Assembly: GCF_902832845.1 (NCBI RefSeq)
Contig: NZ_CADFDB010000001.1
Span: forward strand, 124,001 to 188,000
DNA from: Burkholderia metallica
Lineage (GTDB): Bacteria; Pseudomonadota; Gammaproteobacteria; Burkholderiales; Burkholderiaceae
Direction of reading: 5' to 3'
DNA length: 64,000 bases
Part shown: positions 1 to 64,000 of the stretch, piece by piece
Position numbering within the stretch: the first letter of the stretch is position 1
Layout of the letters: each line of letters starts with the position of its first letter
Position numbers and translations under genes: made by a program
Notes under the pieces: generated by a model
What the model saw: only the letters and a program-made list of their open reading frames with translations
Told to the model about the DNA's origin: nothing
Database searches by the model: none

Positions 1-629
1 AGGCGCAGGCCGAGAAGATTCCGGTGATCGCGTTCGACTCGGGCGTGGACAGCGACATCCCGGTGACGACGGCCGCGACCAACAACAAGGCCGCCGCCGC
101 GCTCGCCGCCGACAAGCTCGCCGCGCTGATCGGCGACGAAGGCGAGGTGGCTGTGGTCGCGCACGACCAGACGAGCCGCACCGGCATCGACCGCCGCGAC
201 GGCTTCCTCGACCGGATGAAGGCCGCGCACCCGAAGGTGCAGGTCGTGACCGTGCAGTACGGCGAAGGCGACCAGCTAAAGTCGACCGAAGTGACGAAGT
301 CGATCCTGCAGGCGTATCCGAAGCTCAAGGGGCTGTTCGGCACCAACGAGGGCTCGGCGATCGGCGTGGTCAACGGCGTGCGCGAGATGAAGCGCAAGGT
401 CGTGATCGTCGGCTACGATTCGGGCAAGCAGCAGAAGGATGCGATCCGCAGCGGGCTGATGGCCGGCGCGATCACGCAGAACCCGATCGGGATCGGCTAC
501 AAGACGGTCGAGGCGGCCGTGAAGGCGACCAAGGGCGAGAAGCTGCCGAAGGTCATCGATACCGGGTTCTATTGGTACGACAAGACCAATATCGACGATC
601 CGAAGATCGCGGCGGTGCTGTACGACTGA
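1..629 (+). CDS. Sugar ABC transporter substrate-binding protein (C-terminal part)
   Basis: The reading frame is open from the first bases of the window to the TGA at 627-629, so the true start lies upstream and only about 209 C-terminal residues are visible. The sequence reads as a ribose/xylose-type periplasmic binding protein (Peripla_BP_4). It has an AFDSGVDS stretch, a GIDRRDGF sugar-contact region, GLFGTNEGSAIGV and the typical C-terminal VIVGYDSGKQQ and ITQNPIGIGY segments. Proteins of this family bind a sugar in the periplasm and deliver it to an ABC permease. The fuconolactonase-like gene and FadR-type regulator downstream on the same strand suggest a deoxy- or hexose-sugar catabolic locus, with the permease genes presumably to the left of the window. 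The sugar cannot be named from sequence alone. Confidence 0.85.
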   Translation, partial: AQAEKIPVIAFDSGVDSDIPVTTAATNNKAAAALAADKLAALIGDEGEVAVVAHDQTSRTGIDRRDGFLDRMKAAHPKVQVVTVQYGEGDQLKSTEVTKSILQAYPKLKGLFGTNEGSAIGVVNGVREMKRKVVIVGYDSGKQQKDAIRSGLMAGAITQNPIGIGYKTVEAAVKATKGEKLPKVIDTGFYWYDKTNIDDPKIAAVLYD

Positions 630-701
630 TTGCCGCGTCGAGCGGCGGGGGCGGCGGCAGCACACGCCGCCGCCGCTGCGGCGACCGGACACGAGGGCAT
701 C

Positions 702-1574
702 ATGAGCGCAATGCGTATCGATTCGCATCAGCACTTCTGGCGTTATCGCGCGGCCGACTACCCGTGGATCGGCCCGGGGATGGACGTGCTCGCGCGCGAC
801 TATCTGCCCGATGCGCTGGGGCCGCTGATGCATGCGCAGGCGCTCGGCGCGTCGATCGCGGTGCAGGCGCGCGCCGGGCGCGACGAGACGGCGTTCCTGC
901 TCGATCTCGCGCGCGACGATGCGCGCATCGCGGCGGTGGTCGGCTGGGAGGATCTCGCCGCGCCGCAGCTCGCCGAGCGCATCGCCGAATGGCGCAGCCC
1001 GAAGCTGCGCGGCTTTCGTCACCAGGTGCAGGACGAAGCCGACGTCGCGGCGTTCGTCGCGGACGCGGGCTTCAATCGCGGCGTCGCATGGCTGCAGGAG
1101 AACGGTTACGTGTACGACGTGCTCGTGTTCGAACGCCAGTTGCCGGACGTGCGCGCGTTTTGCGCGCGGCACGATGCGCACTGGCTCGTGCTCGACCATG
1201 TCGGCAAGCCCGCGCTGGCGGCATTCGAGCATGACGAAACCGCGTTGCCGCGCTGGCGCGCGGCGCTGCATGAACTGGGCGCGATGCCGCATGTCGCGTG
1301 CAAGCTGTCGGGGCTCGTGACCGAGGCCGACTGGCGGCGCGGATTGCGCGCGCGGGACATCCGGCACATCGAGCAATGCCTCGATGCGGCGCTCGACGCG
1401 TTCGGCCCGCAGCGGCTGATGTTCGGGTCGGACTGGCCCGTGTGCCTGCTGGCCGCGTCGTACGACGAAGTCGCGTCGCTCGTCGAGCGCTGGGCCGAAA
1501 CGCGGCTGTCGGCGGCCGAGCGCGACGCATTGTGGGGCGGCACGGCCGCGCGGTGTTACGGGGTGCCGGCGTGA
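702..1574 (+). CDS. Amidohydrolase-2 family lactonase (L-fuconolactonase-like, COG3618)
   Basis: 290 residues from the ATG at 702. The frame is open upstream to 630, but the sequence there is low-complexity Ala, and the family begins at the metal-binding RIDSHQHFW motif (His9 and His11 here). A LDHVGKP segment and a late FGSDWP (Asp244) complete the usual TIM-barrel metal site. Relatives hydrolyse sugar lactones such as L-fucono-1,5-lactone in non-phosphorylative sugar degradation. It follows the sugar-binding protein by 72 bases and precedes a GntR/FadR regulator, which fits sugar-acid catabolism. The exact lactone is not determinable; other COG3618 members act on 2-pyrone-4,6-dicarboxylate. 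Confidence 0.75.
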   Translation: MSAMRIDSHQHFWRYRAADYPWIGPGMDVLARDYLPDALGPLMHAQALGASIAVQARAGRDETAFLLDLARDDARIAAVVGWEDLAAPQLAERIAEWRSPKLRGFRHQVQDEADVAAFVADAGFNRGVAWLQENGYVYDVLVFERQLPDVRAFCARHDAHWLVLDHVGKPALAAFEHDETALPRWRAALHELGAMPHVACKLSGLVTEADWRRGLRARDIRHIEQCLDAALDAFGPQRLMFGSDWPVCLLAASYDEVASLVERWAETRLSAAERDALWGGTAARCYGVPA

Positions 1575-1733
1575 GTGCGCGGCTTCGTCGGACGCATGCC
1601 GGCGGCCGTCGTCGCGCATCGATGGTTGCGGCCGCATCGATGCGCGGGGCGGCTCACGGGCCCCGCCATATAAAATAGGCGCGAACGGTCTGCGCGATTC
1701 GTCGGACCGAAACCGATTACCAGCGTCGAACGT

Positions 1734-2489
1734 ATGTCCATCCAGCCGATTCAGAACCGCCGTCTCTACCAGCAGATCGCCGACAAGCTCAGTGCGATGA
1801 TCGAGTCCGGCGATTTTCCGCCGGGCAGCTACCTGCCGCCCGAGCGCGAACTGGCCGAACGGTTCGGCGTGTCGCGCACGTCGGTGCGCGAGGCGCTGAT
1901 TGCGCTCGAAGTGAGCGGGCTCGTGAGCGTGCGCGTCGGCGACGGCGTCAAGGTGCGCCACCCCGAAACGGCCGCCGAACCCGACGTCGCGGAGAAGGTC
2001 GCGCCGTTCACGATCATCGAGATCGATCCCGAACTCGGCATCGCGCTCGACCTCGATACCGAAATTCCGCCGTTCGCGCTGCTGCAGGCGCGCCGGCTGA
2101 TCGAGCCGGAGGCGGCGTCGCTGGCCGCGAAGCACGGCTCGGACGAGCAGATCGAAGGCATTCACGAAGCGTTCCTGCGCAACCAGGAAGACAACCGCAG
2201 CGGGTCGCTCACGCATCCGGGCGACCGGCTGTTTCATATCCGGATCGCGGAAGCGAGCGACAACGCCGCGTATGCGCTGATGATCAAGCAACTGCTCGCG
2301 CACAAGTACGACCCGATGTTCCAGCGGCTGCAGTCGCTGTACATGCCGAACGACATGCCGCACCGGTCGGAACTGGAACACCGCGCGATCCTCGATGCGA
2401 TCCGCGCGCGCGACCCGGACGCCGCGCGCCGCGCGATGGCCGAGCATCTCGACGAAGTGATCCGGATCTTCGGCCGCGCGCTCGACTGA
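1734..2489 (+). CDS. GntR-family transcriptional regulator, FadR subfamily
   Basis: 251 residues. The N-terminal winged helix (about residues 5-75) has the GntR signature ESGDFPPGSYLPPERELAE followed by FGVSRTSVREALIALE. The rest is an all-helical FCD ligand domain with LLQARRLIEPEAASLAA and the metal-ligand-like HIRIAEAS and HRAILDAIRARD segments. FCD regulators of this type usually repress adjacent carboxylate or sugar-acid genes and release DNA on binding the pathway acid. It sits 159 bases downstream of the lactonase on the same strand and probably controls that locus. A weak inverted pair (CGGTC...GACCG) lies upstream around 1686-1724, but I do not claim it as the operator. Confidence 0.85.
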   Translation: MSIQPIQNRRLYQQIADKLSAMIESGDFPPGSYLPPERELAERFGVSRTSVREALIALEVSGLVSVRVGDGVKVRHPETAAEPDVAEKVAPFTIIEIDPELGIALDLDTEIPPFALLQARRLIEPEAASLAAKHGSDEQIEGIHEAFLRNQEDNRSGSLTHPGDRLFHIRIAEASDNAAYALMIKQLLAHKYDPMFQRLQSLYMPNDMPHRSELEHRAILDAIRARDPDAARRAMAEHLDEVIRIFGRALD

Positions 2490-2513
2490 GCGCGCGGCTG
2501 CGCGTTCACGCGC

Positions 2514-3755
2514 TCAGAAGCGATCCGCGCGATACGGCGCCGGATCGGTGAACGGCGCTTCGCCCGTCATCATCTCGGCCAGCAGGCGACCGGTGACGGG
2601 GCCGAGCGTCAGCCCGTGGTGGTTGTGCCCGAACGCGAACCACAGCCCGCGATGCGCGGGCGCCGGGCCGATCACCGGGCGCATGTCGGGCGTGCACGGC
2701 CGGAAGCCGAGCCACGGTTGCGGGTCGAGCCGCTCGCCGAAACCGAACACGGGGCGCGCCACGCGTTCCGCGCGTTCGAGCTGCACGCCGGTGGGCGGCA
2801 CGCGGCGCCGCGCGATTTCGACGCCGGTCGTCAGCCGCAGCCCGCGCGTCATGGGCGCGATCACGTAACCGTATTCGCGATCGACGATCGGCGCCGACGG
2901 CACGCCGCGCGCGGACGGTGCGTAGTGCATGTGATAGCCGCGCTTCTCGCGCAGCGGGATCGTGTAGCCGAACTTCCCGAACACCGTGTCGGACCACGGG
3001 CCCAGCGCGACGACGACGGCCGGCGCGGCGGCCGGGCCGGCCTGCGTGTCGACCTGCCAGCCCGGCGACAGCGCTGCGAGGCTCGCGGCGTCGCCCGTCA
3101 GCAGCGTGCCGCCGCCTTGCACGAAGAGTTGCGCATACGCTTTGACGAGCGCGGACGGATCGACGACGCTTTTCGGATCGAGCCAGTGCAGTGCGCCGCA
3201 GAAGCCGGGCGCGAGGCTCGGTTCGTGCGCGAGCAGCGCCGCGGCATCGAGCGGCGTGATGCCGAGCCCGTGGCGGCGCGCGGTGAGGCCCGCTTCGGCC
3301 ACGCCGCGATCGAACGCGGCCGGCGTGCGGAACGCTTCGAGCCAGCCGTTCGCGCGGATCAGTTCGCCGGCGCCGGCACGCGCGATCAGCGCGTCGTGCT
3401 CGACGATGCAGCGTTCGATCAGCGGCAGCATGTCGCGCGCCGCCGCCGCGTGACGCGGCGGCGCCGATTCCCACCAGAAGCGCGCGAGCCACGGCGCGAA
3501 TGCGGGCAGCGACGGGCTGTGCCAGTAGAGATCGGTCGAACGGTTCAGCGCGTAGCGCATCAGCGTGAACGGGCTGCGCGGGAACGGATACGGTTCGACC
3601 GACGAGCGCTCGATCAGCCCCGCGTTGCCGAAGCTCGTGCCTTCGCCAGGCGCGCCGCGATCGACGAGGGCGACTTTGCGTCCGCGATCCTGCAGGTGGA
3701 GTGCTGCGCAGACGCCGACGATGCCTGCGCCGAGAACGATGACGTCGAAATCCAT
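2514..3755 (-). CDS. FAD-dependent D-amino-acid dehydrogenase-like oxidoreductase (DAO family)
   Basis: 413 residues. The N-terminal VIVLGAGIVG dinucleotide fold (Gly9, Gly11, Gly14) is followed by DAO-family landmarks: SFGNAGLI, RANGWLEAF, a middle substrate domain, and a C-terminal GFRPCTPDMRPVIG plus GHNHHGLTLGP, which contacts the flavin. Members of this DadA-like branch oxidatively deaminate D-amino acids or N-methyl amino acids and pass electrons to the respiratory chain. It is the last of the leftward genes here. The D-aminoacylase and amidase upstream on the same strand could supply free D-amino acids as substrate (inference). Glycine or sarcosine oxidase-like activity cannot be excluded. 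Confidence 0.8.
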   Translation of the reverse strand: MDFDVIVLGAGIVGVCAALHLQDRGRKVALVDRGAPGEGTSFGNAGLIERSSVEPYPFPRSPFTLMRYALNRSTDLYWHSPSLPAFAPWLARFWWESAPPRHAAAARDMLPLIERCIVEHDALIARAGAGELIRANGWLEAFRTPAAFDRGVAEAGLTARRHGLGITPLDAAALLAHEPSLAPGFCGALHWLDPKSVVDPSALVKAYAQLFVQGGGTLLTGDAASLAALSPGWQVDTQAGPAAAPAVVVALGPWSDTVFGKFGYTIPLREKRGYHMHYAPSARGVPSAPIVDREYGYVIAPMTRGLRLTTGVEIARRRVPPTGVQLERAERVARPVFGFGERLDPQPWLGFRPCTPDMRPVIGPAPAHRGLWFAFGHNHHGLTLGPVTGRLLAEMMTGEAPFTDPAPYRADRF

Positions 3756-4006
3756 CGGTATGAGTGGACAGCGGTCGAGACGGGTTGCAAACCGACGTTG
3801 GAGTCGGGGCGGATTCCGGAGGAAGCGGTGCTGGCGGGCAGCTTGTCGTTAGGATACTCGCGATGTCGCGCGATTCGCAAAGGCAGATCTGGTTTTTAAC
3901 CGGATGCCAGGTGCGGGGCGGGCGTCATGTTCATCGATGGCAAGCGGTCGCTTCATGCACCAGCAGAATTGGCGGTTCCGAGCTGACCAACGGGCGTCGA
4001 ATCCGC

Positions 4007-5365
4007 TCAACGCCCTTCACGCCATGCAGCCGCGAACGTCCGTGCCGCGGCGAAACAGCCGGCTTCGTCCCCCGGCGCCCCGATCAGCTGTACCCCCACC
4101 GGCAGTTCGCCGGGCACGAAACACGGCGCGACGATCACCGGCAGATCGGCGAACGAGATCGGCTGGGTGAGCATGCCGAGCGTCTTCGCGGGTTCGAGCA
4201 TCGCGCCGTTGACGTCGACCGCGGCGTCCGTGAATCGCGGCGCCGCATAGGGCGTCGCGGCCGCGAGCAGGATGTCGTACCGGTCGAACAGCGTCGCGAT
4301 GCGTGCCTGCCACGCCGCGCGGCAGGCGAGCGCGCGCGCATAGGCGGCAGCGGGCGTCGCGATCCCCGCTGCAACGCGGGCCCGCAATCGTTCCGACACG
4401 TCGGCGGTGGGCGCATCGAGCAGCGCCCAGTGCGCACGGGCGAGTTCCACATTCGACACGATGACGGCAGCTTCACGCACGCGCGCGGCTTCGGCGGTAT
4501 CGATCGGAACCGTGTCGGTCGTGCGCAGGGCCGCCGCCGCATGCCGGACGCCCCGCCACGCGGCGGCATCGGCATGCTGCTCGAAATCGCCGGTCAGCAC
4601 GGCGGCGCGCAGCGGGACGGCCGGGTCGCGCGGCGCCGGTCGTGCGTGCAACGGGCCGGTACCGAGCAGTGCGTCGTAGAGCGCGGCCAGATCGTCGATG
4701 TCGTTTGCGAACCCGCCGACCGCATCGAGCGTGGCCGCATACGGCACGCACCCGTCGCGCGACAGCCGTGCGGTGCCGGGGCGGAGGCCCCACACGCCGC
4801 ACAATGCGGCCGGCGCGCGAATCGAGCCATTGGTGTCGCTGCCGAGCGCGAGCGGTACATAGCCGGCCGCCACCGCGGCGGCCGAGCCGCTCGACGACCC
4901 GCCGGTCATGCGCAACGGATCGGCCGGCAACCGCACCGCGCCGAAATGCGGATTCACGCCGGTGGCGCCGCACGCGAGTTCGTCCATATGCGTGGCGCCC
5001 ACCGGAATCGCGCCGGCCGCGACGAGCCGGGCGACCAGCGCCGCGTCGCGGTCTGCCGGCGGCAGCGCGGCGCGCGCGGGCGAACCGGCGATCGTCACGT
5101 AGCCCGCCACGTCGAAATTGCCCTTCACGAGAAACGGTACGCCCGCGAGCGGGCCGGGATCGCGTCCGTCCCGCACGAGCGCGTCGATCCGCCGCGCGTC
5201 GCGCAACGCCCGTGCGTCGAAGGTGTGCGAGCACGCGCGATACAGCCCGTCGCGGGCGGCGATGCCGGCGAGCACGGCCCGCACGACCGACACCGCGTCG
5301 ATCCGTCCGGCGCGAACGTCGGTCGCCACCGCAAGCGCGCTGCGCATCGGCAACGGCGCGCTCAT
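4007..5365 (-). CDS. Amidase-signature hydrolase, AtzE-like
   Basis: 452 residues. The start at 5365 overlaps the stop of the upstream MFS gene by four bases (ATGA), so translation is probably coupled. The Ser-cisSer-Lys triad of amidase-signature enzymes is intact: Lys81 in FLVKGN, Ser157 in TGGSSSGSAAA and Ser181 in GSDTNGSIR. The TNGS variant is typical of AtzE (1-carboxybiuret hydrolase) and relatives. Such enzymes hydrolyse small amides during catabolism of nitrogen-rich compounds. AtzE proper works with a tiny partner, AtzG; none is visible beside this gene, so its substrate may differ. The neighbours (transporter, D-aminoacylase) point to uptake and hydrolysis of an amide-containing compound. 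Confidence 0.8.
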   Translation of the reverse strand: MSAPLPMRSALAVATDVRAGRIDAVSVVRAVLAGIAARDGLYRACSHTFDARALRDARRIDALVRDGRDPGPLAGVPFLVKGNFDVAGYVTIAGSPARAALPPADRDAALVARLVAAGAIPVGATHMDELACGATGVNPHFGAVRLPADPLRMTGGSSSGSAAAVAAGYVPLALGSDTNGSIRAPAALCGVWGLRPGTARLSRDGCVPYAATLDAVGGFANDIDDLAALYDALLGTGPLHARPAPRDPAVPLRAAVLTGDFEQHADAAAWRGVRHAAAALRTTDTVPIDTAEAARVREAAVIVSNVELARAHWALLDAPTADVSERLRARVAAGIATPAAAYARALACRAAWQARIATLFDRYDILLAAATPYAAPRFTDAAVDVNGAMLEPAKTLGMLTQPISFADLPVIVAPCFVPGELPVGVQLIGAPGDEAGCFAAARTFAAAWREGR

Positions 5366-6702
5366 GCGCGTTCCATCAGCCGGCGCGGAATCGACAGGAT
5401 CAGCGCGGCCGCGGCGAACAGCGTGAATGCGAGCAGCGCCACGCCCAGCTCGGTGCTGCCGGTCAAGCCCGTCGCGTAGCCCATCAGCGTCGGGCCGATG
5501 AATCCCGCGACGGCCGCGCCGATGTTGACGAGCCCCGCGCCGCCCGCCGCCGCCTCGCCGGCGAGAATCCGCGACGGCAGGCTCCAGAACATCGCCAGCG
5601 TGCACATGATGCCGGCCACGCCGACGGTCAGGCACGCGACGGCGAGCACCGGATGCGCGTGCATGCCGAGGCTCGCGAGCAGTGCGATGCCGCCGAGCGT
5701 GACGGGCAATGCGGTATGCCAGCGGCGTTCGCCGGTGCGCACCGAATGCTGCGCATTGGCGACCATCGCGACCGATGCGACGAGATACGGAATCGCGCTG
5801 ACGAGGCCGACCGCGAGGTTGCTGAGCGTGCCGAGCGCCTTGATCATCGTCGGCATCCAGAACACGAGGCCATAGTTGCCGACGTTGTAGAGGAACGAGG
5901 TCGCGACCAGCAGCCACAGCGTCGGCTCGCGCAGCGCGGCACCGAGGCGTGTGCGCTTGCCTGCGGATTCCTGCGCCATTTCCGCGTGAATCAGGCGCTT
6001 GTCCGCGTCGGTCAGCCACGCGGCGTCGTCGACGCGTTCGGTCACGCGGGCGAGCAGATACAGGCCGAGCACGATCGCGGGCAGCCCTTCGAGCAGGAAC
6101 ATCCATTGCCAGCCGCGCAGCCCGAAGCCGCCGTGCGTCGCGTCCATGATCCAGCCGGACAGCGGCGCGCCGACGATCACGCCGAGCGGCATCGCGAGAA
6201 ACAGCAGCGCCATGACCTTGGCCAGCCGGTGCGACGGGAACCACACGCTGAAATACGCGATCACGGCCGGAAAGAAGCTCGCCTCGGTCACGCCGAGCAG
6301 GAAGCGCAGCGCGTAGAAGCTGGCCGTGTCGTGCGTCGCGAGCGTGGCGACCGACACGACGCCCCACGACAGCATCGAGCCGGCCAGGCAGCGCTTCACA
6401 CCGATCCGGCGCACGAGCCAGCCGGCCGGCACCTGAAGCAGCAGGTAGCCGACGAAGAACAGCCCCGCGCCGACACCGTACGCGGCGTCCGACAAATGCA
6501 GGTCGTTCACCATCTGCAGCTTCGCGAAGCCGACGTTCACGCGGTCGAGGTAGCCGAAGAAGTAGCAGACCAGGATCAGCGGGATGATGCGCCGGCTCAG
6601 GCGTGCGTACAGCGCGTCGACGTCGGGCGCGCAGGCGCTTGCGCCGTGGTCCGTGCCGGTCTGGATGTCGCGCGGCGCGGCGGCGCCATGGGAATTCGTC
6701 AT
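5362..6702 (-). CDS. MFS transporter, anion:cation symporter (ACS) family
   Basis: 446 residues with twelve predicted membrane spans. N-terminal features are RRIIPLILVCYFFGYLDRVNVGFAKLQM and LFFVGYLLLQVPAGWLVRRIGVKRCL (quoted in pieces: YFFGYLDRVNVG; QVPAGWLVRRIG), both characteristic of the ACS family (tartrate, phthalate, hexuronate and similar organic-anion porters). It overlaps the amidase by four bases and follows the D-aminoacylase by about 80 bases, so all three probably share a transcript. It would import the organic anion or N-acyl compound that the two hydrolases act on. The substrate is not deducible from the sequence. Confidence 0.85.
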   Translation of the reverse strand: MTNSHGAAAPRDIQTGTDHGASACAPDVDALYARLSRRIIPLILVCYFFGYLDRVNVGFAKLQMVNDLHLSDAAYGVGAGLFFVGYLLLQVPAGWLVRRIGVKRCLAGSMLSWGVVSVATLATHDTASFYALRFLLGVTEASFFPAVIAYFSVWFPSHRLAKVMALLFLAMPLGVIVGAPLSGWIMDATHGGFGLRGWQWMFLLEGLPAIVLGLYLLARVTERVDDAAWLTDADKRLIHAEMAQESAGKRTRLGAALREPTLWLLVATSFLYNVGNYGLVFWMPTMIKALGTLSNLAVGLVSAIPYLVASVAMVANAQHSVRTGERRWHTALPVTLGGIALLASLGMHAHPVLAVACLTVGVAGIMCTLAMFWSLPSRILAGEAAAGGAGLVNIGAAVAGFIGPTLMGYATGLTGSTELGVALLAFTLFAAAALILSIPRRLMERA

Positions 6703-6783
6703 CGTGACTCCGTGCGGGTTGAGCCGCGAGGCCGTTGCGTCGTGCGTGGCCTCACGCGGGCGGGGCGGAAGGAGGGCATGCGA

Positions 6784-8220
6784 CTAGACCGCGCGGCGCA
6801 GCGCGAGGCCCGGGCGTACGCCGGTATGCCGGCCGTGTTCGAGCACCGCGCGGCCGTTGACGAACACGTGCTCGATGCCTTCGGGGCGCAGCGTCGGGCT
6901 GGCGAACGTTGCGCGGTCGATCACGCGCGCGGGGTCGAATACGACGAGATCGGCGTAGTAACCGACCGCAAGCCGCCCGCGCTCGGCGATGCCGAACTGC
7001 TCGGCCGTGAGGCCCGTCATCTTGCGCACGGCCGCTTCGAGCGGAAACAGCTTGCGTTCGCGCGAGAATTCGCCGAGCACGCGCGGGAACGTGCCCCACA
7101 GGCGCGGATGCGGGCGCGCATCGTTCGGCAGACCGTCGGAGCCGACCATCGCCAGTTCGTGCCCGATGATGCGCTCGACGTCGGCTTCGTCCATCACGAA
7201 GTAGATCGCGCCGGCCGGTTGCAACGCGTCGATCGCGGCGTCGATCGAATCGCCGAACAGCGGCAGCAGCTCGTGGAAATCGCGGCCCGCGAGTTCGGGG
7301 TGCGGCCGCGACCACGCGAGCAGCACGCGCGACGACTGGCGGATGCGGTCGGCGCGCAGCATCGTCGACGTGGCCGGATACGGATGGCAGTCGAGGCACA
7401 GCGGTTGGTGCGCGCGCTGTGCGTCGATATGCGCGAGCGTTTCGGCCGAGCGGCCGTGATTGGCCTTGCCGGCGACCTTGTGGTGCGACAGCACGACGCG
7501 CACGCCGAGCGCGCGCCCGATCGAGAACGCCTCGTCGAGCGACGCGATGATCGCGTCGGTCTCGTCGCGCAGGTGGGTGGCGAACACGCCGCCCGTCTCG
7601 CGCAGCGGCGCGCACACGTCGATCAGTTCGTCGGTCGTGGCCGCCATCGCCGGCGGATAGAACGTGCCCGACGATACGCCGAACGCGCCGGCGGCCATCG
7701 CATCGCGCACGTCGGCGGCCATCGCGGCGATTTCCGTGGGGCTGGCGGCGCGGCCGAGGTCGGCCATGTGCCGCACGCGCAACGTCGAATGACCGACGAG
7801 GGCCGCGGTGTTGACGGCGGAGGGCGCGGCATCCAGCGCGTCGAGATATGCGCCGAACGACGCGAAGCGAAAGTGCTGCCATGCGCCGAGTAGGTCGAGC
7901 GGCTGCGGCACGTCCTGTTGCGCGAGCAGCGGCGCGAGGCTGATCCCGCAGTTGCCGGCGATCACGGTCGTGACGCCCTGTGCAACCTTGGGCTCGACGT
8001 CCGGATCGGTCAGCACGAACGCGTCGTCGTGCGTGTGGCTGTCGATGAATCCGGGGGCGACGACCTGGCCGGCCGCGTCGATCACGCGCGCGGCGCTCGC
8101 ATCGCGCAGGTCGCCGATCGCGGCGATGCGCGCGCCGGTCACGCCGAGATCGGCGTCGAAGCGCGCGGCGCCCGTGCCGTCGATCAGCGCGCCGCCGCGC
8201 AGGATGACGTCGAAATGCAT
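6784..8220 (-). CDS. N-acyl-D-amino-acid deacylase (D-aminoacylase)
   Basis: 478 residues. I chose the ATG at 8220 because AGGAG precedes it at good spacing and the family begins at MHFDVILRGG; the frame is open further upstream. Metal and catalytic residues of the amidohydrolase fold are present: His62 and His64 in DSHTHDD, and Cys91 in AGNCGIS. Their spacing matches the His67/His69/Cys96 set described for Alcaligenes D-aminoacylase. FATHLRDE and VVLSHHKV supply later ligands. The enzyme removes the acyl group from N-acyl-D-amino acids. It lies between a LysR gene and an MFS transporter on the same strand, and the released D-amino acid could be oxidised by the DadA-like protein downstream. 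Confidence 0.85.
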   Translation of the reverse strand: MHFDVILRGGALIDGTGAARFDADLGVTGARIAAIGDLRDASAARVIDAAGQVVAPGFIDSHTHDDAFVLTDPDVEPKVAQGVTTVIAGNCGISLAPLLAQQDVPQPLDLLGAWQHFRFASFGAYLDALDAAPSAVNTAALVGHSTLRVRHMADLGRAASPTEIAAMAADVRDAMAAGAFGVSSGTFYPPAMAATTDELIDVCAPLRETGGVFATHLRDETDAIIASLDEAFSIGRALGVRVVLSHHKVAGKANHGRSAETLAHIDAQRAHQPLCLDCHPYPATSTMLRADRIRQSSRVLLAWSRPHPELAGRDFHELLPLFGDSIDAAIDALQPAGAIYFVMDEADVERIIGHELAMVGSDGLPNDARPHPRLWGTFPRVLGEFSRERKLFPLEAAVRKMTGLTAEQFGIAERGRLAVGYYADLVVFDPARVIDRATFASPTLRPEGIEHVFVNGRAVLEHGRHTGVRPGLALRRAV

Positions 8221-8367
8221 GATGGCTCCTCGTGTCCCCGCCGGCCTGGGCGGCCGGCTTCCGGGGGATGAGTTGCCGATCGTCCCCGGCCAATAACCGG
8301 CCGTCCAATGCGAGTGCGCAAGCGATTCATGCGCGGCAGTCATCAATGCCGGCGTGCCGCGCGAGGG

Positions 8368-9255
8368 TCAGGCGAGCGATGCCTTCACCAGCGCGTGCAG
8401 GTCGCTCGCGAAGCTGGACATCGAGATCGTGCGGTGCCGCACGATGCCGACGGTGCGCTCGATCGTCGGGCTCGCGATCGGGACGGCGCGCACGGCAGGC
8501 GTGCCGTACGCGCGCAGCGCGCTTTCCGGCAGGATCGCGCAGCCGACGCCCGACGCGACGAGCGCCGCGACGCTCGAAATGTGCTCGACCTCGTAGAACC
8601 AGCGGGTCCGCACGGCTTCCTGGCCCATCAGCATTTCGAGCAGCAGGCGGTTGCCGCTGTCGCGTCCGCCGATGATCAGCTTCGCCTGCCGCAGCTCGCC
8701 GAGCGTGACGCTGTCGGCGCGCGCGAGCGGGTCGCCGTCGTGCACCGCGAGCACGTAGCGATCGGTGAACAGCGGCTCGAACAGCAGCTCGTCGTCGTCG
8801 CCCGGATGCAGGCTCACGCCGAATTCGGCGATGCCGGCGCGCACCTGCGACAGCACGAAGTCGTGATTGCCGTCGAGGATCTGCACGGCGACCTGCGGGT
8901 ATTTGGCCGCGTAGTGCCGCAGCACGTCGGGCAGTGCGCGCGCGACGACGGTCGGGATCGCGGCGAGCCGCACCTTGCCGTAGCGCTTCTCGGCGATTTC
9001 CCGGATCGACGACAGCATCGTGCCGAGCTGCGCGATCTGTTCGCGCGCCATCGGCAGGAACTGGCGGCCCACGCCCGTCAGCGTGACGCTGCGGGTCGTG
9101 CGCTGGAACAGCTCGACGCCGAGCGTCTGCTCGAGTTTCTGGATGCGCCGTGACAGGCCCGGCTGCGTGAGGTGCAGCTTCTCCGCGGCACGATGAAACG
9201 TGCCGAGCTCCGCCACGGCGACGAACGCTTCGAGTTCCGAGTTTTCGACTTTCAT
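8368..9255 (-). CDS. LysR-family transcriptional regulator
   Basis: 295 residues from the ATG at 9255; the open frame continues upstream without LysR homology. The N-terminal winged helix-turn-helix reads ELEAFVAVAELGTFHRAAEKL then LTQPGLSRRIQKLEQ, followed by a LysR substrate domain with RYGKVRLAAIPTVVA and GVGCAILPESAL. It lies between the AMDase-like gene and the D-aminoacylase, all in the same direction. It therefore probably controls the aminoacylase/transporter/amidase genes just downstream, or the whole catabolic run. The effector is unknown. Confidence 0.85.
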   Translation of the reverse strand: MKVENSELEAFVAVAELGTFHRAAEKLHLTQPGLSRRIQKLEQTLGVELFQRTTRSVTLTGVGRQFLPMAREQIAQLGTMLSSIREIAEKRYGKVRLAAIPTVVARALPDVLRHYAAKYPQVAVQILDGNHDFVLSQVRAGIAEFGVSLHPGDDDELLFEPLFTDRYVLAVHDGDPLARADSVTLGELRQAKLIIGGRDSGNRLLLEMLMGQEAVRTRWFYEVEHISSVAALVASGVGCAILPESALRAYGTPAVRAVPIASPTIERTVGIVRHRTISMSSFASDLHALVKASLA

Positions 9256-9364
9256 GGCGATGCGCGCTCCCGGTCCGCTCCGGCGGCATGGAACGGCACG
9301 CCGGCAGCAAGCCGCCATTGTCGTCGAAATCGCGCGGGGAGCAACGCGGCCGGGCGCCGCGCCG

Positions 9365-10090
9365 TCAGAGCGTCGCGAACAGCTTGCCCCAGCGCGTGAG
9401 CCCGCGCGTATCGACGCCCGCCATCCGCAACGCCTTCCACACCACGGTCGCGACCGTGTCATAAGCGGCGATCCCGGTCGCCTGCTCGAACGGCCCGACG
9501 AGATGCGCGGCATGCAGGTTCGTGCAGAACGTCGCCACCGCATCGGGTCGTGCTTGCGCGGTCTTGCGCATCAGCGCGGCGAGCTGCGTGTCGGGCACAT
9601 CCGCGAAGCTGGCGTTCTCGCGCAGCCCGAGATGCTGCTCGGCCACGCAATCGATGCCGAGCTGCGCGTACTGCCGCACGATCCGCTGCTGTACGTCGTC
9701 CAGATACGGCGTGACGAGGCCGAGCCGCCGCACGCCGGTGCGTTCGAGCAACTCGTTCAGCGCGAGTACCGATGTCGTCGCCGCAATGCCGGTCGCTTTC
9801 TCGATGCTGCGACACAGCGCGGCGTCGCGCTCGAAGCCGAGCCAGCCGGCCGACGTGCCGCTCCAGCCGATCACGTCCACGCGCGCGTCGGCGAGCTGGC
9901 GGGCCGCGACGAGGATGCGCGTCGCGTCGAACTGGTCGAGCGCGGCCTCGGTGAGCGCAATCTCGGTGACGGTGAAGCGCGCGAAATGCACGCTGACGCC
10001 CGGCAGCCCGGCGACGATCGCGGTCGTCAGCGGTTCGAGCGCGGTGTTCGACGACGGCGTCAGGATGCCGATGCGGATGCGCGGGTTCAT
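9365..10090 (-). CDS. Maleate isomerase / arylmalonate decarboxylase family enzyme (AMDase-like site)
   Basis: 241 residues, of the Asp/Glu racemase superfamily fold. Racemases and maleate isomerases of this fold use two cysteines. Here the N-terminal position carries Gly78-Thr79-Ser80 (IGWSGTSAGW), while the C-terminal cysteine is present (Cys189 in ATFCTNLHA). Tyr129 in TPYLDDV sits where the fold's oxyanion-hole tyrosine is expected. One cysteine plus a GTS loop is the arrangement known from arylmalonate decarboxylase (Gly74, Thr75, Ser76, Tyr126, Cys188), so decarboxylation or a related one-base reaction is more likely than classic racemisation (inference). It lies just downstream of the amidohydrolase at 10105 (14-base gap), so the two are probably cotranscribed. 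Confidence 0.7.
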   Translation of the reverse strand: MNPRIRIGILTPSSNTALEPLTTAIVAGLPGVSVHFARFTVTEIALTEAALDQFDATRILVAARQLADARVDVIGWSGTSAGWLGFERDAALCRSIEKATGIAATTSVLALNELLERTGVRRLGLVTPYLDDVQQRIVRQYAQLGIDCVAEQHLGLRENASFADVPDTQLAALMRKTAQARPDAVATFCTNLHAAHLVGPFEQATGIAAYDTVATVVWKALRMAGVDTRGLTRWGKLFATL

Positions 10091-10104
10091 CGCATGGCCC
10101 CGCG

Positions 10105-11487
10105 TCAGTCGAGCAACTGCCGCACGGCATCGACCGCGGCGCGGCGCAACGCAGCCAGGTCGAGGCCCGGAATCTCGCCGTTGTCCACCACGACGCGGCC
10201 GTTCACGACGGAGTACTTCACCGGCGCCGGTTCGCCCGCCGCAACCGGCGCGATCGCGTAGTCGTGGAAGCCGTTGAAGCGCGGCCCGCTCACGTCGTAC
10301 AGCACGAGATCGGCCGCTTGCCCGACGTCGAGCGTGCCGACCGCATCGAGCCCGAGCACGCGTGCGCCGCCTTGCGTGCCCCAGTGCAACACCTCCTCGG
10401 CGGTGGTTGCCGCCGCGCCGTGCGCCGCGCGATGCACGAGCCATGCGAAATTCGCTTCGTGCGTCATGCTGCCCGATTCGTTCGACGCGACGCCGTCGAC
10501 GCCGAGCGAGACCGGCACGCCGGCCGCTGCCATGCGCGGCGCGGGCGCGATGCCGCTGCCGAGCCGTGCATTGCTGACGGGGCAGTGCGAGCAGCCGGTG
10601 CCCGTTTCCGCGAGCATCGCGATTTCGTTCGCTTCGAGATGGACCAGGTGCGCGAACCATACGTCCGGGCCGAGCCATTCGTGTTCGGCGACGAACTCGA
10701 CCGGCAGCTTGCCGTAGCGTTCGCGGCAGAAATCGACGTAGCGCGTCGTTTCCGACAGATGCGAATGCAGCCGCAGGCCCATCCGGCGCGCCGCGCGCGC
10801 GACCTCGGGCAGCAGCTCGGGCGGCAGCGAGAAGGTCGGCGTGGTCGGCGCGACGACCACGCGGCGCATCGAGGCCGCGCCCGCATCGTGATAGCGTGCC
10901 TTCAGCCGCTCGATGTCGGCAAGCATCTGGTCGAGCGTCTCGGGCTGCAGCGCGGTGCCGGCGAAGCCGGGGTGATCGCCTGCCGCCTGCAGCGCGCCGC
11001 CGCGGCACAGCACGAAACGCATCCCGAAGCCGGCCGCTTCGTCGAACAGCAGGTCGCCGGTCTCGGTCGTGCCGCCCGCGTGATACAGGTAGTGATGATC
11101 GGCGCAGGTCGTCACGCCCGACAGCAGCAGTTCCGCGAAGCCGAGCCGGGCCGCGATGTGTGCGAGGTCCGGCGTGAAGCGCGCGACGCGCGGATACGGC
11201 ACCGCGGCAAGCCATTCCTGCAGGTCCGCGTTGATGCCGGCCGGCACCGCTTTCAGCAGGTTCTGGAACAGGTGGTGATGCGTGTTCACCCAGCCCGGGT
11301 AGACGACGCAGTCGGCGGCGTCGATCACGCGCTCGCCGGGTAGCGGCGCGAGGTCGGGCGCGATCGTGTCGATCCGGCCGTCGCGCACGCGCAGGTCGGT
11401 GCGGCCGAGCCGCGCGGCGTCGCCCGCACGGCCGCTCATGACCGCGATCGGGTTGCGGATCAGCAGTGAAGAAGAAGGAACGCTCAT
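10105..11487 (-). CDS. TRZ/ATZ-type amidohydrolase, 8-oxoguanine deaminase-like
   Basis: 460 residues with a GAGGAG ribosome site before the ATG at 11487. The cytosine/guanine-deaminase branch of the amidohydrolases is marked by PGWVNTHHHLFQNLL (first metal histidines), LRLHSHLSETTRYVD, FAHLVHL, HCPVSNARLGSG and SLGVDGVASNES. The TTCADHHYLYH segment resembles bacterial 8-oxoguanine deaminases, which convert 8-oxoguanine to urate. S-adenosylhomocysteine or aminotriazine hydrolases are alternatives. The gene directly downstream of it is the AMDase-like enzyme, and upstream lies an NCS2 nucleobase permease. That pairing supports deamination of an imported N-heterocycle. Confidence 0.75.
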   Translation of the reverse strand: MSVPSSSLLIRNPIAVMSGRAGDAARLGRTDLRVRDGRIDTIAPDLAPLPGERVIDAADCVVYPGWVNTHHHLFQNLLKAVPAGINADLQEWLAAVPYPRVARFTPDLAHIAARLGFAELLLSGVTTCADHHYLYHAGGTTETGDLLFDEAAGFGMRFVLCRGGALQAAGDHPGFAGTALQPETLDQMLADIERLKARYHDAGAASMRRVVVAPTTPTFSLPPELLPEVARAARRMGLRLHSHLSETTRYVDFCRERYGKLPVEFVAEHEWLGPDVWFAHLVHLEANEIAMLAETGTGCSHCPVSNARLGSGIAPAPRMAAAGVPVSLGVDGVASNESGSMTHEANFAWLVHRAAHGAAATTAEEVLHWGTQGGARVLGLDAVGTLDVGQAADLVLYDVSGPRFNGFHDYAIAPVAAGEPAPVKYSVVNGRVVVDNGEIPGLDLAALRRAAVDAVRQLLD

Positions 11488-11591
11488 GGTCGGGTCTCCT
11501 CGGATTCGGTTCGGGATTCGGAAGGGGAGGCTGGCCGGCCGTCATGCGCCGCATGGCGGCGCGGTGCCGCACGCGGCGCGGCCGGGCGCCG

Positions 11592-12965
11592 TCAGTCGCA
11601 CTCGCGCGCCATCGGGCTGCCGTGCGCGGCGTCGGCATGTGCGTGCGCATCGACCGGGTCGGTCGCCGGCACGCCGTTGAGCAGCGCGTTGAGCAAGACC
11701 GACACGAGGCACGCGAGCACGACGCCGCTGTGCAGGAACGGCTGCGTCCAGTCGGGCATGTGCGCGAACACCTTTGGCGCCATCACCGGAATCAGCGCGG
11801 TCGCGATCGTGAAGCCGACGATCAGCACGTTGTAGCGGTTGTTTTCGAAATCGACTTTCGCGAGCGTCTGCACGCCGGCCGCGACGACCACGCCGAACAT
11901 CGCGATGCCCGCGCCGCCGAGCGCGGCCGACGGTGTCGACGCGACGATCGCGCCGATCTTCGGCACCAGCGCGACGACGCACATCAGCACGCCGCTCACC
12001 GCGACGATCCAGCGGCTGCGCACGCCGGTCAGGATCACGAGCCCGACGTTCTCCATGAACGCGATGAACGGGAACGCGGCGAACGTTCCGGCGATCGCGC
12101 TCGCGACGCCGTTCGCACGCAGCCCGCGCACGACGTCCTCCTCGCTCACCTGCTTCTCGACGATGTCGCCGATCGCGACGAACAGGCCCATCGACTCCAC
12201 CATCTGCACGATCATCACGACGACCATCGTCAGCACCGGCACGATCGCGAACACCGGCGTGCCGAAGTGGAACGGGTAGGGCACGGTGAACCACGGCGCG
12301 GCCGCGACGTTCGTGAAGTTGCCCATCCCGAGCGCGATCGCGAGCAGGCTGCCGGCGACGAGCCCGATTAGCACCGACAGGTTGCGCAGGAACGCATTCG
12401 CGAAACGGTTGACCGCGAGGATCACGACCGCGACGACGAGCGCGACCGCGAGGAACGACAGCTCGCCGAACTGCAGCTTCGCCGCGTCGCCGCCGCCGGC
12501 CCACTGGTACGCGACCGGAAACAGCTGCAGCCCGATCACGGTAACGATGCAGCCCGTCACGACCGGCGGGAACAGGCGGCGCAGCCGGCCGACCAGCGGC
12601 GCGGCGAAGGTCGTGATGATGCCCGCGCCGATCACCGCGCCGCACACGCCGGCGAACCCCACGCCCGGCGTCAGGCCGATCGCGATCACGGGGCCGACGC
12701 TGCTGAACGCGACGCCCTGCAGGATCGGCAGCCGCACGCCGAGCTTCCAGACACCGACCGTCTGCAGGATCGTCGAGATGCCGGAACAGAACAGCGCGGT
12801 GCTGATCAGCACGGTGGTGTCGGCGGGCGACATCTTCAGCGCCGACGCGACGATCAGCGGCACCGCGATCGCGCCGATATACGCGACGAGCATGTGCTGC
12901 AGGCCGAGCGTCAGCATCTGGCGGCGCGGCAGGACCCGATCGACGGGATGTGAGGCAGAGTTCAT
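11592..12965 (-). CDS. NCS2-family nucleobase:cation symporter (xanthine/urate-type permease)
   Basis: 457 residues. The ATG at 12965 is preferred over one six bases upstream because AGGAG then lies eight bases before it. Family landmarks are LGLQHMLVAYIGAI near the N-terminus and the NCS2 signature FMENVGLVILTGVRS in the second half, with about 12-14 hydrophobic spans. NCS2 proteins import purines, urate or uracil with protons or sodium. Its position between the CobW-type gene and the 8-oxoguanine deaminase-like gene suggests it imports the heterocyclic substrate of this cluster. Confidence 0.85.
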   Translation of the reverse strand: MNSASHPVDRVLPRRQMLTLGLQHMLVAYIGAIAVPLIVASALKMSPADTTVLISTALFCSGISTILQTVGVWKLGVRLPILQGVAFSSVGPVIAIGLTPGVGFAGVCGAVIGAGIITTFAAPLVGRLRRLFPPVVTGCIVTVIGLQLFPVAYQWAGGGDAAKLQFGELSFLAVALVVAVVILAVNRFANAFLRNLSVLIGLVAGSLLAIALGMGNFTNVAAAPWFTVPYPFHFGTPVFAIVPVLTMVVVMIVQMVESMGLFVAIGDIVEKQVSEEDVVRGLRANGVASAIAGTFAAFPFIAFMENVGLVILTGVRSRWIVAVSGVLMCVVALVPKIGAIVASTPSAALGGAGIAMFGVVVAAGVQTLAKVDFENNRYNVLIVGFTIATALIPVMAPKVFAHMPDWTQPFLHSGVVLACLVSVLLNALLNGVPATDPVDAHAHADAAHGSPMARECD

Positions 12966-13026
12966 GGGCATGTCTCCTGAGGTTCGTTATCGGGCGGGCG
13001 CGCGATGCGCCCGCCTGGCGTGCCCG

Positions 13027-14142
13027 TCAGGCCGCGACCGGCGCGGCGAGACAGGCATGGAAACGGTCGGTCAGCGCGGCGCGATCGAGATCGCGGCCGA
13101 TGAAAACGATGCGCGACGAGCGCGGCTCGCACCCCCACGCCTGCGCGGCGCGCAACTCGATCACGCCGTGCACGCCCTGCAGCACGTAGCGCTGCGCGCG
13201 GCCCTGCACGGCGAGGATGCCCTTCATCCGGAACAGGTTCGCGGTGTCGGCGTGGCGCAGCTCGCCGAGCCAAGCTTCGAGCGCGTCGAGATCGATGTCG
13301 GCTTCGACTTCGATGCCGACCGACGACACGCTTTCGTCGTGTTCGTGGTGGTCGTGATCGTCGTCGTGTGCGTGCGCGGCGTGATCGTCGTGCGCAGGGT
13401 CGTGGCTGTCGTCATGCGTGTGCGCGTGTTCGTCCGCATGCGCGGCGTCGGCGTGCAGGCCGTCGCTCTCGACGAGAATCTGCGCGAATTCGTTCGCGCC
13501 GATGCCGAGGATGCGGTCGAGATCGACCTGCGCATAACTCGACGTGACGATCTCCGCCGTCGCGTTGAGCCCGCGCAGCCGCGCGGTCAGTGCGTCGACA
13601 TCCGGCGCGTCGACGAGGTCGACCTTGTTGATCACGATCCGGTCCGCGCAGACGATCTGGTCGACCGCCTGGTTGTCGCGGCCGTCGAGCACGAGATCGT
13701 CGAGGTGCGCGCGGATATGTTTCGCGTCGACCATCGTGACGACCGCGTCGAGCGCGACTTCCTTCGCGATCGGATCGTCGAGGAAGAAGGTCTGCGCGAC
13801 CGGATACGGATCGGCGAGCCCGCTCGTCTCGACGATGATGTGATCGAGCCGGTCGGGCCGCGCGACGAGCATCCGCACGATCCGCACGAGATCCTCGCGC
13901 ACCGCGCCGACGCAGCACACGCAGCCGTTCGTCATCTCGTAGATTTCCTCGGTCGATTCGAGCACGAGGCCGCCGTCGATGCCGATCTCGCCGAACTCGT
14001 TCTCGATCACCGCGATCTTGCGGCCGTGCTTCTCGCGCAGGATGTAGTTCAGCAGCGTGGTCTTGCCCGCGCCGAGAAAGCCTGTGAGCACGGTGACCGG
14101 AATCTTCTGGACGTCGCTGTGGGTGGTGTGGATGTGGGTCAT
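13027..14142 (-). CDS. CobW/P47K-family GTPase metallochaperone with His-rich loop
   Basis: 371 residues. The start at 14142 overlaps the stop of the ubiX-like gene (ATGA). Visible motifs are Walker A GFLGAGKT (residues 21-28), the family metal site CVCC (Cys74, Cys76, Cys77), NKVDLVD for guanine recognition, and a CobW C-terminal domain with [12 protein letters not shown]. Between the two domains lies a very His/Asp-rich stretch (roughly residues 245-285) with repeated HAHTHDD, HDPAHDD and [12 protein letters not shown] elements. COG0523 proteins load zinc, cobalt or iron into client enzymes. Being coupled to ubiX/ubiD and two amidohydrolases, it probably serves the metal-dependent enzymes of this cluster rather than general zinc stress. 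Confidence 0.85.
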
Positions 14143-14753
14143 GATGCGTCTCCGTTGAGTCGGTTGGGCTGCCGGTTCGGCTGTGATGCGGTTTCTTTCC
14201 AGCGATGGACGGTGCGGGAATCGAGGTCGAACAGGTCGAGCACGCGGCCGAGCGTGTGATCGATCATCTGGTCGAGCGAAGCGGGGCGCGCGTAGAACGC
14301 CGGCACCGGCGGCGCGACGATCGCGCCCATCTCCGTGACGGCGGCCATGTTGCGCAGATGCATGAGCGTGTACGGCGTCTCTCTCGCGAGCAGCACGAGC
14401 CGGCGGCGCTCCTTCAGCACGACGTCGGCCGCGCGCGCGATCAGGCCCGACGACAGGCCGCTCGCGATTTCGGCGAGCGTCTTCATCGAGCACGGCGCGA
14501 CGATCATCCCGAGCGTGCGGAACGAGCCGCTCGAAACCGGCGCGGCGATGTCGTCGCTGCGGTACAGCACGCTCGCGAGCGCGGCGACGTCGGACAGCTT
14601 GAAGTCGGTCTCGTGCGTCATCGTCAGCGCGGCGGCGCGCGACACGACCACGTGCGTCTCGATGTCGAGCTCGCGCAGCAGCGCGAGCAGCCGCATTCCG
14701 TACACGAAGCCGGACGCGCCGCTGATGCCGACCACGAGCCGCCGCGCGCTCAT
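14139..14753 (-). CDS. ubiX: UbiX-like flavin prenyltransferase
   Basis: 204 residues from the ATG at 14753, overlapping the UbiD gene by four bases (ATGA) and CobW by four bases. The flavoprotein fold begins [17 protein letters not shown]. The later [26 protein letters not shown] and [15 protein letters not shown] (quoted as conserved patches) are typical of UbiX/Pad1 proteins. UbiX attaches a dimethylallyl group to reduced FMN, making the prenylated FMN that UbiD decarboxylases need. A dedicated copy next to a UbiD gene is common in catabolic clusters, so this is likely not the housekeeping ubiquinone copy. The C-terminus has a poorly conserved Asn/Pro-rich tail. Confidence 0.85.
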
Positions 14754-16144
14754 CGCGCGGCTCCGCCGAGCCGGGCGATCGCCTGCGCGGCGCGCTGCAT
14801 CGCGGCGTCGCCCACACGCGCGCGCACGCCGTCGAAGTGCGAGCCGCGCGTCGCGTCGATGCCCATCCGTGACGTCGTGCCGTCGGCCGACGACGACGGA
14901 TCGAGCGGGCTGCCCGGTAGCCCGTCGACGACGAACAGGTCGCGGTGCGGCTGGAAGTGCGTCGCGATCGCCCACAGCACCTGCGCGTCGTCGGTGATGT
15001 CGACGTCGCTGTCGACCGCGACGACGTTCTTCAGGTACGGGTCCCAGCCGAGCAGCGCGAGCATGATCTGGCGCGCTTCGCCGTCGCGCGACTGCTTCAG
15101 CGCGACGTAGCAGTGAAAGTGCGTGCCGGAGTTCGGGTAGTGAATGGCGATGACCGACGGAAAGCGCGCCTTCAGCTTCTCGCTCATCTCGGCTTCGCGC
15201 GGCAGCCGCGCGAGCGTCAGATGCTCCGCGTACGGGCCGCCGACCACGTCGACGAGCCACGCGTCGTCGCGCCGCATCATCGCGTCGATGCGCAACACGT
15301 TGTTGGTCGAGCGGTCCGACGAATAGCCGGTGAATTCGCCGAACGGGCCTTCTTCGGCATGCGCGTCGGGATCGATCGTGCCTTCGAGCACGAACTCGGC
15401 GGCGGCGGGCACGCCGATGCCGTGGCGCGGCGTGCGCACGAGCTGCAGCGGCGCGCCGAACAGGCCGCCCGCGATCGCGCGCTCGTCCGCACCGAACGGC
15501 AAACGCGCGGCGGCCGCGAGCATGAACAGCGGATGCGCGCCGATCACCATCGCGACTTTCAGCGTGTCGCCGCGCGCCTTCGCGGTCTGCAGCATGCGCC
15601 ACAGATGGCCGCGCGAATGCAGGCTCGTCGCCAGCGCGTTGCGCGCATGCGGCATCGAGCGGTGGTAGCTGAGGTTCGCGACGCCCGTCACCGGATCTTC
15701 GGCGACGATCACCGCGTTGGTCACGTACGGCCCGCGATCGGTTTCGAAGTGGCGGATCATCGGCAACCGTGCGAGATCGACCGCATCGCCTTCGACGACG
15801 TGATCGAGCACCGGGCCGCGCGGCACGACGACCGGCGCGACGGGCGCGTTCGCCCGCTGCTGCCATGCGTCGAACAGCCCGTTCGCATCGACGCCGAACA
15901 ACCGGCCGATCCGCGTGCGGCAAGCAAAGACGTTGGTGACGAGCGGCGTCGACAGGCCGTCGATGCGCTCGCAGACGAGCATTTCGTGCCGGCCGCGCGC
16001 AGCGAGCGACGCGACGACGGCGGTGACGTCCTGGTCGGCGGACAGCGGCTGTGCGATCGTCAGCACGTCGTCCGGAAAGTGTTCGCGATACGCGGTCGCG
16101 AAGTGATGGAAATCCTGCTGCTCGGCAAAAAGACTGGACGCCAT
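14750..16144 (-). CDS. UbiD-family prenyl-FMN-dependent (de)carboxylase
   Basis: 464 residues from the ATG at 16144. The frame stays open upstream, but UbiD similarity starts at [15 protein letters not shown]. Catalytic and cofactor residues seen in fungal Fdc1 have counterparts here: Asn157 and Arg162 in NLSYHRSM, and Glu265 and Glu270 in [11 protein letters not shown]. Such enzymes reversibly decarboxylate aromatic, heteroaromatic or alpha,beta-unsaturated acids. The gene is translationally coupled to its ubiX partner and lies directly downstream of two amidohydrolases. With an NCS2 permease and a deaminase in the same run, a heteroaromatic carboxylate is a reasonable guess, but the substrate cannot be read from sequence. 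Confidence 0.85.
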
Positions 16145-16224
16145 GATGCACTCCGTCGGATACGGAAGAGGAAAGGCCGGACCGCGCGCAGGTGGCGGCA
16201 GGACGCGATCCGGCTGCCGGCGCG

Positions 16225-17130
16225 TTACACGTAGGTCGCCGTCAGGCGCTTCTGCGCTTCGTCGAGATCCTTCGGCGGCCGGGTCGGCTCGATGCCGACG
16301 AGGCGGGCGATGTTGTTGCCCATGTAGTCCTCGAGGCCGTCCTCGTCGAGATCCATCCCCTGCGGCGCGGGCCCGCACAGCATCTCCAGCTCGCGCAGCC
16401 ACATGCCGGGCTCGTTCGGCGGCGAATCGGTGCCGAACACGATCTTGTTGCGCGGCAGCTCGCGGGCGAACTCGACGATCCGCGACTGGTAGCACCAGCC
16501 CGATTCGCAGTACACGTTCGGCGTATCCATCGCCATCCAGAACGCTTCGAACGAGTAGTTTCCGCCCGTCTGGATTCCGAAGTGACCGATGATGAAGTTC
16601 ACCATCGGAAACTCGCGGATGATCGGGTAGAACTGCGTCGGGATCGTGTACGGGCCGTCACCGGTGTGGATCAGCACGACGATGTTGTACTTCGCGCAGA
16701 CCTTCATCGCGGGGCGCAGCCAGTCGAGCGCGCGATCGGGCCGGTAGCCGTGCATGTTCGCGTGCAGCTTCACCATCTTGAAGCCGTACTCCTTGATGTG
16801 GAATTCGAGCTCCGCCGCGCCGTTCTCCGGGCCCCAGCGCGGGTTGTACGTGAAGTTGCCGATGAAGCGGTCCGGGTATTTCTGCGTGAGTTCGGCGATG
16901 TACGCCATGTAGTCGCGGATGCCTTCGCGGCCGCGGCGGTTGCCGTCGCGATAGCCGGTGTTGCCCGGCGGCGGCTGGATGAAGCCCATGTCGATGCGGC
17001 GCGGCTTGCCGTTGATGATGTAAGGGCCGTCCATCATCTTCAGCAGGCGTTCGCCGGTGAACGGTTCGCCGGTGTGGCGCCACGCCTCGTCGACGAGGTT
17101 GGTCGGGTGCAGGTGCGTATCGATGATCAT
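16225..17130 (-). CDS. Amidohydrolase-2 family protein (intact metal site), first of two tandem paralogs
   Basis: 301 residues. The N-terminus MIIDTHLHP carries the HxH metal pair (His6, His8). Further ligands fit HTGDG, IIGHFGIQTGG and the late FGTDSPPNEPG. The ACMSD/gamma-resorcylate decarboxylase family has this layout and includes both non-oxidative decarboxylases and hydrolases. It is very similar along its full length to the protein encoded at 17167-18072, so the pair arose by tandem duplication. The two genes are separated by 36 bases and are followed by ubiD. Its reaction is unknown; the family and the neighbours suggest decarboxylation or hydrolysis of a ring compound. Confidence 0.8.
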   Translation of the reverse strand: MIIDTHLHPTNLVDEAWRHTGEPFTGERLLKMMDGPYIINGKPRRIDMGFIQPPPGNTGYRDGNRRGREGIRDYMAYIAELTQKYPDRFIGNFTYNPRWGPENGAAELEFHIKEYGFKMVKLHANMHGYRPDRALDWLRPAMKVCAKYNIVVLIHTGDGPYTIPTQFYPIIREFPMVNFIIGHFGIQTGGNYSFEAFWMAMDTPNVYCESGWCYQSRIVEFARELPRNKIVFGTDSPPNEPGMWLRELEMLCGPAPQGMDLDEDGLEDYMGNNIARLVGIEPTRPPKDLDEAQKRLTATYV

Positions 17131-17166
17131 GCAATGCTCCGGAATCGGGAGAGAGGGGCGCGGGCG

Positions 17167-18072
17167 TCAGGCGGCGGCAAGCAGCGCCTTCGCTTCGTCG
17201 ACGGTGCGCGGCGCGGGCGTCGGTTCGAGACCGATCATCCGGGCCGTGTTGTTGCCGAGGTAGTCCTCGAGCGTGTCCTCGTCGAGATTCATCCCTTGCG
17301 GCGGATCGAAGCAGAGCACTTCGAGCAGGCGCAGCCACATGCCGGGCTCGTTCGGCGGCGTGTCTGAGCCGAACAGGATCTTGTGCTTCGGCAGCACCTT
17401 CGCGAATTCGACGATGCGCGACTGCAGGCACCAACCGGATTCGCAATACACGTTCGGCAGGTCCATCGCGAGCTGGAACGGCTCGAAGCAGTACACGCCG
17501 CCCGTCTGCACGCCGAAGTGCGCCATGATGAAATTGACGGTCGGGAATTCCTTGATCATCGGCACCCACTCGGTCGGGATGCTGTACGGGCCGTCGCCGG
17601 TGTGCAGCTTCACGAGCACGCCGAGTTCCGCGCATTTCTTCAGCGCGGGGCGCAGCCAGTCGAGCGCGCGATCGGGGCGATACGCGTGCATGTTGGCCTG
17701 GAACTGCACCATCTTGAAGCCGAGCTTGCGCACGTAGTGATCGATCGCATTGACGCCGTTCTCCACGCCGCAGCGCGGGTTGTAGACGAAGCAGCCGATG
17801 AAGCGGTCGGGATGTCTGCGCACCATCTCGACCGTGTACGCCATGTATGCGTCGATCGATTCGGTGCCCGACTTTTCGCCGTCGGTATAGGTATAGATGG
17901 TGTTGCCTTGCGGCGGCTGGATGAATGCCTTGTCGACGCGGCGCGGCTTGCCGTTGATGAGGAACGGGCCGTTCATCGTCTCGATCAGGCGCTCGCCGGT
18001 GAACGGCGGGCCGTCGTGACGCCACGCGAGGTCGACGAGATTCGTCGGGTAACAGCTGGTGTCGATGATCAT
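17167..18072 (-). CDS. Amidohydrolase-2 family paralog lacking the HxH metal motif
   Basis: 301 residues, collinear with the protein at 16225-17130. It begins MIIDTSCYP: the residues matching His6 and His8 of the sister protein are Ser6 and Tyr8, so the HxH metal pair is gone. The other putative ligand motifs remain (LHTGDG, MAHFGVQTGG, FGSDTPPNEPG). The reading frame is intact and composition is ordinary, so this is not a decaying pseudogene. It may be a non-catalytic partner of the sister protein or may use an altered metal site (inference). It is the first gene of the leftward cluster, with the divergent LysR gene at 18314. Confidence 0.8.
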   Translation of the reverse strand: MIIDTSCYPTNLVDLAWRHDGPPFTGERLIETMNGPFLINGKPRRVDKAFIQPPQGNTIYTYTDGEKSGTESIDAYMAYTVEMVRRHPDRFIGCFVYNPRCGVENGVNAIDHYVRKLGFKMVQFQANMHAYRPDRALDWLRPALKKCAELGVLVKLHTGDGPYSIPTEWVPMIKEFPTVNFIMAHFGVQTGGVYCFEPFQLAMDLPNVYCESGWCLQSRIVEFAKVLPKHKILFGSDTPPNEPGMWLRLLEVLCFDPPQGMNLDEDTLEDYLGNNTARMIGLEPTPAPRTVDEAKALLAAA

Positions 18073-18313
18073 CTACTCGATCTCCTTGAGAGGAACCGGA
18101 AAAGCCGGTTGCCGGATCGCGGGCAGGCACGTCGATGAAGCGACCCTGTCGGTCGGATTCATGCGGCCTTTTGCAAGGCGCCTTTTTTGGCGCCTTCCCC
18201 TCGCCGGCATCGAGTGACACACTTCGACGTGCACTGCTGCTTGGGACCGAGTGTCACCAGCCGAATGTGCTCTGTACAATATTTTTTACTGACGTTCTTG
18301 ATACGTTTGCGAT
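18073..18313. promoter_or_regulatory. Divergent control region between amidohydrolase operon and LysR gene
   Basis: This 241-base region separates two divergent genes. It holds a pair GTGACAC (18214-18220) and GTGTCAC (18251-18257) forming an inverted repeat. Both copies sit in a CGAGTGWCAC context, so they also read as a near-direct repeat. The right copy is followed by a TACAATATT element before the LysR ATG. A separate 8-bp hairpin, AAGGCGCC/GGCGCCTT with a six-T loop (18175-18196), lies on the operon side and would be in the operon leader. Binding of the LysR protein here is inferred from the usual divergent arrangement. Confidence 0.45.
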
Positions 18314-19204
18314 ATGGACATGCGTGTGTTGCGTTACTTCGCGGTGCTGGCCGACGAACTGCATTTCGGGCGCGCAGCCGCGCGGCTCCATATCTCGCAG
18401 CCGCCGCTGAGCCAGCAGATCCGGCTGCTGGAAGAGCAGCTCGGCACCGCGCTGTTCGTGCGCTCGCAGCATCGCGTCGAACTGACCGAGGCAGGGAAAA
18501 CACTGAAGGAACAGGTGCCGCTGATCGTCGCGCAGTTCGATCGCGCGATCGATCTCACGCGTTGCGCGGGGCGCGGCGAGGTGGGGCGCCTCGCGGTCGG
18601 CATCATCAGCTCGGCGATGGTCGCGCCGATTCCGCACGCGCTGCGCGTGTTCGCCGAACGCCATCCGCACGTGCACTGGTCGCTGCACGAGATGACGCCG
18701 GCCGCGCAGATCGACGCGCTGAAGGAGAAGCGGCTCGACGTGTGCTTCTTCCGGCTGTTCCAGGACGATCCGTCGATCCGCAGCGAGATCGTCGTGCGCG
18801 AGACGGCCGTGGCCGTGCTGCCGCTGGGCCATCCGCTCGCGGCGCGCGATGCGATCGCGCTCGGCGAACTGGCCGGCGAGCAGTTCGTGTCGTTCGGACT
18901 CCGGCATTCGCAACTGGCGCAATTCCTGCAGCAGAGCTGCGTCGATGCGCGCTTCACGCCGCGCATCGCACACGAGGTCGTCGAGGTGCACACGCTGCTG
19001 TCGCTGGTGCGCGAAGGGTTGGGCGTCGCGCTGCTGCCGGCGTCGTCGCGGCAGATTTCGACCGGCGGCGTCGCGTTCGTGCCGTTGCGGCCGCCGGCGC
19101 TGGAAGTGCCGCTGCAGGCGCGCTATCGCGCGGACGACACGTCGGCGGTGCTCGGCGCGTTTCTCGACACCGTGCGCGAGGTCGCGGCCGAATTCGGCGT
19201 TTGA
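18314..19204 (+). CDS. LysR-family transcriptional regulator, divergent to the UbiD/amidohydrolase operon
   Basis: 296 residues. The HTH region reads MRVLRYFAVLADELHFGRAAARL and ISQPPLSQQIRLLEEQLG, followed by a substrate domain with VGRLAVGIISSAM, the usual hinge, and a C-terminal SLVREGLGVALLPAS. This is the CatR/BenM/CbnR-like branch that often governs aromatic catabolism. Its divergence from the amidohydrolase/UbiD operon, with an inverted repeat in the shared control region, makes it the likely activator of that operon. Confidence 0.85.
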   Translation: MDMRVLRYFAVLADELHFGRAAARLHISQPPLSQQIRLLEEQLGTALFVRSQHRVELTEAGKTLKEQVPLIVAQFDRAIDLTRCAGRGEVGRLAVGIISSAMVAPIPHALRVFAERHPHVHWSLHEMTPAAQIDALKEKRLDVCFFRLFQDDPSIRSEIVVRETAVAVLPLGHPLAARDAIALGELAGEQFVSFGLRHSQLAQFLQQSCVDARFTPRIAHEVVEVHTLLSLVREGLGVALLPASSRQISTGGVAFVPLRPPALEVPLQARYRADDTSAVLGAFLDTVREVAAEFGV

Positions 19205-19217
19205 TGCGGCGCGTGAG

Positions 19218-20111
19218 TCAGCGCGCGAGCGATTGCGCGACGAGCGCGCCGATCGCGTCGATCAGCGGCTTCACGCGTGCATGCCGCTCGCGCGGCCAGA
19301 TCGCATGCAGGTTGTAATGCGTCGGAATCGCGATCGTGCAGAGCTCGACGAGCCGGCCGTCGCGCAGCGCGTCGGCGGCGAGCAGCCCGCGCACCAGCCC
19401 GGCGCCGAGCCCTGACGCGAGCGTCGCGACCAGCCCCGCCGCGTTGTCGAACACGGCGATCGTCTGCGGTTCGACGGGCTCGAGCCCTGCCGCTTCGAGC
19501 CACGGTATCCACGACCGCTTCGTATAGCCGAGCAGCGGCAGCGCCAGTACCTGTTCGGGCGCGAGCGGCGCGGTGAGCCCGTGGCGTTCGAGCAGCGCGG
19601 GCGCGGCCATCGCGGTCAGCCGGTCGGGGCAGACCAGCGCGCTGTCCACGCCCTCCCATTCCCCGTAGCCGTAGCGCAGCGCAACATCGACGCGATCGAA
19701 CGCGTCGCGGTCGTGGCGCGGCGCGGACAGCACCGTCAGCGTCGTGCCGTCGAGCGTGCGCATCAGTTCCGGCAGCCGCGCGGGCAGCCAGCCCTGCATC
19801 AGTTCCGGATCGACGTCGAGCCGCAGCGACGGCCCCGTCGTGCGGCCCTTCACCGACGACAGCGCGCGATCGATCTGTTCCATCCCGTCCGCCAACTGGT
19901 TCGCGAACAGCGTGCCCGCATCGGTCAGGATCACGCGGCCGCCGGCGCGTGCGAACAGCGGCTGGCCGATGAATTCCTCGAGCGAGCGGATCTGCTGGCT
20001 GATCGCGCTGTGCGTGAGCGCCAGCTGGCGCGCCGCACTCGAAAAACTGCCGACCCGCGCGGCTTGCAGAAACGCCTGCATCGACTGGATCGAAGGGTAT
20101 CGCTTGAGCAT
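19218..20111 (-). CDS. LysR-family transcriptional regulator, GcvA-like
   Basis: 297 residues. The N-terminus reads [19 protein letters not shown], then [21 protein letters not shown] and [18 protein letters not shown], the typical GcvA/AmpR branch. The substrate domain includes [19 protein letters not shown]. The gene is convergent with the LysR gene at 18314 (13-base gap) and divergent from the molybdenum dehydrogenase genes at 20241, which it probably regulates. The control region between them is 129 bases; I see no clear operator. Confidence 0.85.
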
Positions 20112-20240
20112 CTGTTAGTCCGACTGACAGGGATTCGACGAAATGATCGCTGGCGCGCCCGCGCTTCGCGTTTCGATAATGCGTCGACACCGCGCAACGG
20201 ACGCGGGCCGACACCCTCAATGCGAATCTGGAGACAGCGC

Positions 20241-20735
20241 ATGATCGACATCGTCGTGAACGATACACGCCATTCGCTCGCGAATGTACCGGAGGATATG
20301 CCGTTGCTGTGGGTGCTGCGCGACCGGCTCAAGCTCACCGGTACGAAGTTCGGCTGCGGCAAGGGGCTGTGCGGCGCGTGCACCGTGCATCTCGAAGGGC
20401 AGGCCGTGCGTTCGTGCCTGATTCCCGCCGCTGCCGCGAACGGGCGGCGCATCACGACGATCGAGGGGCTGTCGCCGGACGGGCGCCATCCGCTGCAGCT
20501 CGCGTGGGTCGCCGAGGACGTGCCGCAATGCGGCTATTGCCAGCCGGGGCAGCTGATGCAGGCCGCCGCGCTGCTGAAGGGCGGGCAGCCGGTGGACGAC
20601 GCGGCGATCGTGCAGGCGATGTCGGGCAACGTTTGCCGCTGCGGCACGTATGCGCGGATTCATCGCGCGATCAAGCGTGCGGCGTCGGGCGATCCGGCGC
20701 TTGCGGCCGCCGTTGAATCCGCGAAGGATGCGTGA
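20241..20735 (+). CDS. Two-[2Fe-2S] small subunit of a molybdenum-containing dehydrogenase (IorA-like)
   Basis: 164 residues, with GGAGAC upstream of the ATG at 20241. The first cluster motif is [13 protein letters not shown] with a further Cys in VRSCLIP. The second domain has [14 protein letters not shown] and [12 protein letters not shown]. This is the standard electron-transfer subunit of the isoquinoline 1-oxidoreductase / aldehyde oxidoreductase family. It passes electrons from the molybdopterin subunit encoded immediately downstream (one base between stop and start) to an external acceptor. Confidence 0.9.
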
Positions 20736-20736
20736 C

Positions 20737-22983
20737 ATGCGCGACGATCACGCATTTAATGCACCGCAGGTCGACGAGACCGCGCGTCGCCGATTTCTCA
20801 AGCAGGGTTCCGCGTTGCTCGCCGCCGGCATCGCGGTCGGTTTCCGGATGCCCGACGCCATGGCCGCCGGCGCGCACGCGAGCGGCGATCCGCAGCCTGC
20901 GGCCGGCGAATTCGAACCCAATGCGTGGGTGCGCGTGCTGCCCGACGACACGATCAAGCTCGTCGTGCACAAGCACGATTCGGGCACCGGCACGCGTACC
21001 GCGCTCGCGGCGGTGGTCGCCGAGGAGCTCGACGTCGATCCGTTCAAGGTCGACGTGATTACGCCGGAAGATCCGTTTTTCGCCGAGTACATCCATCCGC
21101 TGTGGAAGGTGTTCTCGACCGGCGGCAGCACGAGCGTTGCAATGGAGTACGACCGGCTGCGTCGCGCGGGCGCGACGGCCCGCGCGATGCTCGTCGAAGC
21201 GGCCGCGCATCGATGGCGCGTGCCCGCTGCCGCATGCACGACGGCCGACGGTGCCGTGCTGCATGCGGCGAGCGGGCGCCGGGAGACGTACGGCGCGCTC
21301 GCATCGGCCGCCGCGCAGTTGCCGGCGCCTGCCAAGGTCGCGCTGAAGGACCCCGCGCAGTTCCGCTACATCGGCAAGCTGCGCAGGAAGCGCGGTGCCG
21401 CGCAGAAGGCCGACGGGTCGTTTCCGTACAGCATCGACGTATCGCTGCCGGGGATGTTGGTCGCGGTCGTCACCCGCGCGCCGGTGATCGACGGCCGCGT
21501 GCGCAGCGTCGATGCCAAAGCCGCGCTCGCGATTCCCGGCGTGCGCGACGTGCTGCAGATTCCGCCGCGCCCCGACGTGCTCGGCGGCAACCAGGCCGGC
21601 GTCGCGGTGCTCGCGGACGATTACTGGTCCGCGCATCGGGGGCAGGTCGCACTGACGATCGAATGGGAAGACAGCCTGTTCGAGACGTTCGACAGCAGCA
21701 TGCTCGCGGCGCGCCAGGCCGCATGGGTCGACGATCCCGCCGCGCGCGTCGTGCCGACGATCGCCGACGGCGATCCGGCGAAGGCGAACGCAGCCGGCGC
21801 GCGCACGATCGACGCGTCGTATTCGATGCCGCACAAGGCCGCGAATCCGCTGGAGCCGGTCAATCTCACCGTGTGGGCGCACAACGGCGGTATCGAATAC
21901 TGGGGCGGGCTGCAGGTGCCGTCCACCGCGATCGAGGCGGCCGACGTGATCGGCGGCATCCCCGCGCATCGCGTGACGCTGCACGAGCTGGTGTCGGGCG
22001 GCAGTTTCGGCGCGCGCGAATCGAAATACTGGCTGTTCGAGGCGACGTGGCTCGCGGTGAAGACCGGCAAGCCGGTGAAGCTGATGAACAGCCGCGAGGA
22101 CGAGATGCGCGCGCTGTTCTATCACGCGGCGAGCTACCACCGCGCGCGTGCGGTGCTCGACGCGCACGGCAATCTCGCGTCGCTGTGGCTGCGCGCCGTG
22201 ATGCCCGCGTCGCCGCAGCAGTGGGAGCCCGGCTATCTGGAGCGCACCGACCGGATGGATTTCAGCACGACCGAGGCGCTCACGAAATGGGAGTTCGCGT
22301 ATGCGGCGCCGCATCGCGACATCGGCTGGATCCGGATGGAGACGGGCGTGCCGACCGGCTGGTATCGCGCGGTGAGCTACATCCCGAACGTGTTCGCCGT
22401 CGAATCGGTGATGGACGAGGCTGCACATGCGGCGCAGCGCGATCCGGTCGAGTTCCGGCTTGCACACATGCGCGATCGGCCGCGTCATGCGGCCGTGCTG
22501 CGTGAAGCCGCGCAGCGCGCGGGCTGGGGGCAGCCGCTACCGGACGGTGTCGCGCTCGGCGTCGCGACGAACCAGGCGTACGACAGCTATGTCGCGGTGG
22601 TCGCGCGGGTCGTGCGCAAGGACGGTGCGGTGAAGGTGGAGAAGCTCACGTGCGTGGCCGATTGCGGGATCGCGGTGTCGCCGGCCGGCGTCGACGAGCA
22701 ACTGTACGGCGGGCTGATGTGGGGGCTCGGCCACGCGACGTCCGACCGTATCGATTTCCGGCACGGGCGCGTGCAGCAGTCGAACTTCGATACGTATCGC
22801 GTGATGCGGATGAGCGACATGCCCGACACCGATATTCACATCGTGCAGGGCGATCCCGCGAAGCCGGGCGGTGTCGGCGAGCTGTCGAGCCCGGCCGTGA
22901 CGCCCGCGATCGCGAACGCGGTGTTCCGGCTGACGGGGAAGCGGTTGCGCGAGACACCTTTCGATTTGTCGGCGCTCGCGTAG
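20737..22983 (+). CDS. Molybdopterin-binding large subunit, isoquinoline 1-oxidoreductase/aldehyde oxidase family (IorB-like)
   Basis: 748 residues. The ATG at 20737 is preferred over 20728 because AAGGA lies eight bases before it. A twin-arginine signal is present (ARRRFLKQGSALLAAGIAVGF), so the enzyme is probably exported folded with its partner. The two molybdopterin-binding repeats include SGGSFGARES and, near the end, GGVGELSSPAVTPAIANAV, whose Glu is the family's catalytic base. Substrates in this family range from N-heterocycles to aldehydes. Only two subunits are encoded here; no cytochrome c subunit or XdhC-type chaperone lies beside them. The divergent LysR gene probably regulates it. 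Confidence 0.88.
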   Translation: MRDDHAFNAPQVDETARRRFLKQGSALLAAGIAVGFRMPDAMAAGAHASGDPQPAAGEFEPNAWVRVLPDDTIKLVVHKHDSGTGTRTALAAVVAEELDVDPFKVDVITPEDPFFAEYIHPLWKVFSTGGSTSVAMEYDRLRRAGATARAMLVEAAAHRWRVPAAACTTADGAVLHAASGRRETYGALASAAAQLPAPAKVALKDPAQFRYIGKLRRKRGAAQKADGSFPYSIDVSLPGMLVAVVTRAPVIDGRVRSVDAKAALAIPGVRDVLQIPPRPDVLGGNQAGVAVLADDYWSAHRGQVALTIEWEDSLFETFDSSMLAARQAAWVDDPAARVVPTIADGDPAKANAAGARTIDASYSMPHKAANPLEPVNLTVWAHNGGIEYWGGLQVPSTAIEAADVIGGIPAHRVTLHELVSGGSFGARESKYWLFEATWLAVKTGKPVKLMNSREDEMRALFYHAASYHRARAVLDAHGNLASLWLRAVMPASPQQWEPGYLERTDRMDFSTTEALTKWEFAYAAPHRDIGWIRMETGVPTGWYRAVSYIPNVFAVESVMDEAAHAAQRDPVEFRLAHMRDRPRHAAVLREAAQRAGWGQPLPDGVALGVATNQAYDSYVAVVARVVRKDGAVKVEKLTCVADCGIAVSPAGVDEQLYGGLMWGLGHATSDRIDFRHGRVQQSNFDTYRVMRMSDMPDTDIHIVQGDPAKPGGVGELSSPAVTPAIANAVFRLTGKRLRETPFDLSALA

Positions 22984-23269
22984 CGTGGCGACGGAACGTA
23001 TGACGTTTGACGCGCGCGCTGCTGCAATCCGCTGATCAATCCACCGACGTCGCGACCGGATCGACGTCGGCAGGCGGGTTCGGTCGAATCGCGCGGCGCC
23101 ACGCCGATTCCGCATACGTTCCGATGATTCTCGCGGGTGTTTCCCACTGGTTGGTCATGCGAATTTTTACCTAAGATGAAGCCATCATGCGCGTAATTCG
23201 GTGCCTGCACGCGCATGGATGGAGGCGGCAGGAGGCAGCGCCGGAGCGACGCCAGCGGATGTTGCCATC

Positions 23270-23989
23270 ATGGACGCGAAAGTGTGCGCGTCGGCTGCCA
23301 GTCCCGCGACTGCAGCGACGCCAGCGGGCGCGGCTGCAATCGCCGCGCGGAGCGTGTCCGGCCGTCTCGGCCTGACCACGTCGCTGCGCCACGCGCTCGT
23401 CGCAATCGTTTGCGTTCTCGGGGCCGCGCAGGCCGTATCCGCAGGCGTTTTTGCCGACGTTTCCGCCGCAGCCGACGATCCGGCCGCCGCGTTGCGCATC
23501 GCCGCGGGCGCGAGCCCCGTCGAGCCGGCCGATCCCGCCGCGGCATCTGCCGATACGGCCGTGCGTCAGGTCGTGCTCGGCATCATCAGTTTCACCCGCT
23601 GGCCGACGACACCCGTGCGCCTGCATCTATGTGTCACGGGCCGGCCCGACTATGCGCGCGGCCTGACCGATACGCTGCAGGCCGGCTCCACGCTGCTCGA
23701 CGTGCAGCGTGTGCGCTTCGACGATGCCGCGCTCGGCATGGCCTGCGACGTCGTCTATCTCGGCAACCTGGGCACGAACGAGCGAGCGCATGTGAGAGCG
23801 GCGCTGGCCGGTCATCCGGTGCTGACGATTTCGGAACACGATCCGTCGTGCACGACGGGCGGCATGTTCTGCCTCAACGTCGACGGCGAACGCGTGTCGT
23901 TCGACATCAACCTCGACGCCGTCGCACGCAGCGGTGTGCGCGTGCATCCGAACGTGCTCAATCTCGCGCGACGGCCGGGGGCGCCATGA
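23270..23989 (+). CDS. yfiR: YfiR-like periplasmic repressor of a diguanylate cyclase
   Basis: About 239 residues from the ATG at 23270; ATG 23219 or GTG 23201 are possible earlier starts and none has a strong ribosome site. A signal peptide (LRHALVAIVCVLGAAQAVSA) precedes a YfiR domain with VVLGIISFTRWP, LHLCVTG, MACDVVYLGN and SCTTGGMFCLNV. The four cysteines match the set of Pseudomonas YfiR, where a disulfide controls folding. YfiR holds the inner-membrane cyclase YfiN inactive from the periplasm. Its stop overlaps the start of the cyclase gene by four bases. Confidence 0.85.
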   Translation: MDAKVCASAASPATAATPAGAAAIAARSVSGRLGLTTSLRHALVAIVCVLGAAQAVSAGVFADVSAAADDPAAALRIAAGASPVEPADPAAASADTAVRQVVLGIISFTRWPTTPVRLHLCVTGRPDYARGLTDTLQAGSTLLDVQRVRFDDAALGMACDVVYLGNLGTNERAHVRAALAGHPVLTISEHDPSCTTGGMFCLNVDGERVSFDINLDAVARSGVRVHPNVLNLARRPGAP

Positions 23990-25254
23990 CACGGTTCGCG
24001 CCTCACTTGTCTCCGTCGCGCGTGGCGCGCCCGACGCTCCAAAGCGTGTTGCGCCGCGCGCACCTGCGCCTCGCGTTCGTCGCCGTTACGATGGCCGCCG
24101 TGTCGCTGATCGTGGTGGCCGTGATCGCATTGCGCGCGTATGCCGGCAACAACCTGAACCTGCTGGCCCGCTCGCTCGGTTATACGGTCGAGGCGGCGCT
24201 CGTGTTCGGCGACCGCGTGGCGGCCGCGGAGGCGATCGGTACGATCGCCAGCGACGAGGACGTCGCGCAGGTGGTGGTCACCGACAGCCAGAACCAGCCG
24301 TTCGCGACGTGGCAACTGCCTGCCGGCAGCGGGATCGCGCGGCTCGAGCGCGCCGTCGCCGACCTCGCGCTGCCCGGGCCCGTGACGGTGCCGGTGATGC
24401 ACGACGGCATCGCCGTCGGCCACGTCGTCGTGCGCGGCCGCGGCCATCAATTCTTCGGATTCCTGCTCGGTGGCGTGGGCGGCATTCTCGGCTGCCTGGC
24501 GGTCAGCGTGTTCGGCGCGTATGTCAGCTCGAAGCGTTTGTTGCGCAACATCGTTTCGCCGCTGCGCGCGCTGGCCAGCGTGGCGCACGCCGTGCGGCGC
24601 GAGCGTGCGTTCGCGCAGCGGGTCGAGCCCGTCGCGATCGCCGAACTGAACCAGCTCGGCGACGACTTCAATGCGCTGCTCGACGAATTCGAAGGCTGGC
24701 AGAACACGCTGCGCGACGAGAATGCGTCGCTCGAACACAAGGCGACGCACGATGCGCTCACGGGGCTGCCCAACCGCATGCAGTTCGAGTCGCGCCTCGC
24801 GCTGGCCCTCGGCGAAGCCGGGCTGACCGGCCAGCGGGTCGCGATCCTGTATCTCGACTGCGACCGCTTCAAGGAAATCAACGACTGCCTCGGCCACGAG
24901 GCCGGCGACGCGGTGCTGATCGGCATCGCGTCACGGCTGCGCACGCAGGTGCGCGAGGCCGACCTGGTCGCGCGCCTGGGCGGCGACGAATTCGCGGTGA
25001 TGCTGCCGGCCGTGCGGGAAACGGGCAGCGTATGCCGTATTGCGGACGAGATCCTGTCCGGCATGGCGCCGTCGATCGAGCTGTCCGACGGCCGCGTGGT
25101 GGCCACCATGATGAGTGCCGGCGTTGCGCTGTATCCCGATCACGCGTCGGATGCGAGCGGCTTGCTGCGGGCGGCGGATGCCGCGATGTACCGCGCCAAG
25201 CGCGCCCGGCCAGGCTCGTGGCAACTGGCGGAAGGGGTCGCGGGGGCGGCTTGA
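23986..25254 (+). CDS. yfiN: YfiN/TpbB-like membrane diguanylate cyclase
   Basis: 422 residues, start overlapping yfiR (ATGA). Two membrane spans (about residues 28-50 and 155-180) enclose a periplasmic region. A HAMP segment and a C-terminal GGDEF domain follow, with THDALTGLPNR, DCDRFKEIND and an intact LARLGGDEFAV, so it should make c-di-GMP. In Pseudomonas the YfiN protein is kept off by YfiR and released when outer-membrane YfiB sequesters YfiR after envelope stress, promoting biofilm. The same three genes in the same order are present here. Confidence 0.9.
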   Translation: MTRFAPHLSPSRVARPTLQSVLRRAHLRLAFVAVTMAAVSLIVVAVIALRAYAGNNLNLLARSLGYTVEAALVFGDRVAAAEAIGTIASDEDVAQVVVTDSQNQPFATWQLPAGSGIARLERAVADLALPGPVTVPVMHDGIAVGHVVVRGRGHQFFGFLLGGVGGILGCLAVSVFGAYVSSKRLLRNIVSPLRALASVAHAVRRERAFAQRVEPVAIAELNQLGDDFNALLDEFEGWQNTLRDENASLEHKATHDALTGLPNRMQFESRLALALGEAGLTGQRVAILYLDCDRFKEINDCLGHEAGDAVLIGIASRLRTQVREADLVARLGGDEFAVMLPAVRETGSVCRIADEILSGMAPSIELSDGRVVATMMSAGVALYPDHASDASGLLRAADAAMYRAKRARPGSWQLAEGVAGAA

Positions 25255-25336
25255 GGTTCATCGTTACACACCGCGGGCGAGGCCGCGGCAGTGGGTTGAA
25301 AAAGTGCCCGCGATGCGGGTGCAATCGAAGGGGTCA

Positions 25337-25849
25337 ATGATGAACAACACGTTTCCGATGGACATTGGGCGCCTGTGCGTCGGCAGCACGCTGCTTCTGT
25401 GCATGCTGCTCGGAGGTTGCCAGGCACCGCCGCTTCATCGCGGATTGACGCAGACGCAGGTCACGGCGCTCAAGTCCGCCGGCTTCCAGGAAACCCCGCA
25501 GGGTTTCGAGTTCGGCTCGACCGGGCCGATCCTGTTCGCTTTCGATCGCTACAACCTCAAGCCCGACGTGCGGCGGATCGTGGAAAGGATCGGGCGCACG
25601 CTCAGGTCGGCGGGGATCAACGGGGTACGGGTCTACGGCTACTCGGACCAGGAAGGGGAGGACGAATACGACTTCGAGCTGTCCCGGCGACGGGCGGAGG
25701 TCGTTGCGCTCGAACTGGTCGACCTGGGGCTGGATGCGAAGCGCATCACGATCGTCGGGAAGGGGAAGAGCGATCCGGTCGGCGACAACAAGACGGCCGC
25801 GGGCCGCGCGCAGAATCGACGGGCGGCGATCGTGGTGTCGCCGCGGTAG
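25337..25849 (+). CDS. yfiB: YfiB-like OmpA-family lipoprotein
   Basis: 170 residues. The signal ends in a lipobox, LLCMLLGGC, so the mature protein starts at a lipidated Cys. The C-terminal OmpA/Pal domain has ILFAFDRYNLKPDV, VYGYSDQEGEDEYDFELS, RRRAEVVALEL and GRAQNRRAAIVV, which bind peptidoglycan. It lies 82 bases after the cyclase and completes the yfiRNB module. It should sit in the outer membrane and sense envelope change. In the 82-base gap I see no clear terminator. Confidence 0.85.
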   Translation: MMNNTFPMDIGRLCVGSTLLLCMLLGGCQAPPLHRGLTQTQVTALKSAGFQETPQGFEFGSTGPILFAFDRYNLKPDVRRIVERIGRTLRSAGINGVRVYGYSDQEGEDEYDFELSRRRAEVVALELVDLGLDAKRITIVGKGKSDPVGDNKTAAGRAQNRRAAIVVSPR

Positions 25850-25941
25850 CGGAGGCGGTCTTCTCGAGCGCTTTCGTTGATCGGGATGATGGGTGGATGT
25901 GGTCGGCGAGAACGGGTTGCTTATCTGCCGCCCCCCACGCA

Positions 25942-26565
25942 TCACCAGGCAATATTACAAGACGACCTCGAAGTCCCCGCACCGCCCGTTGCCGTGCAAT
26001 GCGTGCCCGCACCGTTGTCATAAAACGTCCGCGTCTCAGGTTGCGGCACGGACGGATCAAACGGATTAGGCGTCCCATGCGGGCCACGCGCGGCATCGTA
26101 CGGACGAGCCGGCGCATACGCGCCGCTACTGCCAGCCGGCCGCGACCCGTTAGCCCGCAGATATTCATTCCAGTTCTGCGCGCGCTGTTCATACCCGGGC
26201 AACGCACGGCCAAAACTATCGCTCCCACCCGCACCGAGCGCGACGCGATTCGAGGGCAATACCCAGTCGGGCTCGTGTTCCGCCGAAGGCGTCGGTGCCA
26301 CGAGCGCACCTTCCGTCACCCGCAAGGGTCGTGTATCGGGCGTATCGAACGGACTGCGCTCCACCGGCGCAACGTGCGCCGAGCGACGCTGGCCCATCCG
26401 CACCGCATGCCCGTCATCCCGGGCGGCAGCCTGCCGCTCCGAACGAAACACATTGGCACCCGCCGACCGATCGGCCAGCGAATCGCGCCCCGAAGCATCG
26501 GCGGCGGAAACGGAAAGCGCGCACGCGATCGCGGCGGCGGAAGAAAGGTAGAAAGGATGATTCAT
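25942..26565 (-). CDS. Secreted hypothetical protein
   Basis: 207 residues with a clear signal peptide (AAIACALSVSAADASG region) and no recognisable domain. The mature part is rich in Arg, Ser, Pro and Gly and looks low-complexity. Short ordered patches include EPDWVLPSNRVALG and PGYEQRAQNWNEYLRANG, and two cysteines lie near the C-terminus. It faces the yfi operon convergently (93-base gap). I do not recognise it and assign no function. Confidence 0.6.
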   Translation of the reverse strand: MNHPFYLSSAAAIACALSVSAADASGRDSLADRSAGANVFRSERQAAARDDGHAVRMGQRRSAHVAPVERSPFDTPDTRPLRVTEGALVAPTPSAEHEPDWVLPSNRVALGAGGSDSFGRALPGYEQRAQNWNEYLRANGSRPAGSSGAYAPARPYDAARGPHGTPNPFDPSVPQPETRTFYDNGAGTHCTATGGAGTSRSSCNIAW

Positions 26566-27063
26566 CAGCGTTCCGAAGCAGGTGATGTGCGATGAGAAAA
26601 AAACGGCAGATCACTGGCTGGCGGCTGGGCGACGGACGGGCGTCGAAGCGGCGCTGAAACGACTGCGAAGCACGGCGTGCGCGCGTCACAGGGAGGCTGG
26701 CTGGACTGCAGAAGCGAATTCGTATTATTTCATGAAAATGACAATCCGCTTCCAGATGTTTAGTTTTGTTTGTAAACAGAAGGAATTACCGTCTCGAACG
26801 AGTGCACCAGATCAGTGCCGACCCGACCAATCATCAGTTGATTGAGTGGCAACGCCCGCGCCCTGAGCCGCCGAAATAGCCTGCTGCACGGAACCCACAA
26901 GCGCCGAACGCCAGACGCAGCAAGGCGACCACCCAAACAGACACTCCCCCATAGCAACCCGATTGCACCGCAGCAAACGTTCTCGCACCTCACCCGGTTG
27001 CGCCCCGGTCGCCACCGCCGCCTCCCAAAACCCTCCGTGTTTTCCCTCACTCGACCGGCATTT
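26566..27063. other. Intergenic region upstream of the liv operon
   Basis: About 500 bases without a convincing gene. It is more AT-rich than its surroundings, especially 26715-26790. Open frames in it lack ribosome sites and known motifs. It contains the promoter side of the leftward secreted protein, but I see no clear site. Confidence 0.5.
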
Positions 27064-27094
27064 TTGACAGACGATTTAAAAACGCCCATATAAT
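27064..27094 (+). promoter_or_regulatory. Sigma-70 promoter of the liv operon
   Basis: A perfect -35 TTGACA (27064-27069) and a perfect -10 TATAAT (27089-27094) are separated by 19 bases, slightly longer than the optimal 17. A start near 27101 would give a leader of about 280 bases before the binding-protein ATG at 27380. The long spacer could make it activator-responsive (inference). Confidence 0.7.
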
Positions 27095-27100
27095 TTCGAC

Positions 27101-27379
27101 TGCCTTGCCAACGGCTGTCGGACCATCCTTCCGATCAAGCGGTTTGGCAAGCGGGGCAGGCGAAACGCTTGCGCAATGCAAGACGCATCACGATGTCTTT
27201 CCGAACCAGACGTCCCCTTCGGGGACTGCAAGAGCCGGGCCCCGCTACGCAACATTCCGCCGGAGTTCCGTCTTCTATGTGTCTCGGGCGTGTCCCATGT
27301 CCTCGCCCCGGGTGCTGTTCGATTGCGCAAGTCATGCCGCCTTTGCCCGTATGACTAAACAACATCGAGGAGCTCCCAG
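27101..27379 (+). ncRNA. Structured leader of the liv operon (candidate cis-regulatory RNA or small RNA)
   Basis: The transcript from the promoter above would start with several strong helices. CTTGCCAA (27104-27111) pairs with TTGGCAAG (27144-27151), enclosing TCGGA/TCCGA (27118-27122 with 27130-27134). GTCCCC-TTC-GGGGAC forms at 27212-27226. AGTCAT (27330-27335) pairs with ATGACT (27351-27356) just before the ribosome site GAGGAG. No leader peptide rich in branched-chain codons is evident. I do not recognise it as a known riboswitch, and 6S RNA was considered and not supported. Confidence 0.4.
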
Positions 27380-28498
27380 ATGACGCTGTCCCGTCTTACG
27401 TCCATTTCCGTCGCCGCCGTGCTGTTCGCCGCGGGCGCCGCTGCCGCGCAAGCGGAAACCGTGAAGATCGCCATCGCTGGTCCGATGAGCGGTTCGGTCG
27501 CCCAATACGGCGACATGGTGAAGGCCGGCGCGCTGACCGCGATCGAGCAGGTCAACGCCGCAGGCGGTGCGGGCGGCAACAAGTTCGAAGTGGTGATGAT
27601 GGACGACGCCTGCGAACCGAAACAGGCCGTCGCCGTCGCCAACAAGATCGTCAGCCAGAAGATCAAGTACGTGATCGGCCACGTGTGCTCGGGTTCGACG
27701 ATTCCCGCGTCGGACATCTACGAGAACGAAGGCATCGTGATGGTCACGCCGTCGGCCACCGCGCCGCAGCTGACGGAAGGCAAGAAGCGTCACTTCATCT
27801 TCCGCACGATCGGCCGTGACGACCAGCAAGGCCCGGCCGCCGCGCACTTCATCATCAACAACGTGAAGCCGAAGAAGGTCGCGGTGCTGCACGACAAGCA
27901 GTCGTACGGCCAGGGCATCGCGTCGTCGGTGAAGAAGGACCTCGAAGCCGCGAAGATCCCGGTCGTGCTGTTCGAAGGCATCAACGCCGGCGATTCGGAC
28001 TACTCGGCGATCATCACGAAGCTGAAGTCGCAAGGCGTCGATTTCGTCTACTTCGGCGGCTACCATCCGGAAATGGGCCTGCTGCTGCGCCAGGCGCGCG
28101 AGCAGGGCGTGAAGGCCACGTTCATGGGGCCTGAAGGCGTGGGCAACAAGGACGTGACGGCGATCGCCGGCCCGGCTTCGGAAGGCATGCTCGTCACGCT
28201 GCCGGCCGACTTCTCGGCCGATCCGGCCAACGCGGCTCTCGTGAAGGCCTTCGCGGACAAGAAGCGCGATCCGAACGGCCCGTTCCAGATGCCGGCCTAC
28301 GCAGCGGTGAAGATCATCGCCGACTCGATCGCAGGCGCGAAGTCGACCGATCCGACCAAGGTCGCCGCGTACATGCACAAGACGACGTTCGACACGCCGA
28401 TCGGCAAGGTCGCGTATGACGCCCAGGGCGACCTGAAGGCGTTCAAGTTCGTCGTGTACACGTGGCACAAGGACGCGACGAAGACCGCCGCCAAGTAA
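27380..28498 (+). CDS. livK: Branched-chain amino-acid ABC transporter substrate-binding protein (LivJ/LivK)
   Basis: 372 residues with a signal peptide (VAAVLFAAGAAAAQA) and GAGGAG before the ATG. The mature part is a type I periplasmic binding protein: VKIAIAGPMSGSVAQYGDM, YVIGHVCSGSTIPASDIY, MVTPSATAPQLTE, FRTIGRDDQQGPAAA and VYFGGYHPEMGLLL. It captures Leu/Ile/Val or similar amino acids for the LivHMGF transporter encoded downstream. A very strong hairpin follows it, separating it from livH, as expected for a binding protein made in excess over the membrane parts. Confidence 0.92.
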   Translation: MTLSRLTSISVAAVLFAAGAAAAQAETVKIAIAGPMSGSVAQYGDMVKAGALTAIEQVNAAGGAGGNKFEVVMMDDACEPKQAVAVANKIVSQKIKYVIGHVCSGSTIPASDIYENEGIVMVTPSATAPQLTEGKKRHFIFRTIGRDDQQGPAAAHFIINNVKPKKVAVLHDKQSYGQGIASSVKKDLEAAKIPVVLFEGINAGDSDYSAIITKLKSQGVDFVYFGGYHPEMGLLLRQAREQGVKATFMGPEGVGNKDVTAIAGPASEGMLVTLPADFSADPANAALVKAFADKKRDPNGPFQMPAYAAVKIIADSIAGAKSTDPTKVAAYMHKTTFDTPIGKVAYDAQGDLKAFKFVVYTWHKDATKTAAK

Positions 28499-28515
28499 GA
28501 CGGAGTACCCGCCCG

Positions 28516-28554
28516 CGCACCCGCCCCGTCCGAAACCCGGACGGGGCGGGTGCG
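28516..28554 (+). terminator. Strong hairpin after the liv binding-protein gene (attenuator or mRNA 3' stabiliser)
   Basis: A perfect 17-bp inverted repeat: arm 28516-28532 and arm 28538-28554 with a five-base loop. The arms contain CCCGCCCCGTCCG and its complement. No T-run follows, so it is probably not a full intrinsic terminator. In this position it would protect the binding-protein mRNA end or reduce read-through into livH. Confidence 0.7.
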
Positions 28555-28680
28555 TATTGATCGCGCATCTGCCCCATGCGCGCCGACGGGCGGCCCGAGA
28601 CGACACCGTGCGTTGCGCGCGGCCGCGCGCCGTGATCCGGCGACGGCATGCGACCCAGCGCCAACGGGAGCTTCCCGCAC

Positions 28681-29607
<927 letters not shown>

Positions 29608-29618
29608 GGGAGACGCAG

Positions 29619-30890
29619 ATGAGTCAAGTCATTTCCGTTCGCCGCCCGGCCGCCGACGCGTCGATCGGCCAGGCGCTGAAAAACGCCGTCGCCGCCGCAT
29701 TCCTGACGGCGATCCTCACGATTCCGGTGCTCGGGCTGCAACTGAAGCTCGACGGCTATCAGGTGGTGCTCACGCCGCACTGGCGGCCGGTGTGGATCGC
29801 GGTCGCGGGCGTGTTCCTGTTCCAGTTGTTCAAGCCGTGGCTCGTGCGCGCGAAATCGGCGGTGAAGCTGCCGGCGATGCCCGCGATGGGCGCGCAGCAG
29901 CAGCGCGTGATCGTCTGGGTGCTGCTCGCGGTCGGGCTCGTGTGGCCGTTCTTCGGTTCGCGCGGCGCGGTGGACGTCGCGACGCTCGCACTGATCTACG
30001 TGATCCTCGGCCTCGGGCTGAACATCGTGGTCGGTTTCGCGGGCCTGCTGGATCTCGGCTATGTCGGGTTCTATGCGGTGGGCGGCTACACGTACGCGAT
30101 GCTGAACCAGTATTTCGGGCTGTCGTTCTGGGAGTGCCTGCCGCTTGCCGCGATCGCGGCCGCGACGTTCGGCTTCCTGCTCGGCTTCCCGGTGCTGCGC
30201 CTGCGCGGCGACTATCTCGCGATCGTCACGCTCGGCTTCGGCGAAATCATCCGCCTGCTCGCGAACAACCTGACGAGCCTCACGGGCGGCCCGGACGGCA
30301 TCTCGGGCATTCCGAAGCCGACCGTGTTCGGCTTCGAGATGGCGCGCAGCGCGAGCGTCGAAGGCGCGAAGACATTCCATGAACTGATCGGGCTGGAATA
30401 CAGCGGCGACCACGTGGTGATCTTCCTGTACCTGCTCGCGCTCGTGCTGGTGGGCTTCACGCTGTTCGTGACGAGCCGGCTGATCCGCATGCCGATGGGC
30501 CGCGCGTGGGAAGCGCTGCGCGACGACGAGATCGCGTGCCGGTCGCTGGGCCTGAACCCGACGCGCATCAAGCTGTCGGCATTCACGCTCGGCGCGGCGT
30601 TCGCCGGTATCGGCGGGGCGTTCTTCGCGGCGCGTCAGGGCCTCGTGAATCCTGAGTCGTTCACCTTCATCGAATCGGCGCTGATCCTCGCGATCGTCGT
30701 GCTCGGCGGGATGGGCTCGCAGCTCGGCGTGATTCTCGCGGCGATCCTGCTGACCGTGCTGCCGGAAGTCGCGCGCGGCTTCGCCGAGTACCGGATGCTG
30801 ATCTTCGGTCTCGTGATGGTGTTGATGATGATGTGGCGTCCGCAGGGCCTGCTGCCCGCGAGCCGTCCCCACGTGGAGTTGCCGCAATGA
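29619..30890 (+). CDS. livM: Branched-chain amino-acid ABC transporter permease LivM
   Basis: 423 residues with GAGGGAG upstream. The N-terminal 100 residues carry extra membrane spans, as in the longer LivM forms. The core has [45 protein letters not shown] and the coupling loop [19 protein letters not shown] (motifs abbreviated). It pairs with LivH. Its stop overlaps the livG start by four bases (ATGA). Confidence 0.92.
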
Positions 30891-31659
30891 GCGCGAATGC
30901 AGAACTGTTGAAGGTCGCCGGGCTGCAGATGCGCTTCGGCGGGTTGCTCGCGGTGGACGGGATCGATTTCGACGTACGCCGCGATGAAGTGTTCGCGATC
31001 ATCGGGCCGAACGGCGCGGGCAAGACCACGGTGTTCAATTGCGTCGGCGGCTTCTACAAGCCGACCGGCGGCGACGTCGTGCTCGACGGTCATGCGATCG
31101 GCGGGCTGCCGAGCCACAAGATCGCGTTGAAGGGCCTCGTGCGCACGTTCCAGAACATCCGTCTGTTCAAGTCGCTGACGGTCGTCGAGAACCTGCTCGT
31201 CGCGCAGCATCGCAAGGTGAAGGCGGGGCTGCTGCCCGGCTTGTTCTCGACGCCCGCGTATCGCCGCGCGGAAAAGGACGCGCTCGAACGCGCGGCGGTG
31301 TGGCTCGACCGGATGGGGCTGACGTCGGTCGCCAACCGGCCGGCGGGCACGCTGTCGTACGGGCACCAGCGGCGTCTGGAGATCGCGCGCTGCATGATCA
31401 CGGAGCCGCGCCTCCTGATGCTCGACGAGCCGGCGGCCGGCCTCAACCCGCAGGAAAAGATCGAGCTGCAGCACCTCATCGACAGGCTGCGCCGCGAGTT
31501 CGGCGTGTCGGTGCTGCTGATCGAACACGACATGAGCCTCGTGATGGGCGTGTCCGACCGCATCCTCGTGATGGAGCACGGCCGGCCGATCGTGATCGGC
31601 ACGCCGGAAGCGGTCCGCAACGACCCGCGCGTGATCAAGGCGTATCTGGGGGAAGAGTG

Positions 31660-31660
<1 letters not shown>
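30887..31660 (+). CDS. livG: Branched-chain amino-acid ABC transporter ATPase LivG
   Basis: 257 residues. ABC ATPase motifs: Walker [10 protein letters not shown] (about residues 43-51), a Q-loop in [10 protein letters not shown], signature [13 protein letters not shown], Walker [14 protein letters not shown] and the switch His in [10 protein letters not shown]. LivG-type proteins have this AAGLNP and the long helical insert after the Q-loop. It energises uptake with LivF, whose gene overlaps it by one base (TGATG). Confidence 0.93.
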
Positions 31661-32361
<701 letters not shown>

Positions 32362-32378
32362 TGCCGAAGCCGCCGACA

Positions 32379-32449
32379 GCCGCCGGCCTGCAACGGGCCG
32401 GCGGCGCTTCCCGTTTTGCGTTCTCATGCAAGGCCGGTTCCCGGCCTTG
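32379..32449. terminator. Two hairpins between livF and the convergent LysR gene
   Basis: The first is GCCGCCGGCC (32379-32388) with GGCCGGCGGC (32396-32405), followed by CTTCCCGTTTT, which serves the rightward liv operon. The second is CAAGGCCGG (32429-32437) with CCGGCCTTG (32441-32449) and a three-base loop, placed six bases from the LysR stop. It can act for the leftward transcript and probably in both directions. Confidence 0.7.
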
Positions 32450-32454
32450 TCTTC

Positions 32455-33306
32455 CTATCCGATCCTGAACGTGCTTTTCAGTACGTCGCGCAGATGCAGC
32501 GCGGCGCGATTGCTGTCGTCCGTCAGGATATAGATCAGGTGCGGCGGGAGATCGGGCAGCACGATCCCGGCGACGTGGCTCGTCAGGTTGCCGGACACGC
32601 GATCGTGTTCGATCAGGCCGACCGCGAGGCCGTTGGCGATACACGCTTCGACCGCCGGCGAACTGGCGCTTTCGAGCAGCATCCGGTGCGCGATCTTCGC
32701 CTTCCTCAGTGCGTTCAGCGCGGTGTCGCGGTACGGGCAGCCCTGCAACTGCACGGCGATCGGCAACGGTGCGTCGGGATTGAACTTGAAGGTCCGCGCG
32801 GCGACCCATACCGGGTGCGTCTTGCTGAGCAGCTCGCCGTGCGGCGGCGCTTTCGGCACCACGGCAATCGTGATGTCCAGCTGGCCGCGCGAGAACAGCG
32901 ACTGCAGCTCTTCGCTGGAGCGCGCCTCGACGGTCAGTTCGAGCAGCGGCCGGTCGGCGGCGAAGCGCGGCAGGAATTCCGCCATGAAGTGCGCGGCGTA
33001 CGAATCGGGGATCCCGAGCCGCAACTTGCCGGTCAGCATCTGCGGCGACAGCGACTCGACGAGCCGGTCGTGGCTCAGCAGGAACTCGGTGGTGTCGCTC
33101 AGCAGCTTGTGGCCGAACTGCGTGAGTTCGACGGCCTGGTTGTTGCGCGTGAACAGGCGCTGCGCAACCATCTCTTCCAGCTTCTGAATCTGCGCGGTGA
33201 CCGACGACGGGCTGCGGTTCACGTGGGCGGCCGCATCCTTGAAGCGGCCGAGCTTCGCGACCGCATGGAAGGTGCGCAGCAGATCGACGTCCAGGGTACG
33301 CGGCAT
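32455..33306 (-). CDS. LysR-family transcriptional regulator, divergent to the methyltransferase operon
   Basis: 283 residues. HTH region: LDVDLLRTFHAVAKLGRF, DAAAHVNRSPSSVTAQIQKLE and RLFTRNNQAVELTQFG, followed by a substrate domain with GKLRLGIPDSYAAHF and ANGLAVGLIEHD. It is convergent with livF and divergent from the methyltransferase gene at 33439. A perfect 6-bp palindrome with one-base centre lies in the shared control region. It therefore most likely controls the methyltransferase/oxygenase/exporter operon rather than liv. Confidence 0.85.
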   Translation of the reverse strand: MPRTLDVDLLRTFHAVAKLGRFKDAAAHVNRSPSSVTAQIQKLEEMVAQRLFTRNNQAVELTQFGHKLLSDTTEFLLSHDRLVESLSPQMLTGKLRLGIPDSYAAHFMAEFLPRFAADRPLLELTVEARSSEELQSLFSRGQLDITIAVVPKAPPHGELLSKTHPVWVAARTFKFNPDAPLPIAVQLQGCPYRDTALNALRKAKIAHRMLLESASSPAVEACIANGLAVGLIEHDRVSGNLTSHVAGIVLPDLPPHLIYILTDDSNRAALHLRDVLKSTFRIG

Positions 33307-33438
33307 GATTTGGAAATTCCGAATCAGTGATTCAGGTAATGTCGATTGACGGAATTATTGGGCATCCCTATCCTCGGGTCAACAGGCAGACGACGGCAGG
33401 CAGCCGGCCGGGCGTTGCACGTATCCGGGGAACGATTC
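33307..33438. promoter_or_regulatory. Divergent control region with palindromic operator candidate
   Basis: GAATCA (33321-33326), one base, then TGATTC (33328-33333) form a perfect palindrome just upstream of the LysR start, overlapping where its own promoter should lie. LysR proteins commonly autoregulate from such a site while activating the divergent operon. GGGGAA precedes the methyltransferase ATG at 33439. Confidence 0.5.
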
Positions 33439-34419
33439 ATGTCGATCAACGATTTCGTTGTAGATGCATTGGTGCGCGACAGGAAGCTGAAGGCCGAATC
33501 GGTATGGACGGTCGAGAATCACGAAAAATATTCGACGCTGAAGCGCGGCGACGATGATACGAGGAGGAAGGAAGCCGGACGCGAGGTGTTTTCGCTGATG
33601 CGAAACCTGAACGAGCTGGGCGTGCGCAGCCCCGCGCTGTGCGCGGACCGCGACGGCAACGGTTCGTTGCGCGAAGCGATCGGCAAGCTGAGCGAGCGGC
33701 TCGCGACGTTGTCGCGCGGCCGCGATGTGCATTACATCGAGCTCGGGCCGGAACCGGTCAAGACGACCGAGCTCGTGAAGGCCGTCAGCGGCGGCGGGCC
33801 GGACCATCTGCGCTACACGGCCGTCGACATCAACGAATCGTCGGAAGACGCGATGCGGCACGCGATCATGCCGTTCCTGAAAACGCCCGGCTGTTTCAAC
33901 TACATCGCCGACGATTACCGGAACGTGCAGTGGGGCCGCATCGACCAGGGCCAGGACGTGACGTTCATCACGATGCTCGGGTTCCAGGAGGGCAACGAAC
34001 TGCCGGTGACGATCGGCCGGGTCATTCGCAATCTCGGCGGCAAGTCGACCTACGTCGTGTCTGAAATGCAGTTGCTGGTCGAGGGCAGGGAGGAGCCCAT
34101 CTACACCTTCTACCAGAACGAGAACATGGTGCGGTTTTCCGAGGTCGTCAGCCGGCAGCAGGGCTTCGAGCCGCTCGGCCAGCACCATGTGTCGATCGTC
34201 CGGCTCAATCTGCTCGGCGACCAGTTCCATGTGGCGGTCACGCTGCAACCGGTGTCGAAAGCCGGGGCGGACGGGCATCTGATCACCAACGTCTGCCTGA
34301 AATACACGCCGGAGCAATTCCGCCGCGTGCGCCACAGCCACGCCAATTGCCGCGTGATCGACGAACTGCACAGCGGCGACGGCAGCGTCGTGTACCAGAT
34401 CGCGCAGTTCAAGGGCTGA
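33439..34419 (+). CDS. SAM-dependent methyltransferase, distantly EgtD/EasF-like (Methyltransf_33 type)
   Basis: 326 residues. A Rossmann methyltransferase core begins at HYIELGPEPVKTTELVKAV (about residue 98), where EgtD-like enzymes have an ELGSG-type SAM loop. It is followed by LRYTAVDINESSEDAM (acidic ribose-binding residue), a CFNYIADDYRNVQW segment and FITMLGFQEGNELP, resembling the FLGSTIGN patch of the histidine-betaine methyltransferase EgtD. The N-terminal YDERGS-type region of EgtD is not recognisable, so the substrate is likely different. EgtD relatives methylate amino-acid amines. It leads a three-gene operon with an Fe(II)/2OG oxygenase and an EamA exporter. Family assignment is moderate and substrate unknown. 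Confidence 0.6.
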   Translation: MSINDFVVDALVRDRKLKAESVWTVENHEKYSTLKRGDDDTRRKEAGREVFSLMRNLNELGVRSPALCADRDGNGSLREAIGKLSERLATLSRGRDVHYIELGPEPVKTTELVKAVSGGGPDHLRYTAVDINESSEDAMRHAIMPFLKTPGCFNYIADDYRNVQWGRIDQGQDVTFITMLGFQEGNELPVTIGRVIRNLGGKSTYVVSEMQLLVEGREEPIYTFYQNENMVRFSEVVSRQQGFEPLGQHHVSIVRLNLLGDQFHVAVTLQPVSKAGADGHLITNVCLKYTPEQFRRVRHSHANCRVIDELHSGDGSVVYQIAQFKG

Positions 34420-34448
34420 ATGCCGAAACGACCACAGCGAGGCACGCG

Positions 34449-35435
34449 ATGAACAAGGGAAATGCATTGCCGGTGTTTGCGCGAGGGATCGACCGGGTGA
34501 GGCTCGCGCTGCAGACGTCGCTTTCCGGCGGCGCGAACGTCGACGGCGCGCTCGACGCCGCGACGGAGCCGATGCGCTGGACCCGTGCCTGCCTGCGCGA
34601 CGGCTACGAGGTGCGATACCGGCGCAACCTCGACGATCTCGGCTATCGCGACGTGCCGATGCGCGGCACGCGCTCGGATGCACTCAACGCGGTGTGCCAT
34701 CTTCGCGGGCTGTTTTCCGACGAAGCGGTCGATGCGTTGCGCGAGATCGGCCGCGCGCTGGAGCGCAGCGCGTCGAGCAGCAACTGGATCATCTCGAAGC
34801 GCGTGCGTGCGGTGACGGAGCGCTCGCGTTTCATTGACGACATGATGCACGACCGTGCGTTCCTGCTGAGGGTGTCCCGTCTCGCCGGTGCGCCGCTGAT
34901 TCCGTATCCGATGGTCAATGCGCGGTCGCAGTTCAACTACTACTACCCGACCGACCAGCGCGACGGCCGGGAGCAGTTGGGCATGTGGCATACCGACGGC
35001 ACCAGTTTCGTGCTGAACATCGTGCTGTCGGATCGATCCGACTACGAGGGCGGAAACTTTCTGTTCTACGAATCGACCGCGGAGACGTTCGACCGCCACG
35101 ATCGCGAACGCCGGCACGTGAAGACCGCGAACCTCGACAACGCGGGCGACGCGCTGCTCATCTATGGCAGCAAGCTGTTCCATGGCGTCGAGCCGGTCGT
35201 GTCGGGGCGCCGCATGTCGCTGGTGCTGTCGTTTCATTGCCCGCTCACGCGGGAGGACGACAACGGTTTCTGGCATCTCGCGTCGGACGACGGCATCCCG
35301 CGCACGATCGTCAACTGGCTGGCGCTGCAGCGCGCGCTCAAGGACGATGCCGAACTGCAGTACCGGCGCCTCGGGCTCGAACCGATTCGCCCCGAGGATC
35401 TGGAGGACCAGCGCGTGTCCCCGGCCACTTTCTGA
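34449..35435 (+). CDS. Fe(II)/2-oxoglutarate-dependent oxygenase
   Basis: 328 residues, 29 bases after the methyltransferase. The iron facial triad is visible: HTD in GMWHTDGTSFVLN and the distal His in YGSKLFHGVEPV. The 2OG-binding Arg follows in SGRRMSLVLSFHC. NYYYPTDQ and EGGNFLFYE support a jelly-roll fold. Such enzymes hydroxylate, desaturate or cyclise small molecules. Its position between a methyltransferase and an exporter suggests oxidation of a methylated amino-acid-derived metabolite (inference). I do not recognise a named family. Confidence 0.75.
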   Translation: MNKGNALPVFARGIDRVRLALQTSLSGGANVDGALDAATEPMRWTRACLRDGYEVRYRRNLDDLGYRDVPMRGTRSDALNAVCHLRGLFSDEAVDALREIGRALERSASSSNWIISKRVRAVTERSRFIDDMMHDRAFLLRVSRLAGAPLIPYPMVNARSQFNYYYPTDQRDGREQLGMWHTDGTSFVLNIVLSDRSDYEGGNFLFYESTAETFDRHDRERRHVKTANLDNAGDALLIYGSKLFHGVEPVVSGRRMSLVLSFHCPLTREDDNGFWHLASDDGIPRTIVNWLALQRALKDDAELQYRRLGLEPIRPEDLEDQRVSPATF

Positions 35436-35448
35436 GAGCCGTCGCCCC

Positions 35449-36372
35449 ATGCAGCTATTCCTGCTCCAGCTCGTTTTCGTGTTGTCGTGGAGTTCCGGTT
35501 TCATCGGCGCCAAGCTCGGCGCGGAGACGGCCGGCGCGTTCAACCTGTTGTTCTGGCGGTTCCTGCTCGTCACGCTTTGTCTGGCGATCGTCCTCAACCG
35601 GCAGCTCGGGCGCCTCACCTGGGAGAAACTCCGCTATCACGCGGTGATCGGCTTCCTGTCGCAGTTCCTCTATCTGACCTGCGTGTACATCGCGATTCAG
35701 CACGGTCTGCCGCCCGGCATCGCCGCGATCGTCGCCGCGTTACAGCCGCTCATCACGGCCGCGATGACGGCGGTGGAAGGCAGCGAGCGCAGCGGGGCGC
35801 GCCAGTGGGCCGGGCTCGTCGTCGGGTTCGCCGGCGTGGGCATCGTGATCGGCGGGCAGTACGCGCTGCCGGCTGGCTCGGTCGGGCTCGTCATGTACCT
35901 GCTGCCGCTGGTGTCGGCGCTGGGGCTGTCGATCGCGACGATCTATCAGCGGCGCCGCGCACTGACGGCCGCGCGCAGCAACGAGGACGGGCTGTTCCTG
36001 CCGCTGTTCGTGCAGGGCTGCGTGAGCCTCGTGCTGTTCGCGGCGTGCGGGATCGTCACGGGCGACCTGCACGTGCCGACCCAGCCGAACGTGTGGGTCT
36101 CCGTCGTGTGGCTGACGGTGTTCTCGACCTTTATCGCGTACCTGTCGTTGTGGGCGCTGCTCAAGCGCATGCCCGCGACGCGCGTGGCGACCCTCGTCTA
36201 TCTCGAGCCGCCCGTCACGCTGATGTGGGCCGCGTGGATGTTCGGCGACCGGATCGAGGTGACGACCTATCTCGGCATCGTCGTCGTCGCGATCGGCGTG
36301 TGGCTGGCCGGCAAGCACGGCGAGCGGCCCGCGCGGGCGCGGCGGGCGGACATGGAGGCGGCCGGCCGCTGA
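35449..36372 (+). CDS. EamA/DMT-family exporter
   Basis: 307 residues in ten predicted membrane spans forming two EamA repeats: FVLSWSSGFIGAKLG in the first half and LVYLEPPVTLMWAAWMFGD in the second. It starts 13 bases after the oxygenase stop. DMT exporters of this kind (RhaT/YdcZ/RarD-like) release amino acids or small metabolites, so the likely role is secreting the product of the two enzymes upstream. Confidence 0.85.
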   Translation: MQLFLLQLVFVLSWSSGFIGAKLGAETAGAFNLLFWRFLLVTLCLAIVLNRQLGRLTWEKLRYHAVIGFLSQFLYLTCVYIAIQHGLPPGIAAIVAALQPLITAAMTAVEGSERSGARQWAGLVVGFAGVGIVIGGQYALPAGSVGLVMYLLPLVSALGLSIATIYQRRRALTAARSNEDGLFLPLFVQGCVSLVLFAACGIVTGDLHVPTQPNVWVSVVWLTVFSTFIAYLSLWALLKRMPATRVATLVYLEPPVTLMWAAWMFGDRIEVTTYLGIVVVAIGVWLAGKHGERPARARRADMEAAGR

Positions 36373-36437
36373 CGCACTGGTGGCGCGCGCGGTTCCGGTG
36401 TAGCGTCGCGGTACTGTCCGAACCGCGAAGGAACACG

Positions 36438-36788
36438 ATGATCGTCAAACGGATCGTCGCCAATATCGACACCCGATCAGTCGACGACGCAAAGCGCTTT
36501 TACCAGCGCATCTTCGGCCTCGACCTGCTGATGGACCACGGCTGGATCGCGACCTACGGCAATGCCGAGCAGATGGACGTGCAGATCAGCTTCGCATCGC
36601 AGGGCGGATCGGGTACGCCGACGCCCGATCTGTCGATCGAGGTCGACGATGTCGATGAAGCGCTCGCCCGCGTCAATGCGGCCGGGATTCCGGTCGAATA
36701 CGGCCCCGCCGACGAGCCTTGGGGCGTGCGGCGGTTTTACGTGCGCGATCCGTTCGGCAAGCTGGTCAACGTGCTTGCGCATCGCTGA
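36438..36788 (+). CDS. VOC-family (glyoxalase/bleomycin-resistance-like) protein
   Basis: 116 residues with GAAGGA before the ATG. It is a single VOC domain of paired beta-alpha-beta units: VKRIVANIDTRSVDDAKRFYQRIFGLDLL (motif DAKRFYQRIFGLD) and the C-terminal WGVRRFYVRDPFGKLVNVL. VOC proteins bind metals or small molecules and include glyoxalases, dioxygenases and drug-binding proteins. It is 65 bases from the EamA gene and may or may not be cotranscribed. Function unknown. Confidence 0.75.
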   Translation: MIVKRIVANIDTRSVDDAKRFYQRIFGLDLLMDHGWIATYGNAEQMDVQISFASQGGSGTPTPDLSIEVDDVDEALARVNAAGIPVEYGPADEPWGVRRFYVRDPFGKLVNVLAHR

Positions 36789-36829
36789 GGCGGTGCGCGG
36801 CGGCTTCGGTGTTTGCGCATGCGGCGCCA

Positions 36830-36913
36830 GCCCTTTACGGCGTTTTCCCCCGCCTTCTTCGGCCCGTGCAGCGCCAACCCGACGAGATCGAGATTGTCCG
36901 CATCGCCGGCACG
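36830..36913 (-). pseudogene. Duplicated 3' fragment of the DUF2000 gene
   Basis: This stretch repeats, in the same orientation and with few mismatches and one gap, the last coding part of the DUF2000 gene (37111-37195). On the minus strand it still encodes AGDADNLDLVGLALHGPKKA, the C-terminal sequence of that protein. The 5' part of the gene is absent, so it is a remnant of a partial tandem duplication or of a recombination event that left the second copy intact. No function is expected. Confidence 0.8.
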
Positions 36914-36973
36914 GCCCCGTCGTGCCCGATAGTGCTTCGACATGGTGGCCTGCGTGCTGACCGGAGTGAGTTT

Positions 36974-37083
36974 GTAGTCAAATTTGCTTCAATCGTAGTC
37001 AAATTGGCTACAGGAGAGCGATCTATCCGGGTTAATACAGAATCGACGACTCCCTCGTCGAATCGTCGAATCGCCGATTCGAC
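36974..37083. repeat. Tandem GTAGTCAAATT repeats and a hairpin between DUF2000 remnant and gene
   Basis: GTAGTCAAATTTGCT (36974-36988) is repeated as GTAGTCAAATTGGCT (36995-37009) with a 21-base period, about two helical turns, as in many operators. Further right, GTCGAATCG (37065-37073), one base and CGATTCGAC (37075-37083) form a perfect 9-bp inverted repeat eleven bases from the end of the DUF2000 gene, which may serve as its terminator. The area is AT-richer than its surroundings. Confidence 0.55.
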
Positions 37084-37093
37084 ATGCGGTGCG

Positions 37094-37501
37094 TCACGCA
37101 TGCAGCCTTAGCCCTTTCACGGCCTTCTCCACTGCCTTCTTCGGCCCGTGCAGCGCCAGCCCGACGAGGTCGAGATTGTCCGCATCGCCGGCACGAAACA
37201 CTTCGCGGTTGGCCGCGTCGTGCCCGGTCGAAAACATCGCGTGCACGTAGGGCACGATCGTGAGTTCGCGCGACAACGCCTGCCGGTGCGCGGCCTGCAG
37301 GCCGTTCAGGTCGGCCGCGAATACCAGCATCGGCTGGCCCAGCATCCGGCCGTAGCGGCGTCCCGCCGCATCTTCGTAGGGCTCGCCGAGCGCGTCGGGC
37401 GCTTCGGCCGCGACGCCCGTCGCGAGAAACGCGACGACATTGAGTTTTTGCCACGCCGCGAGATCGTCGCGCACGATCAGCGCTACCTTGGTATCGAACA
37501 T
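37094..37501 (-). CDS. DUF2000-family protein
   Basis: 135 residues beginning MFDTKVALIVRDDLAAWQKLNVVAFLATG, which is typical of DUF2000 (conserved patch AWQKLNVVAFLATG). Other patches are PMLVFAADLNGL and DADNLDLVGLALHGPKKAV. The family has no established biochemical role. It starts inside the last codons of the AraC gene (19-base overlap), so the two are cotranscribed and probably coupled. A fragment of its 3' end is duplicated at 36830-36913. Confidence 0.8.
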   Translation of the reverse strand: MFDTKVALIVRDDLAAWQKLNVVAFLATGVAAEAPDALGEPYEDAAGRRYGRMLGQPMLVFAADLNGLQAAHRQALSRELTIVPYVHAMFSTGHDAANREVFRAGDADNLDLVGLALHGPKKAVEKAVKGLRLHA

Positions 37502-38403
37502 GATTGCTCCTCGTAGGGGCGCTCATGATCGAATGCGGCGCGCGATCCGTCTGGAACGTTTGTGCACAGTTGCCGGTACGCGGCCGGCGTGATCCGGTAC
37601 GCGCGGCGGAACCAGCGGCCCAGGTGGCTCTGGTCGGCGAAGCCGACGTCCGCGGCGGCCTGCGCGGGCGTGCGGCCGGCCGCCAGCAGCCGGCGCGCGG
37701 TACGCAGCCGCAAGCGCACGAGGTACGCGTGCGGCGACGCGCCGAACGCGCGCTGGAACAGCCGCGTCAGTCGGAACCGGTCGACTCCGGCAACGCTCGC
37801 CAGCGCATCGAGCCCGATGTTGTCGTCCATGTGTTCGTGCAGCAGGTCGCGCACGCGCGCGATCGACGGCGGCACGACGCTGCTTTCCAGCGCGGGCGGG
37901 CTGCGCAGTTCGCCGCCGAGACGCAGCAGCAGACGGTCGAGCGCCTGGTCGCGCGCGAGCTTGCCTTCGTTGCCGTGGATCGAGAAAAACGCGTGCCGGA
38001 TCGCGTCGACGAGGCCGCGGTCGTCGACCAGCGTATGGCCGAACGACGCCTCGACGCCGCCGAGGCCCGGCAGGTCCAGCCGGCGCGCCGCGCGCTCGAC
38101 CCACGCTTGCGGCAGGTACAGCATCCCGTACGTGAAGCCGCCGGCTTCCGGCGCATGACCGTCGTGCAGCGCGCCCGGCTCGATCAGGATCGCGCGGCCC
38201 GGCACGCTCGTATGCACCGACCGATGGCACTGGAACTGCTGCACGCCCTGTTCGGTGAAGCCGACCAGCATGTCGTCGTGATCGTGCGCATCGTATGCAT
38301 GGCCGTTGAAATGCGCATGCAGGCTTTCGATGCCGGTTTCCGCATCGCGCCGTGCGACGAGCCAGTGGTCGGTCGTGTCGAGTTTCTTCGCGGGTGTCGT
38401 CAT
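37483..38403 (-). CDS. AraC-family transcriptional regulator
   Basis: 306 residues. An N-terminal cupin (AraC_binding) includes HFNGHAYDAHDHDDMLVGF and FTEQGVQQF. The C-terminal AraC DNA-binding region includes IGLDALASVAGVDRFRLTRLF and PAQAAADVGFADQSHLGRWF. It overlaps the DUF2000 gene by 19 bases, so it is likely to regulate its own operon. AraC proteins of this group often control adjacent exporters; here the partner is the DUF2000 gene. Confidence 0.87.
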   Translation of the reverse strand: MTTPAKKLDTTDHWLVARRDAETGIESLHAHFNGHAYDAHDHDDMLVGFTEQGVQQFQCHRSVHTSVPGRAILIEPGALHDGHAPEAGGFTYGMLYLPQAWVERAARRLDLPGLGGVEASFGHTLVDDRGLVDAIRHAFFSIHGNEGKLARDQALDRLLLRLGGELRSPPALESSVVPPSIARVRDLLHEHMDDNIGLDALASVAGVDRFRLTRLFQRAFGASPHAYLVRLRLRTARRLLAAGRTPAQAAADVGFADQSHLGRWFRRAYRITPAAYRQLCTNVPDGSRAAFDHERPYEEQSCSIPR

Positions 38404-38475
38404 CGGATGCGGCGCGCGTGGTCGTTGCTCGGCGAATAGTGTACGCAGGTCGCGCGACGGGAATTGGGGAGCGCA

Positions 38476-39393
38476 TCATGATCCGTTTGCCGCCGCCTGT
38501 TCGTCGCGCGCATATTGCGCGGGCGGCCGGCCGACGTGCCGCGAGAACGCGACGCTGAAAGTGCTCGCCGAACTGTAGCCGACGCGCGCCGCGATCTCGG
38601 CGATGCGGCCCTCGTTGCGGCGGAGCAGATCCTTCGCGAGCGCCATGCGCCACGTGAGCAGGTATTCCATCGGCGCGAGGCCGACCGCGCGGCTGAAGCG
38701 CTCGAAGAAGGTCGAGCGCGACAGCGCCGCTTCTTTCGCCAGCTCGACGATCGTCCACGGATGCGCGGGGCGTTCGTGCATGCGGCGGATCGCGGCGGCG
38801 AGCCGGCTGTCGGCCAGCCCGCGCACGAGGCCGGGCGACGCGTTCGTGCCGGACGTGAAGCGCAGCGCCTCGATCAGCAGCACTTCCAGCAGGCGCGCCA
38901 GCACGATGTCGCGTGCGGGGCGCTGCGCACGCGATTCGTCGCGGACCAGTTGCACGAGCGTGGTCAGCCGCGGTTCGCCGCGCACGTGCACGAAGCGGGG
39001 CAAGAGCGACACCAGCAGCGATGCGTCCGACGAACCGAAGCTGCAGTTGCCGGCCATCATCCGTGTATCGACCGGATTGGCGGGGTCTCCGATCAGGAAT
39101 TCGCCGTGATCGAGCGCGACCGGCGGCGCGGTTTCGACACCCGGCGGCGGCGGTTCGAGGCTGGACATCGCGACGCCGTACGCCGCCGGAATCAGCATGA
39201 AATCGCCGGGCAGCAGCGCGATCGGCGCATGCCCGTCGATCGCGATCCGGCAGCCGCCGTCGAGGATCGCGCAATAGAACGGCTCGCCCGCGACCGTGCG
39301 GCTGATCGACCAGGGGCTGGCGCCGCGGATGGACTTGGAATGTCGCGCACCGGGTTGCAGCAGGGTCACGACTTCGGTCAACGGGTCGATCAT
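38476..39393 (-). CDS. AraC-family regulator with cupin_6-type N-terminal domain
   Basis: 305 residues from the ATG at 39393 (MIDPLTEVVTLLQPGA); the frame is open upstream, but the family starts here. The N-terminal domain has ISRTVAGEPFYCAILDGGC and LLPGDFMLIPA, typical of the cupin_6 AraC branch. The C-terminal HTH has IVELAKEAALSRSTFFERF and IAEIAARVGYSSASTFSVAF. It is divergent from the SDR gene at 39496 (102-base gap), which it probably controls, as is common for this branch. Confidence 0.87.
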   Translation of the reverse strand: MIDPLTEVVTLLQPGARHSKSIRGASPWSISRTVAGEPFYCAILDGGCRIAIDGHAPIALLPGDFMLIPAAYGVAMSSLEPPPPGVETAPPVALDHGEFLIGDPANPVDTRMMAGNCSFGSSDASLLVSLLPRFVHVRGEPRLTTLVQLVRDESRAQRPARDIVLARLLEVLLIEALRFTSGTNASPGLVRGLADSRLAAAIRRMHERPAHPWTIVELAKEAALSRSTFFERFSRAVGLAPMEYLLTWRMALAKDLLRRNEGRIAEIAARVGYSSASTFSVAFSRHVGRPPAQYARDEQAAANGS

Positions 39394-39495
39394 TGCCGGA
39401 CGCTCGCAAAAGAAAAGCGGATTTTCGATTGTAGCGAATACGAATCCAGCCATCTATCGTACGAACACATGCCCAACGCACTCACAGGAGTTTGC

Positions 39496-40257
39496 ATGAA
39501 GACCGTACTGATCACCGGCTGTTCTTCCGGCTTCGGCCTCGAGATTGCCCGTCATTTCCTGGCCCGCGACTGGCAGGTCGTCGCGACGATGCGCACGCCG
39601 CGCGAGGACGTGCTGCCACCGTCGGAGCGCCTGCGCGTGCTGCCGCTCGACGTGACGAACGCGGACAGCATTCGCGCCGCGATCGATGCGGCCGGTCCGA
39701 TCGACGTGCTCGTCAACAACGCAGGCTTCGGCGCCGCCGCGCCGGCCGAGCTTCTGCCGCTCGACACGGTGCGCGCGCTGTTCGAGACCAACACGATCGG
39801 CACGATCGCGCTTACGCAGGCCGTGTTGCCGCAGTTTCGTCAGCGCGGGGCCGGCGTGGTCGTGAACGTCACGTCGAGCGTCACGCTGAAGGCGCTGCCG
39901 CTCGTCAGCGCGTACCGTGCGAGCAAGGCGGCGGTCAATGCGTACACCGAATCGATGGCGGTCGAACTCGAGCCGTTCGGCGTGCGCGCGCATCTCGTGC
40001 TGCCGGGCCGTGCGCCCGACACGCGCTTCGCCGACAACGCACGCGCGAACATGCACGGCTTCGAGCACGAAGCGTATGCGGAATTCGTCGGGGCGAGCGT
40101 CGCGCGGATGCTCGATGCATCCGCGCCGGTCACGCACGCGCAGGACGTCGCCGAAGCCGTGTGGCGGGCGGCGACCGATCCGTCGAGCCCGATGCGTATT
40201 CCGGCCGGCGCCGATGCCCTTGAGTGGGCGGCAGCGAGCGCGCCGGCATCGGCGTGA
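39496..40257 (+). CDS. Short-chain dehydrogenase/reductase (SDR)
   Basis: 253 residues with ACAGGAG before the ATG. Classic SDR motifs: TGCSSGFG cofactor loop near the N-terminus, NNAGFGA, the active-site Ser in VNVTSSV, and YRASKAA carrying the catalytic Tyr-x-x-x-Lys. It reduces or oxidises a carbonyl/alcohol with NAD(P); the substrate is unknown. The divergent cupin_6 AraC gene is the likely regulator. A long hairpin lies about 130 bases downstream. Confidence 0.88.
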   Translation: MKTVLITGCSSGFGLEIARHFLARDWQVVATMRTPREDVLPPSERLRVLPLDVTNADSIRAAIDAAGPIDVLVNNAGFGAAAPAELLPLDTVRALFETNTIGTIALTQAVLPQFRQRGAGVVVNVTSSVTLKALPLVSAYRASKAAVNAYTESMAVELEPFGVRAHLVLPGRAPDTRFADNARANMHGFEHEAYAEFVGASVARMLDASAPVTHAQDVAEAVWRAATDPSSPMRIPAGADALEWAAASAPASA

Positions 40258-40590
40258 CGGCCGTGCAGAGCACGCGCGATCTCGGCGAACTGATCGCGAT
40301 GCGGTTGCGGCGGCGCGAGGCGGTGTATGCGGTGATGAAGGGGGGCGATGTGAGGGCATCGTGATCGACATCTGAGAGGTTTCGACCGCTGCAATGCTTG
40401 TCGTATTCATTGGTGCAGCATTGCAGCGCGGATCGCCCGGCGGTGAGTCGATGCTGTCGCACGCACGGTTTCTGGATGTCGCGATGACGCATCGATCTGA
40501 CCGAGCGGCATGGGACGGCCCGACATTGCGAAGGGCCACGAGATTGTCCTGACATTTTTGCCGGCGCTCCTTGCGACGGCCGCACATCCC
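40258..40590. other. Non-coding stretch between SDR and tRNA terminator
   Basis: Apart from one perfect 12-bp inverted repeat (40387-40428) I see nothing convincing in it. Open frames here lack ribosome sites and are interrupted relative to any family I know. Confidence 0.5.
40387..40428. repeat. Perfect 12-bp inverted repeat
   Basis: CGCTGCAATGCT (40387-40398) and AGCATTGCAGCG (40417-40428) are exact reverse complements around an 18-base loop. There is no T-run on either side, so it is not a standard terminator. It may be a binding site, or a footprint of an inserted element. Confidence 0.6.
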
Positions 40591-40629
40591 AAACAAAAAA
40601 CCCGCGAAGCGTCGTGCTGTCGCGGGTTT
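40591..40629 (-). terminator. Intrinsic terminator of tRNA-Leu
   Basis: On the minus strand AACCCGCGA (from 40629 down) pairs with TCGCGGGTT (down to 40599) around a short loop and runs into a T-rich tract (complement of AAACAAAAAA at 40591-40600). It lies about 35 bases after the tRNA 3' end. Confidence 0.85.
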
Positions 40630-40663
40630 CCGGAACTGCGGTGCATGCGGGGTAACCGCATTT

Positions 40664-40747
40664 GGTGCCGACGGCGAGACTCGAACTCGCACAGCTTTCG
40701 CCACTACCCCCTCAAGATAGCGTGTCTACCAATTTCACCACGTCGGC
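40664..40747 (-). tRNA. tRNA-Leu (anticodon GAG)
   Basis: On the minus strand the acceptor arms GCCGACG and CGTCGGC pair. The D-arm contains AAATTGGTAGACAC, the anticodon stem-loop is CTATC-TTGAGGG-GGTAG giving anticodon GAG, a long variable arm is present as in leucine tRNAs, and the T-arm is GCGAGTTCGAGTCTCGC. The terminal CCA is encoded (40664-40666). Its own terminator follows. Confidence 0.95.
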
Positions 40748-40887
40748 ACTGCAAGGGGCGCAATTCTAGCGCGACGTTGCGCGTTTGTGAAGGGGGTGTG
40801 ACGCGATCGTCGGATGCTGCCGGCGATCCCGGTAAAATCCGGGCGATCGACCCGACGATCGTCGCAACCGCCACCTGTTTTCTCCGC

Positions 40888-42210
40888 GTGACCCACACCC
40901 TCGAACAACTGCAGGCCGGCCAGCTCGCCGGCGCACGGCAACTCAAGCTCGCATGCGGCTTGACGGAATTCCCGCGCGAAATCTTCGATCTCGCCGACAC
41001 GCTCGAAGTGCTCGACCTGACCGGCAATGCGTTGTCCGCGCTGCCGGACGACCTCCCGCGGCTGCACCGCCTGCGCATCCTGTTCGCGTCCGGCAACCGC
41101 TTCACCGCCTTCCCCGACGTGCTCGGCGCGTGCGGGCAGCTCGACATGATCGGTTTCAAGGCGAACCGGATTCAAACCGTGCCGCGCGGATCGCTGCCGC
41201 GCGCGCTGCGCTGGTTGATCCTCACCGACAACGCAATCGACGCATTGCCCGCCGACATCGGCGACTGCACGCGGCTGCAAAAGCTGATGCTCGCGGGCAA
41301 CCGGCTGCGCGCGCTGCCCGCCGAAATGGCCGCATGCCGCGCGCTCGAGCTGGTGCGGCTGTCCGCGAACCGGCTGGACGAACTGCCCGACTGGCTGCTG
41401 CGCCTGCCGCGCCTCGCGTGGCTCGCCACCGCAGGCAATCCGTTCGGCGCCGCGCCGGAAGCCGCGGCGTCGGCCGGGCCCGAAGTCGTGGACGTCGACT
41501 GGGCGTCGCTCGCCTGCGAGCAGAAGCTGGGCGAGGGCGCATCGGGCGTCATTTACCGCGCGCAGTGGCGTGCGGACGGGCAATCGCCACGGGCGGTCGC
41601 CGTCAAGCTGTTCAAGGGCGCGGTGACGAGCGACGGTCTGCCCGATTGCGAAATGGCCGCGTGCCTGCACGCCGGCCGCCACCCGAACGTGATCCCGGTG
41701 ATCGGCAAGGTGCGCGGGCATCCCGACGGCACGCACGGCCTCGTGATGGAACTGGTCGATCCCGCGCTGACGAACCTCGCCGGGCCGCCGAGCTTCGCGA
41801 CCTGCACGCGCGACGTGTATGCGGCCGACGCGCAATTCGAACCGGCGGCAGCGGTGCGGATCGCGCATGGCATCGCGTCGGTGGCGGGCCATCTGCATGC
41901 CCGCGGCATCATGCATGGCGACCTGTACGCGCACAACATCCTGCACGACGGCGAAGGCGCGGCGCTGCTCGGGGATTTCGGCGCGGCGTCGCTCTACGAT
42001 GCGCGCGATCGTACGCGCGCCGCCGGGTTCGAGCGAGTCGAGGTGCGTGCGTTCGGCCATCTGCTTGGCGAGTTGCTCGCGCGATGCGAACCGCGCACGT
42101 GGGCCGGCAGCGAGGCGCTCGATGCGCTCGCGGCGGCCTGCGTGAGCGAAGACGTCGCTGCACGGCCGTCGTTCGACGAGATCGCGGCCGAACTGGCCGC
42201 GCACGCGTGA
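40888..42210 (+). CDS. Leucine-rich-repeat protein with Ser/Thr-type protein kinase domain
   Basis: 440 residues from a GTG at 40888; frames further upstream run through the tRNA and cannot be coding. Residues about 15-190 form LRR units (LEVLDLTGNALSALPDDL, LQKLMLAGNRLRALPAEM, LELVRLSANRLDELPDWL). Residues 207-440 are a kinase-like domain with glycine loop GEGASG (215-220), Lys240 in VAVKLF, Glu255, catalytic HGDLYAHN (Asp345, Asn350) and DFG (363-365). All catalytic residues are present, so it should be active. LRR-kinase fusions are unusual in bacteria. Targets and pathway are unknown, and no phosphatase is adjacent. Confidence 0.8.
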   Translation: MTHTLEQLQAGQLAGARQLKLACGLTEFPREIFDLADTLEVLDLTGNALSALPDDLPRLHRLRILFASGNRFTAFPDVLGACGQLDMIGFKANRIQTVPRGSLPRALRWLILTDNAIDALPADIGDCTRLQKLMLAGNRLRALPAEMAACRALELVRLSANRLDELPDWLLRLPRLAWLATAGNPFGAAPEAAASAGPEVVDVDWASLACEQKLGEGASGVIYRAQWRADGQSPRAVAVKLFKGAVTSDGLPDCEMAACLHAGRHPNVIPVIGKVRGHPDGTHGLVMELVDPALTNLAGPPSFATCTRDVYAADAQFEPAAAVRIAHGIASVAGHLHARGIMHGDLYAHNILHDGEGAALLGDFGAASLYDARDRTRAAGFERVEVRAFGHLLGELLARCEPRTWAGSEALDALAAACVSEDVAARPSFDEIAAELAAHA

Positions 42211-42225
42211 CGGCGTCGCGCCTGC

Positions 42226-42855
42226 TTACGCCTGCCGCGCGGTCAGCAGCTTGATCCCAAGCCCGACGAACAGCAGCCCGCTCGCGCGCTTGAGCGCACG
42301 CACCGCGCGGCTCATGCCGAAGCCGCGATGGAACCGGCGCACGCCGGCCGAATAGACGCTGTGAACGACGACGACGGTGCACGCGATCGTCGCGTACATC
42401 ACGACGAACTGCAGTGCGAGCGGCCGGTCGTGCACGATGAACTGCGGCATGAACGCCGACAGGAAGATCATCGTCTTCGGATTGCTGCCCGATACGAACA
42501 GCGCTTCGCGGAACAGTTTCCGGCGGTCGGGCACCGTGATGTCCGCCGCGCCGGCAGAAGCGGCGGCGTTGCGATCGCCGCGCAGTTGCCGGACACCGAC
42601 GACCATCAGGTACGCGGCGCCCATCACCTTCATCGCGACGAACAGCGGCGGCATCGCGGCCAGCACCGCCCCGACGCCGAGCGCGACGAGTATCACGACC
42701 ACGCCTTGCGCCGCGAGGTTGCCGGCGATCGTCGCGGCCGTGCCGTGCGTGCCGTAGCGCACCGTGTTGCGGATGACGAGCAGCACGTTCGGCCCCGGCG
42801 ACAGCGTCGTGGCGAGATAGGCTGCGGCAAACAGCATCCAGGTCTGAATGGCCAT
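42226..42855 (-). CDS. LysE/RhtB-family amino-acid exporter
   Basis: 209 residues from the ATG at 42855. Six predicted membrane spans with the family N-terminus LATTLSPGPNVLLVIRNTVRYG and ALFVSGSNPKTMIFLSAFMPQF. RhtB proteins export amino acids such as homoserine, threonine or leucine. It is convergent with the kinase gene (15-base gap). The specific substrate is not predictable. Confidence 0.87.
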   Translation of the reverse strand: MAIQTWMLFAAAYLATTLSPGPNVLLVIRNTVRYGTHGTAATIAGNLAAQGVVVILVALGVGAVLAAMPPLFVAMKVMGAAYLMVVGVRQLRGDRNAAASAGAADITVPDRRKLFREALFVSGSNPKTMIFLSAFMPQFIVHDRPLALQFVVMYATIACTVVVVHSVYSAGVRRFHRGFGMSRAVRALKRASGLLFVGLGIKLLTARQA

Positions 42856-42954
42856 GCGGTGCTCCGGGAGGCGGTTCCGGCGATCGGGATGACGCGATGA
42901 TGCCACGCCAATAAATGGCGCACGCCTGCGCCGGAACCGTGCCGTCGCGGCGCG

Positions 42955-43128
42955 TCAGCGGGCGTCGCGCATGCAGTACGCGGGAATCGACGGCGGCGTA
43001 TCGATCGCGGCGGGCCGCGTCATCCACGCGATCCACCCGGCCCAGATCCCGCAGACGATCATCACGGTCAGGTTCAGCGGCGTCCGGTAGCGGACGATCA
43101 GGTCGGCCAGCGGCAGGCGGTGTTTCAT
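42955..43128 (-). CDS. Small membrane protein (57 aa) at the end of the copper operon
   Basis: 57 residues with a strong AAGGAG seven bases before the ATG at 43128. The sequence has one hydrophobic span (LNLTVMIVCGIWAGWIAWM) followed by a polar tail with one Cys. It lies 30 bases after the PCuAC gene on the same strand, so it is probably part of the copper-handling operon. No family is recognised with confidence. Confidence 0.65.
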   Translation of the reverse strand: MKHRLPLADLIVRYRTPLNLTVMIVCGIWAGWIAWMTRPAAIDTPPSIPAYCMRDAR

Positions 43129-43158
43129 GTGCGTCTCCTTCGATCGGGGCGGATGGCG

Positions 43159-43605
43159 TTACTGGCCGGAGTAGGTCGGCGCCTTGGCGTCGCAGGTCGC
43201 GGCGACCGTCGAGCCGTCCGCGAAATGCAGCCGGAACGGCACCTTCGCGCCGGGCGCGACGGCTTGGCGCGGTTGCTCGAGCATCACGTGATAGCTCTTC
43301 GGCTTGAAGGTCACCGTGCCGTGCGCGGGCACGTCGACGGCATCGACGTGGACCATCTTCGCGGTGCTGCCGTTCGTCTGCGTTTCATGCAGCATCGCCA
43401 TCCCGTACGCGGGCGTGTCGACGCCCGTCAGCGTGACGGGCGCGTCGCCGTCGTTCTTCAGCGTGAAGTAGCCGGACGACGGAACGGTGGCCGGCATCGC
43501 ACGGATCCAGCAGTTTTCCGCCTGCACGGCCGGCGCGGCGAACGTGACGGGGGTTTGCAGGGCCAGCAGCGCGAACAGCAGGCCGGTCGACATCGAGCGT
43601 TTCAT
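43159..43605 (-). CDS. Periplasmic copper chaperone PCu(A)C
   Basis: 148 residues with a signal peptide ending near TFAAPA. The copper site H-x10-M-x21-H-x-M is exact: His73, Met84, His106 and Met108. PCuAC binds Cu(I) in the periplasm and delivers it to the CuA/CuB centres of cytochrome oxidase or supports copper homeostasis. It lies between the CopC-like gene and the 57-residue membrane protein, all in one direction. Confidence 0.92.
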   Translation of the reverse strand: MKRSMSTGLLFALLALQTPVTFAAPAVQAENCWIRAMPATVPSSGYFTLKNDGDAPVTLTGVDTPAYGMAMLHETQTNGSTAKMVHVDAVDVPAHGTVTFKPKSYHVMLEQPRQAVAPGAKVPFRLHFADGSTVAATCDAKAPTYSGQ

Positions 43606-43687
43606 GATTGGTTGTCCTTATGGATGAATTCGACGGGAAGTGGTGACGATGCGACCGGCGTGGCCCGTCGATGCGCATCGCGATGCA

Positions 43688-44053
43688 TCATTTGAGCGTG
43701 AACGAGTAGTGGCCTTGCGTACGGTGGCCGTCGCTTGCCACCGCGATCCATGCGACCGTGTAGGTGCCGGCCGTCAGGCTGGTCAGCGCGACGTGCATGC
43801 GCTTGCGGTTGCCGGCGTCGACGGACGATTTCCCGTCGACGACCGACTGCCCGTGGCTGTCGGTGACGGCGATCGAGCTGAAAGCCGGCTCGAGCGCTTC
43901 GCTGAAGCCGATCGTGACCGCGTGCGGCGCGCTCGAAAGAGTGGAATCGGCGGCGGGTTCCTGCGTCTTCGGGAACGCGTGGGCGTGGGCGGCGTGGATG
44001 ACGACGAAGCCGAGTGCGGCGAGTGCGCCGCGAACGAAAGTGGCAGTTTTCAT
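43688..44053 (-). CDS. copC: CopC-domain periplasmic copper-binding protein
   Basis: 121 residues from the ATG at 44053. Signal cleavage within HAAHAHAFP leaves a His at or near the mature N-terminus, the position of the Cu(II) ligand in CopC. A second His lies in ASDGHRTQGHYSF at the C-terminus. The fold is a small cupredoxin-like beta barrel (IGFSEALEPAFSSIAV). There is no clear ribosome site before its ATG, but the stop of a 71-codon frame overlaps it (ATGA), suggesting translational coupling. No CopD lies beside it. Confidence 0.85.
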   Translation of the reverse strand: MKTATFVRGALAALGFVVIHAAHAHAFPKTQEPAADSTLSSAPHAVTIGFSEALEPAFSSIAVTDSHGQSVVDGKSSVDAGNRKRMHVALTSLTAGTYTVAWIAVASDGHRTQGHYSFTLK

Positions 44054-44265
44054 GGTTGGGTATGCGAATGGCGAAGCGGATGGCGCGACACGGATTCGAC
44101 GGCCGGATGCATGCGCATCGTCACGGCAGCACCGATGGCGGGCGACGTCGGCGCGAACGTGCGCGACCGGCCGTTCGCACGCGGGCGAATGCCGGTGCGA
44201 CAGTCCGGACCAGAAGCGGCCGGCCGCACGCACGGCACGAGGCCGCACGCAACGCGATGAGACAT
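44050..44265 (-). CDS. Possible small ORF (71 aa) coupled to copC
   Basis: The frame starts with GAAGGA seven bases before its ATG (44265) and ends in TGA overlapping the copC ATG. copC itself lacks a ribosome site, so this frame may exist to deliver ribosomes. The peptide is Arg-rich and has no recognisable motif. A chance frame in GC-rich DNA is a real alternative. The rest of the gap to 44355 holds nothing else. Confidence 0.35.
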   Translation of the reverse strand: MSHRVACGLVPCVRPAASGPDCRTGIRPRANGRSRTFAPTSPAIGAAVTMRMHPAVESVSRHPLRHSHTQP

Positions 44266-44355
44266 GAACGTCCTTCGAAACGTGACACGTCGCGCACGCC
44301 GGCGGCGTGCGCGGGCCCCGTGATGCGCGACGGCATCACGGGCGTTGACGACGAT

Positions 44356-44733
44356 TCAGGACGTGAACGGCGGGGCGCGCGGTTGCGCGGCCGTGAGCGG
44401 CAGCGCGCGGCGCAGGCTGTCGAAGCGGGTCGCTTCGCGGTGCTGAATGACGTGCACGTTGGCCGCGAACGTGAGTTCGGGCGCGGGCAGTGCGGGCGTG
44501 TGAGCAAGCAGGCTGCAATAGCCGCATGCGTGGAGGTGGGCCTGCAGGCTCTTCTGCGACGAATCGGCGGCGGCGTCGCCAGCGGCCGGCGCGGCCGTGC
44601 AGTAGCCGGCCAGCAGCGTATCGACGCGCTGCTGCGTCGTCAGTGCCTGCGAGATCGTCGGCGCGAGCGCCGTCAGCAGGATGGCGAGCATCCCGATCAG
44701 ACTGCCGATCTTCCGGAGGCGACGACTCAGCAT
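44356..44733 (-). CDS. DUF2946-family membrane protein of the copper operon
   Basis: 125 residues from the ATG at 44733 (MLSRRLRKIGSLIG); the frame is open for 21 more codons upstream. A hydrophobic N-terminal span (IGMLAILLTALAPTISQAL) is followed by a periplasmic segment with the CGYC pair (HLHACGYCSLLAH), the conserved DUF2946 feature. DUF2946 genes recur next to copper-uptake TonB receptors and PCuAC genes, so metal handling is likely. It leads the operon copC-PCuAC-small protein. Confidence 0.75.
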   Translation of the reverse strand: MLSRRLRKIGSLIGMLAILLTALAPTISQALTTQQRVDTLLAGYCTAAPAAGDAAADSSQKSLQAHLHACGYCSLLAHTPALPAPELTFAANVHVIQHREATRFDSLRRALPLTAAQPRAPPFTS

Positions 44734-44826
44734 GCGATGCGCGGGGCGGCGATGGACGACGATGGAGCGGATTATGCCACGCACGCCGGGTCGCATGGCG
44801 ACACGGACGTGCGGCGTTGCAGCGCG

Positions 44827-45321
44827 CTACGCGTGCTTCGCCAGGTATTTCGTGATCAGCGTCATCTGCGCGGCCCAGCCGTGATCGTTCATGTCGCGCG
44901 CCTGCGCACGGCGCGCTTCGATCAACTGGTCGAAGCCCGTTTCGGTGACGGTGAGCAACGTGCCGCCGGCCTGCGCGGCCAGCGTGAACGTGACGAGCGT
45001 CATCGGCTCGGACGCGTAATCGATATTCGGGTCGATCGCGAACGGATGCCAGCGAAACGAGAACAGTTGCTTCGGCTCGACGCGGTCGACGACGATTTCG
45101 AACACAGTGCCCGCGTACGGCTCTTGCGCTTTCGCGACGTCGTCGTCGACGCGCGTCGGCGTGATGCGGCCGAACAGCGGCTGGCCGGCGACGAACGGCC
45201 CGTCGAACGAGACGCCGAACCACTGGCCGAATTCGCCGGAATTGCTGACGGCTTCCCACACGCGATCGGGCGATGCGTTGAGCAGGGCCTGTTTTTCGAT
45301 GCGATCGGTTTGCTGGGTCAT
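44827..45321 (-). CDS. SRPBCC/AHSA1-family protein
   Basis: 164 residues from the ATG at 45321. START-like fold with LNASPDRVWEAVSNSGEFGQWFG at the N-terminus, FRWHPFAID in the middle and the AHSA1 ending TLLTVTETGFDQL. Proteins of this group bind hydrophobic ligands or assist Hsp90, and many in soil bacteria are uncharacterised stress proteins. It lies 56 bases after the ferredoxin gene on the same strand. Confidence 0.8.
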   Translation of the reverse strand: MTQQTDRIEKQALLNASPDRVWEAVSNSGEFGQWFGVSFDGPFVAGQPLFGRITPTRVDDDVAKAQEPYAGTVFEIVVDRVEPKQLFSFRWHPFAIDPNIDYASEPMTLVTFTLAAQAGGTLLTVTETGFDQLIEARRAQARDMNDHGWAAQMTLITKYLAKHA

Positions 45322-45377
45322 GACGTTCTCCACAGGGATCAACCTTTTCCGGACGGCGCGCGCGAGCGCGCGCCGTA

Positions 45378-45680
45378 CTAGTCGAGCATGACCGCGTCGG
45401 GCACGTCGAGCACGAGGTCCGACGTCGCGACTGCCACGCACGGCAGCGTGTAGCCGTCGGCCTTTTCCTCGCGGCTCAGCCCTGGCCATTCGATCGTGTA
45501 GCGTACGCTGCCGCTGACGATCCGGCAAAGGCAGCTCCGGCACGTGCCGTTGCGGCACGAGCGCGGCAGCGACACGCGCGCGAACGCGGCGGCTTCGAGC
45601 AGCGTCAGCGTATCGGGCGCATCGAAGGTCGCGCCGAGCGGCTCGATGCGCACGAGGGGAAGGTGGTCCGGATCGGTCAT
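45378..45680 (-). CDS. Plant-type [2Fe-2S] ferredoxin
   Basis: 100 residues from the ATG at 45680. Cluster cysteines are in SCRNGTCRSCLC (C-x4-C-x2-C) and the fourth in GYTLPCVAV. The fold starts with TLTLLEAAAFARVSLPRSC. It carries one electron for oxygenases or reductases; no oxygenase lies next to it. It follows the AcoR-like gene by 82 bases, so read-through is possible. Confidence 0.87.
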   Translation of the reverse strand: MTDPDHLPLVRIEPLGATFDAPDTLTLLEAAAFARVSLPRSCRNGTCRSCLCRIVSGSVRYTIEWPGLSREEKADGYTLPCVAVATSDLVLDVPDAVMLD

Positions 45681-45762
45681 GGCGGAGGCGGGCGGCGGTT
45701 CGGCGGCAACGCGCCAAGCATACCCGAACGCGTCGGCGGCAGGCGCCGGCAGGCCGCCGGCG

Positions 45763-47673
45763 TCAATGCCGCCGCAGGTGCCGGTACACGGTATTGCGGG
45801 CGAGACCGAGTTCGCGCGCCGCCGCCGACACGTTGCCGCCATGGCGCGCGAGCACGGCATCGATCACCGCGGCCTGATGGCTCTGCAGCGTCGTGCCTTC
45901 GCGCGTGCCGGCGGCAGCGGCGGATGCGGCCGGTGCTGCGGATGGTGCGGCCGGTGTGTCGTCGCAGTCGAGCCAGAAATCGTCGGGCAAATGGGCGAGC
46001 GTGATTTCCGCTTCGTCTTCGGCCAGCATGCCGGCCGTGCGCAGCACGTTGGTCATCTGGCGCAGGTTGCCGGGCCAGCGGTGGCGCGTGAACGCGTCGA
46101 GCACGTCGGCCGCGATGCGGCGCGGCATCGGTTCGCTGCGCGCGAGCCGCGCGAGAATCCGGTCGACGAGCGCGGGCAGATCGGTGCGTGCGGCGAGCGC
46201 CGGCAGCGTGACCGCGAGGCCGTTGATCCGGTAGAACAGGTCTTCGCGGAACGTGCCTTCCGCGATCATCGCGCGCAGGTCGCGATGGGTCGCGCACACC
46301 ACCCGCACGTCTACCGGCACCGCGCGTGCGCCGCCGAGCGGCATTACCGCGCGTTCCTGCAGCACGCGCATCAGGCGGACCTGCTGCGCGAGCGGCATGT
46401 CGCCGATTTCGTCGAGAAACAGCGTGCCGCCGTCGGCCTGCACGATCTTGCCGGGGCTGCCGCGCTTGCGCGCGCCCGTGAACGCGCCGTCCTCGTAGCC
46501 GAACAGTTCGGCCTCGATCAGCGAATCGGGCAGCGCCGCGCAGTTGACCGCGACGAACGGGCCGTCCGCGCGCGGCGACGCGTGGTGCAGGGCGCGGGCG
46601 AGCCATTCCTTGCCGGTGCCGGTCTGGCCGAGGATCAGCAGCGGCAGGTCGCGCCCGCGGATCTTCGCGACGCGTTCGAGCACGGCGGCCATGCGCGCGT
46701 CGCCCGTATCGAGCGTCGCGAACGTGATCGCGTCGGGGTCCGGTGTGCGCACGCGGGCGGCGGGCGCCGGCGGCGTGACGGCGACGGTGGTCTTGTGCGC
46801 TTCCGCGAATTCGCAGCGCGCCAGCACGCGTACGCCGGTCGACAGCGTGAGGCGGAACATCGCGCCGGGTGCGCGTGCGGCCTGCTGGGCGAGCTGGCCG
46901 AAGCGCATGCCGAACAGCGCGTCGCTGGCCTGATGCTGCAGTGCGTCGAACGACGCGCCGAGCTGGAATTGTGCGCTGCGGTTCGCGGCGATCAGCCCGC
47001 CGTCGGGGCCGAATGCGACGAGCCCGGCGAACAGCGAATCGACGCATTCCTCGTGCGCGTGAAAACGCAGCCGCAACGCTTCCGCGCACTGGTTCGCGAA
47101 CAGGTGGTTCTCGATCAGCTGCGCGGACATCCGCACGAGCGCGAGCGTGTGCGGGCTCGAGCCGCGCGGATCGCCGCTGACGTCGAGCGTGCCGAGCGTG
47201 CGGCCGAACGGATCGAAGATCGGCGCGCACGAGCAGGTGAGGATGTGGTTGGCGTGCAGGAAGTGTTCGTCGCCGTGCACCGCGACGGCCTGGCCCGATG
47301 CGAGCGCGGTGCCGATCGCGTTGGTGCCGCGCGCGCCTTCCGCCCACGAGACGCCGGTACACAGTGCGACGCGATTGGCTTTCTCGATGAAATCCGCGTC
47401 GCCGATGCTGTGCAGGATCACGCCGTCGGCGTCGGTCAGCAGCACGAGGCTTTGCGTGTCGGCGATTTGCGCGTGGAGATTCTCCATCACCGGGCGCGCG
47501 TGCGAGAACAGCGTGTGATTCGTGTCGAGCAGTTCGCGCAGCGCGATACGCGACAGCGGCGAGAAATCGGGGCATTCGTGCGCGCGCAGGCCGACCGCGG
47601 TCGAACGCGCATGCGCCTGCGCGAGCAGGTCGGTGCGACCCGCGGCGGCGGGCAGCACGAAGGGTTGCGGCAT
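45763..47673 (-). CDS. Sigma-54-dependent activator, AcoR-like
   Basis: 636 residues. An N-terminal GAF region (TDADGVILHSIGDADF, GTNAIGTALASGQAV) is followed by a PAS-like segment and an AAA+ domain with Walker A GQTGTGKEW, sigma-54 contact loop DGAFTGA, and GGTLFLDEIGDMPL. The C-terminal Fis-type HTH has HGGNVSAAARELGLARNTVYRHLR. AcoR-type proteins sense small carbon compounds such as acetoin and activate sigma-54 promoters. No obvious dehydrogenase target operon lies beside it here, so the target may be distant. Confidence 0.9.
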   Translation of the reverse strand: MPQPFVLPAAAGRTDLLAQAHARSTAVGLRAHECPDFSPLSRIALRELLDTNHTLFSHARPVMENLHAQIADTQSLVLLTDADGVILHSIGDADFIEKANRVALCTGVSWAEGARGTNAIGTALASGQAVAVHGDEHFLHANHILTCSCAPIFDPFGRTLGTLDVSGDPRGSSPHTLALVRMSAQLIENHLFANQCAEALRLRFHAHEECVDSLFAGLVAFGPDGGLIAANRSAQFQLGASFDALQHQASDALFGMRFGQLAQQAARAPGAMFRLTLSTGVRVLARCEFAEAHKTTVAVTPPAPAARVRTPDPDAITFATLDTGDARMAAVLERVAKIRGRDLPLLILGQTGTGKEWLARALHHASPRADGPFVAVNCAALPDSLIEAELFGYEDGAFTGARKRGSPGKIVQADGGTLFLDEIGDMPLAQQVRLMRVLQERAVMPLGGARAVPVDVRVVCATHRDLRAMIAEGTFREDLFYRINGLAVTLPALAARTDLPALVDRILARLARSEPMPRRIAADVLDAFTRHRWPGNLRQMTNVLRTAGMLAEDEAEITLAHLPDDFWLDCDDTPAAPSAAPAASAAAAGTREGTTLQSHQAAVIDAVLARHGGNVSAAARELGLARNTVYRHLRRH

Positions 47674-48028
47674 GACTTGTCTCCTGTCCCATGCTCTGCG
47701 GTCGGCAGCAATGAACGCGTCAGCGTTCGCCGTCGCCGCGGACTATTCGCAGCCAACGGCGCTCGGCACGCCAACGCATACCGCCCCCACGCACTCGCCG
47801 AAATCCGCTGCGGATTCCCGCTTTCACGTGCGGCGCACCATCGATGTGCGAACGCCGGCCATCCGGGTACGCATCATCATACAAGCGCCGCGTACGATGC
47901 GCGACCGCGAACAAAATCCCCTTGCTTTTAAGCGCCCGCCTGCAATGATGGAAGTGGAGCACGCACGCGCCGTGTTCCGCATTGCAACATGCATGCGACG
48001 CGACATGCATCCGTTCGGGAGACGCATC
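47674..48028. other. Intergenic region upstream of the AcoR-like gene
   Basis: 355 bases between the leftward regulator and the rightward small membrane protein. Frames through it lack motifs. I see no clear sigma-54 (GG-N10-GC) site. Confidence 0.4.
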
Positions 48029-48220
48029 ATGGTTCGAACGGAACTGAGAGTCGTGCTGGCGGCCATCGCCACGTTCATCATGCTGGGCGGCATCGCCGTG
48101 GCGATCCACGGGCTGCTGTTCGATCTGACCGATGCGGTGCGATACGGGGCGGCCGCGATTGCGGTGGGCGCCACGACCGCTGCCATCGCGCTCAACGTCT
48201 GGCCGAACGATCCTCATTGA
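48029..48220 (+). CDS. Small membrane protein (63 aa)
   Basis: 63 residues with GGGAGA before the ATG at 48029; a longer upstream frame is not supported. Two hydrophobic spans (VVLAAIATFIMLGGIAVAI and GAAAIAVGATTAAIALNV) separated by a short loop. It resembles the small Burkholderia DUF2964-type proteins, but I assign this tentatively. Function unknown. Confidence 0.6.
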   Translation: MVRTELRVVLAAIATFIMLGGIAVAIHGLLFDLTDAVRYGAAAIAVGATTAAIALNVWPNDPH

Positions 48221-48461
48221 CGCCGGTTGCCGAAACGGTGCCGGATGCCGCGCTGATCAGACGAAATGCGCGTTGGAACGACGCACACCGGAAAATTTGT
48301 CTCCTGCGCGAAACCGTCTAAAGTGAAAGCAACCGGCATGCGTCGTCCGCGCCATATCCCCGCGGACGGTGCCTCCGCCGGCGAGCCCGCGTACATTTCG
48401 TCCGGCCGGTGGCGGACGACGGACGCGGTCATTCGTTTTCTACCGGTCGAGGCGGCTCCCC

Positions 48462-48749
48462 ATGCAGATCCATTTCACGAACGAGAAGCCCGAATATTCG
48501 GGGCGAGACCTGATGCTTGCGTTCACTGCGTTGGTCAATGGTGAGCGCGTCCAGTGTCAGATCACCGCCGAGGCGCTGGAAGATCACTTCGGCGCGGCAT
48601 CGCCGCGCTTCGAGGACATGGTCGGCGCATTCGACCAGCATCGCGACCGCATCGAGGCGGCGGCGCGGCGCCTGCTGTCGGAGACGCGCGCGCAATGCGT
48701 GACGCTGCGCAGCGGCTACGTCCGCTTCTACGAGGCGAACTGGCGCTGA
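48462..48749 (+). CDS. DUF1488-family protein
   Basis: 95 residues from the ATG at 48462. The pattern LMLAFTALVNGERVQCQITAEALEDHFGA (conserved ITAEALEDHFG) and the C-terminal VTLRSGYVRFYEANW fit DUF1488, a small cytosolic family of unknown function frequent in Burkholderiaceae. It stands alone between two leftward genes. Confidence 0.75.
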   Translation: MQIHFTNEKPEYSGRDLMLAFTALVNGERVQCQITAEALEDHFGAASPRFEDMVGAFDQHRDRIEAAARRLLSETRAQCVTLRSGYVRFYEANWR

Positions 48750-48933
48750 CGACACGACGTTCGACTTGCGGCGCGCGTCGCTGACGATGCGCGCGTGGAA
48801 AGACGTCGCTTGTCCGTGCAATGCCGTTCGGCGAGGGCCGGGCGGCATTTTCGTATGCGGGCCGCGTCGGCTGCGCGTGCGTCGGCATCACCAGGCGCGT
48901 CATTTCATCAGGATCGCAGAAGAGATCGTTCGA

Positions 48934-48964
48934 AAACAAAAAACGCCGCCCGAAGGCGGCGTTT
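48934..48964 (-). terminator. Intrinsic terminator of the purine permease gene
   Basis: On the minus strand AAACGCCGCC-TTCG-GGCGGCGTTT (plus-strand arms 48941-48950 and 48955-48964) is followed by a T-run (complement of AAACAAAAAA). It is placed about 30 bases after the permease stop. Confidence 0.9.
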
Positions 48965-48995
48965 CCCGTCATGCATCGCGCCGAAGCGCCATCCG

Positions 48996-50297
48996 TCACT
49001 CGCTGCCGAGATAGAAGAAGCGGAACAGGAACACGGCCGCGATGATCCACACGATCGGCTTGACCGAGCGGGCCTGGCCCGTCAGCAGCTTGAGGCCGCC
49101 GTACGCGATGAAGCCGAACGCGACGCCGTTCGCGATCGAGTACGTGAACGGCATCAGCAGCGCGGTCAGCGCGGCCGGCACGGCTTCCGTCGCATCGTCC
49201 CACGGCACCTCGACCATTTCGCGCAGCATCAGGCACGACACGTACAGCAGTGCCGGCGCCGTGGCGTACGCGGGCACCACACCGGCGAGCGGCGCGATGA
49301 ACAGGCACGCGAGGAACAGCACGGCGACGGTGATGGCCGTCACGCCCGTGCGGCCGCCGGCCTGCACGCCCGATGCGCTTTCGATATACGCGGTGGTCGA
49401 CGACGTGCCGAGCACCGAGCCCGCGACGATCGCGGTGCTGTCGGCGAGCAGCGCCTTGTTCAGCCGGCTCATCTTGCCTTCGACGAGCAGGCCCGCGCGG
49501 TTCGCGACGCCCATCAGCGTGCCGGTCGCGTCGAACAGCTCGACGAGGAAGAACACGAGGATCACGTTGATGACGCCGGTCGACAGCGCCGCGCCGATGT
49601 CGAGCTTGAACAGCGTCGCGTCGATCGACGGCGGCGCGGAGAACACGCCGTGGAACTGGTTGTCGCCGAAGAAGAACGACAGGATCGTCACGCCGATGAT
49701 GCCGATCAGGATCGCGCCGCGCACGCGCAGGTGGTCGAGCGTGACGATCGTGAAGAAGCCGACGATCGCGAGGATCGTGTCGTGCTTGTGCAGGTCGCCG
49801 AGCGTGACGAGCGTGGCCGGGTTGCCGACGATCACGCCCGACGTCTTCAGCGAGATGATGCCGAGGAACAGGCCGATACCCGCGGTGATCGAGATCCGCA
49901 GCGATTTCGGAATGCCGTTGACGATCGCCTCGCGCACGCGGAACAGCGTGACGAGCAGGAACAGGCAGCCGGAGATGAACACGGCGCCAAGTGCGGCCTG
50001 CCACGTGAAGCCCATCCCCTTGACGACCGTGTACGCGAAATACGCGTTCAGGCCCATGCCGGGCGCGCATGCGATCGGGTAGTTCGCGTACAGCCCCATG
50101 ATGATCGACGCCAGCGCCGCGACGAGGCAGGTCGCGACGAACACCGATTCCTTCGGCATGCCGGCATCGCCTAGGATCGCGGGGTTGACGAAGATGATGT
50201 AGGCCATTGTCAGGAACGTGGTGACGCCCGCGAGTATTTCGGTGCGGAAGTCGGTGCCGGCTTCAGCGAAGCCGAAATACCGCTTGATGGATTCCAT
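48996..50297 (-). CDS. NCS2-family purine permease (AzgA/guanine-hypoxanthine type)
   Basis: 433 residues with GGAG before the ATG at 50297. About 12-14 membrane spans. AzgA-type landmarks are FRTEILAGVTTFLTMAYIIFVNP (motif TEILAGVTTFLTMAY), CAPGMGLNAYFAYTVV, LVELFDATGTLMGVA and STTAYIESASGVQAGGRTG. These carry adenine, guanine or hypoxanthine with protons. It has its own terminator and a long upstream region. Confidence 0.9.
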   Translation of the reverse strand: MESIKRYFGFAEAGTDFRTEILAGVTTFLTMAYIIFVNPAILGDAGMPKESVFVATCLVAALASIIMGLYANYPIACAPGMGLNAYFAYTVVKGMGFTWQAALGAVFISGCLFLLVTLFRVREAIVNGIPKSLRISITAGIGLFLGIISLKTSGVIVGNPATLVTLGDLHKHDTILAIVGFFTIVTLDHLRVRGAILIGIIGVTILSFFFGDNQFHGVFSAPPSIDATLFKLDIGAALSTGVINVILVFFLVELFDATGTLMGVANRAGLLVEGKMSRLNKALLADSTAIVAGSVLGTSSTTAYIESASGVQAGGRTGVTAITVAVLFLACLFIAPLAGVVPAYATAPALLYVSCLMLREMVEVPWDDATEAVPAALTALLMPFTYSIANGVAFGFIAYGGLKLLTGQARSVKPIVWIIAAVFLFRFFYLGSE

Positions 50298-51082
50298 GAA
50301 GGCGTTTCTCCGGTCGGGTTGTCGTGTTGCTTGTTGTGCCGAATTGTTGTAAAGGCAGTGCGCGGCGGGCTTACTGTAACCAGCCACTATTGCCCGGCTA
50401 TCGGCGGATTGTAATAGCGCGGATAGCTCGGACGATATAGTTGGGGGGCACGATCGCAAGATCGACCGCTGCCTGCGCGCGAACGGTCTGGCAGCCCGGC
50501 CGCGCGGCGAAGGCGCGCATTTTACCGGTTCGGGCGGAACGGGCCGGCAGAAATGGCGGAGACCTGGCGGAAAGGGAGGCGGGGCACGCGAGCGCGGCCA
50601 ACCGATGCGTACGCAACGGCGTGCGCAGTGGAACGCACGGAGCAGGGGGATGACATCCGACTGAAACGCGGCACCCGCATGCTGGACGAGCGCGGACGCG
50701 GGCGAAGCGTGCGCGCGAACGCACGGGCGTGGCCGATGCGGATGGCCGGCCGCGGCGTGCGGCGGGCATTCGTCAGTCCAGGCGGTTGCAGAGATCGGGC
50801 TATCGTGCGCCGAAGCCGTCCCGCCCGCAACTGTCATTTCGCGATGCGGGGGCGACTGTGGTTTCTGTGTAAAAGATTGCAAGACCCCATCGCGTAAACC
50901 GGCAAGTCTTTCTAGGATAGATACACCGCGCATGCACACGCCGGCCGTTCATTGCCGACGCGGGGGAGTCGCAGTCCGTGCAGGCCCGGCGGTGAAGTGC
51001 GGTCAAGGCCGTTGCGCGTTCGGGCAGGCACGGCCGATTGCGATTGCCCGATGCGGGTTCGTCCGTAATCACGGAGGTCAGC
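50298..51082. other. Long intergenic region upstream of the purine permease
   Basis: 785 bases without a convincing gene. Frames across it have no ribosome sites or motifs. The right end carries the ribosome site of the small ORF at 51083. I see no recognisable purine riboswitch core. Confidence 0.45.
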
Positions 51083-51361
51083 ATGTTGAACTGGATCAGT
51101 CGTTGGGCGATGCGACACGCCCCCACGCCGGAAAAAACCGCTGCGTCGATGCTCGTGACGGCGCGCATGGAACTGTTCGCAGCCGAACAGCGCGTCATCG
51201 ACGCGAAATTACAAGCGGATTACTGGCGCACACGTGTGTCATTCCTCGAGGAGGTGCAGAAGCAGGGCATCGATCCGTGGGTGACCGCGCAGGCAGCGCA
51301 ACGTCCCGACCTCGATTCCACTCCCCGGAGCACGGGCCCGCGTCTCGCCGCCAGCACCTGA
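51083..51361 (+). CDS. Small hypothetical helical protein (92 aa)
   Basis: 92 residues with ACGGAGG before the ATG. The middle (SMLVTARMELFAAEQRVIDAKLQADYWRTRVSFLEEVQ, conserved-looking core MELFAAEQRVIDAKLQA) is strongly helical and probably a coiled coil. The C-terminus is polar. No family is recognised. It is convergent with the first DUF2917 gene. Confidence 0.6.
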   Translation: MLNWISRWAMRHAPTPEKTAASMLVTARMELFAAEQRVIDAKLQADYWRTRVSFLEEVQKQGIDPWVTAQAAQRPDLDSTPRSTGPRLAAST

Positions 51362-51520
51362 TGCATCAACTGCATCCCGTCGCTGCGCACGGCGCGCGAT
51401 CGCTCGCGGCACGCAGCGGCGTGCCGCGATATTCGATGCGCACCTGCGGCGCGTTACGCCGCAGGTGCGTCTGTTTTCGGTCGCGGCCGTTCCGCGTCCA
51501 GCGTGCCTGACGGCGCGCGC

Positions 51521-51895
51521 TTATCCGCTTCCTCTCCCCGCCCCGAAGAGCAAACGTTGCACGTGCGCGAGCATGCGCGTGACGCGCTCGCCGCGCCGCA
51601 CGTACGCGATCGTGAGCGTCGCTTCGGCCGACCGGTCGGCATCGGTACCGAGCCAGATGCGCTCGCCGCGGGCGATGCGCAGCACGTCGCCGGGCTGCAC
51701 CCAGTGATCGTCGACGCTCGGCGGGCGCGTGACCCACAGCGCCGCGCTGTGCGCGCGGAGTTCCGCGTCCTGCGGCGCGCGCCACGTCAGCGTCGTGCGC
51801 GGCGCGACCGCGAAACGGATCACGACGGTCGGTAGCGCGATCGTGCCGGCACGGCGCGGATCGGGTTGGTCGAACAGCGGGCTTGCGTGGTCCAT
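51521..51895 (-). CDS. DUF2917-family protein, copy 1
   Basis: 124 residues from the ATG at 51895, six bases after GGAG; two earlier in-frame ATGs (51901, 51907) are possible. DUF2917 features are LTWRAPQDAELRAHSAALWVTRP, VDDHWVQPGDVLRI and RGERIWLGTD, a small cupin-like beta fold. It is paralogous to the gene at 52233, and both are preceded by the same cassette of promoter, 28-codon frame and terminator hairpin. Function unknown. Confidence 0.75.
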   Translation of the reverse strand: MDHASPLFDQPDPRRAGTIALPTVVIRFAVAPRTTLTWRAPQDAELRAHSAALWVTRPPSVDDHWVQPGDVLRIARGERIWLGTDADRSAEATLTIAYVRRGERVTRMLAHVQRLLFGAGRGSG

Positions 51896-51937
51896 CGTCA
51901 TCTCCATTCAGTGAGCCGGACGGACGACGCGCACCAG

Positions 51938-51971
51938 AACAAAAAGGCCTCGTCCGTTTCCGGCGAGGCCT
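51938..51971 (-). terminator. Terminator hairpin upstream of DUF2917 copy 1
   Basis: On the minus strand AGGCCTCG (from 51971) pairs with CGAGGCCT (to 51945), followed by TTTTT. It ends a short transcript about 45 bases before the DUF2917 start, so it acts either as the end of a small RNA or as an attenuator of the gene. Confidence 0.75.
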
Positions 51972-51998
51972 CGTGTGACATGCTGTACTGCTCGATTG

Positions 51999-52085
51999 CT
52001 AATGCACAAGCGCCTCCCGTGAACCGTTCTTTCGAAGGTTCATCGAGCGATGAATCGCGATGGCGATGAGCTTGTACGTAGGCAT
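51999..52085 (-). CDS. 28-codon small ORF, copy 1
   Basis: The frame starts MPTYKLIAIAIHRS and ends EALVH followed by TAG. The cassette copy at 52727-52813 has a frame of exactly the same length, beginning MPTLKPAAIAHK and ending EALVR-TAG. Conserved start, length, ends and internal residues argue for selection on the frame. The ATG lies about eight bases after the -10 box, so the mRNA would be leaderless or nearly so. Confidence 0.4.
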   Translation of the reverse strand: MPTYKLIAIAIHRSMNLRKNGSREALVH

Positions 52086-52092
52086 GCGAACG

Positions 52093-52121
52093 AGTTTGTC
52101 TGCGAGGAACGCGGTTGTCAA
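52093..52121 (-). promoter_or_regulatory. Promoter of short transcript, copy 1
   Basis: On the minus strand TTGACA (52121-52116), 17 bases, then CAAACT (52098-52093). The same spacing and -35 occur in copy 2 despite divergence between them. Confidence 0.55.
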
Positions 52122-52232
52122 CGACAATTTTCGGGATAAGCGGGAGCGATGCATCGATGCGCCCGCACCGCAATGCGTGACGCCGCTGCGTACTGATATC
52201 CCGTGGGTATCCGGTACGCAGCGGCGCGTTCG

Positions 52233-52622
52233 TCATGAACGACTTCGGCTTCGACTTCGACATCGCTCGCGCAGCACGCTGCGCATCCGGGCGAGCGCAT
52301 GCGCGAACCACGCATCGCGTGTCATCACGCACGCGGTCGTGATCGACGCTTCGGCCGGACGGTCGTCGCCGGTGCTCATCCAGAGGCGATCGCCGCGCCG
52401 CACGCGCAGCACGTCGCCGGGCCGAATCCAGTAATCGTCGACGCTGCCCAGCCGCGTGACCCACAGCGTCGCGTCGTGCACGCGGATCTCCGCATCGTCT
52501 TGCGCGCACCACGTCAGCGTCTTGCGCGGCGCGACCGTGAATTGCATCACGACGCGCGGCAATGCGATCGCATCGGCGCGGCACCGATCGGGGCAGACAA
52601 CCAGCCGGCTTGCTTGGTCCAT
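52233..52622 (-). CDS. DUF2917-family protein, copy 2
   Basis: 129 residues from the ATG at 52622, six bases after GGAG, with alternative starts at 52628 and 52634. It aligns with copy 1 along its length: LTWCAQDDAEIRVHDATLWVTR, VDDYWIRPGDVLRV, RGDRLWMSTGDD. The C-terminus ends in an Arg/Ser repeat (RCRSRSRSRS) not found in copy 1. The cassette upstream is also duplicated, so the duplication unit included regulation. Confidence 0.75.
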   Translation of the reverse strand: MDQASRLVVCPDRCRADAIALPRVVMQFTVAPRKTLTWCAQDDAEIRVHDATLWVTRLGSVDDYWIRPGDVLRVRRGDRLWMSTGDDRPAEASITTACVMTRDAWFAHALARMRSVLRERCRSRSRSRS

Positions 52623-52666
52623 CGTCATCTCCATCCGTTGAGCCGGGCGGGATGACGCGCACCAGA

Positions 52667-52699
52667 ACAAAAAGGCCTCATCCGTTTCCGGCGAGGCCT
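52667..52699 (-). terminator. Terminator hairpin upstream of DUF2917 copy 2
   Basis: AGGCCTC (from 52699 on the minus strand) pairs with GAGGCCT (to 52673), followed by TTTTT. The loop sequence CGGAAACGGA matches copy 1. Confidence 0.75.
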
Positions 52700-52726
52700 C
52701 GTGACATGCGTAACTGAATCTCGATG

Positions 52727-52813
52727 CTAACGCACAAGCGCCTCCGGTGATCGCCGCGGGTGGGCGTTCACTCGGTTTTTATGCGCGATGGCGGCGGGCT
52801 TGAGCGTAGGCAT
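52727..52813 (-). CDS. 28-codon small ORF, copy 2
   Basis: Starts MPTLKPAAIAHKN and ends SPEALVR then TAG, the same 87-base length as copy 1. The middle diverges between copies while both ends are kept. Confidence 0.4.
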   Translation of the reverse strand: MPTLKPAAIAHKNRVNAHPRRSPEALVR

Positions 52814-52820
52814 GCGAACG

Positions 52821-52849
52821 AGTGTGTCGTGGCAGCGCAGCAATGTCAA
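52821..52849 (-). promoter_or_regulatory. Promoter of short transcript, copy 2
   Basis: Minus-strand TTGACA (52849-52844), 17 bases, then CACACT (52826-52821); the ATG of the 28-codon frame follows at eight bases. Confidence 0.55.
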
Positions 52850-52873
52850 CGGAAATTTCGAGGCACGTGGCGG

Positions 52874-53161
52874 TCACGCGTCGCGTTGCGCGAGCCCGTT
52901 CACGAGCAGCTCGGACAGCAGGCCCGTCATCCCTTCCGGGTGCGTGGCCGCGCGCGCCTTGAGCTGTTCGACGAGGTCGGCGTTGAGCTTGCAGGCGAAC
53001 GGCACGAGGCCCTGTTCCTGGTCGAGCTTGCGCTGCGCGCGGCGGTCGAGCTTGACGGCTTCTTCGGCACCCTTGCCGAAACGCGCGGAGTTCGACTGCT
53101 TCATCGCTTGCGTCAGCTTCAGCGCCTTGTTCTTTTCGAGATCGGTTTTCTTCATGGCCAT
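52874..53161 (-). CDS. Small basic protein with ribbon-helix-helix-like C-terminus
   Basis: 95 residues. GGAGGTG precedes the ATG at 53161 at good distance. The N-terminal half is Lys-rich (MKKTDLEKNKALKL). The second half, VPFACKLNADLVEQLKARA with a following helix TGLLSELLVNGLA, has the strand-helix-helix pattern of CopG/Arc-type DNA-binding proteins. No toxin gene lies beside it, so a simple toxin-antitoxin pair is not supported. Confidence 0.6.
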   Translation of the reverse strand: MAMKKTDLEKNKALKLTQAMKQSNSARFGKGAEEAVKLDRRAQRKLDQEQGLVPFACKLNADLVEQLKARAATHPEGMTGLLSELLVNGLAQRDA

Positions 53162-53239
53162 CGCGGCACCTCCGGGAAATGAAGCCGCGATTGTACGCAT
53201 TTCGGCGGGCAGCGCCCGCCGCGCCGGCAGGAATCGCGC

Positions 53240-54145
53240 TCAGGCGCCCTTCGTCGTGCCCCAGTTGCCGCCGTGCGCGGCCGCCTGCGCGGCCGGCGAG
53301 CGGGCGAGGTAGGCGAGCGCCTGTTCGGTCGAGCCTTCGTGGTGCGGCGTATAGCTCGGCTTGAAATAGCGCAGCGCCGCGCCGATCACCTTCCAGAACG
53401 ACGGCAGGTGCCCGCGCCGCGAGCCTTGCCACCACGCGAGCGCGAAACCCGGGTAGCGGCCGGCGGCCGGGTCGCGCCGGTACATGAACTTCGCGCCCGT
53501 CGTGATGTAGTAGAGCAGCAGCAGGATCACGAACGCCATGTGCACGCAGCGCTCCGGATAGGTGCCGCCCATGTGCCGGTAGATGTCGAACGCGACCGTG
53601 CGGTGCTCGACTTCCTCCGCACCGTGCCAGCGCAGCAAGTCGACCATCGTCGGGTCGGCCTTTCCCTCGTCGAGCCCGTGCGCGTTGAGCACCCAGTTGC
53701 CGAGATAGCCGAAGAAATGCTCGAGCGACGCGATCACCGCGAGCTGCTGGCGCAGCCAGAAACGCGTGTGGCCGATCTTCAGCCCGAGCGGCTGTTCGCC
53801 GAGCACGCGCGTGAAGAGGCGGTTGAGCTTCTGTGTGAACGGCTTCGTGTCTATCCCGTGCCGGTCGTAGTAGTGCTTGAGCACGCCGCCGTGCGAACGC
53901 GAATGCACCGCTTCCTGCCGCAGGAAGCCTTCGGCCTCGTCACGCAGGCGCGCATCGGTGATCAGCGGCAATGCCTTGTTGTACACGCGGCAGAACCACA
54001 GCTCGCCTTCCGGGAACAGCAGGTTCAGCGTGTTGATGATGTGCGTGCTGCCCGGGTCGTTCGGCACCCAGGTGATCGGCGTGTCGCTGAAGTCGAACTT
54101 CACGTGCCGGGCCTTGATCTTGTGATAGTCGGCGGTATCGGTCAT
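53240..54145 (-). CDS. Predicted metal-dependent hydrolase (PF10118/COG3687 family)
   Basis: 301 residues. Ferritin-like helical segments carry putative di-metal ligands: FLRQEAVHSRSH (Glu and His) and WHGAEEVEHRTVAFD (Glu, Glu, His), with an additional SLEHFFGYLG. A hydrophobic stretch (MAFVILLLLYYITTG) suggests membrane association. The family is annotated as metal-dependent hydrolase, but its di-iron-like pattern would also fit an oxygenase. It is the last gene of a leftward trio with the hydrolase/SDR fusion and an M24 peptidase-like protein. Confidence 0.75.
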   Translation of the reverse strand: MTDTADYHKIKARHVKFDFSDTPITWVPNDPGSTHIINTLNLLFPEGELWFCRVYNKALPLITDARLRDEAEGFLRQEAVHSRSHGGVLKHYYDRHGIDTKPFTQKLNRLFTRVLGEQPLGLKIGHTRFWLRQQLAVIASLEHFFGYLGNWVLNAHGLDEGKADPTMVDLLRWHGAEEVEHRTVAFDIYRHMGGTYPERCVHMAFVILLLLYYITTGAKFMYRRDPAAGRYPGFALAWWQGSRRGHLPSFWKVIGAALRYFKPSYTPHHEGSTEQALAYLARSPAAQAAAHGGNWGTTKGA

Positions 54146-54175
54146 CTGTGTCTCCCTGTGCGGCGTCGTGCGCCG

Positions 54176-55963
54176 TCAATGCGATGCCATGCTGACGCGG
54201 GCGATCATCCGGCCGAGCCACGGCATGAAGCGGCCGACGAAGCGCATCGCGTGCGCCTCGGCGCCGACCGCGACGACGGGGCGGTTGCGCAGTACGGCGT
54301 CGACCATCGCCTGTGCGACGGTTTCGGGTTTCAGGCCGCGCATCTGGTACAGCTTCGTCGCGCGCTTGCGCAGCCGTGCTTCGTCCTGCGCGTTGGCGCC
54401 CGCGTACTGCGTCGACGCCATGATTCCGGTTTCCGCGAAGCCCGGGCACACGGCCGTCACGCCGATGCGTTGCTCCGCGAGCTCCGCCCGCATGCATTCG
54501 CTGAGCATCAGCACCGCGGCCTTCGTCGTCGCATACGCGGGCAGGTCGCGCGACGGCCCGAACGCGGCGGCCGATGCGGTATTGACGATGTGGCCGCCGG
54601 TGCCGCGCGCGGCCATCTGCTGCGCGAACAGCCGCGAGCCGTGGATCACGCCCCACAGGTTTACGTGCAGGATGCGCTCCCAGTGCCGCGTGCTCGTGTC
54701 GAGGATGCCGCCGGCCATGCCGATGCCCGCGTTGTTGATCACGACGTCCGCACCGCCGAGTTCATTGCCGACCCACGTCGCGAGCGCTTCCATTTCGTCG
54801 GCGGACCCGACGTCGACGCGTTTCGCGTGCGCGTGCGCACCGGTCAGCCCGATCAGCAGCGCGGTGCGCTCGGCGCTCGCCGGATCGATGTCGCATGCGA
54901 CGATCGTCGCGCCTTCGCGGGCGAACGCGAGCGCCGCGCAACGGCCGATGCCGCTGCCCGCGCCGGTCACCACAGCGACCTTGCCGCTGAAGCGGCCGCT
55001 CGTCGCGCGACGGCGCGCGTTCGCGAGCGCGGGCGGTTCGTCGCCCGATTCGACCGCGTCGATCAGTTGCCCGGCGAGATCCGCGAAGCGCGCCGGATCG
55101 GCGAGCGGCAGCCAGTGCCCGGCCGCGACCTCGCGACGGTAGTACTGCGGCACCCAGCGCGACAGGTTCTCGGACAGCGCGGGGCTCACGTATTTGTCGC
55201 CGAGCGGCACGATCGTCTGCACCGGCGCATGCGCGTAGCGCTCGCGCGGCGCGAACAGGCAGCGGATGAAGTTCGCGCGGTACAGGCGCACGCCGCGCGC
55301 GCCGTCGTCGGCCTGCGTCGGGCGCGGTGCGGCGGGCGTCTTCTCGAGCCGGCGCAGCAGGCCCGGCCACGCGCGGCCGAGCCACAGCCGCCAGCCGAGC
55401 TCGGGGATGAAGGGCAGATGGAACAGGTACACGTACCACGACCGCACGAGCTGGCCGCCGAGTCTGGCGAGCGACGCGGGCGTGGGCCGCAGCACGCGTT
55501 CGCGCAGCCAGAAGCCGACGTGGTCGAGGCACGGCCCCGAGCACGACGTGTACGACGCGATGCGGCCGGCGAGGCGCGGATCGGTGACGAATTCCCAGCC
55601 CTGGATCGAGCCCCAGTCGTGCGCGACCAGGTGGACGGCGCGGCCGGGGCAGAGCGCGTCGATCACCGCGACGAAGTCGTCGGTCAGTTTCGCGAGGTGG
55701 TAGTCGGCCGTGCGCTTCGGTGCGCCGGACAGGCCCGCGCCGCGCACGTCGTACGCGATCACGTAGTGCTTGCGGGCCAGCAGCGGCGCGACGTGCTGCC
55801 AGACGCTGCTGTCGTCCGGATAGCCGTGCACGAGCACGACCGGCGAGCGGGCCGGATCGCCCCAGGTCCTGACCGCGAGCGTCAGGTCGCCGGACGCGAC
55901 CGCCGTTTCGCGATGAACCGATTCGAACAGGGCCAGCGGCGCTTCGTCGGAAAGAGGCTGCAT
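54176..55963 (-). CDS. Fusion of epoxide-hydrolase-like alpha/beta hydrolase and SDR
   Basis: 595 residues with two enzyme domains. Residues about 20-300 are an alpha/beta hydrolase with oxyanion loop VLVHGYPDDSS and nucleophile motif AHDWGS (Asp116). An Asp rather than Ser nucleophile is typical of epoxide hydrolases and haloalkane dehalogenases. Residues about 320-595 are an SDR with VTGAGSGIG, NNAGIG and YATTKAA. Opening of an epoxide to a diol followed by oxidation of the hydroxyl would be a natural sequence for one polypeptide (inference). It is probably cotranscribed with the neighbours at 53240 and 56009. Confidence 0.85.
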   Translation of the reverse strand: MQPLSDEAPLALFESVHRETAVASGDLTLAVRTWGDPARSPVVLVHGYPDDSSVWQHVAPLLARKHYVIAYDVRGAGLSGAPKRTADYHLAKLTDDFVAVIDALCPGRAVHLVAHDWGSIQGWEFVTDPRLAGRIASYTSCSGPCLDHVGFWLRERVLRPTPASLARLGGQLVRSWYVYLFHLPFIPELGWRLWLGRAWPGLLRRLEKTPAAPRPTQADDGARGVRLYRANFIRCLFAPRERYAHAPVQTIVPLGDKYVSPALSENLSRWVPQYYRREVAAGHWLPLADPARFADLAGQLIDAVESGDEPPALANARRRATSGRFSGKVAVVTGAGSGIGRCAALAFAREGATIVACDIDPASAERTALLIGLTGAHAHAKRVDVGSADEMEALATWVGNELGGADVVINNAGIGMAGGILDTSTRHWERILHVNLWGVIHGSRLFAQQMAARGTGGHIVNTASAAAFGPSRDLPAYATTKAAVLMLSECMRAELAEQRIGVTAVCPGFAETGIMASTQYAGANAQDEARLRKRATKLYQMRGLKPETVAQAMVDAVLRNRPVVAVGAEAHAMRFVGRFMPWLGRMIARVSMASH

Positions 55964-56008
55964 CGTGAGTCCGTCGTTCAGGGATTCGGGAGGATGGGCG
56001 CGTTCGCG

Positions 56009-56890
56009 TCAGGCGACGGCCTGCATGCGTTCGGCCTGGCGGCGCTGCCGGCGGCGCACGTGCGGCAGGTCGTCGTCGAGCCAGTACGCGTCGTCTTCGG
56101 TGATGACGAGCAGCTCTTCGAATTTCGCGCCGACGCCGGCGAAGCCGAGATGCGGTTCGACCGCCCACAGGCCCGGCACGGGCGCGTGCTCGGAGCGGCG
56201 GTCGATCGACCACAGCGGCGACCAGCCTTGCTGTTTCGCCGCGCGGCCCTGGTCGAGCAGCAGATTGCGCGTCGCGTTCAGCCCGAAGCGGGCGACGAAG
56301 CGCGGCTTCGACAGCTTGTGGATCTTCGCGACGCGATGCGCGAGCACCTTGAACGGATACGCCTTGTGGCGCGGCTCGACGCCCTGGCGGCGGCACAGCG
56401 CGTCGACTTCCTGGGCGACTTCGGCCATCGTCCGGCGCGCCTTCACGAGCCGCACGATCATGTCGCGATGGTCCATCAGGTCGTCCTGCAACTGTTCGAG
56501 GATCGGATTGCGGCCGAGGCAGTGCGCGTAGCCGACGTCGGCCACGATGCCGTCGAGCACCGGCGCAACGTCGAGGATCACCGGCATGTCGGTTTCGAGC
56601 TGGCGGTTGCTCGGGAAGAACGCGAGATTGAAGCCGCCCATGTGCTTGAGGCCCGAAAAGCCTTCGAATGCGGTGCGGTCGCCGAACCACGCGAACGGCT
56701 TGTGCAGCCAGTCGTGCACGCCGTTGTCCTGCAGCCATTCGGTCAGCAGGCGCGCGGCTTCCTTTTCGGTGATGCCGGGGTAGAGCATCGCGCCGACGGT
56801 TTCGACACAGCGGTAGGCAAGCTGCTGGACCGCGCGGAATTGCGGCAGCTCGTCGAGGTGGACTTCCGGCAGCGGATGCGGGGCGGACAT
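56009..56890 (-). CDS. Peptidase M24 (aminopeptidase P/creatinase) family protein
   Basis: 293 residues from the ATG at 56890. The pita-bread fold shows in VETVGAMLYPGITEKEAARLL, PVILDVAPVLDGIVADVGYAHCLG and WAVEPHLGF. DVAP/DVGY and the late VEPH supply some metal ligands, but the canonical set is divergent, so peptidase activity is uncertain. It heads the operon with the hydrolase/SDR fusion 45 bases downstream. Confidence 0.75.
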   Translation of the reverse strand: MSAPHPLPEVHLDELPQFRAVQQLAYRCVETVGAMLYPGITEKEAARLLTEWLQDNGVHDWLHKPFAWFGDRTAFEGFSGLKHMGGFNLAFFPSNRQLETDMPVILDVAPVLDGIVADVGYAHCLGRNPILEQLQDDLMDHRDMIVRLVKARRTMAEVAQEVDALCRRQGVEPRHKAYPFKVLAHRVAKIHKLSKPRFVARFGLNATRNLLLDQGRAAKQQGWSPLWSIDRRSEHAPVPGLWAVEPHLGFAGVGAKFEELLVITEDDAYWLDDDLPHVRRRQRRQAERMQAVA

Positions 56891-57137
56891 GATGCGTCTC
56901 CGTTCGGGTGCTGATCCGGAACGCATCCGTCGGCGTCGCCGTCGCGGATTATTCAGTCAGCATTTAATGTGTCATTGATCGATGTAATGATCATAGACGG
57001 TTCCGGAAAGCGCGCCAGCCCCCGGACGTGAGGATTTGTCCTAATGGAACGGGGAAATAGAGGGGAAGCCCTAGATTGCCGGAGGCTGCGACGACCGGGG
57101 GCGTGCCGCGAATCCGGTGCGGATCCGGATGTCTGCG

Positions 57138-57911
57138 TTATCCGTCCCGCCTCCCGCCCAGCCGCTCCAGCAACGTCCCCAGCAAGTCGATCGGCAGCGG
57201 AAACACGATCGTCGAGTTCTTGTCCGCGGCGATCGTCGTCAGCGTCTGCAGGTAGCGCAGCTGCATCGCCTGCGGCTGTTGCGCGAGCGTTTGCGCGGCC
57301 TGCAGCAGCTTTTCCGACGCCTGCAGCTCGCCTTCCGCATGGATCACCTTCGCGCGCCGCTCGCGCTCGGCCTCGGCCTGCCGCGCGATCGCGCGAATCA
57401 TCGTCTCGTTCAGGTCGACGTGCTTGATCTCGACCGTCGACACCTTGATCCCCCATGCATCCGTCTGCGCGTCGAGCGTCTTCTGGATGTCGGCGTTCAG
57501 CTGCTCGCGCTCGGCGAGCAGCGCGTCGAGTTCGTGCTTGCCGAGCACCGAACGCAGCGTCGTCTGCGAGAGCTGGCTGGTCGCGTCGAAGAAGCGCGCG
57601 ACCTGTATCACCGCCTTCTCCGGATCGACCACGCGGAAATACACGACCGCGTTGACCTTCACCGACACGTTGTCGCGTGTGATCACGTCCTGCGGCGGCA
57701 CGTCGAACACGACGGTGCGCAGGTCCATCCGCACGACCTGCTGGACGATCGGGATGATCAGCACGAGCCCCGGCCCCTTCACCTTCCAGAAGCGGCCGAG
57801 CATGAACACCACGCCGCGCTCGTACTCGCGGAAGATGCGGATCGACGACGCGACCAGCACGACGACGAAGACGATCAGCACACTGCTGAAGCCGAACGTA
57901 TAACCGATCAT
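57138..57911 (-). CDS. Slipin/stomatin-like SPFH-domain membrane protein
   Basis: 257 residues. One N-terminal membrane span ([19 protein letters not shown]) is followed by an SPFH domain: [21 protein letters not shown] (core [11 protein letters not shown]), [24 protein letters not shown] and a coiled-coil region with [22 protein letters not shown] (core [12 protein letters not shown]). It overlaps the NfeD gene by four bases. Slipin and NfeD form a conserved pair in which the protease cleaves the slipin C-terminus and both act in membrane microdomain quality control. Confidence 0.9.
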
Positions 57912-59473
57912 GACGGGACTCCCTGGTGTTGTTCTTGCGTCGGCACGTCGTACAGCGGGGCGACGGTGAGCAGCAGCCCCTGGCGTCCGGTGACCCGCAC
58001 GCGGCAACCGGCGGCGAGCGGCACGCTGCTCGCGACGCGCCAGCGCTCGCCGTGCACGCGCGCCCAGCCCGCGGCCGACGGTGCGGGCCCGGCCGCGCCG
58101 TCCGGCTGGTCGGCCAGCAGGCCGTCGTCGAGCACTTCGCCGATGCTGCCGACCATCGCCTCGGCGCCCGTCACGACCGGGCGGCGCCGCGCGCGCAGCG
58201 CGACGCTCGACACGCCCGCGACGAGCAGCCCGCCGCCGAGCGCGAGGCTCGCGATCACGGGCCACGGAATTCCGTAGCCGGGCACGTCGGTGTCGATCAG
58301 CATCAGCGCGCCAATCGTGAACGACACGATTCCGCCGAACCCGAGCACGCCGAAGGTCGGCAGGAACGCCTCGGCGACCAGGCAGCCGAGACCGAGCAGC
58401 ACGAGGCCGAGGCCCGCATAGCTGACCGGCAGCAACTGCATCGCGAACAGCCCGACCAGCAGGCAGATCGTGCCGACGACGCCCGGCAGCACGAAGCCGG
58501 GGTTCGCGAACTCGAAGAAGAGGCCGTAGATGCCGATCGTCAGCAGGATCAGCGCGACGTTCGGGTCGGCGATGATTGCGAGGAAGCGGCTGCGCCAGTC
58601 GGGCTCGACCACGACGAGCGGCGCATGCGCGGTGGCGAGCCGCAGCGTGCCGGCGGTGGTCGTCGCGCGATGGCCGTCGAGCTGGCGCGTGAGGTCGGCC
58701 GGGTCCTGGGCGATCAGGTCGATCACATGCTGCGCGCGCGCCTCGTTCGCCGACAGGCTCACGGCCTCGCGCACCGCGCGTTCGGCCCATTCGGCATTGC
58801 GCCCGCGCAACTGCGCGAGGCCGCGGATATAGGCGGACGCGTCCTGCGTCGCCTTGCGGATTTCGGTCGATTGGGTATCGGTCGGCAACGCGGCCTGCGT
58901 CGCGGCCGCATCGGACGCTGCTGAGGCGCCCGACGGGGCGGCCGGCGCGCGCGGTGCGACGGGGTTCCCGCCCGGCGGCGCCGCGCCGCCGACGCCGAAC
59001 TGCACGGGCGACGCCGCGCCGAGATTGGTGCCGGGCGCCATCGCCGCGAAGTGGCTCGCATAGACGATATAGGTGCCCGCGCTCGCGGCTCGCGCGCCGC
59101 CCGGCGCGACGAACGCGGCGACCGGCACCGGCGAGCCGAGGATGGCCTTGATGATCTGCCGCATCGACGTGTCGAGGCCGCCGGGCGTGTCGAGCTGCAG
59201 GATCGCGAGCGGCGCGTGCCGATGCGCCGCGCGGTCGAGCGAGCGCACGATGAAATCGGCGCTGGCCGGCCCGATCGCACCGTTGACCGGGATCACGATT
59301 ACCGCGCCTGTGGCGGCGGGTGCGTCGGCCGCCGGCGGCGCGGCGAGCGCGGCACACACGACGAGCAGCGCCGCGAACAGCGCGGCGCGCGCGATCCGTG
59401 CGGACAACGGGTGACGAGGGTGGCCGCCGGGCATGGCAGGCGCCGGCGACGGCCCGTGACGATGAAAGGGCAT
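57908..59473 (-). CDS. nfeD: NfeD-family protein with ClpP-like serine protease domain
   Basis: 521 residues (an in-frame ATG at 59434 is an alternative start). A signal peptide precedes a ClpP-class protease domain with [15 protein letters not shown] and [18 protein letters not shown] (Ser of ASAGT is the nucleophile; a Lys in EIRKATQD is the probable general base). Four to six membrane spans and a C-terminal NfeD OB-fold ([20 protein letters not shown]) follow. An Ala/Pro/Gly-rich insert lies in the protease domain. It is translationally coupled to the slipin gene. Confidence 0.9.
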
Positions 59474-59589
59474 CGAGACGTCCGGGCGGCGCGCGGCCGC
59501 GTGCCGTCCGGCTGGCGGAAAGGGCGTGGGCCCGATGCTTAAAGATTAGGCGGTTTCGGCACAAAGCGCGAAACGACGGCCGGCTAGCG

Positions 59590-60624
59590 TCAGCTCGCGC
59601 CGCCGCCGCGCGCGAGCACTTCGTCGCGATAGTCGGCCGGGCTGCGCCCGCTCCATTTGCGGAACGCGCGGTAGAACGCGCTCGGTTCCGCGAAACCGGT
59701 CGCGGCCGCGACGTCGGCGATCGTGCGCGCGGGGTCGGCCAGCGCCTCGAACGCGAGATCGCGCCGCAGCGTGTCCTTGATCGACTGGTAGGCCTGGCCT
59801 TCCTGGTGCAGCTTGCGGCGCAGCGTGGCTTCGGCCACGTGCAGCCGCGCGGCCATCCCGCCCGCGCCCGGCCACGCGGCGGGCGGCATCCCGCGCAGCA
59901 CCGCGCGCACGCGCTGCGCGAGCGCATTCGGGTTGCGGTACTTGACGATGAAGCTCGCGGGCGCGTTGCGCAGGAACGTCTTCAGCGTCTTCGCGTTCTG
60001 CACGACCGGCAGCGTCGCGAATTCGGGATCGAAATCGACATACGAATCGGGTTCGTTGAAGCGCATGTCGTCGCAGAACATCGACGGGTATTCGTGATCG
60101 GCGGGCGGCGTGTCGCAGCGGAAGCTCGCATGCAGCAGCGGAATGCGGCGCCCGATCAGCCAGCAGGTGAGCCCGTATACGATGATGAAATAGGTCGCGT
60201 ACGTGAACATCGCGGGCGTCGCGCCGTTGTTGCGGTGCACGAAGCGCAGCCGCACGCGCTGCGGGTTCGCGTCGAGTTCCGCGTGCAGGTCGTCGAGCAC
60301 GCAGTGCATGAAGTTCACCGCGCGCGCCATCGCGTGCAGCCCGTCGCGCGCAGTGAGCGCGGCCTGGCTCATCGCGATGAAGCTGCCGCTGCGCATCGGG
60401 TGGCGATCCTGCCCGAAAAACTCGTCGTCGAGCGTGCGCGCGATCGCGTTCCACAGGGCGCCGTATTGCTGCGCGGACACGCGTGCGCGCGGCTGCCCGA
60501 GCAGCGCGGGCGCGATGCCGGCCTGCGCGAGCAGCGGCTCGGCCGCGACGCCGCGCCGGGTCGCGAGCGCGACGCTGTAAGCGACGAGGCTGATCGCGAC
60601 GGTTCCCTTGTCTTCCTGCTTCAT
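59590..60624 (-). CDS. AraC-family regulator, OruR/ArgR-like (Arabinose_bd domain)
   Basis: 344 residues from the ATG at 60624; the frame is open well upstream. The N-terminal domain ([28 protein letters not shown]-like region) is the PF12625-type arabinose-binding-like domain. The C-terminal AraC HTH has [19 protein letters not shown] and [20 protein letters not shown]. It is divergent from the acyl-CoA dehydrogenase gene (137-base gap) and so is the probable regulator of that catabolic operon, as MmsR-type regulators are for valine degradation. Confidence 0.85.
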
Positions 60625-60659
60625 CGATGTCGCCGGTGTGGCAAAAACGCTCAGTGTAA

Positions 60660-61895
<1,236 letters not shown>

Positions 61896-62155
61896 GCCGC
61901 GACGATCGCGCCGACGACAACGTCACGCAGGGCACGAGGGCAGCGCGGTGAACGCGGCACGCAACGACGTGACCGTGCGCCGCGCAACAGGGGATCGGGC
62001 ATGGGCTGCCGCGCATGCGCCGGTCGACCGCGAGGCATGGAGACTTGCCGCGGCACGGAGGCATGCGTAAGGGCGGAAGCGCTTATGCAAACCGCGCACG
62101 GCATGGGGCCCACGTAAGCGCTAAAGCGCTAACGTGGGCCGACAGGAGACTAACG
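61896..62155 (+). promoter_or_regulatory. Intergenic region with long hairpin before the acyl-CoA synthetase gene
   Basis: 260 bases between two genes of the same operon. At 62107-62140 GGCCCACGTAAGCGCT and AGCGCTAACGTGGGCC are inverted repeats with two central bases and a single mismatch. The right arm ends four bases before the ribosome site AGGAG (62145-62149). The element AAGCGCTTA also occurs at 62077-62085. The hairpin could limit translation, stop transcription or be a protein-binding palindrome. Confidence 0.5.
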
Positions 62156-63862
62156 ATGACGGTACAGGCATTCCTGAACGCACGCGACTTTCTGCTGCGC
62201 CATCGCACCGACTACGAAACCGCGTACCGCGATTTCGAATGGCCGGTGCTCGAGACGTTCAACTGGGCGCTCGACTACTTCGACCCGATGGCGCGCGGCA
62301 ACGACCAGCCCGCGCTGTGGATCGTCGACGCGGCGACCGGCACCGGCGACCCGTATTCGTTCGCGCAGATGTCCGAGCGTTCGTCGCGGATCGCGAACTG
62401 GCTGCGCGCGATCGGCGTCGTGCGCGGCGACCGGATCCTGCTGATGCTGCCGAACCGTGTCGAACTGTGGGACGCGATGCTCGCCGCGATGAAGCTCGGC
62501 GCGATCGTGCTGCCTGCCACCACGCAACTGTCGCCCGACGACGTGCGCGACCGCGTGCAGATCGGCGGCGCGAAATACGCGATCGTCGACGAAAACGAAA
62601 CCGCGAAATTCGAACAGCCCGACCTCGGCCTCGCGCAGAAGATCGTCGCGGGCGCGCCGCGCGCGGGCTGGCTCGCGATGAACGACGGCTACGCGGCGAG
62701 CGCGGCTTTCGAGCCGGATGCCGTCACGCACGCGAACGATCCGATGCTGCTGTACTTCACGTCGGGCACGACGTCCAAGCCGAAGCTCGTCGAACACACG
62801 CACCGCACCTATCCGGTCGGCCACCTGTCGACGATGTACTGGGTCGGCCTGCAGCCGGGCGACATCCACTGGAACATCAGCTCGCCGGGCTGGGCGAAGC
62901 ACGCATGGAGCTGCTTCTTCGCGCCGTGGAACGCACAGGCGTGCGTGTTCGCATTCAACTACACGCGCTTCGAGCCGAAGGTCGTGCTCGATGCGCTCGT
63001 CAAATACCAGGTGACCACGCTGTGCGCGCCGCCGACCGTGTGGCGCATGCTCGTGCAGCAGCCGCTCGCGTCGTTCGACGTGAAGCTGCGCGAGATCGTC
63101 GGCGCGGGCGAGCCGCTCAATCCCGAGATCATCGAGCGCGTGAAGAAGGCATGGAACATCGCGATCCGCGACGGCTACGGCCAGACCGAGACGACCTGCC
63201 TGATCGGCAACTCGCCGGGCCAGCCGGTCGTCGCGGGCTCGATGGGCCGGCCGCTGCCCGGCTACCGGATCGAACTGCTCGACCCGGACGGCGCGCCGGT
63301 GACCGAAGGCGAAGTCGCGCTGCCGATCGGCGCCGACGTCACGCGCCCGGTCGGGCTGATGACCGGCTATGCGAACAACCCGGACGCGACGGCCCACGCG
63401 ATGCGCGACGGCCATTACCGCACGTCGGACATCGCGATGCGTCGCGACGACGGCTACTACGTGTATATCGGCCGCGCGGACGACGTGTTCAAGTCGTCCG
63501 ACTACCGGCTGAGCCCGTTCGAACTCGAAAGCGTGCTGATCGAGCATCCGGCGATCGCCGAGGCGGCCGTCGTGCCGAGCCCCGACCCGGTGCGGCTGTC
63601 GGTGCCGAAGACCTTCATCACGCTGCGGCAGGGCTATGAAGAAAGCCCCGCGCTCGCGCTGGAGATCTTCCGTTTCTCGCGCGAGAAACTCGCGCCGTAC
63701 AAGCGCATCCGCCGCCTGCAGTTCGCCGACCTGCCGAAGACGATCTCGGGGAAGATCCGCCGCGTCGAGTTGCGCCGCCGCGAGATCGAGCGCGGTGACG
63801 ATGCGAGCGCGCGCATGCCCGGCGAATACTGGGAAGAGGATTTCGCCGCCGACCTGAAGTGA
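62156..63862 (+). CDS. AMP-forming acyl-CoA synthetase
   Basis: 568 residues with AGGAG before the ATG at 62156. Adenylate-forming motifs: LLYFTSGTTSKPKLVEHTH (P-loop-like A3), YGQTETT (A5), YRTSDIAMRRDDGYYVYIGRADDVFKSSDYRLSP (A7-A8, quoted in core as GRADDVFK) and PKTISGKIRRVEL with the catalytic Lys (A10). It activates a carboxylic acid to its CoA ester. Together with the acyl-CoA dehydrogenase upstream it feeds short- or branched-chain acids into degradation. Confidence 0.9.
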   Translation: MTVQAFLNARDFLLRHRTDYETAYRDFEWPVLETFNWALDYFDPMARGNDQPALWIVDAATGTGDPYSFAQMSERSSRIANWLRAIGVVRGDRILLMLPNRVELWDAMLAAMKLGAIVLPATTQLSPDDVRDRVQIGGAKYAIVDENETAKFEQPDLGLAQKIVAGAPRAGWLAMNDGYAASAAFEPDAVTHANDPMLLYFTSGTTSKPKLVEHTHRTYPVGHLSTMYWVGLQPGDIHWNISSPGWAKHAWSCFFAPWNAQACVFAFNYTRFEPKVVLDALVKYQVTTLCAPPTVWRMLVQQPLASFDVKLREIVGAGEPLNPEIIERVKKAWNIAIRDGYGQTETTCLIGNSPGQPVVAGSMGRPLPGYRIELLDPDGAPVTEGEVALPIGADVTRPVGLMTGYANNPDATAHAMRDGHYRTSDIAMRRDDGYYVYIGRADDVFKSSDYRLSPFELESVLIEHPAIAEAAVVPSPDPVRLSVPKTFITLRQGYEESPALALEIFRFSREKLAPYKRIRRLQFADLPKTISGKIRRVELRRREIERGDDASARMPGEYWEEDFAADLK

Positions 63863-63972
63863 CGTGACCGCGGGCCGCGCGCGCCGCGTGACGCGGCCGC
63901 CGCCCGTAGCCGAATTGAACCGGCCGCGCGGCGATAGCGCGCTTCGCGGCCTTCTGCAAGGAGATGGGATCG

Positions 63973-64000
63973 ATGAACGCGATTTCGAAAGACGTGCCGA
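63973..64000 (+). CDS. Start of a further catabolic gene (truncated by window edge)
   Basis: AAGGAG is followed by ATG at 63973 and the first residues MNAISKDVP, cut at the window end. By analogy with mms clusters the gene could be methylmalonate-semialdehyde dehydrogenase or an enoyl-CoA hydratase, but nine residues cannot show which. Confidence 0.5.

Follow-up and report, generated by a model that had tools for sequence, protein, structure and literature searches.

A candidate pterin catabolic operon feeding purine degradation, with twin amidohydrolases and a UbiD-type decarboxylase, in Burkholderia metallica

Introduction

Pterins, a group of folate-like pigments and vitamin fragments, occur widely and are set free when folates break down. 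Their bacterial breakdown is said to be partly known, since a pteridine pathway was reportedly worked out by McNutt in the 1960s. Tetrahydroxypteridine cycloisomerase (EC 5.5.1.3) yields xanthine-8-carboxylate; we know of no gene for it, and to our knowledge the ring contraction has been an orphan for about 60 years. By title and abstract, the open literature yielded no pathway paper on EC 5.5.1.3 or xanthine-8-carboxylate, and we found no genes there for pterin breakdown past deamination.

Several enzyme families outside pterin metabolism are relevant here. UbiD decarboxylases have an Arg-Glu-Glu catalytic triad and use a prenyl-FMN cofactor made by UbiX. ACMSD-type amidohydrolases (PF04909) carry an HxH, His, His, Asp pattern of metal-binding and catalytic residues, and LigY and the 2-pyrone-4,6-dicarboxylate hydrolases are hydrolases. 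In ATCase-pDHO, an inactive dihydroorotase paralogue holds its partner enzyme.

An isoxanthopterin deaminase was reportedly described by Hall et al. in 2010, and the abstract of the Arad3529 paper is said to mention an undescribed pterin degradation pathway. Published pterin deaminases (PMC9513972) include Arad3529 and that of Variovorax sp. F1. In the accessible part of that article the account goes no further than the deaminated forms of folate and pteroate, and its main text never uses the words xanthine, decarboxylase, operon, gene cluster, isoxanthopterin or ring. The original prediction for the locus analyzed here held that, to its author's knowledge, no pathway with such a gene set had been described. 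We likewise found no paper on the gene set in the open literature, judged mostly by titles and abstracts, but the deamination of pterins is already in print, as cited above.

Results

In the window, by which we mean the whole 64,000-nucleotide stretch of DNA analyzed, every gene of the original prediction was found in place, in one direction on the minus strand and with an agreeing Pfam family, as was the divergent LysR gene (Table 1). The proposed translational coupling of ubiD, ubiX and cobW also stood, with 4-base overlaps at both junctions; the remaining gaps within the unit are 14–104 bases. The unit ends at 9365 on the AMDase side and reaches beyond 18072 to 22983, where it takes in a Mo hydroxylase of two subunits as well as two LysR genes. 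Both of these LysR genes are conserved in some of the clusters. At 5362–9255, the genes for a LysR regulator, a D-aminoacylase-like protein and an MFS protein had no match of at least 60% identity among 146 loci (most about 20 kb long) and were therefore left out of the unit.

Table 1. Genes of the cluster in the window.
Feature	Length (aa)	Position	Strand	Profiles or occurrence
Amidohydrolase 1 (a1)	301	17167..18072	-	Pfam Amidohydro_2
Amidohydrolase 2 (a2)	301	16225..17130	-	Pfam Amidohydro_2
ubiD, prenyl-FMN-dependent decarboxylase	464	14750..16144	-	Pfam UbiD, three domains; TIGR00148
ubiX, flavin prenyltransferase	204	14139..14753	-	Pfam Flavoprotein; TIGR00421, PRK06029
cobW-type GTPase	371	13027..14142	-	Pfam cobW + CobW_C
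NCS2 permease	459	11592..12971	-	Pfam Xan_ur_permease; TIGR03173
Deaminase, PRK12393 family	460	10105..11487	-	Pfam Amidohydro_1; PRK12393
AMDase/Asp-Glu-racemase superfamily protein	241	9365..10090	-	Pfam Amdase
Divergent LysR regulator		18314..19204	+	At least 60% identity in 58/146 loci, duplicates included
Second LysR regulator		19218..20111	-	At least 60% identity in 64/146 loci, duplicates included
Mo hydroxylase [2Fe-2S] subunit, IorA-like	164	20241..20735	+	Pfam Fer2_2, Fer2
Mo hydroxylase molybdopterin subunit, IorB-like	751	20728..22983	+	Pfam MoCoBD_1, MoCoBD_2

The neighboring genes were found to be co-conserved, as expected of the catabolic unit that had been predicted. Both amidohydrolases are present in 59 of 60 loci anchored on UbiD (in the exception, L020, the contig ends inside a2), and a1 and UbiD accompany a2 in all 101 distinct loci anchored on a2. 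These 101 loci have enough flanking sequence and come from beta-, gamma- and alphaproteobacteria. UbiD occurs in 101 of them, CobW in 100, the Mo hydroxylase (large subunit) in 94 and UbiX in 92; the genes absent from the available stretch were the Mo hydroxylase in 7 loci, a deaminase of either kind in 30, NCS2 in 15 and UbiX in 9. The cluster is also carried on Sinorhizobium plasmids, and strains of Sinorhizobium meliloti and Cupriavidus necator are among its carriers.

Among 299 sampled genomes of the family, a deaminase orthologue (at least 67% identity) was found in 61 of 63 UbiD-positive genomes and in 0 of 236 UbiD-negative ones. The threshold was set after inspection of the list, at the gap from 67% to 59%, and the best five candidates per genome were scored. 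The orthologue lies no more than 16 kb away on the same contig in 57 of the 61 genomes and on another contig in 4; one match is a fragment (G233, 214 aa, 74%). In genome G223, which has the cluster core, no deaminase match at E ≤ 1e-100 was seen among the best five candidates scored. Genome G137 has a relative of only 55% identity on a different contig, and the contig bearing its cluster ends just past NCS2. Unlinked genes that are neighbors by chance, with no common pathway, have a negligible probability given this co-occurrence (Fisher P about 7e-62, a value inflated by relatedness) and a core kept across all three proteobacterial classes with altered order and replaced parts. Because the gene set is found again in many genera, it is not a chance neighborhood.

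The deaminase had been called 8-oxoguanine-deaminase-like, a name that its profile scores contradict. It reached 801.7 bits against PRK12393 (cut-off 543) and 435.8 bits against PRK08203, the 8-oxoguanine deaminase profile (cut-off 532); two cluster relatives scored 655.8 and 676.1 bits against the former and 361.8 and 395.9 bits against the latter. The guanine deaminase cut-off was likewise not reached. Since the enzyme falls below these curated cut-offs, 8-oxoguanine deamination was dropped. A PDB search gave 2paj as the best solved match of the window deaminase (472 bits), and 2paj scored 525 and 505 bits with the cluster deaminases of Janthinobacterium and of a MAG. We take 2PAJ to be Sgx9339a, an isoxanthopterin/pterin-6-carboxylate deaminase; for these two names the open literature returned only unrelated papers. 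In alignments, THHHLFQ and APTT stretches are common to the window deaminase and 2paj. All 71 distinct deaminases of the cluster carry APTT, in place of which 3hpa and 7ww2 have APCS. Deamination of isoxanthopterin and pterin-6-carboxylate by Sargasso members of this family is described in the available part of the source (PMC5270733). By sequence comparison, we predict that the cluster enzyme is a deaminase of this type.

A different substrate with a guanine-like ring (for example, an oxidized purine or a 7-deazaguanine carboxylate) would suit the broad superfamily of the deaminase, which covers guanine and 8-oxoguanine, and the purine transport of NCS2 proteins. Such a substrate is nevertheless very improbable, given the scores above PRK12393 and below the two guanine-type cut-offs, and 2paj as the closest solved structure. 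On three alphaproteobacterial plasmids a cytosine-deaminase-like amidohydrolase takes the deaminase's place, so a ring deaminase seems to be retained by function.

UbiD has its N, Rift and C domains and scored 289.6 bits against TIGR00148 (cut-off 244.85). Its R162, E265 and E270 are invariant (61/61). The nearest PDB entries are 6h6v and 6h6x, the former presumably HmfF, followed by AnInD (7p9q). These comparisons suggest a heteroaromatic acid decarboxylase and make the protein a candidate xanthine-8-carboxylate decarboxylase. UbiX exceeds the TIGR00421 and PRK06029 cut-offs. The CobW-type GTPase matches the Pfam CobW domains and stays below every NCBIfam equivalog cut-off listed, including TIGR02475 (CobW, 211.9 bits), NF008578 (GTPase, 207.0 bits) and NF038288 (ZigA, 177.6 bits); it is predicted to supply zinc to metal-dependent enzymes.

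Two amidohydrolase paralogs had been foreseen and are present, but they are not equal enzymes. The ACMSD-type pattern is complete in a2, with H-L-H in 115 of 116 distinct genes (the exception is a fragment at a contig end) and H6, H8, H155, H183 and D235 in all 13 aligned sequences. a1 retains the later His, His and Asp positions and has lost HxH, which is replaced by S-C-Y in all 113 distinct genes and in all 60 sequences of the family set, the window's included. We predict a1 to be a metal-less partner subunit, probably in an a1/a2 heteromer with the metal on a2.

The nearest folds to an AF2 model of a2 (pLDDT 80.7) are ACMSD-type enzymes, with 10–22% identity to the 50 structures among the matches listed. 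Most are non-oxidative decarboxylases, so a2 might be a decarboxylase and not a ring-opening enzyme; LigY and probable 2-pyrone-4,6-dicarboxylate hydrolases are also among the structural neighbors. The twins could then be an ACMSD-type decarboxylase (compare isoorotate decarboxylase) whose substrate is a pyrimidine-fused carboxylate, with UbiD catalyzing a second decarboxylation and the ring opened elsewhere. We regard this as distinctly unlikely, because none of the other conserved core genes seems capable of ring opening or contraction, and at such identities fold alone shows no function. Instead, we predict that a2 is a ring-opening or ring-contracting enzyme, which makes the twins a candidate for EC 5.5.1.3.

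The Mo hydroxylase, which the original prediction had missed, comes in at least two subunit plans. Its IorB-like subunit in the window carries a twin-arginine-like RRRFLK close to the N-terminus. The whole 7.55-Mb genome has 18 Mo hydroxylase HMM stretches, grouped as 10 genes. We predict that the cluster enzyme is a pteridine hydroxylase and that the NCS2 permease, at 466.7 bits against TIGR03173 (xanthine permease subfamily, cut-off 414), imports pteridines or purines.

In one lineage, L064, the genes for two enzymes of urate breakdown, OHCU decarboxylase and HIUase, are found just upstream of a1, separated from it by a single transporter gene. OHCU decarboxylase was near a1 in one family only, at distances of about 3 and 14 kb in its two genomes. 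All 66 cluster-bearing genomes encode this enzyme, as do 29 of 30 UbiD-negative genomes, and its presence was therefore dropped as support.

The L064 genes and the xanthine-permease-type transporter would be left unexplained if the input were pterin-6-carboxylate, a folate breakdown product. In that case the deaminase and Mo hydroxylase would form 7-oxylumazine-6-carboxylate, UbiD would remove the 6-carboxylate, and the amidohydrolases would hydrolyze the pyrazine without passing through a purine. Heteroaromatic acids are UbiD substrates, the LigY-type neighbors of a2 would fit, and such deaminases accept pterin-6-carboxylate, as the accessible part of the source reports (PMC5270733). Overall, we consider this input unlikely.

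The AMDase-family gene had been counted in the system and is indeed in the window, but it occurs in a minority of the distinct loci (24/101) and was rejected as a core member; it is an optional accessory. Its product matches Pfam Amdase and scored 76.7 bits against the arylmalonate decarboxylase profile NF052327 (cut-off 225). C189 aligns with a cysteine of arylmalonate decarboxylase, and C189, G78, C93 and C148 are kept in 21 of 21 sequences.

Discussion

The cluster probably serves pterin catabolism, because its deaminase is nearest to 2paj, carries the APTT motif and is linked to UbiD. The best explanation we can offer, held with modest confidence, is an operon for pterin (pteridine) catabolism whose product enters purine degradation. 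This explanation draws on the Mo hydroxylase in most loci, the xanthine-type permease, the urate genes at L064, the intact UbiD triad, the presence of AnInD among the nearest solved UbiDs, and mass balance, since tetraoxypteridine has the same formula, C6H4N4O4, as xanthine-8-carboxylic acid. The predicted import, deamination, decarboxylation and hydrolysis of an N-heterocycle, with a metallochaperone-type GTPase, survive in outline, but the substrate class had been left generic. Most likely this is not a generic heterocycle-acid system, and pterins are the substrate class to name.

We infer all substrates and the order of steps as follows. The Mo hydroxylase would hydroxylate pterin ring carbons, outside the cytoplasm in its Tat-type version, and the NCS2 permease would bring the hydroxylated pterin in. 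The deaminase would convert the 2-amino ring to its oxo counterpart, taking isoxanthopterin to 7-oxylumazine; hydroxylation would lead to 2,4,6,7-tetraoxypteridine, in an order relative to deamination that is not fixed. In a1/a2, a metal-activated water would open the pyrazine amide, and reclosure as an imidazole would give xanthine-8-carboxylate. UbiD, with prenyl-FMN from UbiX, would then release xanthine into the urate pathway; CobW would deliver zinc. We propose this exact route through xanthine-8-carboxylate tentatively. It is likewise possible, though short of probable, that the two-gene amidohydrolase contracts pteridine to purine, that UbiD is a xanthine-8-carboxylate decarboxylase and that the cluster is a complete pterin-to-purine bridge.

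The cluster supplies candidate genes for the orphan ring contraction of EC 5.5.1.3. If the proposal is true, purine or pteridine carboxylates would be a new UbiD substrate class, and the conserved amidohydrolase pair with one metal site lost would be accounted for. The cluster, widespread and in part carried on plasmids, would also form a complete link between purine catabolism and the pterins and folate debris that enter it.

Among known systems, the isoxanthopterin deaminase 2paj is the nearest solved structure to the cluster deaminase, which differs in that its operon also encodes ring-processing enzymes. By the available part of their description (PMC9513972), Arad3529 and its Variovorax sp. 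F1 counterpart deaminate the pterin ring, the step predicted here, and the cytosine-deaminase-like enzyme of the alphaproteobacterial clusters is of the same broad kind. The predicted intermediates and the mass balance agree with the McNutt pathway and EC 5.5.1.3, a match that we infer. With the heteroaromatic decarboxylases 6h6v and AnInD, the cluster UbiD shares its domains, the R-E-E triad and a UbiX partner; it differs in having the twin amidohydrolases and the deaminase as linked neighbors. The fold and metal-ligand pattern of a2 are like those of the 2,3- and 2,6-dihydroxybenzoate decarboxylases, LigW, LigJ and IDCase, but its identity to such ACMSD-type enzymes is low and it is always paired with an HxH-less paralogue. 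For that paralogue, ATCase-pDHO offers a precedent, from a different subgroup and pathway, of an amidohydrolase without a metal site that acts as a structural partner.

Gene organization

The original prediction described a unit of eight genes in one direction: two amidohydrolases (here a1 and a2), ubiD, ubiX, cobW, an NCS2 permease, a deaminase and an AMDase-like gene. All eight were found at their predicted positions between 9365 and 18072, on the minus strand, with Pfam matches agreeing with the descriptions; a1 lacks the HxH motif and a2 has it intact. Overlaps of 4 bases join ubiD to ubiX and ubiX to cobW; the a1-a2 gap is 36 bases, the a2-ubiD gap 80, and the remaining gaps, in order, 55, 104 and 14. 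GC content is 0.683 from 9365 to 22983 versus 0.679 for the whole window, so composition does not indicate a foreign origin of the cluster. None of the three genes at 5362–9255 (LysR, D-aminoacylase-like, MFS) had a match at ≥60% identity in the 146 loci compared, and they do not travel with the cluster. Together with the neighboring dehydrogenase-like gene, they may form an adjoining island for the use of D-amino acids or N-acyl-D-amino acids.

Features around the eight-gene unit (window positions)
Feature	Position	Strand	Remark
LysR	18314-19204	+	accompanies cluster in Burkholderia and relatives
LysR	19218-20111	-	accompanies cluster in Burkholderia and relatives
Molybdenum hydroxylase, two subunits	20241-20735 and 20728-22983	+	accompanies cluster in Burkholderia and relatives
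D-amino-acid dehydrogenase-like gene	2514-3755		PRK00711 score below cut-off
MFS carrier	5362-6702		same strand as 2514-3755 gene
Amidohydrolase, D-aminoacylase-like by appearance	6784-8220		same strand as 2514-3755 gene
LysR	8368-9255		same strand as 2514-3755 gene
DgcN/YfiN-type diguanylate cyclase	23215-25254		directly after Mo hydroxylase; NCBIfam 481.7 bits, cut-off 325
Periplasmic binding protein (Peripla_BP_6) and frame resembling LivH-type permease	27380-29607		possible ABC system of the branched-chain amino acid type
tRNA-Leu(GAG)	40663-40747		

Conservation and distribution

Of 299 sampled family genomes, 63 had a match to the cluster UbiD at E ≤ 1e-80; these represent 7 of 25 genera. 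We examined 60 of the 62 non-self contexts, leaving two out, and a1 and a2 adjoin ubiD in 59; in the sole exception, L020, the contig end falls inside a2. A second set was obtained by scanning named genomes with an a2 alignment, and the best 80 of 233 related stretches, which were kept, include Pseudomonas, Rhodoplanes, Herminiimonas, Massilia, Janthinobacterium, Rubrivivax, Variovorax and Ideonella. Loci were countable when at least 5.5 kb lay on each side of a2, giving 56 UbiD-anchored loci (4/60 dropped) and 64 a2-anchored loci (16/80 dropped). Since these sets have genomes in common, they were pooled with L063–L065 and three plasmid loci, taking one locus per distinct a2 gene (n = 101). 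The refuting condition originally named, neighboring genes that are not conserved together, was not borne out: a1, a2 and UbiD occur together in 101/101 distinct loci. CobW was present in 100, Mo hydroxylase in 94, UbiX in 92, NCS2 in 86 and AMDase in 24; a deaminase lay within the examined stretch in 71 (68 PRK12393-type and 3 alphaproteobacterial).

The amidohydrolase pair is rare in even samples at E ≤ 1e-40 (4/398 phylum and 5/399 order genomes, self included), with two copies in each matching genome. Plasmids yielded 91 records with 182 matching places, 63 records being Sinorhizobium and 11 Ensifer (74/91 together). The plasmid that carries the Sinorhizobium cluster L146 is called pSym and measures 1.57 Mb; a BMP-type binding protein lies close to the cluster. 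Two Caballeronia loci, L059 (= L110) and L125 (= L055), are composite clusters with two transporters, in which a divergent-type a1-a2-ubiD-ubiX-cobW core lies beside the other type's regulator, permease and deaminase; L059 also holds a second Mo hydroxylase.

Identity of the deaminase and UbiD

The earlier 8-oxoguanine-deaminase-like label did not hold, as the window deaminase scored 435.8 bits against that family's cut-off of 532. It scored 801.7 bits with PRK12393 (cut-off 543). Its top solved structure was 2paj (472 bits), followed by 3hpa (307) and 7ww2 (289), and 2paj scored 525 and 505 bits with two divergent cluster deaminases. The 2PAJ record is named putative cytosine/guanine deaminase; we take it to be the enzyme that Hall et al. 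(2010) reported as an isoxanthopterin deaminase. All 71 distinct cluster deaminases share an APTT motif with 2paj, where the alignments show APCS in 3hpa and 7ww2 (the latter recorded as 8-oxoguanine deaminase / hydroxydechloroatrazine ethylaminohydrolase).

With at most five candidates scored per genome, deaminase orthologs (≥67% identity, a threshold placed at a visible gap in the match list between 67% and 59%) occurred in 61/63 UbiD-positive versus 0/236 UbiD-negative genomes (Fisher P about 7e-62, a value that ignores relatedness). The 61 include one fragment (G233). The two UbiD-positive genomes without one on this count are G137, whose cluster contig (L030) stops just past NCS2, and G223. 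The ortholog lay on the ubiD contig within 16 kb in 57/61 and within 5 kb in 38; in many Cupriavidus-type clusters it is about 11–14 kb away.

The alphaproteobacterial clusters of Sinorhizobium (L146), Paracoccus (L147) and Ponticoccus (L148) have instead a cytosine-deaminase-like amidohydrolase, 66–68% identical among the three and scoring 228–252 bits with PRK07583 (cut-off 403). Between the Paracoccus protein and the window deaminase all matches were short; the Paracoccus cluster additionally has XdhC and a xanthine dehydrogenase family enzyme of three subunits. Not one of the 64 a2-anchored loci counted gave a match to this deaminase type that reached its threshold. Since ring deaminase and Mo hydroxylase are present though the proteins differ between lineages, both seem to be kept by function. 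Arad3529 is described as a pterin deaminase (PMC9513972).

UbiD residues R162, E265 and E270 were unchanged in 61/61 sequences. In Rhodoplanes (L098, L099, L102) the cluster UbiD is 43–44% identical, a1 79–81% and a2 86–87%; UbiD appears to have been swapped, with function kept, while the amidohydrolase pair was retained. No PRK12393-type deaminase lay within the examined stretch of these three loci. The source genome has a second UbiD, presumably the ubiquinone one (G000:C3:121238-121918); it lies within an open frame of 565 aa and its Pfam score is the stronger of the two.

Possible link to purine breakdown

In L064 (L066 is the same stretch), one NMT1-type binding-protein gene separates a1 from an upstream group of genes. 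These encode OHCU decarboxylase, HIUase, a protein with a polysaccharide-deacetylase domain that resembles PuuE allantoinase, and an M20 protein resembling allantoate amidohydrolase. In G841, which belongs to the family of L064, an OHCU gene and a1 are about 14 kb apart. Among the 66 genomes searched, the remaining 64 also have an OHCU gene, with none within 20 kb of the cluster among the places listed; the one exception, a match of 24 bits within a frame of 818 aa in G152, was taken as chance. Presence itself is uninformative, as 66/66 cluster-bearing and 29/30 UbiD-negative genomes have the gene.

Proposed pathway

The bacterial pteridine route runs from isoxanthopterin through 7-oxylumazine, tetraoxypteridine and xanthine-8-carboxylate (EC 5.5.1.3) to xanthine. 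Judged from sequence, each conserved gene could have a role in it. NCS2 would serve uptake, the Mo hydroxylase would hydroxylate the ring and the deaminase would carry out the deamination step; a1 and a2 would open the amide ring and then close it again, UbiD with UbiX would decarboxylate, and CobW would handle zinc. A twin-arginine-like stretch, RRRFLK, close to the N-terminus of the IorB-like subunit suggests export; the other Mo hydroxylase version, which includes an FAD subunit, probably acts inside the cell. In the AMDase-like protein, C189 aligned with a cysteine of arylmalonate decarboxylase, and it and two further cysteines are each kept in 21/21.

The observation behind the original prediction thus stands, extended to the LysR pair and Mo hydroxylase, and its proposal of N-heterocyclic carboxylate degradation survives in part, narrowed to pterin catabolism. 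Pterin degradation by bacteria is already known as an idea; the novelty is in the gene set and in the candidate genes for orphan steps.
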